Origin: Lagopus muta
Taxonomy: Eukaryota > Chordata > Aves > Galliformes > Phasianidae
Length of the DNA: 64,000 nt
NCBI RefSeq assembly: GCF_023343835.1
Contig: NC_064472.1
Span: forward strand, 44,339,799-44,403,798
Direction of reading: 5' to 3'
Positions 1 to 64,000 of this stretch are shown here, one piece after another. Numbering within the stretch: the stretch's first letter is position 1; the number at the start of each line of letters is the position of its first letter. Under the pieces are notes generated by a model. That model worked only from the letters and a program-made list of their open reading frames with translations. It was not told the DNA's origin and did not search any database. Made by a program: the position numbers and the translations under genes.

Positions 1-3000
1 TTCCTTTTCCAGGACACAAGAGACAGTGAGTCATTATTCTTTAGAACTAAAGCCAGTTCTTCACTATGAGATCTTGCTACAGGCTACTCAAAAAGCAGAG
101 CTGACACTGCTGAGAAGCTGCTACGGAGAATGTCCTGGAGTTTCTCCCATTTTCCCATCCCTGCCTTTGAAAATGAATACTAGACAACTGTTCAGAAGTT
201 AAAGGTGACTTACACTTTTCACACTACTTGTAAGACTAACAATCAGGTAGGGCAACACTTTCTAAATCTTATGATTTTGTTACCTCCTAACTCCTAGCAA
301 GTCCAAAAATTATATTAACATCCCTACCAAAAATCACCTTTCATGTTTCTCCTGCAATGACATCTTTGATAGCTTTCTAATTCTCCAGCCGTGTTATTCC
401 TTTTGGCAAAGAGAGTCTCTGGAACAAGATCAGCTGGAATCCTTACCACAGAAGCTTAAAATCTCTTATCAGAAGGAAGACCTAGGAACACACATCAATT
501 GTGAAACAAGTATTTGACTTTGTGAAACTATTTGAGTCTTCAGTCTATGGAGAAGGCGGTAAAATTTTCAGGAACCACTTTCTGGAACAGTAGTGTACCA
601 TCTCCCAGTGAAATATATTAAGTTTACAACTTTGCCTCATCTATAATGCTACCCTGGATAAGCCCATCACAAGTGTTTCTGCCACATTAATGCACTCTAC
701 ACTGAAAGCTGAGATTTTACCAAAGTCAACAAATAGCAGGCAGAAACTCAAACATTTCACATTAGCTTCCTAAATAAGGTTGTTAATTCACCTGGAGCAG
801 ACTGTCATGCTGCCACACGCTCTATTTGTTCCATGTCCTCTTTGCACTTTTACCAGTATTACTAAGCCCCTATCTCCGACTCCTGAACAGCAGCAATTCA
901 CAGTACTTGCGAAAGTATGTAAAATCCTTAGTCAAAACATGGTAACATTGAATGATACTAGCCTTCAATAATGCAGTTACCAGCTTCAGAAAGAGAAAGA
1001 CAATTCAAGTAAATGAACAAGAGTTTTACCAGTTAAAGGACCCTAGTATTTTAGAGCTACACTCCTATATCTCAAGAGCAATAACTACTTTGTTTGCTGC
1101 TTGCCACAAGTTGCAGGAGCCAAAAAGAACTGGCTTGAGAGGCATCTGCCTCCTTCACAGCGGCTATCCTGCGCATTACTTAACATCAAGCTGCAAGTTT
1201 CCTCAAAGCAAATGTGCAGAGACCACTGAGCACACAGTCCTGAGTAGTTACAGCCATAACTAACAATTCTCCTCATTACATTTAGGAAGACTGAAGCCCA
1301 TAAAGGAGGCCTGCTTACACTTCATGCTAGAAAAGGAGGCTGCAGCTGTTCACCTTTTTAGACTGGGCTGGAATTACAGCTAAGTCAGGATCTGTAACTT
1401 GTATTGACAAAAACCACCTGAACAAGTTAGCTGCCTACAGAGCCTACCTGGGAAGAGCTAAGAGCAACCTGCATCATCAGACAGAACCTAGTTGGAGAGA
1501 AAAAACCCAACAAAGGTTAGTCTTGAAATAAATGTAGTTCTGATCTCCAGAGGAAAGGCAGTTGTTTCATGGGACATACTTGGAAGCACTGACTGACCAG
1601 CGAGGTAAGGGGGATTACATCTTTAAGATTTTTCTTGTCATAATACAAAGAGAAAACTTTCATTAAAGTCTTCAGCATTCAGGCTAGTAGTCTGCAGAAC
1701 GGAACAACATTCCTGCAGAGCTGAAAAACAGATGTGTTCATCTTAGGACTACTTATCTTCTGCTTAGACACTAATTGGTACAGCAGAAAGTATGGCTAGA
1801 GGGCAAATAAGTCACAGGCATTAAAAATACTACAGCTTTCCATCTGTTTTAAGCTTCCTAGAACTTGTGATTACAATGCTGAGTCAGCATGCTGACAATG
1901 CACCCTGCCCGCTGAAAATAAAGTAGAACAGTACTGCTGTGCTATCATGTGCTAACACAAGTACACTAACTGAAACAGAATCAACAGTCAAATATTCTCT
2001 CTCCAGCTCTCCAGTTTCAGTGTTGGTGTAAATCAATATGAAACCTTAAAAAAAAACAAAAAAAAACCTGTTTGCCAGCCTTTGTCTCAGTAAGCAAAGC
2101 AATCTGTGTATCAGATTTCCTTGTTCACAGAAGGATGTCATTTTGTATACAACTTTCCCCAGAAAAATGTTTTCAACAGTTATGAACAATGACAGATCTC
2201 TATTGGCTTCAGAGTCCATTCATGACTAATACAGCACCTTACAACTCCTGAAGTTAACACCATACTTTCTGAGGAAGTTAGGAACACCCCACACTCCTTG
2301 GTGGTTCCTTCTGAACTTTGGATAAAGCACAGAAAATATCCAAGTATCCACACTTCCAGAACATGCTGGCAATGGAGTAACAAACTTCTAGAGTTCCACC
2401 CAGACAACTTTTAGAGTCTGAGCCTGTGAGGAAAGCAGAAGCTGTATCAGCTGTTTGCACACACAGGAGGGAAAAAACGGTTGAGCTTGCCAGAAACAGA
2501 CAGCTAGAATGTGTGTCCTCCAAATGTGCAATAGCTTTCAAGAGAAATGGACAAGTACCTTGAAGATAAGCACAGTTTTTTTCCCACTTCAGTCCTAAAA
2601 GTCAACATACAGTGAATTTGCAAAGTTTCTAACTGAAAGGAACAGCCAAGGAAGCTTATGAAGCTTCAAGAAAAGGGCAGATCGAGCAGATGGTAGTGGA
2701 CCTGGAATAAAATTAATCCATAAGCAGTTGTTCTGGTAGTACTAGGCATGCAAAAACTACAGACTAGTTCCAAGAACAAAGTAAAGGTTTAGCCAGAGGC
2801 TTACTTCAACTTCAGAGTTGACACAACTCTCATTTAAAGTTAGCTTTGTACTGAATGTCAACAACTGAGCTGTCAGAGACAGCTGAAGTGAAGATCTACT
2901 TTTGAAAGTGATTAAAAAAAAAAATCACTGTGTAGAAACTTACAGCAAAGTTTTGTTACAGTTAAGCAAGGTATTCTTTCTTGGCAGTGCTGCAGTAGCA

Positions 3001-6000
3001 TTGGATAACTCTCCAAGAATGCTCCATCAGTTGATCGTTCGTGAATAGGTTATATTTTCACATACATTACATACTGACTAACAGACACAGCCTTATTTGG
3101 TGATCTTCAATGTCATTTAGAGTTCTTCTAGCATCCTGCTGGTCCTCTATCTGCCCCTGGGAGTTGTTTATTTTCAACACTCCTTTTGTCCTGAAGACTG
3201 CAGTGGAATGCAAGGACAGTCAGAAGTCTCTGTACACAGAGATAAGGAAGAAAAAGGGGAACATCTCGATGCTGTCTGTCACATTTTAGGCGTTCCATTG
3301 TTGTTTCTTTTGCCTTGTTAAAGCAGAAGAGTCTTACAACATTTCCCCATCTAGTGTGACATCCCACTTATCATCCATAACACCTAAAGAATACTGCAGT
3401 GCTGCAAGTGAGCATTAACAGAACATTTTCTGTAATTACTTCTTCAAATCAAACACATTGCCTTGCTCTAAGACCATACAGCTATGCAGCACAATACACT
3501 TTCAGCCTTGTTCACTAGTGAAGATTTACTGTCAGCACAATAAATGAAGGCTATCAGAAGAACCAGACATAGGACCATGAAGAGTAACACTTCTAATTCA
3601 AGCTCAGACATGGATTAATTCCTTCTGATGTCTTCCTATCAAGTAGGCTTTTGACAATATTCTCCATGCAAGAGAAGTTAACTTCAATATGGCTATACTT
3701 AAAGTCATGCTATATGAGCTACTCTTAGCATCCCTTTCAAATACTGAGTATTCTCTTCACTGCTTATCTTCTAAAAAGTAGTAGCTTGAGGGTTTTGTTT
3801 CCTTATTCTTTTACAACAATGTCTTGCATCACTGAGGAAAAATAGGTTTTCCAGCCAAAACCTTATTTCTGTGATTGTAGGTAAAATAAAAAATAAAAGC
3901 AGGAAAAGGGCTTCTCTCCTCATTAATAGGCAAAATAGATGTGTTTGTTCCTACTATGAGCTTCATAATACAGCATCACAATTTATTTTTTTTTTTTTTA
4001 AATCAAACCTTTCTCAATGCTACCTTATGGAGCACTTTGAAACCTTGAACAGTTTAGAAAAAACAATAGCCACTGATGAGTAACTCATTCTGTCTGTGAA
4101 GTTAACTCAAGTCAGAAGAAAACAATTCTTTCCCAAAGATATTTTGAAAAAAGAAAAAAAAAACAACTGATATTCAATCCTTGAGAGATTTCAGTTCCTT
4201 ACCTCCTAGAGAGGCTCTTCAGAAGATGAGAGTCATTCACTGAAGTTCACATAAAGGCAACAGAATGTGCAAGTGAAGTCAATGTTTGAGACTAGACAGC
4301 CTACATTAAACTTGAGTAGTATTTTCATGACTGTTTACACAAAACTGCTTGCTACTGAAGGTTGTTCTCAGTAAGAAGTCACCAACAAGCCATCACGGGA
4401 TTTTTACATTGAAACACAGATTCTGGAAGCTAGATATCTCAATCTGAACGCATTCGCTCCTGCAGAGCAGACACTACAACTGAACTGTTTTCTTACTGGG
4501 AAGGGGATCCCACAAGAGACCAGAATACTAATAACCAGACAATAGCTCTTTATTGCTCTATTTACACAGCATTTCTTGTCCTCTGAGATAGCGATTATGC
4601 TTCACATTTCAAGTGAATACAAGACTAGTTGGAATGTCTACGTACATATAAATGGTCTAATGGGCCAGGCCAATATTCCAGCCCTGACAGAAGCAATGTG
4701 AAGTGATGCTCAGTGCGACCACATGAGGTTGGCAACATTATGCCCCAAGTACCCATCATTGCTACAATTAACAGGGATACAGTTTCAATTACCACAAATA
4801 TGTTTCCATTAGCCTAAGTACATGAAGTTCAACGCTGAACTATTTTTTATTTTTTTTTTAATAGACTTCATTTAAACAGTTTGATGTGTTAGAGAGCATG
4901 TTTCTTACAAGCATATTTAAGGAAGCTGGAGACTGTTTCTCATAATATTTTAAGATCTTTGCACTCCGGAAGAGAACTGCTTCAGCTACAACTTCTGCCC
5001 AGCATTGAGAAAGGAAAGAAAGAAAAACTTACCCAGCAGATCCATAAATCAGGATTTCAGGAAAGTTATAGTTAAAACAGTAAATTAAATAAATCCACAA
5101 ATCCCTGACCACCGTGCTTTAAGGTTTCACTAAAATATTTTTCTTAAGGATTTACATAAATAAATGCAAGAATAGATTTACATTCACCGAAACAGTTCAA
5201 TAAACTAATAAGAACTAGTGTTGTCAGATGTTTGTTAGGGTGTTGACTGAACCCTAAGAAGTCTTATAGAGAAGTGGCAACAGAAGTTACAAATACACCT
5301 GTCACCTGAACTAGCACATTTTGCATTATTGCAAATTGCATCTTCTATTTTTCCTAATAGGGAATATAGGGTTTAACAGTCAGAGAATGGATGTTCTATT
5401 AACAAGGTGACCACCAGAATTCCAAAAAGATGATCAGCTACACCTGTACTACAGGCCAGAGCATCAGTGAAATCCAAATTCATACCAAAAAGCAAAGTGA
5501 TATATAGACCACACCTAGACTTCACAGATCCTTAGATTATATCTACTACTTTATGGCTCTCTTTCTACAGTAACAGTTTCTCAAAGGAAATGAAAAGCTT
5601 CTTCAGCCACAGCTGAACTAGTTTTTCATTTCTACCCAACCTGGCAGCACTTAATCAGCTGGTGAGGAACTACGCTGCAACAGCCAGACTGCACACAGAG
5701 AAAATACAAGTCCAGTTGGTTCTATCACCCTGTGAGATGCTAACAATTTTCTTCTATGCCATATAAAGCATAATGCTTCAAAGAGCAACATCTGAGGCTT
5801 CTGAGAGAGGGGATTCATACACAGTCTGTTTCTGCTCATAAAAATAGTGAGTTACGTTACATCTGGATGGTATTCTAATGATTACCCCCATGTTTAGTGC
5901 TTAAGGATGTCACTTCACTTGACAAAGACGTTTGCATGGAAGTACGCAGTCTGTATAGCCAACCTTTTTATGAATGAGCCAGTTTCTAAGGGCTGCAGTA

Positions 6001-6740
6001 CCTCTAGGTTAGCCCTGAATACAGCAGGTCTCCATTACTCAGCTCGCTTAACCGTGCTTTGTTTCAGGGGTTATTATGAACCAACAGTCCCATAAACACC
6101 AGTTATTTCAGTAGCAGCATTTCACATTGAAAACTTAATTCTGAAGACACTTCAATAGTGAACCGGTGAGCGGAGTAATTCAACTCAGACAGAAGAGGCT
6201 AGCTGCCCGTTCGGGAAGTGATAAAGGAATGGCTCTCGAGGTCAAAACAAACTCCCCTGGGTGCAGAGATGAACACGAGGCACACCTTGAAGCAACACAG
6301 AAACAGCATTGCTAGGTTCACAGCCCCTTCTCGCCCAGGATTCAGATTAAAGGCCCTAGTGCCAGAGGCTAGAGACCGCTTCAGCTGCTGCTGCACTAAC
6401 GGAGAGCCCCCACAACCCGACTCCCAGAATACATAACCACGCTGCTCCGAGCACAACACCCCGTTCTGCAGCGTCAGCTTTCTCACCTTCGGTACAAAGG
6501 TTACGGAGGTACAACGGCCAGAGGCCGAGTAAAATTAAACATTAGCCCAGTCGGCTCTCACGCGCGAACGTGGACCGCCGCTTCCGAGCAGAGCGGCGCC
6601 GGGCGGAGCGCCGCGTACCGCCCTACCCGCGGTACTCCGCTCCGGGCGCACGGGAGCGGCGGAGCGAGCCGCGGGCCGGGCGGACCCGCCAGAAGGCAGC
6701 GGCCGCCCGGGACAGAGGAGAGGGAGGCCGTGCGCCGTAC
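1..6740 (-). other. CLTA: Probable CLTA intron 1 (no exon seen)
   Basis: This stretch lies downstream, in minus-strand sense, of the CLTA first coding exon, whose splice donor is at 6740-6739. I looked for the next clathrin light-chain exons on the minus strand and could not recognise any, so the region is most simply a long first intron. It is AT-rich, with no convincing coding region; the small open frames are unrelated to known proteins. One dispersed repeat (about 1085-1265) has a relative at about 9790-9990. The assignment to the intron is an inference from the donor site and the known multi-exon structure of CLTA. Confidence 0.6.
1085..1265. repeat. Unnamed dispersed repeat, copy 1
   Basis: About 180 bp aligns by eye with 9790-9990. 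Shared blocks include ACAAGTT.CAGGAGCC, AAGAACTG.CTTGAGA, CTCCTTCACAGC.GCTAT, TTAACATCA.GCTGCAAGTTTC and AGTTACAGCCA. On the minus strand both copies keep an open stretch with a shared QFFLAP.TC segment. I cannot assign the family. Confidence 0.6.
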
Positions 6741-7335
6741 CGGAGTCGAAGCCCTCCGCCGCCTGCAGCGCCTCCGGCACGTCGCCGCTCTCCAGGATGC
6801 CGTATCCCTCGTCGTTCTCGATGCCCGCGATCTCGTTCTCCTGCTGCGCCAGGAAGGCAGCGGCAGGGTCTTCCTCGGCGCCGTCCGTCGCCCCGTTACC
6901 GGCGGCGGCCTGCGGCTGCTGCGCACCGAACAACTCCAGGTTAGCCATGGGAACGAGCTGCTGCGGTGCTGCGCGGGCACGGGCGACGGCGGGTCCCGGG
7001 CCTGCGCCTCCACACAGAAATCGGCGCGGAAGTGGGGCACCCTCCGCCTGGGCCAATGGGAGACGAGCACCGCCGGGAGGCAAAGCCAATCAGCGAGCGG
7101 CAGAGGCGGGGCTAATGGAATCCTACGCGCGCCTCGGTGGGCTCGGGCCAATCAGCGCCAAGGGCTTGATGGGGAGCCGGCAGAGAGGGCAGCGGAAAGG
7201 GGTTGTGGGGCCGGGAACGCGCAGGCTTGGCTGTGGGAGCGCGCGCGGTAGCCGTGGGGCCGATAGCGGTCGCGTGACTTTGTCTGTACGGAGTTGCGTC
7301 ACTGCCGCGTCGTAGCACCGCTTAACCGTACTACG
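6530..7335 (-). promoter_or_regulatory. CLTA: CLTA CpG-island promoter with three CCAAT boxes
   Basis: The sequence switches abruptly from AT-rich to very GC- and CpG-rich around the first CLTA exon. Upstream of the ATG in minus-strand sense there are three CCAAT pentamers written on the plus strand, at 7053-7057, 7086-7090 and 7148-7152, two of them in the longer CCAATCAGCG context typical of NF-Y sites. No TATA box is evident. This is the usual look of a housekeeping promoter. Transcription start positions cannot be fixed from the sequence. Confidence 0.7.
6741..6948 (-). CDS. CLTA: Clathrin light chain A, first coding exon
   Basis: The exon encodes the N-terminal 69 residues plus one base of a clathrin light chain, starting MANLELFG. 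Light chains sit on the clathrin heavy-chain hub and regulate coat assembly in endocytosis and Golgi sorting. The diagnostic feature is the acidic conserved block, EEDPAAAFLAQQ followed by NEIAGIENDEGYGIL at about residues 25-52. It is nearly identical among vertebrate light chains and is the family's Hip1/Hip1R-binding, assembly-regulating region. The ATG at 6948-6946 has a good context, and the exon ends at a GT donor (plus-strand AC at 6739-6740) in phase 1. The N-terminal sequence before the block differs from mammalian CLTA, as expected for this variable part. Light chain A is preferred over B because of the block sequence and the NANS/TRIM14 neighbourhood. The remaining exons must lie to the left of the window or in unrecognised parts of 1-6740. 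Confidence 0.88.
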
Positions 7336-7365
7336 CCTGGGGTGGTAGTGAGCCGCAGGGCTCGG

Positions 7366-7770
7366 AGAATCGTAGAATCCTTTATGATGGGAAAGACCTC
7401 TGAGAAGTCCAAGTGTTAACCAAGCACGGCCAAGTCTGCCACTAAACTACAGAAGTGTTAAGGATGGAAAAGACCTCTAAGATCACAGAGCCCAGCCATC
7501 AGCCCATCCCCACCATGCCCAGCAACCACATCTCTCACAGTTCTTGAACACCTCCAAGGACGGTGACTCCCCCACCTCCATGAGCAGCCTGTGCCAGTGC
7601 AGCACCACTCTTTGAGAAGGCATTTTTCTTATAGCCAACTAGCCCTCCTCTCATGCAACTTGAGGCTATTCCCTCTTGTGCTATTGCTGTGACCTGGGAG
7701 AAGAGGCCGACTCCCATTTCTTCACAGCCTCCTTTCACAGAGTTGGAGAGATCAACAAAGATCAAAATAA
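7366..7770 (-). mobile_element. CR1 LINE fragment
   Basis: It begins with an AGAATCGTAGAATCC-type CR1 tail and continues through the characteristic antisense CR1 3' region (GGAAAGACCTCT, CACCTCCAAGGACGGTGACTCC, GAGCAGCCTGTGCCAGTGC). A duplicated start of the tail near 7455 suggests a nested or rearranged copy. Confidence 0.8.
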
Positions 7771-7995
7771 GCCTCCATCAGTGTCATCCAATCCAGCTCC
7801 TGTTTCGTAATCCAACGCACAGGACCACACAAAATCCAAACCCTATGTCTGAGAACGTTGCCCAAACACTTCTTAAAAGCCAGCAGGTGCCATGGCACTG
7901 CCCAGGAGAAGTGTCTTGGTGTCAGTCCTATAGCCCCCCATGGGCCGGGCGCTGCAGAATGAGCCAGTGGAAGCATCCATGTGCAGTCGTATGTT
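7771..7995 (-). mobile_element. Degenerate CR1-like fragment
   Basis: The text CATCCAATCCAGCTCCTG...GAGAACGTTGCCCAAACACTTCTTAAA resembles an older antisense CR1 3' end. Its boundaries are uncertain. Confidence 0.45.
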
Positions 7996-9789
7996 TTCTT
8001 TCTGATAGCTGAAAGCTTAACCTATGCATACCATGTGTTAGGCGTCTTGGAACGGTATATCTGTGGACAGTAATTCTGATTTTCTACCGAGATCTATGGC
8101 AAGGCCTCTGCCTCCACTTAGGTGCTGCCCGTAAGTCAGTACGTGTCACAGTACATTAGACATAAGCCACCCAGTCCTACCTTGTAGTCCCATTCCAACA
8201 TCGTTCTGAAATTGGCCAAATGCAGAGAAAAGCAACCCTGGAAGTCAGTTTTTACCTACATGAAAGACATGGTGAGGCAAACTGCAGGCTGAGGTACATT
8301 TTGTTCTGTTAGTTACATTTTGCTAGGAAGGTGGTACAGACTGGTCCCTGCATATTGCTGAGTCATTTAAAGCATGCCTGGTTTCTCCAGTGAAAACTCA
8401 GAATCTAGCATGGCAGTAGGCTGAACTTCTGTCAGTTTTATCTTCTAGGAAGAACAGAACTGTGTCATTTATTTTAATGAATCTCCAGCAGCCACGGGAA
8501 AGTGAAGGAATAAAGAGCAACAGCAGCAACTATGTCCTTCATTTATAACAGAAGACTGTAAAAATGACACTCCCCCATGAAGCGCATGTCATGCTCATGC
8601 TGAAATTTACTGGCCTTGACCCTTAATTTGTCCTGAAAGCACACTCCCATGTACATTTTAATCACTCTTCCTCCCTTTTACATAAGCACACAAAAAGGTA
8701 GAATAGTCTTATTGTTCCCATTCAAGCGTTTGAGTGAATTTGGGATATAAACCTAGCAACTTCCTCTTCTGCTTTTTTAGTTTTTCTTAGCCCGGTGGGG
8801 GATTCCGGATGACTTAATGCCACAAGTACAAAGAGAATACTGTCATTTCAAATAAAAAGCAAATCTGCATACTTGCTTGTCTTAAAATTGCATGATGAAG
8901 GATGAAACATAAGCAAAATAATAAGCTTACAATTGGCAATAAAATTATCTGAGTTAAATCAGAAAGGATAACTTAATGTTACTGGCTTTTGAGGCAGAGA
9001 AAATTGCAGTGGGTTATTAGATCTACTTTGATGATAAATTCTTCAAGTATTTTTGCACTATCAAAACTATTGTTTTGTTCCTGCTTTCTTACCCACAAAA
9101 GAAGTAGAAATACATTGTTTCCTAAAGGCATATATCACATCTTAGACTGTAGACTATAGTAATAGTGCCCTTTGTAATTCATCCATGGTGACTTACATGC
9201 CAGCGAGACTAGTACAAGAATGTTATATGAATAACATTTTATGGAAAGACTAAATGACACACAGGCTACAAATGACTTTAAGGATAGTGCAATTTCTCCC
9301 CACTCTTTGTAACAGAATGACTTATAATTCTCCCTTCTAAAAATACTGTCCTCTATTTTTAAAGTAATTCTAAAAAGATGTTTTCAAGCATTTAGCAAAA
9401 TATGACAGCAGTTATGTACTTCCAACATTAAGAAAATAATTTCAACAGAGTACTGGAATCGTAGAATGGTTTTGATTGAAGAAATTTGAGATTTAGTAGA
9501 ACAGATGTTTCCAGAGCAGAAAATTTAAATGCCAGTACTTTCAGCTCCCTCTTAACTCATTTGGCATGCAAATGAGACAGGCACAGTCTAGCTGACATCT
9601 GGACATGTACCGCATCTCTCTGAGAATTTTCTAGCTAGTCTTATTTTGCAGAAGCTGATGGTTTTGGCAATTAGAAAGAAAGGGCACGTGTTGGCTGGAA
9701 TATGGTCCCCCGAAATCAATAAAAATATTCCTCAACCATCAAGCTATAGATAAAAGTCAGAAAAAAAAAAAAAAAATTCCATGCTAAGG
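7996..9789. other. Intergenic, no gene recognised
   Basis: AT-rich sequence without a coding region or RNA gene that I can support. A short CR1-like tail may exist near 9465-9490, but it is too short to call. Confidence 0.6.
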
Positions 9790-9990
9790 AATCTAATATT
9801 TTGCTTGCTACTTGCTCACAAGTTACAGGAGCCAGAAAGAACTGTCTTGAGAAGCACAGGAAGCTTACAGCATCTGTCTCCTTCACAGCAGCTATTCTGC
9901 ACATCATTTAACATCACGCTGCAAGTTTCTTCGAAGCAAATGCACAGAGATCACTAAGCACACACTGACTCAGGCAGTTACAGCCACAGC
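9790..9990. repeat. Unnamed dispersed repeat, copy 2
   Basis: Relative of 1085-1265 in the same orientation. It carries an extra 20-bp-scale insertion (about AAGCACAGGAAGCTTACAG) and scattered substitutions, so the copies are old. It is preceded by a run of about 15 A at 9762-9776. Confidence 0.6.
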
Positions 9991-10689
9991 TAACAAGAAA
10001 TGGCATAAATAAGCATGTTTGCCATGATGGGAATGAGATACGAGATATCATATGAATGACAGAAAATCAATACCTTGAAAGTAAACTCTGGGGAACATGA
10101 GATTATAAGGCCCCATTTTGAATGGATTGACTGGGGCTAAATAACCCAGAGAAAATAACAAAATTGAGATGTTTCGGAAAGGAATTAGACATTAAGAATG
10201 TCATTGGTATTTTTGTTTGTTGTTTTTCCATCAAAAGAAGTGGCAAACAAATCACAGACTCTAAGAATTATTAAGCTAAGAGGAGACCTCCTGAGATTGT
10301 CTATTCCAATGTGCTTGCTTAAGCTGTATCAACATGAATATGTTCTTGGCAGGACTGTGCAGGACTGCACCCACTTTCTGGGCAACCTGTTTGAGTGTCT
10401 GTCTTCACAGTAAATAAAGGTTTTTCTTCAATATGAGGTGTGCTCGTATTGAATTTATTTTTTTTTTTAATTTGTTTCTAATGGCTATTGTCCTGTCAGT
10501 GTGCTGTACAAAGAAGAGTCCCCCTGAACCATCACTTGTCCAGACTAAGTAGTTCAATCTCTCTCAACCTTCCACATGAAAGATGCTTCTCAGGTAAAAG
10601 TCTCATTAACAAGAGGAAAAAAATCTGACCAATGTAGAACAGCTGAAGACTGTAAGAAGCCATGGTGTATAAAATTTGTTTAAGCAACT
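9991..10689. other. Intergenic with an old CR1-like fragment
   Basis: Around 10250-10410 the sequence CACAGACTCTAAGAATTATTAAGCTAAGAGGAGACCTCC followed by GTCTATTCCAA resembles a very decayed antisense CR1 tail. Otherwise nothing is recognised. Confidence 0.4.
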
Positions 10690-12244
10690 CTCCTCTGGCA
10701 TCCACACTAACAAGGAGGCTGATGGCATTGTAGGGCTGCTCTCGATCACCTCTGATATGACATGGGATATTTATTTATATGGGAGAAGTCTTGGAAGACG
10801 GGGGAAGTGCCTGAAGACTGGAAGATAGCCAACGTCACCCCAGTCTTCGAAAAAGGCAAGAAGGAAGACCCAGGCAATTATAGGCCAGTCAGCCTCACCT
10901 CTGTCCCTGGAAAGGTGATGGAACAGCTTGTACTGGATGTCATCTCCAGACAACTGGAAGAAGAGGAGGTTATCAGGAGTAGTCAGCACGGGTTCACAAG
11001 GGGGAGGTCATGCTTGACCAACCTGGTAGCCTTCTATGATGTTGTCTCTGGCTAGGTGGATAGGGGGAGAGCAGTAGATGTAGTCTACCTTGATTTCAGC
11101 AAGGCATTTGATACTGTCCCCCACGACATCCTTATAACAAAGCTGAGGAAGTGTGGGATAGATGAGTGGACAGTGAGGTGGGTTGAGAACTGGCTGACTG
11201 GCAGAGCACAGAGGGTCGTTGTTGGTGGTGCAGAGTCCGGTTGGAGGCCTGTAACCAGTGGTGTTCCTCAGGGGTCTGTGCTGGGTCCGGTCTTGTTCAA
11301 CATCTTCATCAATGACCTTGATGAGGGGATAATGGCCACCCTCAGCAAGTTTGCTGATGATACGAAGTTGGGAGGATTGGCTGACACGCCTGAAGGCTGT
11401 GCTGCCATTCAGCAAGACCTGGACAGGCTGGAGAGCTGGGCAGAAAAAAACCGGATGAGGTTTAACAAAAGCAAGTGTAGAGTCTTGCATCTGGGGAGGA
11501 ATAATTGCATGCACCAGTACAGGTTGGGGGATGAGCTGCTGGAGGGGAGCTCTGCGGAAAGGGACCTGGGTGTCCTGGTGGATGACAGGTTGGCCATGAG
11601 CCAGCAGTGTGCCCTTGTGGCCAAAAAGGCCAATGGCTTACTGGGCTGCATTAAAAAGAGCGTGGCCAGCAGGTCAAAGGAGGTGATCCTCCCCCTCTAC
11701 TCTGCCCTGGTAAGACCTCATCTAGAGTACTGCGTCCAGTTCTGGGCTCCCCAGTACAAAAAAGACAGGGATCTCTTGGAAAGAGTCCAGTGGAGGGCCA
11801 CAAAGATGGTGAAGGGCCTGGAGCATCTCCCCTATGAGGAAAGGCTGAGTGAACTGGGTCTGTTCAGCCTTGAGAAAAGGAGACTGAGAGGGGACCTGAT
11901 CCAAGTCTATAAATATCTAAGGTGTGGGGGGCAGAATGGCGAGGCCGGACTCTTTTCAGTGGTGAGTGGAGACAGGACGAGGGGAAATGGCTGGAAACTG
12001 CAGCATAGGAAGTTCTGCACAAACATGCGCAAGAACTTCTTTACAGTGAGGTGACGGAGCACTGGAACAGGCTGCCCAGGGAGGTGGTGGAGTCTCCTTC
12101 TCTGGAGATGTTCAAGACCTGCCTGGATGCCTACCTGTGCTACCTGGTGTAGGGAACCTGCTTTGGCAGGGGGGTTGGACTCGATGATCTCTAGAGGTCC
12201 CTTCCAACCCCTATGATTCTGTGATTCTGTGATTCTGTGATTCC
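10690..12244 (+). mobile_element. CR1 LINE, 5'-truncated, reverse-transcriptase part
   Basis: This is the 3' 1.5 kb of a CR1 non-LTR retrotransposon in the sense orientation. The translated ORF2 shows reverse-transcriptase blocks in order: [14 protein letters not shown] and [17 protein letters not shown], then [17 protein letters not shown] (palm aspartate), [20 protein letters not shown], and the catalytic FADDTKL (FADD form of the YXDD box). The CR1-type C-terminal region follows ([42 protein letters not shown]). The 3' end is the CR1 octamer tail, GATTCTGT repeated to about 12243. The frame is broken by an in-frame TAG at 11053-11055 and by a frameshift at about 12050, where a G appears missing from the GAGGGTGACGG seen in sister copies. 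It is therefore not autonomous. The start is approximate. Confidence 0.93.
10762..12054 (+). pseudogene. CR1 ORF2 remnant (reverse transcriptase)
   Basis: Two adjoining open stretches in one frame (about 10762-11052 and 11056-12054) are separated by a single TAG that replaces a tryptophan-like codon. They hold the RT fingers-palm-thumb and the CR1 C-terminal region, including the FADD catalytic box. The upstream endonuclease domain is absent through 5' truncation. The frameshift near the end removes the last part, whose continuation ([19 protein letters not shown] in the minus-strand copy at 58491-59069) is out of frame here. Confidence 0.85.
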
Positions 12245-12384
12245 TTAAGACTGGAGCAGAGAAAGCGTCTCTCCTGTACTGTATCTGAGGTGCAGGTATT
12301 TGGCATCAGCATGAACACATTTACAGGTATTGTTTTCCATCTTTTTCTGCAACTGGATATCCAAATGATCTTTTGTCCCTGCTG

Positions 12385-12445
12385 ATGGCAATGGGGTTGG
12401 TCTAGACAATATTTAAAGAGCCTTCCAACCTGAATCATTGTGAGA
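12385..12445 (+). mobile_element. Short CR1 3' end
   Basis: GGGGTTGGTCTAGACAATATTTAAAGAGCCTTCCAACC matches the sense CR1 3'-end pattern (GGGTTGGA...GATGATC...CCCTTCCAACCC). Confidence 0.6.
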
Positions 12446-12970
12446 TCCATTTCATCATTCTGCTTCAAGAACTACTGCACAGAAAAATCTTTTGAACTCT
12501 TCACCAGTGAAAGATGACCACGTCCTGATTCAACAAAGCAATGATCCATATATCTGACTTTACATTTTCTCACCCTTTTAAAATGCCCTGCACATCATAT
12601 TCTTTCATCCAAAAGAATACACATCAGCCAACCTGGCAGGGAAAAAGACTAGTTTACCACAGAGACTAACTTCCTAGTATGTCTGATCAAACAGATAGCA
12701 ACTGAGCAGGAAGTAACCCCCTATCTTTGTGTTGTAAAACCTAGCCTTTACTTCTTCTGATTAACTGAAAAGAAGCTGTTTAGCTTACAGCAAAAGCTGT
12801 AAATTCTTCCAGCCCTTTAAGGTACATGACCAACTGACCATTCAGTTAAAAGTTTCCCCTCAGTAGCACTTAAACAACAAAGACATTGACCAAATAGTTT
12901 TCCATCAAGTTTTCAGGACCACAGTCAAACCACTGTTATACAGATTTGATCCAGACTTCTTCTGCTCACA

Positions 12971-13001
<31 letters not shown>

Positions 13002-13402
13002 AAGAAAACAAACAAACAAACAAACAAACGAACAAACAAAACAGTTTATGACTGGTCCTTGCCAGCAAAGAATTTGCAGGTAGGGCCATAATCGTATACA
13101 AAAGTAGGAATAGAACTTGCTGAACTGGTGAAGGGGCTCTCTGTTGACAGAGCCAAGGTGTCAGACATGCTCCCCATCCCGTGGCCTGCTCTTATGATGA
13201 GTGGCTCCAACCTGGGTCCACCCTTCCAGTCACATACTGAGCATAAGTGTCAAGAACTTGTCTGCAGTCCATAGGCCAGCCTCACCCCTTCACCAGGTGC
13301 TCAATCATCAGTTTCAGCCAGGACATTACAGTTTTCCTGCTGTCTGTAAGGACACCTACTGTCCACCTGGCTTCTGTTCATTAGTAACTATACTGGAATA
13401 AT
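12446..13402. other. Intergenic up to the duplication breakpoint
   Basis: No gene is recognised. A purine-rich simple repeat lies at 12968-13040. The sequence immediately left of 13403 has no counterpart upstream of the matching NANS intron position (41146), which marks the left edge of the duplicated segment. Confidence 0.6.
12968..13040. repeat. A-rich / (AAAC)n simple repeat
   Basis: Runs of A interrupted by G, then about ten AAAC units. Confidence 0.9.
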
Positions 13403-13574
13403 GTTTGACCCAGAGTTTCTTAACTGTTAACCTACAGACCAACCTTCATAAGCAGAATGGTGCATCTGCTTTGGAATTTATGTGACCTACCTTTCCGTTT
13501 ATTTTGTACCTTAGATATTCTGGACTAATATAATTTGAGGGTTATGTATACGTGCCCCATATAAAGTAATTAAA

Positions 13575-13594
13575 CTTTAAATTTAAATTTAAAG
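13575..13594. repeat. AT-rich perfect 20-bp palindrome
   Basis: A self-complementary CTTTAAATTT/AAATTTAAAG core is flanked by a 16-bp direct repeat (AAAGTAATTAAACTTT at 13563 and 13591). The same structure occurs in the other NANS copy near 41318-41337. Confidence 0.8.
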
Positions 13595-13719
13595 TAATTA
13601 AACTTTGCTTTTGCTATTTTGCAGGGTTGGCTTGTCGGTGATTCTTCTCTGTCATTAACCCAGCTGAACTGGCGTGTTGAAAAATAGCAATTTTTATTTA
13701 TTTATCTATTTTCTTGCAG

Positions 13720-13819
13720 ATGGCTGTAGAATTTCTTCATGAATTGGATGTTCCATTTTTCAAAGTAGGATCAGGAGATACAAATAATTTCCCATATTTG
13801 GAAAAGACTGCAAAGAAAG
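13720..13819 (+). pseudogene. NANS duplicate, exon 3
   Basis: Starts MAVEFLHELDVPFFKVGSGD after a TTGCAG acceptor and ends at AAAG|GTAAGC. Identical to 41463-41562. Confidence 0.88.
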
Positions 13820-13847
13820 GTAAGCATTATCTACTGAGCAGTATTTG

Positions 13848-14322
13848 CAGAATCACAAGTTATAGGGGCTGGAGGGAGCCTCAGAAGGTCCGTGAGTCCA
13901 ACTGTCTGATAAAGCACATTTGCTACAGCAGGTTGCACAGAAAAATGACCAGGTCAATTTTGAATATCTCCAGAGAAGGACACTGCACAGTGTCTCTGGG
14001 TAGCCTGTTCCACTGCTCTGTCACGCTCACAGTAAAGAAGTTTTTCTTTGTGCTCAGATGGAACTTCTTATGTTCTGGATTGTGCCCACTGCCCCTTGTT
14101 CTGTCACTGGGCACCAGTGAAGTGAGCTTGGCCCCATCCACTTGACTCCTGTCCATTTTCGCGTTTTCAGTTGATCCCCTTTTGGCTTTCTCCAGGCTGA
14201 ACAGCCCCAGGTCTCTCAGCCTTTCCTCCTGGCGGAGATGTTCCAGGCCTCTCGTCATCTCTGTGCCCCTCCACTGCACTCTCCCTGGATTTTCCCTGTC
14301 TTTCATGAACTGGGGAACCCAG
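13848..14322 (-). mobile_element. CR1 LINE fragment in the duplicated intron 3
   Basis: Antisense CR1 3' region: CAGAATCACAAGTTATAGGGGCTGG tail, then LFSLEKAK and KNFFTVSVTEQWNRLPRDTV in minus-strand translation. The same insertion is present at 41591-42063, so it predates the duplication. Confidence 0.88.
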
Positions 14323-14535
14323 TCTCATTAAACTTCATAGTTTCACAGTGTCTCACCAGTTCAGTTATTATGTATTTGCTTTGCTTAACTTTGGGGAAAA
14401 ACAAAAAGCCAAAAAAATCACCCATCTTCCTTTTCTAGTTCAACCAAATGCATTGCAGAACTTCAGTTAAGCCTGTGCAGATTTCTTAGGGATCTAAACT
14501 TGAAATCTAGGCAAAACATTTGTTTTAATGGCTAG

Positions 14536-14690
14536 GACGCCCAATGGTGATTTCCAGCGGGATGCAGTCGATGAACACAATGCACCAGGTGTATCAGATT
14601 GTGAAGCCCATCAATCCAAACTTCTGCTTCCTGCAGTGCACCAGTGCCTACCCGCTTCAGCCTGAGGACGTCAATCTCCGTGTTATATCG
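14536..14690 (+). pseudogene. NANS duplicate, exon 4
   Basis: Encodes RPMVISSGMQSMNTM onward to LRVIS. GCTAG acceptor, ATCG|GTCAGT donor. Identical to 42277-42431. Confidence 0.88.
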
Positions 14691-15464
14691 GTCAGTGAAT
14701 AAGTAAGAGTGCTATTGGCACAGTACCACAGAAGGCCTGTGCACTTCCATTGCGCTCTGTTTCCAGGTCTTACACATGCTCGAGTTTGTCTCTGAGAGGT
14801 GGGAAAGTGCATCACGGTCCTCTAATTCCACCTGGCCTTGAAGTAAAACTATTAACTGGGTCCTGTTGTGGCAGAGCTGAGCTTTCAGGAATACGATAGG
14901 AGAGATTGCTTTAGGGGCTATGCAGTTAAATAGAAGGGAGCTGAAGGTGAGCGTGAGCTTTGAAAAGGAGAGAAAAGGATGTGGACGGTTACCTCACCTC
15001 TGGGAGGGTGTGTGGAACTGAGGACGTGATTCTCAGTTGGGAGCTCAACCGCATAATTCCATTAAAAAGGCTCTGTGTGAGTATCAGAGCCGTGAGAGAA
15101 AATGGATTATAGTTTCCTTTGAAATTATTGCTTGGATGTGCCTGGTGGCCGATGCAGGAAAATGTTCCCAGGTCGGCCAGCATTCAAACATCTGCCCAGC
15201 TTTATGCACGCAGTGTTTGTTAGCTTGAGTATATCTGGACGTGACTGTATTTAACTGCCTGTAGGACTGAATAACTCCTGTGTTGCTGCGGAAAGGATTG
15301 CTTCAGATTTGAAACATGGGAAGGTGCACCATCTGCTTTGAACGCAGGTTAAGCTTAACAAGGTGTTGGGTTCTTGGATGAAAAAAACTCCATTTGCACA
15401 ACTTACAGCTGGGTGGGCTTTTAAGACCTTGAAGAGCACAAATAAATTAGAAAGACATGGTTGA

Positions 15465-15572
15465 AGGAAGGGATGCCATGCAGAGGGACCTCGAGAGGCT
15501 ACAAAGGCGGACCTGGTGAGGTTCAACACGGCAAAGTGCAAAGTTTTGCACTTGGGCTGGAGGAATCCTAGG
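15465..15572 (+). mobile_element. CR1-like fragment in the duplicated intron 4
   Basis: GCAGAGGGACCTCGAGAGGCT...GGTGAGGTTCAACACGGCAAAGTGCAAAG resembles the CR1 ORF2 segment LDRLE...[13 protein letters not shown]. Counterpart at 43206-43313. Confidence 0.65.
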
Positions 15573-15724
15573 CATCCTAGGCATGCTTCATCCTGAGCAT
15601 AACCAACAGCTTGTTTTGTGGCACAGAAACTGCCCGCGTGTTCACTGCAGTTATTACTGTTAAATTGGCTCTGTCTTTGAAATTGCTGCCTTGGCAACTG
15701 AGACCAACTCTGTCGTGGTTCCAG

Positions 15725-15991
15725 GCGTATCAGTCAGCTTTTCCCGACATCCCCATTGGCTATTCAGGGCACGAAACCGGCATTGCCATTTCGGTGGCAG
15801 CTGTTGCTCTGGGTGCAAAAGTGGTGGAGCGTCACGTGACTCTCGACAAAACATGGAAAGGAAGTGACCACCAGGCTTCCCTGGAGCCAAAGGAACTGGC
15901 AGAGCTGGTGAAAGCCATCCGTACTGTGGAAAGAGCAATGGGTTCTCCAATCAAACAGCTCTTGCCTTGTGAAATGGCTTGCAATGAAAAG
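15725..15991 (+). pseudogene. NANS duplicate, exon 5
   Basis: Encodes AYQSAFPDIPIGYSGHETG to CEMACNEK, 89 codons, identical to 43466-43732. It carries the GYSGHETG motif with the metal-site histidine. Confidence 0.9.
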
Positions 15992-16573
15992 GTAACTCCT
16001 GCTTTTGATTCGCAGTCTGTAACTCCCGTGCAGAAAAACAGCAGCCAGTGCTTGGGTTTGTGGTGTGAAGGTCTCCGTTTTTGTGCAGTGCTTTGCCTCT
16101 GCACTCTAATAAATTTTCCACTGCAAAGGAGCAGAGCACTTATTACACTGCGCTTATTGCACTGTAACTTTAAGGCAGATCTGCATTTCTTATCATGTGC
16201 CATTTCTGTCAGTTTTAAGTTCAGTGGAGTTTTATGGATGTCCCCTGTGACTAACTCCCCTGAGCAGTAAATACGTGTGAATGCACAAGCTCTGTTTACA
16301 TGAAGCTAGAACGCTCATCAGTCTACTCAGATTCCTTCCGTTCTGATTCTGGGAAATGCCAGTGAGATATTGTCTGAATTCAGTAAGGACTTAAGTTTTC
16401 CCATCAGCCTTGTTACAGTAAACATTTCCATACTAACTCAAGCTTCTTGTAGAGTTATAAGTTAAGCAACAGGTTGGGCAACCCTTTCTCAGGTGGCTTA
16501 TAATTTTGTGGTCCACTTCTGGTGCCTACAATTCTGTTTGACTTAGATGTTGTTTTTATTTTCTCCTTTGTAG

Positions 16574-16783
16574 CTGGGGAAGTCTGTTGTGGCAAAAGTG
16601 ACCATTCCCGAAGGAACCGTACTGACACTTGACATGCTGACAGTGAAAGTAGGAGAGCCTAAGGGATTTGCTCCAGAAGCCATCTTTGATCTGGTGGGCC
16701 AGAAGGCCAAGACAACAATTGAAGAAGATGAAACCATCACTGAGCAGGCAGTGGAAAATCATGTCAAGAAAGTGAAGTGCTAA
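16574..16783 (+). pseudogene. NANS duplicate, exon 6
   Basis: Encodes the C-terminal antifreeze-like (SAF) domain, from LGKSVVAKVTIPEG to the TAA stop. Identical to 44331-44540. Confidence 0.9.
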
Positions 16784-17548
16784 ACCTAAGCCCTCCATTT
16801 GATATTTTATGGTGTCGGTCTGTCCTACTGCACAACATGTTCTAGTGACATGGTGGGTTAGAAAGGATTGAAGAAGATGAACGTTTTCAGGGTTTGTTCT
16901 GCAGGAAGTTTTCGCAACTAGGGGATATAAATTATGAAAAGCAATTTTATTAGAAACTGCATAGTACTGTGTCTAGAAAACACCATGTTCCTCCTCTTCC
17001 ATTCCACTTTGATTACTTTGGATTTCTTGCCAAATCTGTGACCGAGGTCTACTGTTTTCTAGCTTTCCTTTTCTGATAAGAATACACTAATCCTAAAAAT
17101 CTGTCTGTACTTGTTCTGTTACTGTAAAGTCTCTCTTCTGCCATTTGCTTTAATACCATGAATATAGGATGCAAGTTCGTGTTAAATTCAAAGAGAAAAA
17201 TTACCTAAACTAAACAGACAGCTTCATACATGCAGTATGACAGATTCCTCTTAAGATATGTCTTTTAAAAAAAAGTCTCAAGTTAAAGGAACGTGTGGCA
17301 GGAACCTGCTTGAGGAATAGAAGTGGACAAACTCACAGAAGTGCAGCAGTATAGAGAAGGGAGATAATTGTCTATTCCTGTGATGCCACTCTTTCAAAAG
17401 CCAGCTCCTTGAGGAAAGCTAGGTTCCAGTATGCACTTACCTTCTCAAAAGCAGTACCAACAAAGTCAGCGAACTAGATATGTAGACAGCTCCCATTTAA
17501 GGAGCTAGAAAAGGAGCCTTTTTGTACTTTTTATAAGCTGAAAGGCAC

Positions 17549-18397
17549 GCCAGCTACGTGATGCCGTGCCTGCACCAGTTTTGCTTTGGCTGCATCCAGC
17601 GGTGGGCTGAGAGCAGGCCCACGTGCCCCCTCTGCAAACGCAGGGTGCAGTCCATCTTGCACTCCGTGCGTGCGGACGACAACTTTGAAGAGTTTGTCGT
17701 CGGACAGCAGGAGAGGGCCAGAAGAGCAGCCCACCACACAACACCATTAGAAGGCCTAACAGGGGCGGTGCCCACCTGGCCGTCCGTTTCCCGCCTGACT
17801 CCAGCTGTGCTCCGGCCCCTGCTGCCCTGGCTGCACCAGGAGCTGAGTCGGCTCTTTGGGTCTGACCACAGGGCAGCCTCTGCAGCGCAGGGCCGAGTCA
17901 TCTCTGGCCTGTGCTTCTTTGGCCTGAACCAGACAGCGCTGACTCTGTGGCTGTTCAGCTGCCTGCAGATGCGGGCCACCAGCTTTGTGCAACGGCTCGT
18001 TGCGCAAGCCGCACAGGTGTGCAACGGGCCGGTGCCACATCTGCATGCCACAAGACAGCAGGGCAGCCCCGCAGCTGCCCATGGCGCACAGACTCCCCAC
18101 GCCGGCCCACAGCCCTCCAGCAGCATCAGGGAAGACAACGTGGAGGAGGAGCTTCCTGTGCCCTCAACCGCTGCCCTTGGTGAAGGTCCCAGCCAGCCTC
18201 CATCCATCCCGGCTCCATTGCAGACCGGCCAAGCAGCAGCCCAGGAGGAGCCGGGGGAGGCAGCGCCAGGTCCCTCCGTCACCAGCAGGGCCACGCAGAG
18301 CTCACGCAGGGCGCCTCAGCGAGCTCCGAAGAGGAGGGCCCGCAACTCTGAGGCCTCTGCACCTCCTGCCAAGAGGCCACCCCGCCGGCAGCACTAG
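17549..18397 (+). pseudogene. TOPORS-like RING gene, copy A, 5'-truncated
   Basis: The frame matches copies B and C from residue 19 to the stop. The first 18 residues, with the Kozak ATG and the first two RING cysteines (C9 and C12 of the intact copies), are replaced by NANS downstream sequence. An in-frame TAA lies just upstream at 17534, and the first ATG in frame is at 17561 (residue 23). A protein from there would keep C25, H27, C30, C33, C44 and C47 but could not form the first zinc site, so E3 activity is not expected. The promoter and 5' UTR exon are also absent. Private differences from B and C include R/R for G/T after QQERA, I for T at SSSTRED, and V for G at PGPSG. The rest of the frame is open. 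Confidence 0.88.
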
Positions 18398-18455
18398 GAC
18401 ACCGCCCCAGCAGCTGGTGAGAACAGGGCCGGGCCTGCAGCTGGGGCACAGCCAA

Positions 18456-18727
18456 CAGCGGGTTGGAAGGGACCTCAAAGATCACGAATCTCCAACCCCC
18501 CCGCCACAGGCAGGGCCACCAACCTCCGCACGTAACACCGGACCAGGCTGCCCGAGGCCCCATCCAACCTGGCCTTGAACACCTCCCGGGACGGGGCATC
18601 CACAGCTTCTCTGGGCAGCCTCACCGCTCTGCCTGTGAAGAACTTCCCCCCGACATCCAACCTGAACCTTCCCTCCCTCACCTTCAGACCATTTCCCCTT
18701 GTCCTGCTGTTATCTACCCTTTCCAAG
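18456..18727 (-). mobile_element. CR1 3' end in the TOPORS-like 3' UTR (copy A)
   Basis: GGTTGGAAGGGACCTCAAAGATCACGAA begins an antisense CR1 end. The minus-strand frame reads GNGLKV, GRFRLDVGGKFFTGRAVRLPREAVDAPS, the usual C-terminal CR1 ORF2 pattern. It is the same in units B and C. Confidence 0.85.
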
Positions 18728-18737
18728 AGTTGACTGC

Positions 18738-18743
18738 AATAAA
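18738..18743 (+). other. AATAAA polyadenylation signal, copy A
   Basis: Lies 341 bp after the TOPORS-like stop, directly after the CR1-derived 3' UTR. Conserved at 26446-26451 and 34154-34159. Confidence 0.6.
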
Positions 18744-19634
18744 ATCACAGAAAAGTCCCCGTGTTGTTCCCAGTGCCTTTGTCAGCGCTGTGCACGAGGG
18801 AGGTCTGAGCTCTGCTGGGCCTGGAGGCCTCCCGTGCTGCTGTTACTGCTTCTTTACAACCTCCCTTAACACGTTGCAAAGGCAAACGCCACAGTCACAT
18901 GCAGAGGGAGGAATGGAACTTGCTCCAGTGGTAAGGCGCTTTCTGGCCACGCAGCACTCCTGGCTCCCAGACACGGTCTCCTGTTTATCCCTAGGTACAA
19001 GGGCTTATCCCTAGATAGAAGCCCGTGACAGGCACCGGGAAAATGGAAAAAAAACGAAGGGCTACTAACGGTTTGCCCCGCAACCTGGCCGGCCCTGGGC
19101 CACGTGCGCTCGGGAGAGGGGGAATGGCAGAGAGCTAGCAGATAGTTCTAACGAAGAGCAAACACAACAGCAAGGATCTCAGGAGGAGCAGTAACTTACT
19201 AAATCAACCGAGTCAAACAAAATGAGAGAGACAAGAGTACCCTAAGTACGAGTCAAACCATGAGAGTGCAAGGGCACTGCTCTTATTAAGCACTACACCT
19301 GCAAGTTACAAGCAGAATGATAACTGGGATCAAAAGTGGCAAATAACTGGCTCTAACGCATCACTGCCCCATGGCAGGAGGGCAGCCCCGCAGCTGCCCT
19401 TGGCCCAGCCGCCTCCCCAGCAGGAACTCCTGCCTCTGGCTCACAGCCCTCCTGCAGTATGGAACAGCGTAGATGAGGTCCCACCTGCAGCTTTCTCCCA
19501 CTTTTTCAGGGGGGAACTTGACAAGCATGGCTCCTCGCCTTCCAGTCTTGCACGACCTCTTTCCCTTCGTGACTCAACAACCACGGGGCCTGGCCCCACA
19601 CACCTGCTGAGGCGAGGGCCTCTCAATCGGCTTC

Positions 19635-19865
19635 ATGGCAGAATCATGACAAAATTAAGGCTGGAGAAGAACTCAAAGCCAGTCAACCGCAGGAGGTCAG
19701 CTCATCCTCACCATGCCCGCTGAACCTCGTCTCTAAGTGCCACACCTACGTGCTGCTTGATCTCCTCCAGGGACACTGATTCCATCACTTCCCCACGCAG
19801 CCCATTCTAGCGCCTCATCACTCTTTCCGATAAGAAATTCTTCCCCTACGCACCTCTTCATAATT
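19635..19865 (-). mobile_element. CR1 LINE fragment (unit B)
   Basis: GGCAGAATCATGACAAAATTAAGGCTGGAGAAGAACTC is a CR1-type tail, followed by the CACGTGCTGCTTGATCTCCTCCAGGGAC region in antisense. The same fragment is at 27343-27573. Confidence 0.65.
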
Positions 19866-22282
19866 TTCTCTGTCCTTCGCTATCAGCGATGGTGGAAGGT
19901 CTGCAAATCCTGATGTAGTACATCTAACTGAAACATTAACAAAGAATATAGTACTCCTTTCATGGAATAATTTCCTGCTGACTTCCTTACAATACAACGA
20001 TGAAATAGCTGCCTTTTCTTTCTTTGAGTTCTAGCTTTGTAGAATCATTGAAGGACCACATCCTCATTTTAAAAAAAATGTAAACTTTGAGCATGTTCTT
20101 TCTTTTCTTGCTCAACATAATTTCTATCAGAGCTGGAGGGCCAGGATTGCCATTGATCATTACCATCTCACTGCTGATAGCCACCAATGTGTTTTGGCTG
20201 TTGGCTGTCGCTCCAGGTAAATTAACATTCAGATATCTGATTGGAATACTTTCCCTTCTTTCCTGAATTTTGCCTATTATTAGGCCAGAAATTAGGGCCA
20301 GAAAAGTCTGGTTCTCATTCTACATGGGGATCATCCTTCTTAAGGAGCCCACCATATATTTGATAGGAGCTGACGATGAGCTCTGAAATATCTGTAGGGC
20401 TTCACAAGTATAGGAGCTGTTATAAATCCCTGACTATGCACTGTTCACCATCTCTTCTAGCTCACAGATGCTGACTTGGAGCAAATAGAACAGAATAGAA
20501 CGAGAGGAGCTGGAGTTGTTGTCCACTATGCCTTGTGATCTGTTGGAGAAAAGCAACTGGATCCAGATTCCAGATGTGCCTCTCACAGCGGAGTGGAAGG
20601 CAAATTGGTGAGGACTTTTGGCTAAAATATACAAACAGGCTGGGAAAGATCCAGGGTTGAGTTATGACAGCCCACAGATTGCAGTGATGAGGCAGGTCTG
20701 AGGGATTTCAGCCTATGGGCCAGAGTCTCAGCACTCCTACAGTGCCACTGGGCACTGAAACAGGGCTACAGGGCCCTGACACTAAGTATTTCTAAGCTTC
20801 TTACTGTTTTTTTGTGTCACGCCAGACCTTCTGCGCCACGTACTTTTCAAACACCGCTCTGACAAGAGATATCTTCATTTCACTTACGTGAAATGCTCTT
20901 GCACGTGCCTTTCAGAAGAGCATGGAGGATTTTTAAACCAATAGTTTACTTTCACACGCCTCTTGCCTAAATGAGAATTATTCCTCCCCTCTCTGCCCTT
21001 CATTTACAGGCTGTGTATTTCTCCCTGCTGTGTTTTGCAAGGTAGAACTGAAGTATGGTGAGATAGGAGTGAAAAGTGTCAAATTTATTCCCAAAGTCTG
21101 TTTAGAATTGTCAAAGACCAGGTATGTTTTATAATCACTGTGTTAATTCAGCACACTTCTCCTGCTGATTTGTAGCTGCATGAATTCAGCACTTCCATGA
21201 AATAAACTGTAATATCCGATAGCACACCGACATAAAATGAGGAATCCAAAGTGGTAATCACATGTGAAGAGCCTCTGTTAGTAATTTGCCCAGCATCACC
21301 CAGCAAATCTGCAGCAAAGGCTGGGGAAATCAGCACTGACACCATTTATGGACCATCTTTTCTTTTCCACAAGGCCTTGATCACTCAGCCTCTCACCTTT
21401 CAAAACACGCTGACATAAGCACCTAAAGACAGTCATCTCCACTGCGTCTGGTACAACCAGGGCAAATGTTCCTCTCAGGGAGGGGAGTATAAGTATGTCT
21501 TGCTGACCGTTCATTCTGTAATAAGTATGGTAAGAAAGAGGTATGGAAAGAGGCAAAAATATCAACTGGAAAAACAAAATCAGCACCCCTTATCTTCAGA
21601 GTTTTTTACAGCCCTAATTGTGCGCTTTGTGTCATAGCCCTTGTCATGCGCACTGTCAAACTGGAAAGCGGTGTCTCCCACTGATATGCATAGGGATGGA
21701 ACTTCTACACCTCTGCTCCATCAGCACAGGAAGTAACTGAAGGAGGAGCAGACAGCTGTGCTGAAGGAAGGAGAAAATACACCGATGGCACATCTCTGGC
21801 TAGACCCAAGATCGGTTTGATATGTGTTCCGGTGTGTCACACACAGTTTCCTACTGTGACTTTTTAGGGAAAAAATGGGAGGTAGAACAAAAAAAAAAAA
21901 AACAAAAAAACAAAGGAGAAGGGAGGAAAAAATAATAAGGAGCGCTTAGCAGCATCAGTGCTGTATCCTTCATCTCTCTCCTGCCTTTTTCTCATGCAGA
22001 CTCCTTACTTTCACTCCCATTTCTCTCACTTTAGCCATCCCATTACAGAAGAGCACTTTGCTATTCATGACTCCTCAGCTGCAGTTTCCAGCAGCCTTTC
22101 TCATGGACCCACTCCTTTCACTTAGCCTCCAGCTCCCACTGGTTCCCCTGTCCCACACCCTTCCATTCAGCTTCTTGGGCTTCTCAGCTCTTTGTCTCTT
22201 CCCCGCTCTCCCTAGTCCAGCGATCCAATGTCAGCCAGTTTCTCTCTTTATTCTCATTTATTCTCATTCATTCTCATTTTTC
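19866..22282. other. Tandem unit interior, no gene recognised
   Basis: AT-rich filler with small open frames that show no family resemblance. Contains an A-rich tract at about 21889-21914. Mirrored at 27574-29990. Confidence 0.6.
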
Positions 22283-22497
22283 CCATCAGGGGGAAGTTCT
22301 TTACTATGTGAGTGGTGAGGTGCTGCCCAGAGAGGTTGTGGATGCCTGGAGGTGTTCAAGGCCGGGTTGGATGGGGCCCCGGGCAGCCTGGTCTGGTATT
22401 AAATGGGGAGGTTGGTGGCCCTGCATGTGGCAGGGGGTTGAAGGTTCGTGGTCCTTGAGGTCCCTTCTAACCCAGGCCATTCTATGATCCTGTGAGT
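22283..22497 (+). mobile_element. CR1 3' end, sense (unit B)
   Basis: GAAGTTCTTTACTATGTGAGTGG, GAGGTGCTGCCCAGAGAGGTTGTGGATGCC, GGTGTTCAAGGCC, then CCCTTCTAACCC and CCATTCTATGATCCTGTGA. This is a typical CR1 sense 3' end. Confidence 0.85.
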
Positions 22498-23980
22498 CTG
22501 AAGTTCAGATGCTCTGCTGTAATAAAAACTATCTGCAGGAAAAAAAAAATTCTTGTTGTCACCACAAGCAGATTATTTCTGTAAGGAGAACTCAGAACAC
22601 CTACTGAACTTTGAGGAAAGAACAGGGGCTCCGGACCACAAGGCACGTTGCTTAGTTGCAGTAATACTTGCTCATGAGCAAGTGCTGTAGGGAAAAGTAA
22701 AACCCCATGAGAAGCAGTATTTTAGAGGTTTGCTTTAAGAAATGCTTCTTAACAAACTGCTTTTTCAATCAGCTAATTTTTGTGGGGAACTTTGTAAATC
22801 TCCACTTCCATGTACATTCTGTGCTAATGCTGCACTCACAGGTTGTTTTGTACAGCCAGTAATGAGCGTGAGGCAGCTTAGTAAATGGCTGGTTAACAGC
22901 TACAGCCATGAAATCCACCAGCCTACGCTACGGCTTGATCACCACACAACTCCTCAAGAAGGCAATGCACTATTCCGTTTGCAATGGGCAGGGGGCGGTA
23001 GGTGGTGCTAGATGTGCGTAGGAAAGGCCTTGGAAATGCCATTCAGCTTCACCCTGCAAGAAACACATGCACCACAAAATCATAATAAATGCCATGTAAG
23101 CCTTCGGTTCCATGAGAGCTTCACAGAGAGGCCCACAGTGTGTCTGGATGTCTGCTACAGGATGTTTCTGGAGTAAAACAGCCTCAGAGGCAGCCTTTGT
23201 CCAAGCACTGAGGTTGACATTGTTTCTCTGGCGCCTCGGTGTGGCCACTTGGAGGCACGGACTCAGGAGAGGTAGCTAAAGAGGAAGCGTACAAAAGCAC
23301 AGGACTATGACACGGATATTCAGGCCTTTGGAGACAGCAAACTGTATCCACGAATTTATTTCTAAGGAGAAAATTGTGTCTTTTTTTCCCGTTCCTGTCA
23401 GTTTTCTAAACCATTCTCTTACCACGGTGATGGCGGTCTTCTTCTTTCTTGAACCTCTTGAGATTCCTGGTATGTTTTTGCATTTGTGTAGGATGAAAGT
23501 AAATAAACATAATCTGTATTTCTTTGATGCTGTCACAGAAAATCTAAATGTTAAAAACCAAGCTGCATGACCAACCAAAATATCACAACCTAAGTTTCTC
23601 CGGAAGACAGAATTTCCATACAGCATTAATACATCACAATTAGATGGATCACAAGGGGAAAGCAAGCAACACCATCATGAGCAGACCATCTTCCAAGCAG
23701 AAATGCCTTAGCTTTCCAAACTGTGTGCTCTTCTTCTTAATAAAATAAAATATTAGTAATAATATGAAGAAGAAAATTTATCTTCTGTCCTACTTCCTGT
23801 GAACAGGAATGGGGTTGTCCTCCTACAGAGTCAGAACTTGCAGCAGCAGAGCTGTTGACTGCAGTGCCATGTTTTCTTTCGTCAGGATTCAGAAACTTGT
23901 CTGGCATTCTCACTGCCTCATTACCAAGTTTAACCACCAGAAGTTCACTGGTGTGGCCTATTTTCTTTGCTAAGAGCATC
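22498..23980. other. Tandem unit interior, no gene recognised
   Basis: No coding region or RNA gene that I can support. Mirrored at 30206-31688. Confidence 0.6.
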
Positions 23981-24408
23981 ACAGAATCACAGAATAGTAG
24001 GGGTTGGAAGGGACCTCTAGAGATCATCGAGTCCAACCCCCCTGCCAAAGCAGGTTCCCTACACCGGGCCGCACAGGTAGGCATCCAGGTGAGACTTGAA
24101 CATCTCCAGAGAAGGAGACTCCACAACCCCCCTGGGCAGCCTGTTCCAGTGCTCCGTCACCCTCACTGTAAAGAAGTTCTTGCGCACATTTGTGCGGAAC
24201 TTCCTATGCTGCAGCTTGTGTCCATTTCCCCTTGTCCTGTCTCCACGTACCACTGAAAAGAGACTGGCCTCACCACTATGGCCCCCACACCTCAGATATT
24301 TATAAACCTGGATTAGATCCCCTCTCAGTCGTCCTTTCTCAAGGCTGAATAGACCCAGTTCACTCAGCCTTTCTGCATAGCGGAGATGCTCCAGGCCCTT
24401 CACCATCA
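23981..24408 (-). mobile_element. CR1 LINE fragment (unit B)
   Basis: TCACAGAATCACAGAATAGTAGGGGTTGG tail. The minus-strand frame reads [21 protein letters not shown] and [22 protein letters not shown] to [19 protein letters not shown], an open CR1 ORF2 C-terminus. Copy at 31689-32116. Confidence 0.93.
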
Positions 24409-25202
24409 ACCAGCAGTGCTGGCTTGTGGGGAGAGTCAGTGAGGCCCGTGTCCTGTTGCCTCAGGAAGAGGCAAAACATGGGTTTTGTTGAAGGCACCCC
24501 AGTGCTGAACGGATCCAGAGATTTGTCACGACTGGGGCGACGTGGGAAGACTCAATCAAAGCCCCAGACACTGCTGCAAAATGCCAACAGCGAGCAGACA
24601 CAATATAGGGAACGGAACGGACAGAGGCACCACGGAAAACCCGGATGCCATTGCTGGGGTTGGAGCGCTGCAGATGACGCTCGCCCGTTGTGACATCACT
24701 GGCACCGACGCCCTGCGTGAGGGATAGTGACACACGCAGCAGGGATTGTGACCTCTTGGCCCTCACTGCCTGTAGCCGGGCACAGAGTCTCTCACTCTGG
24801 CTTGTGCCTGCACTCCAGCCGAGCGTGTCCGTGAGGCTTGGAGCGAGCAGCAAGGATAGCCTTGGTGCTGGTCTCGTGCTCTGGGAGCTGCCGACAGCCG
24901 CTCTCAGTGCTCGTCCCCAGAGCCACCACAGCTTCTTCCCCGCCCTGCCTGGCTCAGGCAGCCGGGGCACCCAGGAGGCCGCAGCAGCAAAGGGAACCGG
25001 TAAGGGGACGCCTCAGCCTGGGCAGCCCACTGGGAGGGTTTCCTTCCTGAGGGACCCGGGCACTCGTTCCTCCGCTGACGGGGTCAGCGAGTGACCGTGG
25101 CCTCTCTTCCTTTCCTAGCGTGACCCCTGCAGCTGCAGCAGCGCGGTGAGGAGCAGCCCCTCATCCCCTTTGCTCTCGTACCCACCACAGCAGCTGGACA
25201 GC
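24409..25202 (+). promoter_or_regulatory. TOPORS-like copy B promoter and 5' UTR
   Basis: GC-rich sequence between the CR1 fragment and the ATG. A CRE-like TGACATCA lies at 24691-24698. A putative 5' UTR exon ends at GGAACCG|GTAAGG (donor GT 25000-25001), and a pyrimidine-rich acceptor TTTCCTAG precedes 25119, giving a 119-bp leader intron (25000-25118). The promoter position is inferred; the splice sites are seen but not proven. Confidence 0.5.
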
Positions 25203-26105
25203 ATGGCCACCGAGCTGGACCGTCGCTGCCCCATCTGCCTGGACACCATGGATGACGCCAGCTACGTGATGCCGTGCCTGCACCAGTTTTGCTTTGGCTG
25301 CATCCAGCGGTGGGCTGAGAGCAGGCCCACGTGCCCCCTCTGCAAACGCAGGGTGCAGTCCATCTTGCACTCCGTGCGTGCGGACGACAACTTTGAAGAG
25401 TTTGTCGTCGGACAGCAGGAGAGGGCCGGAACAGCAGCCCACCACACAACACCATTAGAAGGCCTAACAGGGGCGGTGCCCACCTGGCCGTCCGTTTCCC
25501 GCCTGACTCCAGCTGTGCTCCGGCCCCTGCTGCCCTGGCTGCACCAGGAGCTGAGTCGGCTCTTTGGGTCTGACCACAGGGCAGCCTCTGCAGCGCAGGG
25601 CCGAGTCATCTCTGGCCTGTGCTTCTTTGGCCTGAACCAGACAGCGCTGACTCTGTGGCTGTTCAGCTGCCTGCAGATGCGGGCCACCAGCTTTGTGCAA
25701 CGGCTCGTTGCGCAAGCCGCACAGGTGTGCAACGGGCCGGTGCCACATCTGCATGCCACAAGACAGCAGGGCAGCCCTGCAGCTGCCCATGGCGCACAGA
25801 CTCCCCACGCCGGCCCACAGCCCTCCAGCAGCACCAGGGAAGACAACGTGGAGGAGGAGCTTCCTGTGCCCTCAACCGCTGCCCTTGGTGAAGGTCCCAG
25901 CCAGCCTCCATCCATCCCGGCTCCATTGCAGACCGGCCAAGCAGCAGCCCAGGAGGAGCCGGGGGAGGCAGCGCCAGGTCCCTCCGGCACCAGCAGGGCC
26001 ACGCAGAGCTCACGCAGGGCGCCTCAGCGAGCTCCGAAGAGGAGGGCCCGCAACTCTGAGGCCTCTGCACCTCCTGCCAAGAGGCCACCCCGCCGGCAGC
26101 ACTAG
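25203..26105 (+). CDS. TOPORS-like RING E3 ligase, copy B
   Basis: Intronless 300-aa reading frame with a C3HC4 RING at residues 9-47: CPIC, then C25, H27, C30, C33, C44 and C47 (CPLC). The block continuing QSILHSVRADDNFEEFVV is the TOPORS signature, where the human protein has a closely similar HSVRAEDDF block. TOPORS is a nuclear ubiquitin/SUMO E3 ligase that binds topoisomerase I and p53. This protein is far shorter than true TOPORS (about 1000 aa), keeping the RING plus a helical region (about 80-170) and a proline/alanine-rich tail. The tail ends in basic clusters (APKRRAR, AKRPPRR) that look like a nuclear localisation signal. The start is set at 25203 by context (GACAGCATGG) just before the RING; the longer upstream frame has no ATG. 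One of three tandem copies. The exact ortholog name is not known to me; E3 activity is inferred from the complete zinc ligands. Confidence 0.85.
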   Translation: MATELDRRCPICLDTMDDASYVMPCLHQFCFGCIQRWAESRPTCPLCKRRVQSILHSVRADDNFEEFVVGQQERAGTAAHHTTPLEGLTGAVPTWPSVSRLTPAVLRPLLPWLHQELSRLFGSDHRAASAAQGRVISGLCFFGLNQTALTLWLFSCLQMRATSFVQRLVAQAAQVCNGPVPHLHATRQQGSPAAAHGAQTPHAGPQPSSSTREDNVEEELPVPSTAALGEGPSQPPSIPAPLQTGQAAAQEEPGEAAPGPSGTSRATQSSRRAPQRAPKRRARNSEASAPPAKRPPRRQH

Positions 26106-26163
26106 GACACCGCCCCAGCAGCTGGCGAGAACAGGGCCGGGCCTGCAGCTGGGGCACAGCCAA

Positions 26164-26435
26164 CAGCGGGTTGGAAGGGACCTCAAAGATCACGAATCTC
26201 CAACCCCCCCGCCACAGGCAGGGCCACCAACCTCCGCACGTAACACCGGACCAGGCTGCCCGAGGCCCCATCCAACCTGGCCTTGAACACCTCCCGGGAC
26301 GGGGCATCCACAGCTTCTCTGGGCAGCCTCACCGCTCTGCCTGTGAAGAACTTCCCCCCGACATCCAACCTGAACCTTCCCTCCCTCACCTTCAGACCAT
26401 TTCCCCTTGTCCTGCTGTTATCTACCCTTTCCAAG
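26164..26435 (-). mobile_element. CR1 3' end in the TOPORS-like 3' UTR (copy B)
   Basis: Same insertion as at 18456-18727, shared by all three units and so older than the tandem duplication. Confidence 0.85.
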
Positions 26436-26445
26436 AGTTGACTGC

Positions 26446-26451
26446 AATAAA
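26446..26451 (+). other. AATAAA polyadenylation signal, copy B
   Basis: 341 bp after the copy B stop codon, at the end of the CR1-derived 3' UTR. Confidence 0.65.
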
Positions 26452-27342
26452 ATCACAGAAAAGTCCCCGTGTTGTTCCCAGTGCCTTTGTCAGCGCTGTG
26501 CACGAGGGAGGTCTGAGCTCTGCTGGGCCTGGAGGCCTCCCGTGCTGCTGTTACTGCTTCTTTACAACCTCCCTTAACACGTTGCAAAGGCAAACGCCAC
26601 AGTCACATGCAGAGGGAGGAATGGAACTTGCTCCAGTGGTAAGGCGCTTTCTGGCCACGCAGCACTCCTGGCTCCCAGACACGGTCTCCTGTTTATCCCT
26701 AGGTACAAGGGCTTATCCCTAGATAGAAGCCCGTGACAGGCACCGGGAAAATGGAAAAAAAACGAAGGGCTACTAACGGTTTGCCCCGCAACCTGGCCGG
26801 CCCTGGGCCACGTGCGCTCGGGAGAGGGGGAATGGCAGAGAGCTAGCAGATAGTTCTAACGAAGAGCAAACACAACAGCAAGGATCTCAGGAGGAGCAGT
26901 AACTTACTAAATCAACCGAGTCAAACAAAATGAGAGAGACAAGAGTACCCTAAGTACGAGTCAAACCATGAGAGTGCAAGGGCACTGCTCTTATTAAGCA
27001 CTACACCTGCAAGTTACAAGCAGAATGATAACTGGGATCAAAAGTGGCAAATAACTGGCTCTAACGCATCACTGCCCCATGGCAGGAGGGCAGCCCCGCA
27101 GCTGCCCTTGGCCCAGCCGCCTCCCCAGCAGGAACTCCTGCCTCTGGCTCACAGCCCTCCTGCAGTATGGAACAGCGTAGATGAGGTCCCACCTGCAGCT
27201 TTCTCCCACTTTTTCAGGGGGGAACTTGACAAGCATGGCTCCTCGCCTTCCAGTCTTGCACGACCTCTTTCCCTTCGTGACTCAACAACCACGGGGCCTG
27301 GCCCCACACACCTGCTGAGGCGAGGGCCTCTCAATCGGCTTC

Positions 27343-27573
27343 ATGGCAGAATCATGACAAAATTAAGGCTGGAGAAGAACTCAAAGCCAGTCAACCGCAG
27401 GAGGTCAGCTCATCCTCACCATGCCCGCTGAACCTCGTCTCTAAGTGCCACACCTACGTGCTGCTTGATCTCCTCCAGGGACACTGATTCCATCACTTCC
27501 CCACGCAGCCCATTCTAGCGCCTCATCACTCTTTCCGATAAGAAATTCTTCCCCTACGCACCTCTTCATAATT
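27343..27573 (-). mobile_element. CR1 LINE fragment (unit C)
   Basis: Tandem copy of 19635-19865. Confidence 0.65.
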
Positions 27574-29990
27574 TTCTCTGTCCTTCGCTATCAGCGATGG
27601 TGGAAGGTCTGCAAATCCTGATGTAGTACATCTAACTGAAACATTAACAAAGAATATAGTACTCCTTTCATGGAATAATTTCCTGCTGACTTCCTTACAA
27701 TACAACGATGAAATAGCTGCCTTTTCTTTCTTTGAGTTCTAGCTTTGTAGAATCATTGAAGGACCACATCCTCATTTTAAAAAAAATGTAAACTTTGAGC
27801 ATGTTCTTTCTTTTCTTGCTCAACATAATTTCTATCAGAGCTGGAGGGCCAGGATTGCCATTGATCATTACCATCTCACTGCTGATAGCCACCAATGTGT
27901 TTTGGCTGTTGGCTGTCGCTCCAGGTAAATTAACATTCAGATATCTGATTGGAATACTTTCCCTTCTTTCCTGAATTTTGCCTATTATTAGGCCAGAAAT
28001 TAGGGCCAGAAAAGTCTGGTTCTCATTCTACATGGGGATCATCCTTCTTAAGGAGCCCACCATATATTTGATAGGAGCTGACGATGAGCTCTGAAATATC
28101 TGTAGGGCTTCACAAGTATAAGAGCTGTTATAAATCCCTGACTATGCACTGTTCACCATCTCTTCTAGCTGACAGATGCTGACTTGGAGCAAATAGAACA
28201 GAATAGAACGAGAGGAGCTGGAGTTGTTGTCCACTATGCCTTGTGATCTGTTGGAGAAAAGCAACTGGATCCAGATTCCAGATGTGCCTCTCACAGCGGA
28301 GTGGAAGGCAAATTGGTGAGGACTTTTGGCTAAAATATACAAACAGGCTGGGAAAGATCCAGGGTTGAGTTATGACAGCCCACAGATTGCAGTGATGAGG
28401 CAGGTCTGAGGGATTTCAGCCTATGGGCCAGAGTCTCAGCACTCCTACAGTGCCACTGGGCACTGAAACAGGGCTACAGGGCCCTGACACTAAGTATTTC
28501 TAAGCTTCTTACTGTTTTTTTGTGTCACGCCAGACCTTCTGCGCCACGTACTTTTCAAACACCGCTCTGACAAGAGATATCTTCATTTCACTTACGTGAA
28601 ATGCTCTTGCACGTGCCTTTCAGAAGAGCATGGAGGATTTTTAAACCAATAGTTTACTTTCACACGCCTCTTGCCTAAATGAGAATTATTCCTCCCCTCT
28701 CTGCCCTTCATTTACAGGCTGTGTATTTCTCCCTGCTGTGTTTTGCAAGGTAGAACTGAAGTATGGTGAGATAGGAGTGAAAAGTGTCAAATTTATTCCC
28801 AAAGTCTGTTTAGAATTGTCAAAGACCAGGTATGTTTTATAATCACTGTGTTAATTCAGCACACTTCTCCTGCTGATTTGTAGCTGCATGAATTCAGCAC
28901 TTCCATGAAATAAACTGTAATATCCGATAGCACACCGACATAAAATGAGGAATCCAAAGTGGTAATCACATGTGAAGAGCCTCTGTTAGTAATTTGCCCA
29001 GCATCACCCAGCAAATCTGCAGCAAAGGCTGGGGAAATCAGCACTGACACCATTTATGGACCATCTTTTCTTTTCCACAAGGCCTTGATCACTCAGCCTC
29101 TCACCTTTCAAAACACGCTGACATAAGCACCTAAAGACAGTCATCTCCACTGCGTCTGGTACAACCAGGGCAAATGTTCCTCTCAGGGAGGGGAGTATAA
29201 GTATGTCTTGCTGACCGTTCATTCTGTAATAAGTATGGTAAGAAAGAGGTATGGAAAGAGGCAAAAATATCAACTGGAAAAACAAAATCAGCACCCCTTA
29301 TCTTCAGAGTTTTTTACAGCCCTAATTGTGCGCTTTGTGTCATAGCCCTTGTCATGCGCACTGTCAAACTGGAAAGCGGTGTCTCCCACTGATATGCATA
29401 GGGATGGAACTTCTACACCTCTGCTCCATCAGCACAGGAAGTAACTGAAGGAGGAGCAGACAGCTGTGCTGAAGGAAGGAGAAAATACACCGATGGCACA
29501 TCTCTGGCTAGACCCAAGATCGGTTTGATATGTGTTCCGGTGTGTCACACACAGATTCCTACTGTGACTTTTTAGGGAAAAAATGGGAGGTAGAACAAAA
29601 AAAAAAAAAACAAAAAAACAAAGGAGAAGGGAGGAAAAAATAATAAGGAGCGCTTAGCAGCATCAGTGCTGTATCCTTCATCTCTCTCCTGCCTTTTTCT
29701 CATGCAGACTCCTTACTTTCACTCCCATTTCTCTCACTTTAGCCATCCCATTACAGAAGAGCACTTTGCTATTCATGACTCCTCAGCTGCAGTTTCCAGC
29801 AGCCTTTCTCATGGACCCACTCCTTTCACTTAGCCTCCAGCTCCCACTGGTTCCCCTGTCCCACACCCTTCCATTCAGCTTCTTGGGCTTCTCAGCTCTT
29901 TGTCTCTTCCCCGCTCTCCCTAGTCCAGCGATCCAATGTCAGCCAGTTTCTCTCTTTATTCTCATTTATTCTCATTCATTCTCATTTTTC
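27574..29990. other. Tandem unit interior, no gene recognised
   Basis: Copy of 19866-22282; nothing further seen. Confidence 0.6.
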
Positions 29991-30205
29991 CCATCAGGGG
30001 GAAGTTCTTTACTATGTGAGTGGTGAGGTGCTGCCCAGAGAGGTTGTGGATGCCTGGAGGTGTTCAAGGCCGGGTTGGATGGGGCCCCGGGCAGCCTGGT
30101 CTGGTATTAAATGGGGAGGTTGGTGGCCCTGCATGTGGCAGGGGGTTGAAGGTTCGTGGTCCTTGAGGTCCCTTCTAACCCAGGCCATTCTATGATCCTG
30201 TGAGT
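29991..30205 (+). mobile_element. CR1 3' end, sense (unit C)
   Basis: Tandem copy of 22283-22497. Confidence 0.85.
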
Positions 30206-31688
30206 CTGAAGTTCAGATGCTCTGCTGTAATAAAAACTATCTGCAGGAAAAAAAAAATTCTTGTTGTCACCACAAGCAGATTATTTCTGTAAGGAGAACT
30301 CAGAACACCTACTGAACTTTGAGGAAAGAACAGGGGCTCCGGACCACAAGGCACGTTGCTTAGTTGCAGTAATACTTGCTCATGAGCAAGTGCTGTAGGG
30401 AAAAGTAAAACCCCATGAGAAGCAGTATTTTAGAGGTTTGCTTTAAGAAATGCTTCTTAACAAACTGCTTTTTCAATCAGCTAATTTTTGTGGGGAACTT
30501 TGTAAATCTCCACTTCCATGTACATTCTGTGCTAATGCTGCACTCACAGGTTGTTTTGTACAGCCAGTAATGAGCGTGAGGCAGCTTAGTAAATGGCTGG
30601 TTAACAGCTACAGCCATGAAATCCACCAGCCTACGCTACGGCTTGATCACCACACAACTCCTCAAGAAGGCAATGCACTATTCCGTTTGCAATGGGCAGG
30701 GGGCGGTAGGTGGTGCTAGATGTGCGTAGGAAAGGCCTTGGAAATGCCATTCAGCTTCACCCTGCAAGAAACACATGCACCACAAAATCATAATAAATGC
30801 CATGTAAGCCTTCGGTTCCATGAGAGCTTCACAGAGAGGCCCACAGTGTGTCTGGATGTCTGCTACAGGATGTTTCTGGAGTAAAACAGCCTCAGAGGCA
30901 GCCTTTGTCCAAGCACTGAGGTTGACATTGTTTCTCTGGCGCCTCGGTGTGGCCACTTGGAGGCACGGACTCAGGAGAGGTAGCTAAAGAGGAAGCGTAC
31001 AAAAGCACAGGACTATGACACGGATATTCAGGCCTTTGGAGACAGCAAACTGTATCCACGAATTTATTTCTAAGGAGAAAATTGTGTCTTTTTTTCCCGT
31101 TCCTGTCAGTTTTCTAAACCATTCTCTTACCACGGTGATGGCGGTCTTCTTCTTTCTTGAACCTCTTGAGATTCCTGGTATGTTTTTGCATTTGTGTAGG
31201 ATGAAAGTAAATAAACATAATCTGTATTTCTTTGATGCTGTCACAGAAAATCTAAATGTTAAAAACCAAGCTGCATGACCAACCAAAATATCACAACCTA
31301 AGTTTCTCCGGAAGACAGAATTTCCATACAGCATTAATACATCACAATTAGATGGATCACAAGGGGAAAGCAAGCAACACCATCATGAGCAGACCATCTT
31401 CCAAGCAGAAATGCCTTAGCTTTCCAAACTGTGTGCTCTTCTTCTTAATAAAATAAAATATTAGTAATAATATGAAGAAGAAAATTTATCTTCTGTCCTA
31501 CTTCCTGTGAACAGGAATGGGGTTGTCCTCCTACAGAGTCAGAACTTGCAGCAGCAGAGCTGTTGACTGCAGTGCCATGTTTTCTTTCGTCAGGATTCAG
31601 AAACTTGTCTGGCATTCTCACTGCCTCATTACCAAGTTTAACCACCAGAAGTTCACTGGTGTGGCCTATTTTCTTTGCTAAGAGCATC
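30206..31688. other. Tandem unit interior, no gene recognised
   Basis: Copy of 22498-23980; nothing further seen. Confidence 0.6.
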
Positions 31689-32116
31689 ACAGAATCACAG
31701 AATAGTAGGGGTTGGAAGGGACCTCTAGAGATCATCGAGTCCAACCCCCCTGCCAAAGCAGGTTCCCTACACCGGGCCGCACAGGTAGGCATCCAGGTGA
31801 GACTTGAACATCTCCAGAGAAGGAGACTCCACAACCCCCCTGGGCAGCCTGTTCCAGTGCTCCGTCACCCTCACTGTAAAGAAGTTCTTGCGCACATTTG
31901 TGCGGAACTTCCTATGCTGCAGCTTGTGTCCATTTCCCCTTGTCCTGTCTCCACGTACCACTGAAAAGAGACTGGCCTCACCACTATGGCCCCCACACCT
32001 CAGATATTTATAAACCTGGATTAGATCCCCTCTCAGTCGTCCTTTCTCAAGGCTGAATAGACCCAGTTCACTCAGCCTTTCTGCATAGCGGAGATGCTCC
32101 AGGCCCTTCACCATCA
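31689..32116 (-). mobile_element. CR1 LINE fragment (unit C)
   Basis: Tandem copy of 23981-24408, with the same open CR1 C-terminal frame on the minus strand. Confidence 0.93.
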
Positions 32117-32910
32117 ACCAGCAGTGCTGGCTTGTGGGGAGAGTCAGTGAGGCCCGTGTCCTGTTGCCTCAGGAAGAGGCAAAACATGGGTTTTGTTGAA
32201 GGCACCCCAGTGCTGAACGGATCCAGAGATTTGTCACGACTGGGGCGACGTGGGAAGACTCAATCAAAGCCCCAGACACTGCTGCAAAATGCCAACAGCG
32301 AGCAGACACAATATAGGGAACGGAACGGACAGAGGCACCACGGAAAACCCGGATGCCATTGCTGGGGTTGGAGCGCTGCAGATGACGCTCGCCCGTTGTG
32401 ACATCACTGGCACCGACGCCCTGCGTGAGGGATAGTGACACACGCAGCAGGGATTGTGACCTCTTGGCCCTCACTGCCTGTAGCCGGGCACAGAGTCTCT
32501 CACTCTGGCTTGTGCCTGCACTCCAGCCGAGCGTGTCCGTGAGGCTTGGAGCGAGCAGCAAGGATAGCCTTGGTGCTGGTCTCGTGCTCTGGGAGCTGCC
32601 GACAGCCGCTCTCAGTGCTCGTCCCCAGAGCCACCACAGCTTCTTCCCCGCCCTGCCTGGCTCAGGCAGCCGGGGCACCCAGGAGGCCGCAGCAGCAAAG
32701 GGAACCGGTAAGGGGACGCCTCAGCCTGGGCAGCCCACTGGGAGGGTTTCCTTCCTGAGGGACCCGGGCACTCGTTCCTCCGCTGACGGGGTCAGCGAGT
32801 GACCGTGGCCTCTCTTCCTTTCCTAGCGTGACCCCTGCAGCTGCAGCAGCGCGGTGAGGAGCAGCCCCTCATCCCCTTTGCTCTCGTACCCACCACAGCA
32901 GCTGGACAGC
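32117..32910 (+). promoter_or_regulatory. TOPORS-like copy C promoter and 5' UTR
   Basis: Copy of 24409-25202, with the CRE-like TGACATCA at 32399-32406, the leader donor at 32708-32709 and the acceptor before 32827. Confidence 0.5.
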
Positions 32911-33813
32911 ATGGCCACCGAGCTGGACCGTCGCTGCCCCATCTGCCTGGACACCATGGATGACGCCAGCTACGTGATGCCGTGCCTGCACCAGTTTTGC
33001 TTTGGCTGCATCCAGCGGTGGGCTGAGAGCAGGCCCACGTGCCCCCTCTGCAAACGCAGGGTGCAGTCCATCTTGCACTCCGTGCGTGCGGACGACAACT
33101 TTGAAGAGTTTGTCGTCGGACAGCAGGAGAGGGCCGGAACAGCAGCCCACCACACAACACCATTAGAAGGCCTAACAGGGGCGGTGCCCACCTGGCCGTC
33201 CGTTTCCCGCCTGACTCCAGCTGTGCTCCGGCCCCTGCTGCCCTGGCTGCACCAGGAGCTGAGTCGGCTCTTTGGGTCTGACCACAGGGCAGCCTCTGCA
33301 GCGCAGGGCCGAGTCATCTCTGGCCTGTGCTTCTTTGGCCTGAACCAGACAGCGCTGACTCTGTGGCTGTTCAGCTGCCTGCAGATGCGGGCCACCAGCT
33401 TTGTGCAACGGCTCGTTGCGCAAGCCGCACAGGTGTGCAACGGGCCGGTGCCACATCTGCATGCCACAAGACAGCAGGGCAGCCCCGCAGCTGCCCATGG
33501 CGCACAGACTCCCCACGCCGGCCCACAGCCCTCCAGCAGCACCAGGGAAGACAACGTGGAGGAGGAGCTTCCTGTGCCCTCAACCGCTGCCCTTGGTGAA
33601 GGTCCCAGCCAGCCTCCATCCATCCCGGCTCCATTGCGGACCGGCCAAGCAGCAGCCCAGGAGGAGCCGGGGGAGGCAGTGCCAGGTCCCTCCGGCACCA
33701 GCAGGGCCACACAGAGCTCACGCAGGGCGCCTCGGCGAGCTCCGAAGAGGAGGGCCCGCAACTCTGAGGCCTCTGCACCTCCTGCCAAGAGGCCACCCCG
33801 CCGGCAGCAGTAG
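32911..33813 (+). CDS. TOPORS-like RING E3 ligase, copy C
   Basis: Intact 300-aa frame, identical to copy B over the RING and middle region. It differs at four residues, all in the C-terminal 60: Q to R in APLQTGQ, A to V in EAAPGPS, Q to R in APQRAPK, and the last residue H to Q. All eight RING zinc ligands are present (C9, C12, C25, H27, C30, C33, C44, C47). It is the copy next to the ancestral right flank, so it may be closest to the founder locus. Promoter region, leader intron, CR1-containing 3' UTR and AATAAA (34154-34159) are retained. The role as a nuclear ubiquitin/SUMO ligase is inferred from the TOPORS-type RING only. Confidence 0.85.
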   Translation: MATELDRRCPICLDTMDDASYVMPCLHQFCFGCIQRWAESRPTCPLCKRRVQSILHSVRADDNFEEFVVGQQERAGTAAHHTTPLEGLTGAVPTWPSVSRLTPAVLRPLLPWLHQELSRLFGSDHRAASAAQGRVISGLCFFGLNQTALTLWLFSCLQMRATSFVQRLVAQAAQVCNGPVPHLHATRQQGSPAAAHGAQTPHAGPQPSSSTREDNVEEELPVPSTAALGEGPSQPPSIPAPLRTGQAAAQEEPGEAVPGPSGTSRATQSSRRAPRRAPKRRARNSEASAPPAKRPPRRQQ

Positions 33814-33871
33814 GACACCGCCCCAGCAGCTGGCGAGAACAGGGCCGGGCCTGCAGCTGGGGCACAGCCAA

Positions 33872-34143
33872 CAACGGGTTGGAAGGGACCTCAAAGATCA
33901 CGAATCTCCAACCCCCCCGCCACAGGCAGGGCCACCAACCTCCGCACGTAACACCGGACCAGGCTGCCCGAGGCCCCATCCAACCTGGCCTTGAACACCT
34001 CCCGGGACGGGGCATCCACAGCTTCTCTGGGCAGCCTCACCGCTCTGCCTGTGAAGAACTTCCCCCCGACATCCAACCTGAACCTTCCCTCCCTCACCTT
34101 CAGACCATTTCCCCTTGTCCTGCTGTTATCTACCCTTTCCAAG
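33872..34143 (-). mobile_element. CR1 3' end in the TOPORS-like 3' UTR (copy C)
   Basis: Same insertion as in units A and B. Confidence 0.85.
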
Positions 34144-34153
34144 AGTCGACTGC

Positions 34154-34159
34154 AATAAA
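34154..34159 (+). other. AATAAA polyadenylation signal, copy C
   Basis: 341 bp after the copy C stop codon. Confidence 0.65.
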
Positions 34160-34304
34160 ATCACAGAAAAGTCTCCGTGTTGTTCCCAGTGCCTTTGTCA
34201 GCGCTGTGCACGAGGGAGGTCTGAGCTCTGCTGGGCCTGGAGGCCTCCCGTGCTGCTGTTACTGCTTCTTTACAACCTCCCTTAACACGTTGCAAAGGCA
34301 AACG

Positions 34305-36539
34305 TCGACAGAGGAGGCACTGCTTCATTTCTATGCAGGGCACAAGGTGGCTCATCTCCACCAATAAACACTCCCATGTCTTTACACTGTCTTCTACTTT
34401 CAATCCCAAAGGTCTCACTCCACACCCATCACATACTGATCCCACTGATATATGACAGGCTTACAAGGTTACACAAGCGTAACTGAGTCTTCTGCACCTG
34501 CACAGAGGGTTCAGGGTCTTTGATGGTTTTTTGGGAAGGTGTCCCCCTCCTCACTTTCACCACGGTTGGGCACAGGTTTTCTGAGGTGCTCTGCTCATGA
34601 AGAAGCAAAATTGCTTGTGACGGGTTCTTGGCAATATCCAGCAGTGTATTGCAAGTAGGCCCAATAGCCATAAACAGATGAAGATTGGAACTTGTTAGTA
34701 AACTTTGAAGCTCTCCACCAGCTTGCACAAGAATCAGCCTACTACGTCGTTTGTCTTTTACTCAGTACCTGGATCTCGGCTTTCAGTTATTACATGGGTA
34801 ATGCAAAGCAGCCCTGCAAATATTCACTGGAAGAGTGAAAAATGACATTACACAGCTGGCTCCACAAAAGATGGCTGCTGTTTCATTATCTTTTATAACT
34901 GCCAATTATGCCACACCAGAGTATTTAAAATTTACAAGAGAAAGTGTAAGGCCAAGAGATTTTTCCGAGTTGTTTTGGTCATGGATTTCTTTTTTTCTTT
35001 TTTTTTTTTTTTTTCAAAGTTTGAAAGAGACATTGTAGGAAGATAGAAAGGCAAGCCATTTGTCCTGGAGGGGCAGGATTGTGAAGTAGTTAACCACGTG
35101 GATATCTCCAAACACAGGAACTCTTTACTCCGTTAATTCTTCATTTTTTCCCAAAGACACACGTTAGTATACATGGCGAAAAACAACCAAACAAACAAAC
35201 AAAAAAAACCCCCAAACCAACAACCTGTGGCTAATACAAGTAAATAAGCAATTCAGTGTTTTGCAGTTTTACCATGTGCAGTTAAGTGAAAACTGGAGGA
35301 AGGCAGAAATAGGACCGCAGTGTCTGCATGGATGCTGCCCATGTAGCATACCTTGGTCTGTTTTAGCTCCTGGCTCAAACACATCACTTCACAACTTTTT
35401 TGGAGTTAAAACACTATTGTCCAGCATGGCTAACAAACCGCTATGTGAGCAAATGCAAACAGACTGCTCCTTAGTGTGTGCTCTGACTGCTCTGTTAGTG
35501 TAACAGACCTGCACAACCTGCTTCCATTTACACAGAAACTTGCTCCTCTGGCTTAACAATCTACTTGTCTTTCCTCCTATGAGTGTTCTTTACAAATTAG
35601 TCCTCCAAAAGAGCATAACTGAAGCCATGAGCAAAATGTTATGAGGAAGTTGCAGGCAGCTCATGAGATAAGCAAAAACCTGAAAGCAAAGAAGGGTTAC
35701 GTGTGTAGCACTGCTTAACATTTCTGTAACAATCTTTCCATTTCACAATGCTGTTTAGCATGCGTCATCATAATAAGTCCAATTTGGGGTCCATTTCATT
35801 TCAAGAGGAAAGGAATTAGGAGTTCTTTACTTACAGATGCCATTTCAATGCAGTTTGTGTTATATTTATTTATTTATAATGGTCTCACCTTGCTTGTTTA
35901 TGTAATCTTAAGGCAGAGGAAGAATGCAGTTAGCTAGAACACTGTGATCCAGTCCAACTGTTTGGTTGGAAAATGTTTGCTGGGCACCTTCTTGAAAACA
36001 TGTAAAGCTTTGAAATGTTTTCCTGAGCAGAAATTGTTGTTTATACAAGGTATACTCCTACGTCAGAGAAAAACAAACATCAAAAGCACAACATGTAAGT
36101 CAGATGAAGAATCTGTAATTGGTCTGGGTTAAATACATTAAGCAGTCTTTTCCAGGGACACTTCCATCCAATCATACATGGCACAACAACCCGTGCAAAT
36201 CCACAGTATGTCAGTACAATCATCACACTTCCAGTCTGGAAAATCACCTGGGAAACAAACACCTTGTTATAAACAGAAGGCTAAGAGGATGCACTGCATC
36301 ATTTCCAGGAATTTTTGCAACCACATACCTAAATCTGATGCTTCCCTTGTTTCTGACAAGCAGTTTAAACACAAAATGAAACACCAGTATTTCGACTCAC
36401 ACTTTAATACCCATGCCACGCTGCTTGTCCCTTTGTCAAGGGCTGATAAACAAAGGGTATGGGTAGGGCAACTAGGAAACTGAGTGTATCCTTGGTGAGT
36501 TTGACATCATGTTGGGAGAAAGTGTTTGTTTGTTTGCCT
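34305..36539. other. Intergenic between TOPORS-like C and NANS
   Basis: Single-copy sequence with T-rich (34988-35014) and CAAA-rich (about 35186-35210) tracts. A short CR1-like antisense piece near 35945-36010 (GTGATCCAGTCCAACTG...GGGCACCTTCTTGAAAAC) is likely but degenerate. No gene is recognised. Confidence 0.6.
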
Positions 36540-37060
36540 GGGGGTAAGAAGGCTCTGCGGAGCAGTCTGGAAAGGCTGGATGGGCTGAGGTCACTGGGAT
36601 GAAGTTCAACAAGACCAAGTGCTGGGTCCTGCACATTGCCCACAACAACCCCAGGCCACGCTACAGGCTTGGTGCAGTGAAGCTGGAGAGCTGTGTGGCT
36701 TAAAAGGTGTCTTTGTTGGACACGTGGCTGAACAGGAGCCAGCAGCGTGCCCAGTGGCCAAAGCAGGCCAACAGCATCCTCGCTTGTACAGCAGCGCAGC
36801 CAGCAGGAGCAGGGAGGTGATCGCCCCTCTGTACTCGGCCCAGGCGAAGCCACACCTCCAGTACCGTGTCCAGTTTCGGGTCCCTCACTACGAGACATTG
36901 AGGTGCTGGAGCATGTCCAGAGAACGGCAACGAAGCCGTGAGGGATCTGGAGCACAAGCTCTATGGGAAGCAGCTGAGGGAACAGGATGTGTTCAGTCCG
37001 GAGACAAGGAGGTTCAAGGAGAACGCATCGCTCTCTACTCCCAAAAAGGAGGGCGTGCAC
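36540..37060 (+). mobile_element. CR1 LINE fragment abutting the NANS promoter
   Basis: Sense-strand CR1 ORF2 remains: GGGATGAAGTTCAACAAGACCAAGTGC (FNKTKC), GTGATCGCCCCTCTGTACTCGGCCCAGGCGAAGCCACACCTCCAGTACCG (PLYSAxxxPHLQY), GAGGTGCTGGAGCATGTCCAGAG. It is heavily mutated and frame-shifted. Confidence 0.85.
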
Positions 37061-37292
37061 AAGCGGAGATCGCCCTCAAAGCTGCCTGCGCGGCCCCCGC
37101 GCCCCAGCCTGCGAACAGCACCCAGCCGGACTCGCCGGCCCCTCCGCTGCTGGGGCTGGGCGGTCCCCGCCTCCAACCACCCACCGCCCAGTCCCGCCTC
37201 TCGGCGGGGCGGAGCCAGCGGGCGGGCCGCCGGCCGGCTGCCGGGGACGGTCGGCGCAGTCGCGAGTGGCCGGCGGCAGCGGCGGCGCCATC
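37061..37292 (+). promoter_or_regulatory. NANS: NANS CpG-island promoter
   Basis: Dense CpG and GC boxes (GGGGCGG at 37205-37211, several CCGCC/GGCGG) lie immediately before the NANS ATG, and the island continues into intron 1 (about 37720). No TATA box is seen. A CR1 remnant ends just upstream. Confidence 0.65.
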
Positions 37293-37424
37293 ATGCCGCG
37301 GGAGTTCGAGCTGTGCCCCGGGCGCCGCATAGGCGGTGACTATCCCTGCTTCATCATCGCGGAGATCGGGCAGAACCACCAGGGCGACCTGGACATCGCC
37401 AAGCGCATGATCCGCATGGCCAAG
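37293..37424 (+). CDS. NANS: NANS exon 1 (coding)
   Basis: Residues 1-44, MPREFELCPG to IRMAK; donor AAG|GTGCTC; phase 0. Confidence 0.93.
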
Positions 37425-40400
37425 GTGCTCGGGGAGGGCCGCGGGCAGCTGCTGCGGGCGGGGAGGTGGGAGCGGGCCCCAGCCTCAGCCCGAGAGGAGT
37501 GGGCTGGTTGCGGGTAAGCGGCTGGAGAATAAGATCGTGGTGGGAGGCAACAAGAAGAGCGTTTCGCATCCGCCGGTCGGTGCGTGTCGGCTCGTGACTG
37601 CGCCGTGCTCGCGTTGGGCTGGTGTCCGCTTCGCGCGCTGCGCGCAGCTGCGGGGGGCGGCGGTCGCTGTGCCGCACCCAGGTGTGCGTACGGTGCGGCT
37701 CCGAAGCCGTCGGTCTGCCTCGGCTGCCTTAACGCGTTTGTGCGTTGACTTTCCCTGGAGTAATCCTTCAGTCACTCCGTCAGACAGAAAAGCCTTTCGA
37801 AAATTTAGTGTTGGTTGGACCTGTGTTTGGAAACTGAGCATCGCCACAGGAGAAACCTGGGGAAAATGCGTTCAGAGCCGCGCGGAGAGTCGCTTTGCGT
37901 TCTCACCGGTGGCGTGATGGTGTGAGCGCTGCGATGCAGACGGCCGCTACCTGCACAGCTTTTGCGTGTTCACGCTAGGGCCGGTTGCATTCCTCCTCTG
38001 TGTGACCCAGCTTCTTTTGCAGGACTGCGGGGCAGACTGCGCTAAGTTTCAGAAGAGCGAACTGGAATACAAATTCAACAAAAAAGCCTTAGAGAGGCCG
38101 TATACCTCAAAACACTCCTGGGGAAAGACCTACGGGGAGCACAAGCGCCACTTGGAGTTCAGTCACGACCAGTACAGAGAGCTGAAGAAGTACGCAGAGG
38201 AGGTTGGGATTTTCTTCACGGCTTCTGGCATGGATGAGGTATATACATCACACCAGTGTGATGCGAAATTCAACTGTTGCATCTCTTGTTTGCACCTTAC
38301 AGTTCTTACGTTAAAAGTTCACCTTGTGTGTGTAGATGTTTAGTTTGTAAATGAGGAAACTAGACTGATGTAGCCTGCTTGCTTGTGTATACATGTGATT
38401 ATATGTCAGACTTTCCTCTATAGATTTTTTTTCTCTACTTAATACCAATCTTTTCGCTATTTTTTTTTTTCATTTATTTCTGCTTACTAGATGTAAGTTT
38501 ATGTTTCTAAACATCAAAAATGGTTATGCTCCCTTTTCCTTCAAGATGGAGAGGGTCTTCAAGAGGGAAAGGGTTGCTCTGCTACTCTTGAAACTTGTAC
38601 TGATTTTGTCAGTGAACTTTTGAGTTCACCCACCAGCCTGTACACTTCTGTGGAACTCACCTGCTGCTGTTGCCCCTTGAGAGCTGCAAAGTCTTTAACT
38701 TTTGCAAGTTGCCTACCTCAGATTAATAAATGTAGTGTACGATTGAAATGTGTAGGCAGGAAAATTCAGGTAGCAGTTAAACCTCAACACAGAGTGGAGG
38801 TTATGTATTATTTTACTTTCATTCGTGGCCTAGAAAATGAAGAAAACAAACTGGAAGAAACCTTTTAGAAGTAAGCTAGCCACTTTTTCCCTAAGGCAGG
38901 CACACCAGCAAGTAGCCTTGCCCTAGATGGGAGGAGGTAGTATTTATCTGATGTCCTAAAGTGACCTGTTCTGTGTCTTGCTTTCCTTACCATCAGAGAG
39001 AATTGCTGACCTATCAGTTTAATCTCCTTTCTTCTAATTCTTCATCTGACATAAAGTTCCTATTTTCATTTCATTTTATTTGAATAACATTATTATCTCC
39101 TTTTTTTAATACTCTCTGGATTAAGGAATTGCAATTACTTTGAGCTTTTTCCCTTGTCTTTTCTAGTCCTCTGGCCATTCTCACTGTTTCTTTTAACACA
39201 CCATTCTGTTGACTGAAATCCTTGAATTGCTGCATGCAGCTGCATGCAGCTCTCAAACTCTGCAAAAAGCCTATTTCAGGTATCTGACAGATGAAAGGGT
39301 GTTCTGTATGTATTGCAGTAGTCTGTTGCCATGGGCTCAGAAATAGATCAGGGAAGAGAAGGTGTTGTGATATTTAATTGATACCTTCATGCCTAAGGGG
39401 TCTGTGCAATAGCAACACTTTCTCTGTTTTTTTTTGTTTAAGAACAGAACATTTTAATCTGTTCATCTTGGATTTCCATACGTAAGATCTTAAACACCTC
39501 TGTGCTTTTGGAGTGAAAAATCAGGTCCTTTTCTGACATTGTGGTGAAATGCAGTATGTGTGAGGTGTGGTAGTAAAGTTCACTTTCTACCTTATTTTTC
39601 TCAAGATGCTTCCCGAGCTTGTTGCCTCATCAGTTGGTTAGCAGTACTGACATAATTCTTTGGACAGCGTAGCTGTTCAACACTGCTGCTGACACTTCAG
39701 CAGTGTTTCTGCTAGCCACAGTTCTTTGAGCTTGCTGTAGGCTTTGCATAGATTGATGCAGTGTTTGTTATCTTCTGTAAACTGAACATGATCTCTGGAA
39801 CTCCAGGTACGTCAGGGAGGTTAAAATGTATGTTTAATTGTATGAGGAAGTACTGTGAAGTGACTTGTGAAGTAAATACAAAGACTACAGGCAAGTTCTT
39901 AGTCTGCTCTGTTCCAGAATGTACCGGAGATGGAACAGGATCCTATTGAGCCACTCCCTCTGGCCTTGTCTCTACTGCTTGATATTACACAGAGTGGCTG
40001 AGCTCAAAAGGAGCCTCTGGAGATTGTCTGGTCCAGCCCTGCTGCTCAGGCTAGGCCTGCTCAAGGAATCCTTATAAAAAAGCTGCCGACTTTCAGGAGA
40101 TAGTCATCCTATGAACAGTAGTACTAGATACTGTGTCCAAATGTTGTACTTCATTTTGTGCAATCTCCTTGAATTAAGTCTATGGCTTTGTAGTATGTCT
40201 TTATGCCCAATGCATCTTAATGAATAAACTGTATTAAGGGAACATTATACATCCTAGATATAAGCAATTGAACCTCCATCTTAACAATTTTAGAAAAATT
40301 AAACATGACTCTCTTTTGAACATTACCTCTTTCTTTCTCTAGTGCTAAATATATTTGGCAGCAACAAAGAATCAGCCAATGAAACTAGAATTGTTTGGGG

Positions 40401-43400
40401 TGTGATTGGAAGGGGGACAAAGTTAGGTGACTGTCTCATTGTTTCCCTCAGGTGAGAGTGAAGGATTTTAATATCACTTGCTATGTGGGATCTTTTTCTT
40501 CAGTGTACTTATTTTCAGATTAACTTACTGGTGGAATTCAGATTTTAATAGAACCCTCAATAACATCTGAATTGTCTCAAATATAGAATGCATGTTTTGA
40601 GAAGGAGGCAGAGAGAAATTAAGATTTGAGTAAACTGCTTTACTGTCTTTTCTTTGGCTTGTTTTATATTTATTTTCGGATATCGCTGACAGAAGAAAAT
40701 CCCTTGTAGTTTTCTTTTTGCGCACTGATCGTTTTTCAGATGCCTGTGTAATAGATTCAGAGTCATTTTTCCTGAAAGGGGAATGTACACCCTACCTAGT
40801 GTCAAATTACGAAATAAAAGGCTAAGAATAAAATTTAGGAATTTCAAACTTGTAATATTTTTCTGTTTTCGATTCTGATGTTTAACAGAATACATAGGAG
40901 GTAGGGAGATAGAGCCATATATTTCACCATACAAATGTGATTTTTGCTATGTCTGTGCGTTACTTATTTTGTGGAAGGAAGCAGTAATGTTCTTACTACT
41001 TGCTTCCATAGTACTAAGAGTATTTTGACAACAGTTTTAGAAATTTAGGTTTAGTATTTGTAGAAGGCATCTTTACGACACCATCGTAGTAAAGATATCT
41101 GACAGAAAAATCCAGCCATGTTGTCAGTGTCAATCGTGAAATCTAGTTTGACCCAGAGTTTCTTAACTGTTAACCTACAGACCAACCTTCATAAGCAGAA
41201 TGGTGCATCTGCTTTGGAATTTATGTGACCTACCTTTCCGTTTATTTTGTACCTTAGATATTCTGGACTAATATGATTTGAGGGTTATGTATACGTGCCC
41301 CATATAAAGTAATTAAACTTTAAATTTAAATTTAAAGTAATTAAACTTTGCTTTTGCTATTTTGCAGGGTTGGCTTGTCGATGATTCTTCTCTGTCATTA
41401 ACCCAGCTGAACTGGCGTGTTGAAAAATAGCAATTTTTATTTATTTATCTATTTTCTTGCAGATGGCTGTAGAATTTCTTCATGAATTGGATGTTCCATT
41501 TTTCAAAGTAGGATCAGGAGATACAAATAATTTCCCATATTTGGAAAAGACTGCAAAGAAAGGTAAGCATTATCTACTGAGCAGTATTTGCAGAATCACA
41601 AGTTATAGGGGCTGGAGGGAGCCTCAGAAGGTCCGTGAGTCCAACTGTCTGATAAAGCACATTTGCTACAGCAGGTTGCACAGAAAAATGACCAGGTCAA
41701 TTTTGAATATCTCCAGAGAAGGACACTGCACAGTGTCTCTGGGTAGCCTGTTCCACTGCTCTGTCACGCTCACAGTAAAGAAGTTTTTCTTTGTGCTCAG
41801 ATGGAACTTCTTATGTTCTGGATTGTGCCCACTGCCCCTTGTTCTGTCACTGGGCACCAGTGAAGTGAGCTTGGCCCCATCCACTTGACTCCTGTCCATT
41901 TTCGCGTTTTCAGTTGATCCCCTTTTGGCTTTCTCCAGGCTGAACAGCCCCAGGTCTCTCAGCCTTTCCTCCTGGCGGAGATGTTCCAGGCCTCTCGTCA
42001 TCTGTGCCCCTCCACTGCACTCTCCCTGGATTTTCCCTGTCTTTCATGAACTGGGGAACCCAGTCTCATTAAACTTCATAGTTTCACAGTGTCTCACCAG
42101 TTCAGTTATTATGTATTTGCTTCGCTTAACTTTGGGGAAAAACAAAAAGCCAAGAAAATCACCCATCTTCCTTTTCTAGTTCAACCAAATGCATTGCAGA
42201 ACTTCAGTTAAGCCTGTGCAGATTTCTTAGGGATCTAAACTTGAAATCTAGGCAAAACATTTGTTTTAATGGCTAGGACGCCCAATGGTGATTTCCAGCG
42301 GGATGCAGTCGATGAACACAATGCACCAGGTGTATCAGATTGTGAAGCCCATCAATCCAAACTTCTGCTTCCTGCAGTGCACCAGTGCCTACCCGCTTCA
42401 GCCTGAGGACGTCAATCTCCGTGTTATATCGGTCAGTGAATAAGTAAGAGTGCTATTGGCACAGTACCACAGAAGGCCTGTGCACTTCCATTGCGCTCTG
42501 TTTCCAGGTCTTACACATGCTCGAGTTTGTCTCTGAGAGGTGGGAAAGTGCATCACGGTCCTCTAATTCCACCTGGCCTTGAAGTAAAACTATTAACTGG
42601 GTCCTGTTGTGGCAGAACTGAGCTTTCAGGAATACAATAGGAGAGATTGCTTTAGGGGCTATGCAGTTAAATAGAAGGGAGCTGAAGGTGAGCGTGAGCT
42701 TTGAAAAGGAGAGAAAAGGATGTGGACGGTTACCTCACCTCTGGGAGGGTGTGTGGAACTGAGGACGTGATTCTCAGTTGGGAGCTCAACCGCATAATTC
42801 CATTAAAAAGGCTCTGTGTGAGTATCAGAGCCGTGAGAGAAAATGGATTATAGTTTCCTTTGAAATTATTGCTTGGATGTGCCTGGTGGCCGATGCAGGA
42901 AAATGTTCCCAGGTCGGCCAGCGTTCAAACATCTGCCCAGCTTTATGCACGCAGTGTTTGTTAGCTTGAGTATATCTGGACGTGACTGTATTTAACTGCC
43001 TGTAGGACTGAATAACTCCTGTGTTGCTGCGGAAAGGATTGCTTCAGATTTGAAACATGGGAAGGTGCACCATCTGCTTTGAACGCAGGTTAAGCTTAAC
43101 AAGGTGTTGGGTTCTTGGATGAAAAAAACTCCATTTGCACAACTTACAGCTGGGTGGGCTTTTAAGACCTTGAAGAGCACAAATAAATTAGAAAGACATG
43201 GTTGAAGGAAGGGATGCCATGCAGAGGGACCTCGAGAGGCTACAAAGGCGGACCTGGTGAGGTTCAACATGGCAAAGTGCAAAGTTTTGCACTTGGGCTG
43301 GAGGAATCCTAGGCATCCTAGGCGTGCTTCATCCTGAGCATAACCAACAGCTTGTTTTGTGGCACAGAAACTGCCCGCGTGTTCACTGCAGTTATTACTG

Positions 43401-44540
43401 TTAAATTGGCTCTGTCTTTGAAATTGCTGCCTTGGCAACTGAGACCAACTCTGTCGTGGTTCCAGGCGTATCAGTCAGCTTTTCCCGACATCCCCATTGG
43501 CTATTCAGGGCACGAAACCGGCATTGCCATTTCGGTGGCAGCTGTTGCTCTGGGTGCAAAAGTGGTGGAGCGTCACGTGACTCTCGACAAAACATGGAAA
43601 GGAAGTGACCACCAGGCTTCCCTGGAGCCAAAGGAACTGGCAGAGCTGGTGAAAGCCATCCGTACTGTGGAAAGAGCAATGGGTTCTCCAATCAAACAGC
43701 TCTTGCCTTGTGAAATGGCTTGCAATGAAAAGGTAACTCCTGCTTTTGATTCGCAGTCTGTAACTCCCGTGCAGAAAAACAGCAGCCAGTGCTTGGGTTT
43801 GTGGTGTGAAGGTCTCCGTTTTTGTGCAGTGCTTTGCCTCTGCACTCTAATAAATTTTCCACTGCAAAGGAGCAGAGCACTTATTACACTGCGCTTATTG
43901 CACTGTAACTTTAAGGCAGATCTGCATTTCTTATCATGTGCCATTTCTGTCGGTTTTAAGTTCAGTGGAGTTTTATGGATGTCCCCTGTGACTGATGTCC
44001 CCTGTGACTAACTCCCTTGAGCAGTAAATACGTGTGAATGCACAAGCTCTGTTTACATGAAGCTAGAATGCTCATCAGTCTACTCAGATTCCTTCCGTTC
44101 TGATTCTGGGAAATGCCAGTGAGATATTGTCTGAATTCAGTAAGGACTTAAGTTTTCCCATCAGCCTTGTTACAGTAAACATTTCCATACTAACTCAAGC
44201 TTCTTGTAGAGTTATAAGTTAAGCAACAGGTTGGGCAACCCTTTCTCAGGTGGCTTATAATTTTGTGGTCCACTTCTGGTGCCTACAATTCTGTTTGACT
44301 TAGATGTTGTTTTTATTTTCTCCTTTGTAGCTGGGGAAGTCTGTTGTGGCAAAAGTGACCATTCCCGAAGGAACCGTACTGACACTTGACATGCTGACAG
44401 TGAAAGTAGGAGAGCCTAAGGGATTTGCTCCAGAAGCCATCTTTGATCTGGTGGGCCAGAAGGCCAAGACAACAATTGAAGAAGATGAAACCATCACTGA
44501 GCAGGCAGTGGAAAATCATGTCAAGAAAGTGAAGTGCTAA
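37293..44540 (+). CDS. NANS: N-acetylneuraminate-9-phosphate synthase, complete gene
   Basis: The cytosolic enzyme condenses phosphoenolpyruvate with N-acetylmannosamine-6-phosphate to N-acetylneuraminate-9-phosphate, the committed carbon-joining step of sialic acid synthesis. Six coding exons with GT/AG sites: 37293-37424, 38023-38238, 41463-41562, 42277-42431, 43466-43732 and 44331-44540. They sum to 1080 nt, i.e. 359 residues plus TAA, the same length as human NANS. The NeuB-type barrel spans about residues 20-270, with IIAEIGQNHQGDLD near residue 21 (H29), KVGSGDTNNFPYLEKTAKKG at the exon 3/4 join and IGYSGHETG with H217. By analogy with bacterial NeuB, these histidines bind the metal. 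The C-terminal antifreeze-like SAF domain occupies exon 6 (291-359). The ATG follows GGCGCCATC in a CpG island. Exons 3-6 also exist as a near-identical copy at 13720-16783. AATAAA candidates for the 3' end are at 45411 and 46077. Confidence 0.96.
38023..38238 (+). CDS. NANS: NANS exon 2
   Basis: Residues 45-116, DCGADCAKFQKSELEY to FFTASGMDE; acceptor TTTTGCAG, donor GAG|GTATAT; phase 0. Confidence 0.94.
38239..41462 (+). other. NANS: NANS intron 2
   Basis: About 3.2 kb. A short antisense CR1-like piece lies at 39995-40075. The duplicated segment begins at 41146 inside this intron. No other gene is seen. Confidence 0.7.
41463..41562 (+). CDS. NANS: NANS exon 3
   Basis: Residues 117-149 plus one base, starting MAVEFLHELDVPFF; acceptor TTGCAG, donor AAAG|GTAAGC; ends in phase 1. 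Confidence 0.95.
41591..42063 (-). mobile_element. CR1 LINE fragment in NANS intron 3
   Basis: Same insertion as at 13848-14322. Confidence 0.88.
42277..42431 (+). CDS. NANS: NANS exon 4
   Basis: Completes G150 and encodes residues 151-201 (RPMVISSGMQSM to LRVIS); donor ATCG|GTCAGT; phase 0. Confidence 0.94.
43206..43313 (+). mobile_element. CR1-like fragment in NANS intron 4
   Basis: Counterpart of 15465-15572. Confidence 0.65.
43466..43732 (+). CDS. NANS: NANS exon 5
   Basis: Residues 202-290, AYQSAFPDIPIGYSGHETG to PCEMACNEK, including the catalytic-site GYSGHETG and the DKTWKGSDHQASLEP loop. Confidence 0.96.
44331..44540 (+). CDS. NANS: NANS exon 6 and stop
   Basis: Residues 291-359, the SAF (antifreeze-like) domain: VVAKVTIPEGTVLTLDMLTVK, GEPKGFAPEAIFDLVGQKAK; ends KKVKC then TAA. 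Confidence 0.95.
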   Translation: MGKSVVAKVTIPEGTVLTLDMLTVKVGEPKGFAPEAIFDLVGQKAKTTIEEDETITEQAVENHVKKVKC

Positions 44541-46290
44541 ACCTAAGCCCTCCATTTGATATTTTATGGTGTCGGTCTGTCCTACTGCACAACATGTTCT
44601 AGTGACATGGTGGGTTAGAAAGGATTGAAGAAGATGAACGTTTTCAGGGTTTGTTCTGCAGGAAGTTTTCGCAACTAGGGGATATAAATTATGAAAAGCA
44701 ATTTTATTAGAAACTGCATAGTACTGTGTCTAGAAAACACCATGTTCCTCCTCTTCCATTCCACTTTGATTACTTTGGATTTCTTGCCAAATCTGTGACC
44801 GAGGTCTACTGTTTTCTAGCTTTCCTTTTCTGATAAGAATACACTAATCCTAAAAATCTGTCTGTACTTGTTCTGTTACTGTAAAGTCTCTCTTCTGCCA
44901 TTTGCTTTAATACCATGAATATAGGATGCAAGTTCGTGTTAAATGCAAAGAGAAAAATTACCTAAACTAAACAGACAGCTTCATACATGCAGTATGACAG
45001 ATTCTTCTTAAGATATGTCTTTTAAAAAAAAGTCTCAAGTTAAAGGAACGTGTGGCAGGAACCTGCTTGAGGAATAGAAGTGGACAAACTCACAGAAGTG
45101 CAGCAGTATAGAGAAGGGAGATAATTGTCTATTCCTGTGATGCCACTCTTTCAAAAGCCAGCTCCTTGAGGAAAGCTAGGTTCCAGTATGCACTTACCTT
45201 CTCAAAAGCAGTACCAACAAAGTCAGCGAACTAGATATGTAGACAGCTCCCATTTAAGGAGCTAGAAAAGGAGCCTTTTTGTACTTTTTATAAGCTGAAA
45301 GGCAAGACAGCAAGCAAAATTCACCCAGGATGGATCAGAGGAAGTAAATTTAATCTGTGCATCCAGGAATTGGCAAAAGCATCTGTCAGATTACTGAATC
45401 TTGGCATCCTAATAAATTCTGCTGTGCAGTTTCTCTATTTGTGTGTGAGGATAGCTGCTCGGGTAAGAAATCAGATGCTAGTAAGGATTTTGCAGCCTCC
45501 TTTTTGCACGAAGATGCTGTCTTCGGATTAAACCCCCTTCCCCTCATGCTGCTCTTTAAAACAGCTTAAGCAAGCTGCTTGACTAGATCACCTCACTGAC
45601 TAGGTCACAGCATGATTGCCAGCACTCCTCTGCGCACTGCACTCTTGCTGTACAGGTTCTTTTCAAGTAAGAAGTGCAGTCTCTCTGCCTATTGTTTTTG
45701 TTTGGGCAGGACCAGATGGCAGCAGGTATAACACATCTCTCAACTAGCTTGATAAGCACGAAATCACCTTGGTGTTACCAGTCTGTGTTTGTCTATGACA
45801 GAATCAATTGCTAGTTACAGTTATTATGGTTATTGCTACCTCTTGATCATGGATTGGTAAGATGTCTTGAATCTGATGGTTATGTTTCTGTGCCTGTAAG
45901 TAGTTTACTTTCCAAATGTGTACTTTTCTGCAGTTCTGAAGAGTCGTAGTTCTATCTTTAAACTGGGAAGAAGCTGTTTGAATCATGTGCTTGTGACTGT
46001 CTGTGAGTGCTGATGCAGTATGCTTGCCTTACGTTAAGAAACAACTGTTGAATTTTTTTAAATGGCAAATTTTAAAAATAAATCCGGCTTTCAAAACAAG
46101 TAACTCTTTTTGTGTTTCAATCTGTAGTAAGATCTTGCCTTTGCTAGCAGCAGAGAGGAGTCAATGGCCTTTAGTGTTTGAATCACCAAAGATTACCTGG
46201 CTTGCTTCAAGCAGTGCTTTTTCAGGTGAACAGTACACGTGGTCCAATAATCTTTGGAGACTATGTTTTTATCAGTTTTCCAGGACTTAA
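44541..46290 (+). other. NANS: NANS 3' UTR and flank
   Basis: No AATAAA was seen between the stop and the end of the duplicated part (45304). The first ones are at 45411-45416 and 46077-46082, so a 3' UTR of about 0.9 or 1.5 kb is plausible. No other gene is seen. Confidence 0.5.
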
Positions 46291-47245
46291 AACATAGAAT
46301 CACTTAGGTTAGAAAAGACCTTCAAGAACATCACATCCAAACATCAGACTGGCATACAAAATCTTAGCACTAAACTATCTCTCCTACAGCCACGTCCACA
46401 TCTCTCTTAAGTATCTCAAGGGATGGGGACACTACCAGTTCCCTGAACAGCTTGTTCCAGTGTTTAACCACCCTCTACATGAAAAAATGTGTAATATAAA
46501 ATTTCAACCTTCCCTGGCACAACTTGAGGCCTTACGTTCTACAACTCGCAACCTGAGAGAAGAGATGGATAACCTTCTCTTTGCAGCCTTTTTTCAGGTA
46601 ATTGCAGAGAATTGTGAGGTCTCCCCTTGACCTCTTCTTTACTAAACAACCCCAGTTCTCTCTGTTGGTTCTGGTATGTCTTGTTTTCTAGTCCCTTCAC
46701 CTGCTTTATTTTGTTGCTCTTCTCTGCACACACTTGAACAACTGAGTGTCCTAGTGAGAGGACTAAAGCTGCATGCGCTATTGGAGGTGTGGTCTCACCA
46801 GTGGACAAGGGGACAATCACTTCCTTAGCCGTGCTAGCCACACTGTTTCATTCATAGGACAGGATGCCATTGGCCTTTATTTCCTGGGCAGATTTCTGGT
46901 TCATTCTCAGCCACCTTCACCAAAACGTCAGGTCCTTTGCTTTCCCAAGCCTGCGCTACTATACAGAGTTGCAACTCAAATGCAATACCCAGCATTTGGC
47001 CTCACTGGCTGTCATGAGGTTGGGCTTTGTCCATTGACTTTGTCCAGTCTATCTAGGTCTCTCTGGAGACTGAATACCTTTAAGCAATCAATATTCCAAC
47101 CTAAATTGGTATTGTTTGCAAACTTACAGAGGGACTTCTTGATCCCTTCATCCAAACCATTAACAGAAATATTTAAACTAGCCTCAGCACTCATCCTGGA
47201 ACATACCACTGGTGACTGGCCACTAACTGAATAGAACACTGTTAA
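46291..47245 (-). mobile_element. CR1 LINE fragment, about 950 bp
   Basis: Starts with ACATAGAATCACTTAGGTTAGAAAAGACC, an older CR1 tail. The minus-strand translation contains NNTNLGW and LQRDLDRLDKVN at the far end and TAKEVIVPLS...QVKGLENK in the middle, in CR1 ORF2 order. It is more diverged than the copies at 23981 and 58396. Confidence 0.88.
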
Positions 47246-48018
47246 CTATACTGGGAAAAATAATAAATCACTACCCCTACAGAGAAATGGCAGATGAAAA
47301 GTAATCCTTGTGAACCGTCTCTGCTAGTTTTATATGCATTTATTTCCATCCAGCAACAGTTGAAGAGACTTGAAATAGGAAACAATAATTTAAGCACAAG
47401 TGCCTCAATAACCTAGTATTTTCAGTGCATCTGTGGGTTCTCTAGTTTCAGTTTCTACTAAAGATGTACAAAACTGTTTCTCTTGCTTCCACTCTTGGTG
47501 TGTGAAGGAAAAGAGTTAGGGCCAGCTAGAACGTCACTTCAGACTGTCAAAGTAGGATTAGCTTGTGGTTATTGTGTGGCTGCTTCAGTGCTCACTCTAC
47601 TTAAGGCAAATTAATCTAATACCATGAACAAGTGCAACACCTCCAACCTCATAATAGGATGGAGCTGGAAAAAACAACATCAATAAACAAGACCTGACAG
47701 TGGTTTTCAGGTTCAAATCTGAGTTTTAATAAGCATTTTTTCAAGCGATGACCAGACTTTTTCTACTTTGCAAGTTTGAATCAAGTACAAAAATACATTG
47801 CAAGGCACTTTAGGTGACACACTGACATCATTTATAAATGGCAGATCAAACTCCTCCACTGAAAATACAGGTAGGTACTACTTTACTTAAAAACTGCTGA
47901 TTTTTCTTGAACTTTCCTGTTAACTTCTAGAAGTGCCACAGTTCAATCTTCATATGACATACATGTAAATCACTACTAAAGCGGCTTTCAAATTAAAAAA
48001 AACCATGAGAGAGTAGGC
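47246..48018. other. Intergenic between NANS and TRIM14 3' ends
   Basis: NANS and TRIM14 are convergent. Nothing is recognised here apart from possible 3' UTR sequence. Confidence 0.55.
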
Positions 48019-48024
48019 TTTATT
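48019..48024 (-). other. TRIM14: Possible TRIM14 polyadenylation signal
   Basis: TTTATT on the plus strand is AATAAA on the minus strand, 13 bp past the stop. It is unusually close to the stop, so a more distal signal may be the main one. Confidence 0.4.
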
Positions 48025-48036
48025 TTACTTCGTTCC

Positions 48037-48572
48037 TTATGTTAGCTTCCATATTCCAATGGACCCTTCCCAGAGCCTCAAAGCTGGGTAAACTGGCTCT
48101 GTGAACTTGCAGCGGAAGGTGTGCAAATGTGTCATGCCATCAGTAACATTATAGAATGAAAGAATTCCGGCTTCATAATCCAGAAAAATGCCAATGCGAT
48201 CAGGATCATCTTCTATCAAGAGAGGGATCCTCTCCCCCTTGTGAAATGCCCAGTATTCAAGATCAAACTTCTTAATACACCAAGATGCTCTATTCCAGCC
48301 AAGTCGACAGCTTTCAGAGTCTCCTTTCCTGCCAATGGAAGGATAGGCTGCACCAATCCACCACCCAGCTCCGGCATGAAGGAGGTCAACTTCCCAGTAA
48401 TGGCTCCCAGAGAGGAATGCATCTCTGCTTAGAACTTGCCATAATTTATCAAACCTCTGGGGACCACAAGGGTAAAATATTCTTCTCCAGTTACAGCTTA
48501 CTGTAAGACGGTCATCAGACAACTTCAGCCTTGGATGAAGGCTATCGTATTCCCAGGTTGGTGATCTTGCAT
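48037..48572 (-). CDS. TRIM14: TRIM14 exon 6 (PRY-SPRY) and stop
   Basis: Completes H256 and encodes residues 257-433. Acceptor GATTGCAG on the minus strand; ends [11 protein letters not shown]. Confidence 0.95.
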
Positions 48573-51500
48573 CTGCAATCAAAACCATAAATGTACTTGC
48601 TATGTTTATCATGCCCTTTGAAAAAGGTCCAACTTACATACAAAAAGCCTGCAAAGGAGCCCACAGCTGGTAGTGTCTTGGAAACTGTGATTTTGCAAGG
48701 AGTAAGAGACATTTCTTCTAGGAAGCACTGTGCTGTCTATATGCAGTAGTGCTTTGAAGTTGCACAGTCTTTAATGCAGGTCAGTAAAAGACATATTTAG
48801 GTCCGTATGTGTGTGTTTCACAAATGAGATGAAGTATACAAATAGGTAGGCTATTAACACTGAGAGCTTCTGCTTATAAGCAGAATGTTGGAGACTGCTA
48901 CCGTGATGATAGCCTAGGAGTTTTAGACAGCAGTGGAGCAGACTCTTGGGTTGTGAGACCTCATTCCAGTGAGATCTCCTTTGAAAAACAGGCTAGGAAT
49001 CTGTTTCACAGAGTCTCATGGCTCAAAGCAGAAGCATCATGTACGTAGCAAAGAAACAACCTACCACCTCCCAGAAGGTTTGCAGCAGTTCACCTAACAC
49101 GTCATTTACAGCAGAAAAATTTCAGCCTGGAACTACACTCCAGAAACCACTGAATGCAGCAGCAGGCTCTTTTCACCATGAAGCAGGACAGAAATCAGAA
49201 AGCCATAAAAAAGACCCCCAGAAAGTAAGTACTACACATGAATAATGACTGAAAAATACAGCTGCACTTCACACTTCCCTGCCTTACTGTGACTCCTAGC
49301 AATGGCTGTTTAAAATACACAGAGCAGTGGTGCACCAATAGGTATTCTTTGATACATGGCTTTACTAATAGATTGTCTTGATCTGGGCAGGATCACAGCA
49401 CACACTTGCAAAGATGTACAGAAAGAGTTGCAGATGTGTGATGCATGTGTGAAGATGCTAGAGGACCCACTGCTGGTAATTCTGCAGCCCTCACACTGTA
49501 CCTGTGCACTGCAAATGAAGGGAGAAGTAAATGGTACTGTTTGTGCAGTGCTAACTGAAGAATTCTCTAAACAAAAAGAAAGGCACCATGATTTTAATTC
49601 TGGCATTGTGACTGTAAACAAACTAAAACTTCCAAAACCATGGGGCTCGGTCTCATACATGCAACATCAATATCTTATTGTTCTGATCACTGTACTTTAG
49701 AGGCGAAGTGCAAGTCAGAAAAGCCAGTACTGGCTTTCCTGTGGTCTGAATAGGTGTTCAGATAGGTGAATACCACAGGTATTAACACACACCTGTGTGC
49801 ACAGCTGGTGACAAAAGACAGATGGAAATCATTTATGTAGGTAGAAAGAGCATGCTGCAGGATTCTTTCTTGTGAATGACTGACTGTCTTTGGGTCTTGG
49901 CTCCAAGTCACCCTCAGAAAGGTCAGAGCTGGGGATGCCAAGTTTGTGCAGAGTACAAGAGACACGGGGAGAGAAAGATACTTGAACTCCAGTCTCACTT
50001 TAAAGCAGGGATGATACAAAAGTCCTGGCTACAGTGTCTGCTTCTTTTCTAGAAGCAGAGGTCAAAGGGGACCGCTTAAGTGTGTAACTGGAAGAAGATG
50101 GCTCTACTCTCAAGGTTTTAAAAATAAAACATAATGGGGAATGTTTTTCAAGAGCATGAAAAGCTGCGCAAATTAGTGATCTCTGCTCATCAAACTTGCC
50201 TGAGAACTTAGATTTTCACAAAGTGCATTGCTACTGAATCTCAAGCAAACACAAATAAATTCATTGCTTAAGAAAAAGAAAACAAAACCAAAACAAAGGA
50301 CCAAACAGTATCAAGATGATAGTTCTGAATAAAACACCGGACCAAAATTCCACGGACAGAAAATAAAATTTCTTTCCCAACATGGGGTGCAGAAAATCAT
50401 AGTGAATTTCAGGCAAGGCTGAGAACTTGATCCTCCTAAACATCAGAGCTCTTCTAAAAGAAAAGACAGTGGCAGCACACATTCATTGGCTGCTTCAGTG
50501 GATGGACCAATAGTGTCTGGGGCCTCCTAGCTTTGTTTAACCACACTTACGTTTTAAGAAAAGCATCCGATCAACAGGAGACACGGTTTTCAGCATTGTT
50601 CCAGGCTCCCTCTTTGAGGTGGCATTAAGGCTACTGAATACATCTGGGCAGAGATGAAAGGGGACAGCTTAGGTAAGTATGTAAATGGAAGAAGATGGCT
50701 CTACTCTCAAACATTTTAAAATAAAACACCACAGGGGATCTTATGAGATGCGTTATTTGCTTCTCTTCTATGTGTTTTGAATTCCACCCACATCTTGAGG
50801 AAGATCATGGAGTCACATCTTGTCTTCCATCAGACAATCTGTGATACTTTTCCCGGAGAAGGGCCACTTGCTGTACATGCTTTTCTCCTTATACTCTTTG
50901 GATAGCATGGGGATGCTGGATCCTAGTGATGCAAAGGAAACTACACAACCCAGCACAACCCCAAGTAAGCACCTTGAAAAGCACACCACTGTCAATTGGT
51001 AACACAAGACAACTCCAGATAGTAGTCGTAGTGCACCTCCATGGCACTATCTAGTAACTTCCCACTCATCATGCAGTAACCTTTCAGGTTTGGTCAGATA
51101 TTTTCCCCCAGCACTCTGCTGCACTCTGTACTGTTTTTGGCTGCAACTCTCAGAAAAAAAAGTATTATTATATCTTATATATATATATATATATATATAG
51201 ATATAGATATTAGTATCACTAAAAGGTAGCTGGGTATATTCTGATGGTCACTGTGACCCCGCTGGCCCATAACTCAGCTACTGTCAGGATTATGTGCTTT
51301 GTGGCTCTATGTTAGGGATCTCCTTGCCTTAGTCATGACAAACAACATCATTAAGGATGAAATACCAATTCAAAGAAGCTCAAAGGAGAAGATGATAGCC
51401 CACCTTTAAAGTACCAAAAAACAGATTTTTTTTTCTTTTTTTTTTTTCAAATTGACTGGAACAGAAATATCACTAGGTACATCAACTACAAAAAGTGTCC

Positions 51501-54500
51501 ATTTTTCACGTTCCCAGTGTCTCAGGTCTGCCATGAGTCCCACCAGAGCATACACACCCAACAGTAACTGTGAAAGGACAGATCAGTTGTGTTGTGCAGG
51601 TGTGATGGTCTAGGGATAAAAACAGCATAAGTTCAACAGGAAGAAAATATCCATAATGAAATAACTGATAGAACTGGGAAAAACATCAAAGTAATTTGAA
51701 GGCATGAAAAAGACCTTTTCTAGAATTAAAAGAGCACAAGTTTCTTCATCACCAGAGCTATAGCAATGTTACACCAATGCTGTCAAAGAACAGCATCCAC
51801 GCCTAAGAAGTCCTTGTTTTTTCCAGCTCTCTGTTTATCTAGTAGAAGATCCTACTTAGAGACCCCTATTCAGGAGAGCAGGATAATGCAAAATTCAACG
51901 CACTCTCCCAGGTATACCTTCTTTAAGCCGAAATTCTAGTGGTTTTCTCAGAATGGACTGAAGAAATTTCATGAGACATGAATAATGGTTGAGTATGTGC
52001 TCAAATGAGAGAGGAATTGGATGCCACTGTTCTGGTGGTCTTCTTGAATCTTGCATTTCCTTCTCAATTTCTGTGCATTTCTGAGGACAGAAAAACAAAT
52101 GAGTACAGTCAGCAGCACAAACGGATTCTTCCCTCCCAGCTCCCACACACAGGGGCAAAGAGCTCCAATGCGAGATGAACTAGGCCATAACAAGTACAGC
52201 TGGCTGTGCCTTCTTAACAGCTCATTAGGAAAAAGGTGAACCTTCATGTGTAGGCAGGAGAATCACCGCCGCCTCCAGCAAAATGATGGCAACTGCTCAA
52301 GGATACTGGCATTGCTTGCAGTCAAAGGAATGAGACAACTTAGCCTCAGACTGCCAGAAAGTGCTGTCTGTCCTCAAACAGCCTTATCACACTGCCCAAG
52401 GAAAGACTTGAAACAGTGTTAATGTTCAAGACGATCAAGCATGCCTAATTCTCATTTCATATCTGCTTGTAAGTATAAAGAATCTCCTTTAGACCTGAAA
52501 TTAATGCATGAACCTAACAGTCCAACCATTAGGAACCAAATTGGTCCATCAAAGCAGCTAGAAAACAAAAAAACGCAGTGAGAAAGATTATCCTTGCAGA
52601 TGGATCTGCAGAAGCCAGCCACCAGAGCAGTCTACCAGGGACTAAGAGGGTAAGAGGTGGGAAGAGAACACACAATAGCACCTCCAGGAACTGAATAGGA
52701 TCACTGCACTGCTGTATCTCTCTGATTCGCCGTGAGAATGCCTCCAGGACTGCAAGCTCTTCTTGACAGGACTGCACCTGCTGACCATGTGCTTCAAGGG
52801 CTTGTTGAGTCTTTTCATCAATGACGCTTCTTGCCAGTCTCTCCTCTTCCTGAAGCAGTACCTGGAGCTGTGTCACTCTGTCCAACAGCTGCTGTTTGCT
52901 TGTAGCAGCGTGTGCCTATAGATGAAGCAGAAGAGTGCCTCCATAGTCAAACTCTCCTTCCCTAGAGAAGCAGCACCTGTCTGGGTCTTTGAAGAGCCAT
53001 AGATAGAGAGAAAAATATATCTCCTGTGAAAATGATCAACTAGTACAGTAGCAAACCACGCTTTACCTTTAGATCATCAGCAGCTTGCTCTACATTCCTT
53101 CTGTTACCAGCTTCTTGCTCCTTTCTCGCTTCTAGATTCCTCAAATACACTGTGAGGAGCTCCTAAGCAGTAAAAATAAAATAAATCATAGAAATTACAA
53201 AATATAAGATAAAATCTGTTTCATAACATTTGTTTTGTGTGTGTATACATATATATATAGCTTTCTTTTCTAGCAAGCAAGTATGTTACTGAAACAGTCT
53301 ATAGGGCTATCCAGTAAGGCTAGTGGCAACACAACATAAATATTTTATTACTTCACCTTCTTCCCTGTGGGCAGCTAAGCAAGCACCTTCATTCAGATCA
53401 TCTGTGGAAAGCTCTGTCTGTTGTCACAGAAACAGTGAATGTTCAAGACATTTGTGAAAAAGAGCAGTAAGAAACAGCCACCACAGTGATGCTGTGGTCA
53501 ATGACTGTAACAACCAGTACTTAAAGCTCAGCATCTCCAGTATCTGTGCCATGCCCTGCAGCATACTAAGCAACACAGCTCTGCTGCAGCTGCCCCCACA
53601 GTTCTTTAACCACAGCCCGCCGTGGACTGAACAGGTGCACTCAGTGATGCCTTTTTGTTATTAGTACCCCAACCCTCAGCAGTGCACGAGTGCTGCATAC
53701 AGAGCATCCCAGCAGTACAGGTAAGGCAGCTCCGCAGCTATAGCCATGTCAGCACACTCACTCAGCACCAATTTGTTATTTGGTTTTGACAAGAGCCAGA
53801 TGATAAATGGGCTGCAGGCAAAACCAGAGAGCTCACAGCTGACAGTCCCCTGCACACATACATACATGCAAGCAGACGAATGCTCTACCTGTGTGGAACC
53901 AAGAACTCAGGCCATGCCATCTCTCCCAGCCTCAACTTTCCCATCTCAATGTCCCTGACGAACTGAAGGGTTGTGCTCCACCTGATGATGGAGGAGCTTT
54001 GCTGTGCCCAGTGATCAGAGGGCAGGGAGCATCCTGACTAGTGATACTGAACATGCTTGGCTCCAAGGAATAACCAGCTGATGGACCCTGCACAGCTGTT
54101 GTCATCTCCTCCTGGCACCCCCAGTTCGCACTTCCTAGCAGTGCTGAGGAAAACTGTCAGCCTTGTAGCTGTCTCAATAGATCAAAACAAAATTGCTGGT
54201 CCAAAGATGATCCCTAAGGCTATGACAATTGTGGAGACACATCTGCACCTGAAATCTCTGCCTCAAGGCCAGCAGATGTCAGCAGAGACATACTGTTACA
54301 CCTGCATTCAAGTTTCTGTCTTGCTCACTTCTTCTGGTCCAGAAGCCAGCAGGTGTTACCTGCCAGCAGTGTCCATACCCACAGGCCACAGCACGACGCA
54401 TCTCTGTGGTTTGGTGGGACAGAGCAAGTGCTCCTTGCCATGACCAAAGCAGTACTTGATAGCACGGTGGTGCCCCAGCAGTTGCTGTGCAGGGCTAGCA

Positions 54501-55258
54501 CAGCATCACGGCCTTCTGTGTTTCTCCCTCTGCCTCTGCAGCGAAAGTTTCACTGTGCCGGGAGCAGCACACTCCTGATGATCGCCCAACCCAACCGTGC
54601 CCCATAACGCCACGCCCAGCAATACAATGCAGAGCAGGTATTTGGGCGCATGACCCAGCCGGTGCTCAGGAGCTGGCTGGACATCGATCTGACCGCAGGA
54701 GGCGGCGAGCCTCTGTCCTGCCTCCTTTGTCTCGTTTTCTTCCTCTCGCCTTCCCTTTCTCCTCTGCCCGCTGAACTACATTTATAGTGACCCACGAGTT
54801 CTCCAGCTCTCGCCCTTCTCTCCCTCCGCCGTGCAAGGCAGCGCGGCCGAGCCGTCCGGCGGACAGACCCCGCGCCTCTCTCTGCCCCTGTCCCCACCCA
54901 CCGTCCCCTCGCGCAGCAGCAGCGCACCGCACGCACTCCCGCAGCCCTCCGAACCCACCGCCGACAGCGGAAAACCCACGCGCGCTCACCCCGGGCAAGA
55001 AAGGCGCAAAAGAAAAGGCTCCGATCGGGAGCGGGAAGTCCGCGGCACGGAGCCGTCCCGCAGCACGGCGCGGCTCACCTGCTTGTCGCGGGCCGCCTGA
55101 AGCAGCAGGCGGGCGTCGTGGCCGCGGTGCGGACCAAGCGCCGGGCAGAGGGCGCAGACGCAGCGGCCGCAGTCCCCGCAGAAGAGTTCCAGCGGCCGCC
55201 CCGAGTGCACGGCGCAGCCCCGCGGCCCTGCCGCCGCCCACGGCTGCCCCTGCGCCAT
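48037..55258 (-). CDS. TRIM14: TRIM14, complete six-exon gene
   Basis: RING-less tripartite-motif protein. In mammals TRIM14 is an adaptor on mitochondria for MAVS-dependent antiviral signalling and stabilises cGAS by recruiting USP14. Coding exons on the minus strand: 55258-55079, 53162-53067, 52915-52682, 52080-51918, 50643-50551 and 48572-48037. All have AG/GT junctions and compatible phases. They sum to 1302 nt, i.e. 433 aa plus stop, against 442 in human. The B-box lies at about residues 15-50 ([26 protein letters not shown]). A coiled coil occupies about 55-170 ([39 protein letters not shown]). A linker follows, then PRY-SPRY at about 258-433 ([69 protein letters not shown]). The N-terminus starts directly at the B-box in a CpG island, and the orientation is opposite to NANS. 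As chickens lack RIG-I, its partner would have to be MDA5-MAVS or cGAS-STING; that is inference. Confidence 0.95.
50551..50643 (-). CDS. TRIM14: TRIM14 exon 5 (linker)
   Basis: 93 nt. Frame gives [20 protein letters not shown] then [10 protein letters not shown], which parallels the mammalian TRIM14 linker (KPGTLLKT). Acceptor TGCCCAG, donor AAAC|GTAAGT. Required for colinearity, although exon 4 could also splice in phase to exon 6. Confidence 0.88.
51172..51212. repeat. (TA)n microsatellite
   Basis: About 12 TA units followed by ATAGAT variants, inside TRIM14 intron 4. Confidence 0.9.
51918..52080 (-). CDS. TRIM14: TRIM14 exon 4
   Basis: Residues 171-224 plus one base: [20 protein letters not shown] onward to LEFRLKE. 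Acceptor GTCCTCAG, donor GAAG|GTATAC. Confidence 0.92.
52682..52915 (-). CDS. TRIM14: TRIM14 exon 3 (coiled coil)
   Basis: 78 codons, from [20 protein letters not shown] to CSDPIQFLE. Heptad-rich. Acceptor CTATAG, donor GGAG|GTGCTA; phase 0. Confidence 0.93.
53067..53162 (-). CDS. TRIM14: TRIM14 exon 2 (coiled coil)
   Basis: 32 codons, [20 protein letters not shown] to VEQAADDLK. Acceptor TGCTTAG, donor AAAG|GTAAAG; the 96-nt length is typical of the second TRIM exon. Confidence 0.93.
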
Positions 55259-55330
55259 GGCGGATGCGGAGTAGTGCGGATGCTGCTGCCGGGGGCGGGC
55301 CCGGGCTGCTGTGCTTTCCGTATCGATAAG
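54800..55330 (-). promoter_or_regulatory. TRIM14: TRIM14 CpG island
   Basis: CpG-dense sequence over exon 1 and the start of intron 1, ending abruptly in AT-rich sequence at about 55335. I did not see a clear GAAANNGAAA interferon element close to the ATG. Confidence 0.6.
55079..55258 (-). CDS. TRIM14: TRIM14 exon 1 (B-box)
   Basis: 60 codons from ATG at 55258-55256, [20 protein letters not shown] to QAARDKQ, donor CAG|GTGAGC. There is no RING upstream in frame, as in mammalian TRIM14. Confidence 0.93.
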
Positions 55331-55369
55331 GGCATTTGAGAGTGCGTTTCAAGAGTGCTGAAAAAATTG

Positions 55370-55422
55370 TGTGGGTTTTTTTTTTTTTTTTAATTTATTA
55401 TTATTATTATTTTTAATACTTG
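55370..55422. repeat. T tract and (TTA)n simple repeat
   Basis: About 16 T, then ATTTATTATTATTATTATTTTTAAT. Confidence 0.85.
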
Positions 55423-55853
55423 CGACTCCATATTCAGTTGACATAAATACATCTTTTCAAATGGAATGTATAGAGTCGCAAGCAGAGTCGAAGAAATACT
55501 TGACTGTGTGTCTCTGCCAGACCTTTGTGAGCCCCATCTGACCAGAGAAATGTATCTCTCGCTTCACAACCACACCTTATCCACGCCATTGCTTCGTGGC
55601 AGTATGCACACTGGTGAATTTTTCAAGGATGAAGCACGGGAAGAGTAAGATTTCACCACAAATCTCTGATGAATATCTTGAGGGATCACTAACAGTGACA
55701 GCCACTGCCACTGAACCAGCCTGATGCATTAGTTTCACAAAAACATGGTCAGATATTTTACTAGTTTTATGTATTTGTTGTTCTCTTTTTTATGTTGAAA
55801 ATATTTTAAATAAGATTTGTTACTTATATATACTAACTGCAGTATATATTTTA

Positions 55854-56435
55854 CAAGGGCTGCTCTGAATGTAATGCCTCCTGTCTATCTGATTACATTG
55901 ACCCACGCTGCCAGAGGCAGATGGTGCTACAGCCATAGAAGATGAATGTTCCCACCAATATCCCATCACATGTTGTTGCTGTGTGACAGGTGGCAGCAGA
56001 GGGGCACTCTGACACAGTGGCATCTGACACAGAAGTGCATGTGGAGCGAAGGGATGGAACTGAATTCCTTCACGTGGAAAAAAATGGCACCCACTGACTT
56101 TCACCAATGCTTACTGCACACTTATACTAAACACTATATACTAAACAGTAACAGACTAAACAGTAGGTGTGAGCACCGTGAGGCTGTGGGTGGTTTGTCT
56201 CCGCAACAGTGCTGTTGGAACAGCCATCATCTCCGCTGGTGCAAATTTTACAATTGCTTGTGTTCATCACTGGCAAAAAAAAAAAAAAAAAAAAAAAAAA
56301 GTGCATAGCTAATGGTAAGGACCATGTTGAAAAATTGTGCTTTGTAGCTGAGAATTTGCTCTTTCAAATTGTATTGTGTTCTTTGTATGATAGCATGGAA
56401 ATAAATAGGAGGCATTGCTTTCAGAATGACCTACA
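55854..56435 (+). mobile_element. Mariner (galluhop-type) deletion derivative
   Basis: Inverted ends match: GGGCTGCTCTGAATGTAATGCC at the left, and AGGAGGCATTGCTTTCAGAA with TGACC at the right, reading as the complement. TA dinucleotides flank both sides (55852-55853 and 56436-56437), as expected for a Tc1/mariner insertion. The left part still encodes a decayed transposase start (KMAPTDFHQCLLHTY, from the helix-turn-helix region). Most of the transposase is missing, and a run of about 23 A at 56276-56300 sits inside. At about 580 bp it is a non-autonomous relic. The family name comes from my recollection of the chicken galluhop consensus. Confidence 0.85.
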
Positions 56436-56485
56436 TATATGCAGCCCAAGACAATTTCTGTTTACTCACTGTGGCCCAGGCATCC

Positions 56486-56850
56486 CAAAAGGTTGGACAC
56501 ATATAATCTAGTCCAGCCATCAACCCATCACCACCCTGCCCATTAGCCATGTCAGCCAACTCCATGGAACTCCACGTGGTGTTTTCCTGTCTTATCTCCA
56601 TGATGTCTATGCTTACGTATTTCTCCAGTCTATCAGAGGCCCTTTGCAGAGCAGCCTCAGCTTTCTGCCTCCCAGCTGAAATTACACCAGGCTTGTGGGA
56701 GGGCATATTCTGTCCTATTGCCCTAGCTGTTGATAAGGATGTCAAACAGCATTGGCACAGCACTGGCCCCTGAAGAAGGGTGCTGGCACCCAGCTGCTGC
56801 CTGGACTTTGCACACCTGATGGCACTGCTTTGTGTGCAGTATTCCACCCT
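56486..56850 (-). mobile_element. CR1 LINE fragment
   Basis: Antisense CR1: CCAGCCATCAACCCATCACCACCCTGCC and GTTGATAAGGATGTCAAACAGCATTGGCACAGCACTGGCCCCTGA, the latter a decayed GPVLFNILINDL-type RT block on the minus strand. Confidence 0.8.
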
Positions 56851-57144
56851 CTTCTCTCCCTGTCCTCATTTTGGCCGAGGATGTGACTGAAGTGCATGCC
56901 TTGCAGCATTTCAACTTGCAGGTTAGGAGTATCTGGGGCACTATTTCCATGTCACGGATCACTTTCATAAAGGAACCTTTTGAGCTAGGCTCTCTCAGCT
57001 TTTTGATGGTCTTCATTTATGAGTTTTGAGGAGCAAGCTACAATAAAACTGAAATGTTTGCGCAAAAGGCAGAGGTTGGCCAGGTGCTGACACCACGTGC
57101 TGTACTTTCACCCCCGTTCTTTGCTGCTGAACACCATGGGTGTT

Positions 57145-57370
57145 CAGTGAACACTGTTGCACTATGGCTGTGAGGAGCTGCAGGAGCAGGAGGAGCCTGC
57201 ATGTAGCTCCCAGTTTGTTCTTCTGCTCGGAGGAGCCCTGTTGAAACAGGACTCATGTGCTTCAGGCACTCCCTGGAGGTGTTCAAGAACTATGTGGATG
57301 TGGCTCGGAGGCTGGTGGTTGGACTTGATGATCTTAGAGACCTTTCCAGCCTCAGTGATCCTATGATTTT
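57145..57370 (+). mobile_element. CR1 3' end, sense
   Basis: CCCTGGAGGTGTTCAAGAACTATGTGGATGTGGC, GGTTGGACTTGATGATCTTAGAGACCTTTCCAGCC, ATCCTATGATT. The 5' limit is uncertain. Confidence 0.8.
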
Positions 57371-57934
57371 TTTTGCAGCCTTATGCAAAAGAACGAGAAC
57401 ACTACTTTGGCGAAGGCATTGAGGACTGCAGTTTGAAGAGGCAGATAGGCAACATCTGTAGACATCAAGCAGTGGTGAGTCCCTGCCACACAGAGTGGGT
57501 CTTCAGCAAGGTGAAGAAAAAAATTCTGTATCAAACCAGTGTGCCCTCAGTAATAGTTGCCCTTCCTCTGGTGTGAAAAGGAGAACAATTCTTCCTGCAG
57601 AATCAGAATTTCTTTTGTTTTCTTCTTCCTCATCATTAACCATCTGGGAGATGGGGGATGCACAAAGTTTTAATCACCGTTCATTCCAGGCCAGTGAGCT
57701 GTCTGGCATCTTTTTCATATGTCTGCATATTTTAAGTAACCTAACCTTACAACAGATTTGGAAGTGTCTTAAAATTGCTGCAGCAGTTACATTTTCATGT
57801 TCAAGTTTCATTTTCCTGAAACAGAAATCAAACTTGGAAGTTCTTGTTTTTACTGGCACTGAATGCTCTTTGTGTTTTAACATATTCATTAAGGAAGCAA
57901 GTGAAAGTATGAGTTCTTTTTAACTTATTATAAT

Positions 57935-58110
57935 CATAGAATCATCATAGTTGGAAAAGATCTCTAAGATCATCCAGTCCAACTGTCCGCCTAACAGCAA
58001 CATTTCCCACATCTTTCACCACAGCTGCTTATACTTAGGTCAGCCATATGGAGGAATGGTTCCCTCCTGCCCAAGTCAGGTTTTCATATAGATCCTCTTG
58101 AATTTATTCA
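57935..58110 (-). mobile_element. CR1 3' end, antisense
   Basis: ATCATAGAATCATCATAGTTGGAAAAGATCTCTAAGATCATCCAGTCCAACTGTC, an older CR1 subfamily tail. Confidence 0.8.
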
Positions 58111-58395
58111 AACACAAACCATTACAGACGGTGTGTTTGTGGAGCTCAGGGATGTAATGTAATAAGGCACTGGATGCTAAGATTCCCCATGGCATCAGTT
58201 ACTGCAAAATTAATTGAATGCAAAGCTTTGGGCTCATTTTGGAGTGGTCCATTGCAGGATATCACCTCTGGAGCAGTACCCAGGAAGGCCTGCAGCCCAG
58301 AGGTCTACAGTACACTAGTTCTCAAGGAACATGATCCACAGTCAGCATGAGCAAATCTCATCTATACGTTAAACTTCAGATACCAAAGCAGATCA

Positions 58396-59083
58396 CACAG
58401 AATCACAGAATCACAGAATCACAGAATTGTAGGGGTTGGAAGGGACCTCCAGAGATCACCGAGTCCAAGCCCCCTGCCAAAGCAGGTTCCCTACACCAGG
58501 CTGCACAGGTAGGCATCCAGGCAGGTCTTGAACATCTCCAGAGAAGGAGACTCCACCACCTCCCTGGGCAGCCTGTTCCAGTGCTCCGTCACCCTCACTG
58601 TAAAGAAGTTCTTGCGCATGTTTGTGTGGAACTTCCTATGCTCCAGTTTCCAGCCGTTTCCCCTTGTCCTGTCTCCACTCACCACTGAAAACAGTCCGGC
58701 CTCGCCATTCTGCCCCCCACACCTTAGATATTTATAGACCTGGATCAGGTCCCCTCTCAGTCGTCTTTTCTCAAGGCTGAACAGACCCAGTTCACTCAGC
58801 CTTTCCTCATAGGGGAGATGCTCCAGGCCCTTCACCATCTTTGTGGCCCTCCGCTGGACTCTTTCCAAGAGATCCCTGTCTTTTTTGTACTGGGGAGCCC
58901 AGAACTGGACGCAGTACTCCAGATGAGGTCTTACCAGGGCAGAGTAGAGGGGGAGGATCACCTCCTTTGACCTGCTGGCCACGCTCTTTTTAATGCACGC
59001 CAGGATGCCATTGGCCTTTTTGGCCACAAGGGCACACTGCTGGCTCATGGCCAACCTGTCGTCCACCACGACACCCAGGTAAT
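58396..59083 (-). mobile_element. Young CR1 LINE fragment, open frame
   Basis: Starts with four CACAGAAT-type tail units. The minus-strand frame at 58491-59069 is open for 192 codons, from [20 protein letters not shown] through [20 protein letters not shown] to YLCSLV. It is nearly identical to the sense copy at 10690-12244, so both belong to one fairly young subfamily. 5'-truncated, lacking the RT core. Confidence 0.95.
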
Positions 59084-61520
59084 CATCTGCTCTTTAAGGA
59101 TTAAGACAGATTATACTTCCACTTCAGACATGGAGTCCTTGCAAAAGAGCATCCTGCTTCCTCTGGCTGATACCAGTGGTTAACCATCTCCACATTGATC
59201 TCTGGTTTGCCTGAAGGCTTGAGTACCTGGTCCTTCACCCTGCCCCCAACTCTTGGGTTTGACTTAAGTTATACAGCAATTCTGCATTTGTTTTGCTATT
59301 CTTGTATTAAAATAATATGAAACTTGACTTCTTGAGCAAATAAGACAAAAAAGAGTGCAGAATTGCATGACCTACACATACACTATTGTAACAAATGTTT
59401 GTTTAGCATCCTCCATGCATTTCTTAGGCATACTATTTGTACTACTCAGTAAATGTTAAGCGCTACAGAAGTTATACGATTTTCTGTCCTTCTGTGTATA
59501 GTTAATGACTTCGTACATTGCAGACAGATCAAATGTCCTGCTAACACCTCTCACTTGTTAAATCAGACACCCCATCAAGAATTCAGATAAATGGCCCGGT
59601 GATAGAATTGTTAAGTACACGAATGAATGAGCAAAGCTGACATTTTCATACGGATGCTGCTATTTGGTGAAGACAAGACAACATCCTCTGCAGTTCTTAA
59701 CAGCTTTGCACCTTTTTTTGCAGACTGATGGTCCTCTACCTTGAAGTCTTACTGAAAAAAAGAGCAAACATTTGCTTCCAGGTTGTGCAAACTCCTGTCC
59801 CAGTTTATCTCCTTGAATCCGTTCATGCTGTCCTAGCAGAGGAAGATGAATGGCCATCAGCAGAAAATACATTTTTTGAATTTGGCCTTGGTCCATGGGA
59901 GGAAAATAATATTGCAACATGTCTTACATAAGAATATAGGACCAGGCAAATTCATGTGTGTAATGAAATCATACATCCTCCAAATGCTGCTGGCTCTCCA
60001 TGTCAGAATAGACTAAGGTGGAAAGAGTTGCTGAAGAGTACTAACAATCTTCTGTACACAGAATAGGTGAGGCCTATAGTCAAAAGCAGGTCATAATTGT
60101 ACAACATTGGGAAAATTTTGCCTGAATATCTTCCTCAATAATCTTTACTCCAAGTAGAGACAGAGGGCAGTCTCCAGCTCTCTCTCCACCCATACTTCTC
60201 AAAGTATCAGGGATCGGAGCACCCCCCTTTATCCCTACCCCTCGACAGTGTTGTTTCTCCTCACTTCCTCACTGGCTGAAGTATTGAGGTTACAGACTTT
60301 CTGGTCCACCCAATATACGTTCTCCCTTGTATGTGACCCTCTCTTATATCATGTGTCACATATGTAATTAATTAACTCTGACTTCATGCAGCCCGGGGAG
60401 GAGAAGTTAATTACACTACTGAATTTGCTCAGCATGTCCAAAGTTTGTAAGTTCAAATTGTTGATAGACCTTCATAACTAAAATCTTGTTTGGTGAGGAT
60501 GTGCAGACACCAGCTGGATAGGAATCTGCAAGCTTCTGCACAAGTCTGTGAGCAAGGGCATCTTGTTTGTAAGCCTTTGTAAAAATAATGTTGTTAGCCT
60601 TGTTTGTAAGCCTCTTTTGTTTCACATGAAGAGTAAAAGCAAGATATAAGAGAGCTACTGTAAAAGAGTTACTGTAAAAACACGTGCTTTATAAGCACCA
60701 GTACACACAATTATGACCTTAATTATTACAGTTTTATGAATTTTAAAATAAATGCTTTCTAAATCATTATGCAAAAATATTGCAGCTCTTACTTTTCATT
60801 CATTTACTTGTTGGTTTTTAAGATGGTAAGCCATACAAACATTATGCCATGTATATAATTTTGTATTGTAGCCTGATGCTTGAAATACATTTTGTTTCCT
60901 TGTGTTGAGCACAGGTCTTTCTCATTTCACTTGTTGGTCTCAGCTCTTAAACGGAGCACTTACCTTTGTTTATTGAGAAGATTGCACGATGGCCTGAATT
61001 CCTGCTACTCAAATAAGCTCTGAATTGCCTAACTTCTCTCCCCACATCCCCCTTTCCAATGAAACAAACATCCTCCAGACCACAGCAAACCTGTTTTGGT
61101 GAGTGTATTTCTCCAGGCTGCATAACCTGTCTTTTGGAAAGCGTTTTACCCAGCTCCTGTACCTGAAAAGAGCTTGATTTTGTCCCGTAATACTGTGCAA
61201 GGGAACAGCATGTGAGATAGCCCTGACTCAAATCAAGCGATCTTGGTTTTCACCTAATTTCTCACCAGTAACGTGACCCCAGGCCCACTTGGACTCCTGC
61301 TGCTTCCAGCTGGGTTCTCTCCAGGCTGTGGGGATGCTGGCCAGTCCAAAGCAACATACTTTAAGCTAAAGAGCATACACTCTAAAACATGCTCCCCTAA
61401 TACCCACTGCATTCTGGCACACAGGAGGAACAGCAGCAAAAACAAAAGTAATGCCAGTGCTGAAAGTCATTGTGTTTTCCGTCTGGAGGCATCTTAGCAG
61501 AGCCATTCAAATAGCAACGT
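59084..61520. other. Intergenic, no gene recognised
   Basis: AT-rich. The small open frames (for example 59728-59931 on the plus strand) have no recognisable family. About 60390-60625 has a compact repeat-like internal structure (TTGTTTGTAAGCC twice) and could be an old transposon, but I cannot name it. Confidence 0.5.
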
Positions 61521-61524
61521 TACA

Positions 61525-61690
61525 GGCTGCCCAGGGAGTTGGTGGAGTCATTATAACGAGGTGTTCAAGAACCATGTGGATGCCTGTGGCACTGAGGGAC
61601 GTGGTCAGGGGGCACGGTGGGAATGGGCTGAAGGCTGAATTTGGTGATTCCAGAAGTCATTTCCAACCTTAATGATTCTACGTTACTAAT
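61525..61690 (+). mobile_element. CR1 3' end, sense
   Basis: CAGGCTGCCCAGGGAGTTGGTGGAGTC, GAGGTGTTCAAGAACCATGTGGATG, CATTTCCAACCTTAATGATTCTACG. Confidence 0.85.
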
Positions 61691-64000
61691 AACAAAAGAC
61701 TTTAATGAATGGTGATGTGAGTAAGCCAGTTTGACATTTCGGGTAACAGTGCTGACCCAGTGCTGCCCTCCCAAGGCCACGGCAGCAGACATCACCATGA
61801 CTTCAGGACAGGCTGATGTCCGTGATTGGCCCTATACTTGATTTTCATCAGTTGTTTGCTGTATCATCACCACTTTAAAAAGATCCTTTGTAGTATCAAG
61901 TCCACATAACTAAGTAAATCAGGAAATCTGTGGTCTGGGAAATCTAGTTGGTGGACATTCCTGCAGGCTTAAGCACAGTTGTTGTTGCACATGCTATATT
62001 GATTTATGAATAAAATAAAGGAGTACAAATGCAGCTGAATAGGCCAGCAGGAAAATTGCTTGCATGTATGAATGCAAAATGTCAATGAGTCACATATGAA
62101 GTCAGTGTATGAGGAAAAAAATAGGAATGCTGTGAGAGAGAAATGTGTGCACGAAATGCTGGAAACGCTGAAAAAAATCTTGTAGTGTGCCTGCTGTCTC
62201 TCAGAGCACTCACAGGCAGCCAGACTGGGCTGGGGAACGCAGTGACTGAGTATTTTTGGTAAACCTCGCTGTGGGAAGAATGCTCACTGTGTCCATCAGA
62301 CACTGCATCTTCTTTCACTGCTATTACTGCAGTAAAATTTGCTGCTGCGGGGCTGTCTGTAGCTGGTGGCACACATGGAATTATGTGTGTGTTTTGCCAG
62401 TGGACAGGGCAAAGTGAGATAAATTTATTAAATAAGTGAATTTATCTTTACTTACGTTTAGAGCAATAAAATAATAACTGAAATAATATAGCAGGAATAA
62501 AACAAAGCAAGGTGATGCACGTAATCATTGCTGCACAAAACTAACCACAGCGATTAAGAAACATCACCAATTGCCTTCATTCTTCTCCATCATCCAGATC
62601 TGCAGTTTCTGGAGAGCCTCTGCTGCAGTGAGGATTTGGAGAACATTTCCTGGCAACTGAGAGTTCCTACACAGTGCGTCCATTCGGAGGTGAGGCCTCC
62701 AATGTCACTGCAAGCAGGTCCAGCTCTTATGTTGCTGAATAAACAAACTTACATAACTTAAAGTGAGGTGAAATTCGGTTTCATTCTCCTTTTGAATTCC
62801 ACCTCAGGCCTGGTCAGAGCTCAAAGAGGAATCAGGGAATGTTTGTGTACTTGTAGGCCTTGAAACCAAGCTTCTGAACAAGGAAAGGTTAATACATTCT
62901 GAAAATGTTCTACCTAAGCTACATATCTTGCCAATGATCAGACACTAATATTATATAATGCTTGGTTGCGAGGTTCATCTGGAGGTCAGCTTTGGTTCGG
63001 GGCCTTAGTACTTCAGTGTGCTAAGTGGAACTTTGAGGAAAGGTTTAACAGCTCAGAAGTCAGCATGACAGCACCCAGACAACTTGATGCTGCTCATCTG
63101 ATGCTTATTACATACCATTGGCCTTCGCTGTCCCTGATGGGCCTCTGCATAGTTAACACACCTTTAATGGCTGGACTTCCCTTGTGGTGCCGTGGAGGCA
63201 CTTTTTCTCTCCAAGCTGTTAATCAGCTCTTCATTCCAAAACAAAAAATAATAAAAATACTAAATTTAAAAATGCTAAATTTGGTCCTGGGTACCAGGAG
63301 GATAATGGCTCACAAGTTCGTTCAGAGAAAAGGGAAGCTGCACTGCAAAACATAGCAGGTTGTGAGTGGCATAGCGCAATCCATGCAAACCCTGCACAGG
63401 AAGGCTGTTAGGCAGAACACGGCTTTTTAGAACTGATAACAGAGTCTGTTGCATGTCTGATAAAGCACAGTGCTTTGTGGATGCGGCAGCTGACAGGGGA
63501 AGTTCCTCATATTCTTACATAAATCAAAACCTACCAAGTTAGCAAAGGGAATTGGACAAAACCTACAGCAGTGCCAGTGTCCCTGATTATACAAGGCCAT
63601 CTTTAGAGTATAGATAAGGAATAGGGAACTCCATCTGCTTTCAAGCATACCATCATTCCTAAATCAGCTGATATGCACTATGGACAAGGAAAGAACGCCA
63701 ATCAGATGCAAAAAGATGGAACAGCTGGAGGTCGTGGGGTTGTTTGCGCTGCGATGGGAGCTGATGGGGAAGGAAGATTCCAGCAGCGGCCAGTAGGTGG
63801 AACACAGAAGAAAAGGGTCACAAGAATACACAAGGGATGCAGAATCTGAAGATGGTGGTGCAACTTACCCAAAATGAATGACAGAAATTGTCAGCTAAAC
63901 TCCAGGAATGCCAGAAAACTTAGGTGAAGAGGTAAAGCGGTGTGAGCTAGGTCCATTGCTTCACAGACTGAGGAAAAAAGTGAAGTGCTGTGACATAAGG
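61691..64000. other. Intergenic, no gene recognised
   Basis: No supported exon or RNA gene. 62966-63355 has a 129-codon open frame without family resemblance; I regard it as chance. Confidence 0.55.

Follow-up and report, generated by a model that had tools for sequence, protein, structure and literature searches.

TOPORS is an E3 ubiquitin/SUMO ligase of about 1000 aa that carries a long Ser/Arg-rich C-terminal part. In birds, TOPORS itself is listed in quail brain lists and in duck gonad qPCR, and a chicken liver table has one row for a 'Topors-like' gene (PMC7563548), which goes no further than showing that annotations of this kind occur in a second galliform. In open-licence full texts, we found no account of a family of TOPORS-like genes in birds. 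With regard to gene arrays on avian sex chromosomes, the chicken W HINT1W array is described as 52 copies of a 5,648-bp unit (PMC9974502). The array examined here is similar in that a sex chromosome bears head-to-tail repeats of a several-kilobase unit holding a complete gene, whereas HINT1W is located on W, linked to a satellite and made of another gene, and the RING family reported here lies on a chromosome taken as Z and has neighbouring copies at 24 places. Like the testis-expressed amplicons of the chicken Z mentioned in the same paper (PMC9974502), the RING family consists of multicopy genes on Z. It also shows the features of Z-linked ampliconic genes, that is, multiple copies, Z location and high identity. 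The chicken amplicons belong to other gene families.

Organization of the 7708-bp array

The window is the whole 64-kb stretch of the rock ptarmigan assembly analysed here (C59:44339799-44403798, where C59 is the contig holding it), and positions below are those of the window unless a contig is given. Three DM-domain genes were found within 90 kb on C59, which we take to be the DMRT1/3/2 cluster on the basis of gene order and Z linkage. Because it bears this cluster, C59 was taken as the Z chromosome. The lysozyme exons of the assembly are unlike those of chicken and seem to be of the turkey/grouse type.

The commonest repeat offset within the window was 7708 (8616 shared 24-mer pairs), followed by 27741 (1783 pairs), which corresponds to a NANS repeat; offset 15416 had 1045 pairs. 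BLAST aligned 17547-26602 with 25255-34311 at 99.78% identity (19 mismatches and 1 gap). Thus, the tandem repeat with a constant offset of 7708 bp that had been proposed from the sequence-only reading was confirmed, as was its division into a 1342-bp stub and two full-length units. Stub A (17547-18888, forward strand) is the 3' part of a RING gene joined to NANS sequence; units B (18889-26596) and C (26597-34304), both on the forward strand and 7708 bp long, were delimited by 24-mer offsets, BLAST and ungapped comparison. The last of these also placed the right edges at 18888, 26596 and 34304, where that reading had put them. The array had been called exact, but the copies carry SNVs: B and C differ at 12 of 7708 ungapped positions (3 in the 6366 bp that precede 25255 and 9 in the last 1342), A and B at 6 of 1342, and the A-C pair is about 1% diverged. 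The proposed recent duplication agrees with copies about 99.8% alike, and expansion of the family is likely to be ongoing, judging from this low divergence.

The frame of stub A is open and begins at approximately residue 19, so that the Cys pair forming the first two zinc ligands of the RING is missing; it also lacks the leader and the upstream region. The stub abuts a 5'-truncated NANS fragment (13403-17554, forward strand), which the earlier reading had missed; this fragment matches NANS exons 3-6 only and is 99.2% identical to 41146-45311 at an offset of 27743. It appears that the join to this fragment may have cut stub A. The NANS gene itself (37293-44534, forward strand) was identified by exon matches as six exons, each open, and the stops flagged in the downstream NANS matches fall in an intron part. 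The second NANS copy may be what is left of a 27.7-kb tandem duplication in which the RING array was included.

Other features of the window include a PRY-SPRY frame of a TRIM-like gene that adjoins NANS (48037-48612, reverse strand; Pfam SPRY, E=5.2e-21) and a reverse-transcriptase frame of 332 aa (11056-12051, forward strand; Pfam RVT_1, E=4.6e-25), presumably of a CR1 element, whose 3' part has a 96% copy at 58400-59080 (reverse strand). An ORF at 6538-7089 (reverse strand) has the look of a clathrin light chain, and a Pfam scan of it gave no match.

Near identity of 99.8% between copies is also what would be expected if a single gene copy had been laid down two or three times during assembly, and short N runs do occur less than 10 kb beyond the ends of the window (a 67-base run to the left and three runs of 60-154 bases to the right). 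We consider such an artefact very unlikely. The window itself contains no N, B and C differ at 12 sites that are unevenly spread, and, according to the assembly paper, the genome was built from HiFi reads at an average of 57.75x and the source bird was female (PMC10320755). In a female, a contig with the DM-domain cluster would be a hemizygous Z, so no second allele could have been mistaken for a copy.

Gene structure and relationship to TOPORS

The claim that B and C both hold intact 300-aa RING genes was supported by complete frames with stop codons (25203-26105 in B and 32911-33813 in C, forward strand). The protein consists of a RING (residues 9-47), a TOPORS-like second domain (residues ∼95-175) and a basic C-terminal tail. 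A leader (5'UTR) intron with GT..AG ends occupies 25000-25118 in gene B and, according to the aligned copies, 32708-32826 in gene C, and AATAAA is found at 26446-26451 and 34154-34159, respectively, in the aligned rows (all on the forward strand). Both elements had been predicted and are conserved: the splice sites are identical in all eight full-length copies of the near family described below, and the polyadenylation signal is present in eight of nine aligned rows, the ninth (c43572) having a gap at that stretch. A promoter, which had also been claimed, may be presumed from conservation of the upstream sequence, and expression of the genes is likewise presumed from conservation. A similar leader with an intron-like layout was seen upstream of three other subfamilies, the alignment being judged by eye.

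Pfam identified the N-terminal C3HC4 RING (PF00097, E=1.5e-11, residues 9-47), and its Cys/His residues are present in all eight full-length near copies. We also aligned B and C with 13 of the 19 fetched family members (alignment A1), leaving out L036 and L038 because of shorter frames and L044, L045, L049 and L052 because they run off the stretch. The RING, the second domain and the basic C-terminal tail were present in all 15 rows of this short TOPORS-derived family, and the RING Cys/His, W95, L106, P108, W112, R280, K293 and R294 were invariant among them. Pfam scans of the long TOPORS, of the proteins of stub A, B and C and of three further members matched only RING-type families (plus weak chance rows), and no model was found for the second domain.

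The genome contains a long TOPORS-like gene on the same chromosome as the array (C59:69.92 Mb; open frame of 1066 aa), which we take to be the counterpart of human TOPORS and of which the first 521 aa from a chosen start were fetched. The second domain alone aligned with this long protein by hhalign (E=2.8e-10, 82 columns, score 67.3), whereas 30 shuffles scored at most 15.3. Thus, the description as a TOPORS-type RING gene stands: as in TOPORS, the RING is followed by an SVRADDNF-type stretch and then by a second domain homologous to that of TOPORS. In contrast to the 1066-aa gene, the short proteins end with a stop after 300 aa, and the long C-terminal part is replaced by a short linker followed by a basic tail that is conserved. 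Given this difference in length, the short gene looks like a paralogue derived from TOPORS rather than TOPORS itself.

Among the structure matches listed, the solved chain most similar in sequence to the RING was PDB 1chc (E=7.9e-19), the alphaherpesvirus RING of equine herpesvirus 1, whose likeness spans residues 5-66 only; it was also the best solved relative of the long TOPORS among the matches listed. No solved TOPORS chain that could confirm the name was present among 36 structure matches, and the second domain had no solved match among the best 60 of 177, nor among the best 60 of 136.

Because the RING has all its ligands and neighbours a TOPORS domain, the protein is most likely a nuclear E3 ubiquitin (perhaps SUMO) ligase. 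By homology, the RING would bind an E2, and the second domain would bind or choose partners.

A near family on the Z chromosome

The sequence-only reading had described three copies, but the family is much larger. Long DNA matches were found at nine places within 2.26 Mb (C59:43.57-45.83 Mb), namely stub A and eight full-length genes. All eight are intact, encode 294-300 aa and are identical over residues 1-66. Pooled over 28 pairs, pN/pS was 0 for residues 1-66, 0.73 for residues 67-175 and 0.63 for the remainder, and synonymous sites in residues 1-66 have diverged little (0.0225). Differences between near copies were 0-1.3% in the leader exon, leader intron and RING, and maximum differences elsewhere reached 3.8% in 5'UTR exon 2, 16% in residues 67-175, 5.9% in residues 176-300 and 2.9% in the 3'UTR. 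Since the leader intron is also nearly identical and synonymous divergence is low over residues 1-66, conversion appears to homogenize the 5' half, and identity of the RING is therefore only in part evidence of selection.

The second domain behaves differently in some copies. In codons 117-182, 34 of 198 bases are changed between C and c44787, compared with 14 of 702 elsewhere (P=1.1e-13, which is optimistic because the block was picked after viewing the alignment). The corresponding counts were lower in c45390 (6/198) and c43842 (17/198), and so the excess mostly concerns the clade of c44787, c45665 and c45832. Between C and c44787 both pS (0.178) and pN (0.169) are raised in this block; the raised synonymous change indicates that conversion sparing the block but homogenizing its flanks is part of the cause. 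Positive selection on residues 67-175 was considered and not adopted, because pN/pS is 0.73, not above 1, and mosaic history explains at least part of the pattern. As to a donor of the block in the three copies, none was found in 13 fetched loci, with L025-L027 matching at 71-75%. Upstream, 24630-24800 differs by 13-22% in comparisons involving the same clade and by 0-3% in the others; in c45665 the alignment there is only 73%, so homology ends near this point.

A single coding exon and the scattering of copies over 2.26 Mb and several chromosomes could be taken to mean that retroposition or a fixed-end transposon spread the RING copies. However, the leader intron is kept in all eight near copies, and the right ends of all six dispersed copies differ (34018 in c43572, and 34339, 34365, 34410, 34424 and 34571). 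As neither the intron loss of a retrogene nor the common ends of a transposon were observed, this origin was rejected as highly improbable.

Origin of unit B

B resembles different neighbours in its two parts. From 18889 to 25929, only 4 of 7041 sites distinguish B from C, compared with 8 of 667 from 25930 to 26596 (Fisher P=1.1e-6); over the latter interval A differs from B at 2 of 667 sites and from C at 10 of 667. By these counts, the nearest copy to B is C before 25930 and A after it, and the best-fitting switch falls at 25835-25930 (forward strand), inside the coding exon. Of the eight sites at which B equals A, four (25930, 26026, 26166 and 26466) show a state that, in comparison with the six dispersed copies, is absent from C and nearly all others (c45390 shares it at 25930, and c43572 has a gap at 26466). 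Among the remaining four, 25972 is ambiguous, whereas 26003, 26102 and 26439 look derived in C.

B thus appears to be a hybrid of A and C, produced by crossover or by conversion. A plausible course is that misaligned A and C recombined within the coding exon to give B, which would have set the 7708-bp period. Such unequal crossing-over between A and C accounts for the mosaic and would also explain why B carries A's right junction. It should be noted that the order in which the 14 variable sites fall does not reach significance by itself (6019 of 100000 shuffles were equally good), so that gene conversion of the 3' end of B or C fits nearly as well as one crossover. The edge at 18888, 26596 and 34304, which had been read as the boundary of the unit, probably does not mark the breakpoint of the duplication. 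Five of the six dispersed copies share sequence past 34304 (the sixth being c43572), and therefore C has the older flank; on the crossover reading, the flanks of A and C would already have differed at 34304.

At the gene copy c45390 (L013/L014, C59:45387211-45394469), spacer segments of the 7708-bp unit lie to the left (22908-23981) and to the right (19269-22887) of the gene, their order being circularly permuted. This suggests that head-to-tail arrangements predate the present B-C pair.

Genome-wide distribution of the family

With protein B as the query, at least 145 stretches (128 merged loci) were matched in the genome, and with a distant member on C3 at least 136 (120 merged loci); both searches score the best candidates only, and the counts are therefore lower bounds. 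At least 112 loci were common to both queries. Of the 16 loci found with the first query only, one was TOPORS itself, eleven were broken matches and four were open RING-only matches that may be other genes; stops were present in six of the eight found with the second query only. In 100 of the 112 common loci, the frame was open for at least 270 aa with no stop in the match.

The chromosomal distribution was strongly uneven, with 42 of 112 loci on Z compared with 8.2 expected by length, although one of the two queries is itself Z-linked and may favour Z loci. Because tandem copies are not independent, we also counted one-Mb clusters, of which 8 of 32 were on Z (2.35 expected, P=0.0018). At 24 places on six contigs, including the 7708-bp array, at least two loci lie no more than 12 kb apart; some partners are broken pieces, and several places have exact periods. 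Four other young arrays, whose units are 99.3-99.95% alike, were observed: L053 (C59:36.93 Mb, unit of 3805 bp), L054 (C1:64.49 Mb, 2210 bp), L030 (C17:4.49 Mb, ∼6970 bp) and L031 (C59:56.54 Mb, ∼4569 bp). The pattern suggests a Z-enriched RING family that would have been amplified repeatedly in tandem by duplication at the DNA level.

Such amplification could be neutral, a segmental-duplication hotspot copying whatever it contains while the RING copies become pseudogenes. This is compatible with the copying of a NANS piece and with the existence of degenerate copies (for example, C59:44698453 and 45612541), but we regard it as unlikely on account of the eight intact near copies with identical residues 1-66, the 100 loci with long open frames, and the fact that copies lie next to each other at 24 places spread over six contigs.

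Implications

Taken together, the observations are probably best explained by an array made by unequal exchange, within a Z-enriched and tandem-amplified family whose product is most likely a nuclear E3 ligase. The predicted protein has a RING that stays constant, a second domain of TOPORS homology that differs from copy to copy, and a basic tail that resembles an NLS. For a family amplified and enriched on Z in this way, germline expression and conflict are plausible, and the germline as the tissue is our guess. We further put forward, as a speculative and on balance rather doubtful view, that genetic conflict has shaped a family of some hundred nuclear E3 ligases, which is still multiplying and is concentrated on Z, with variants of the second domain held apart. 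The conflict might be Z-W drive, or restriction of transposons or viruses; conversion would keep the leader, intron and RING uniform, and the partner-choosing second domain would be held as distinct variants. If the genes are expressed, they would form a natural series in which one RING is paired with several partner domains, and the young arrays would be useful for measuring gene birth, unequal exchange and Z-linked selection.
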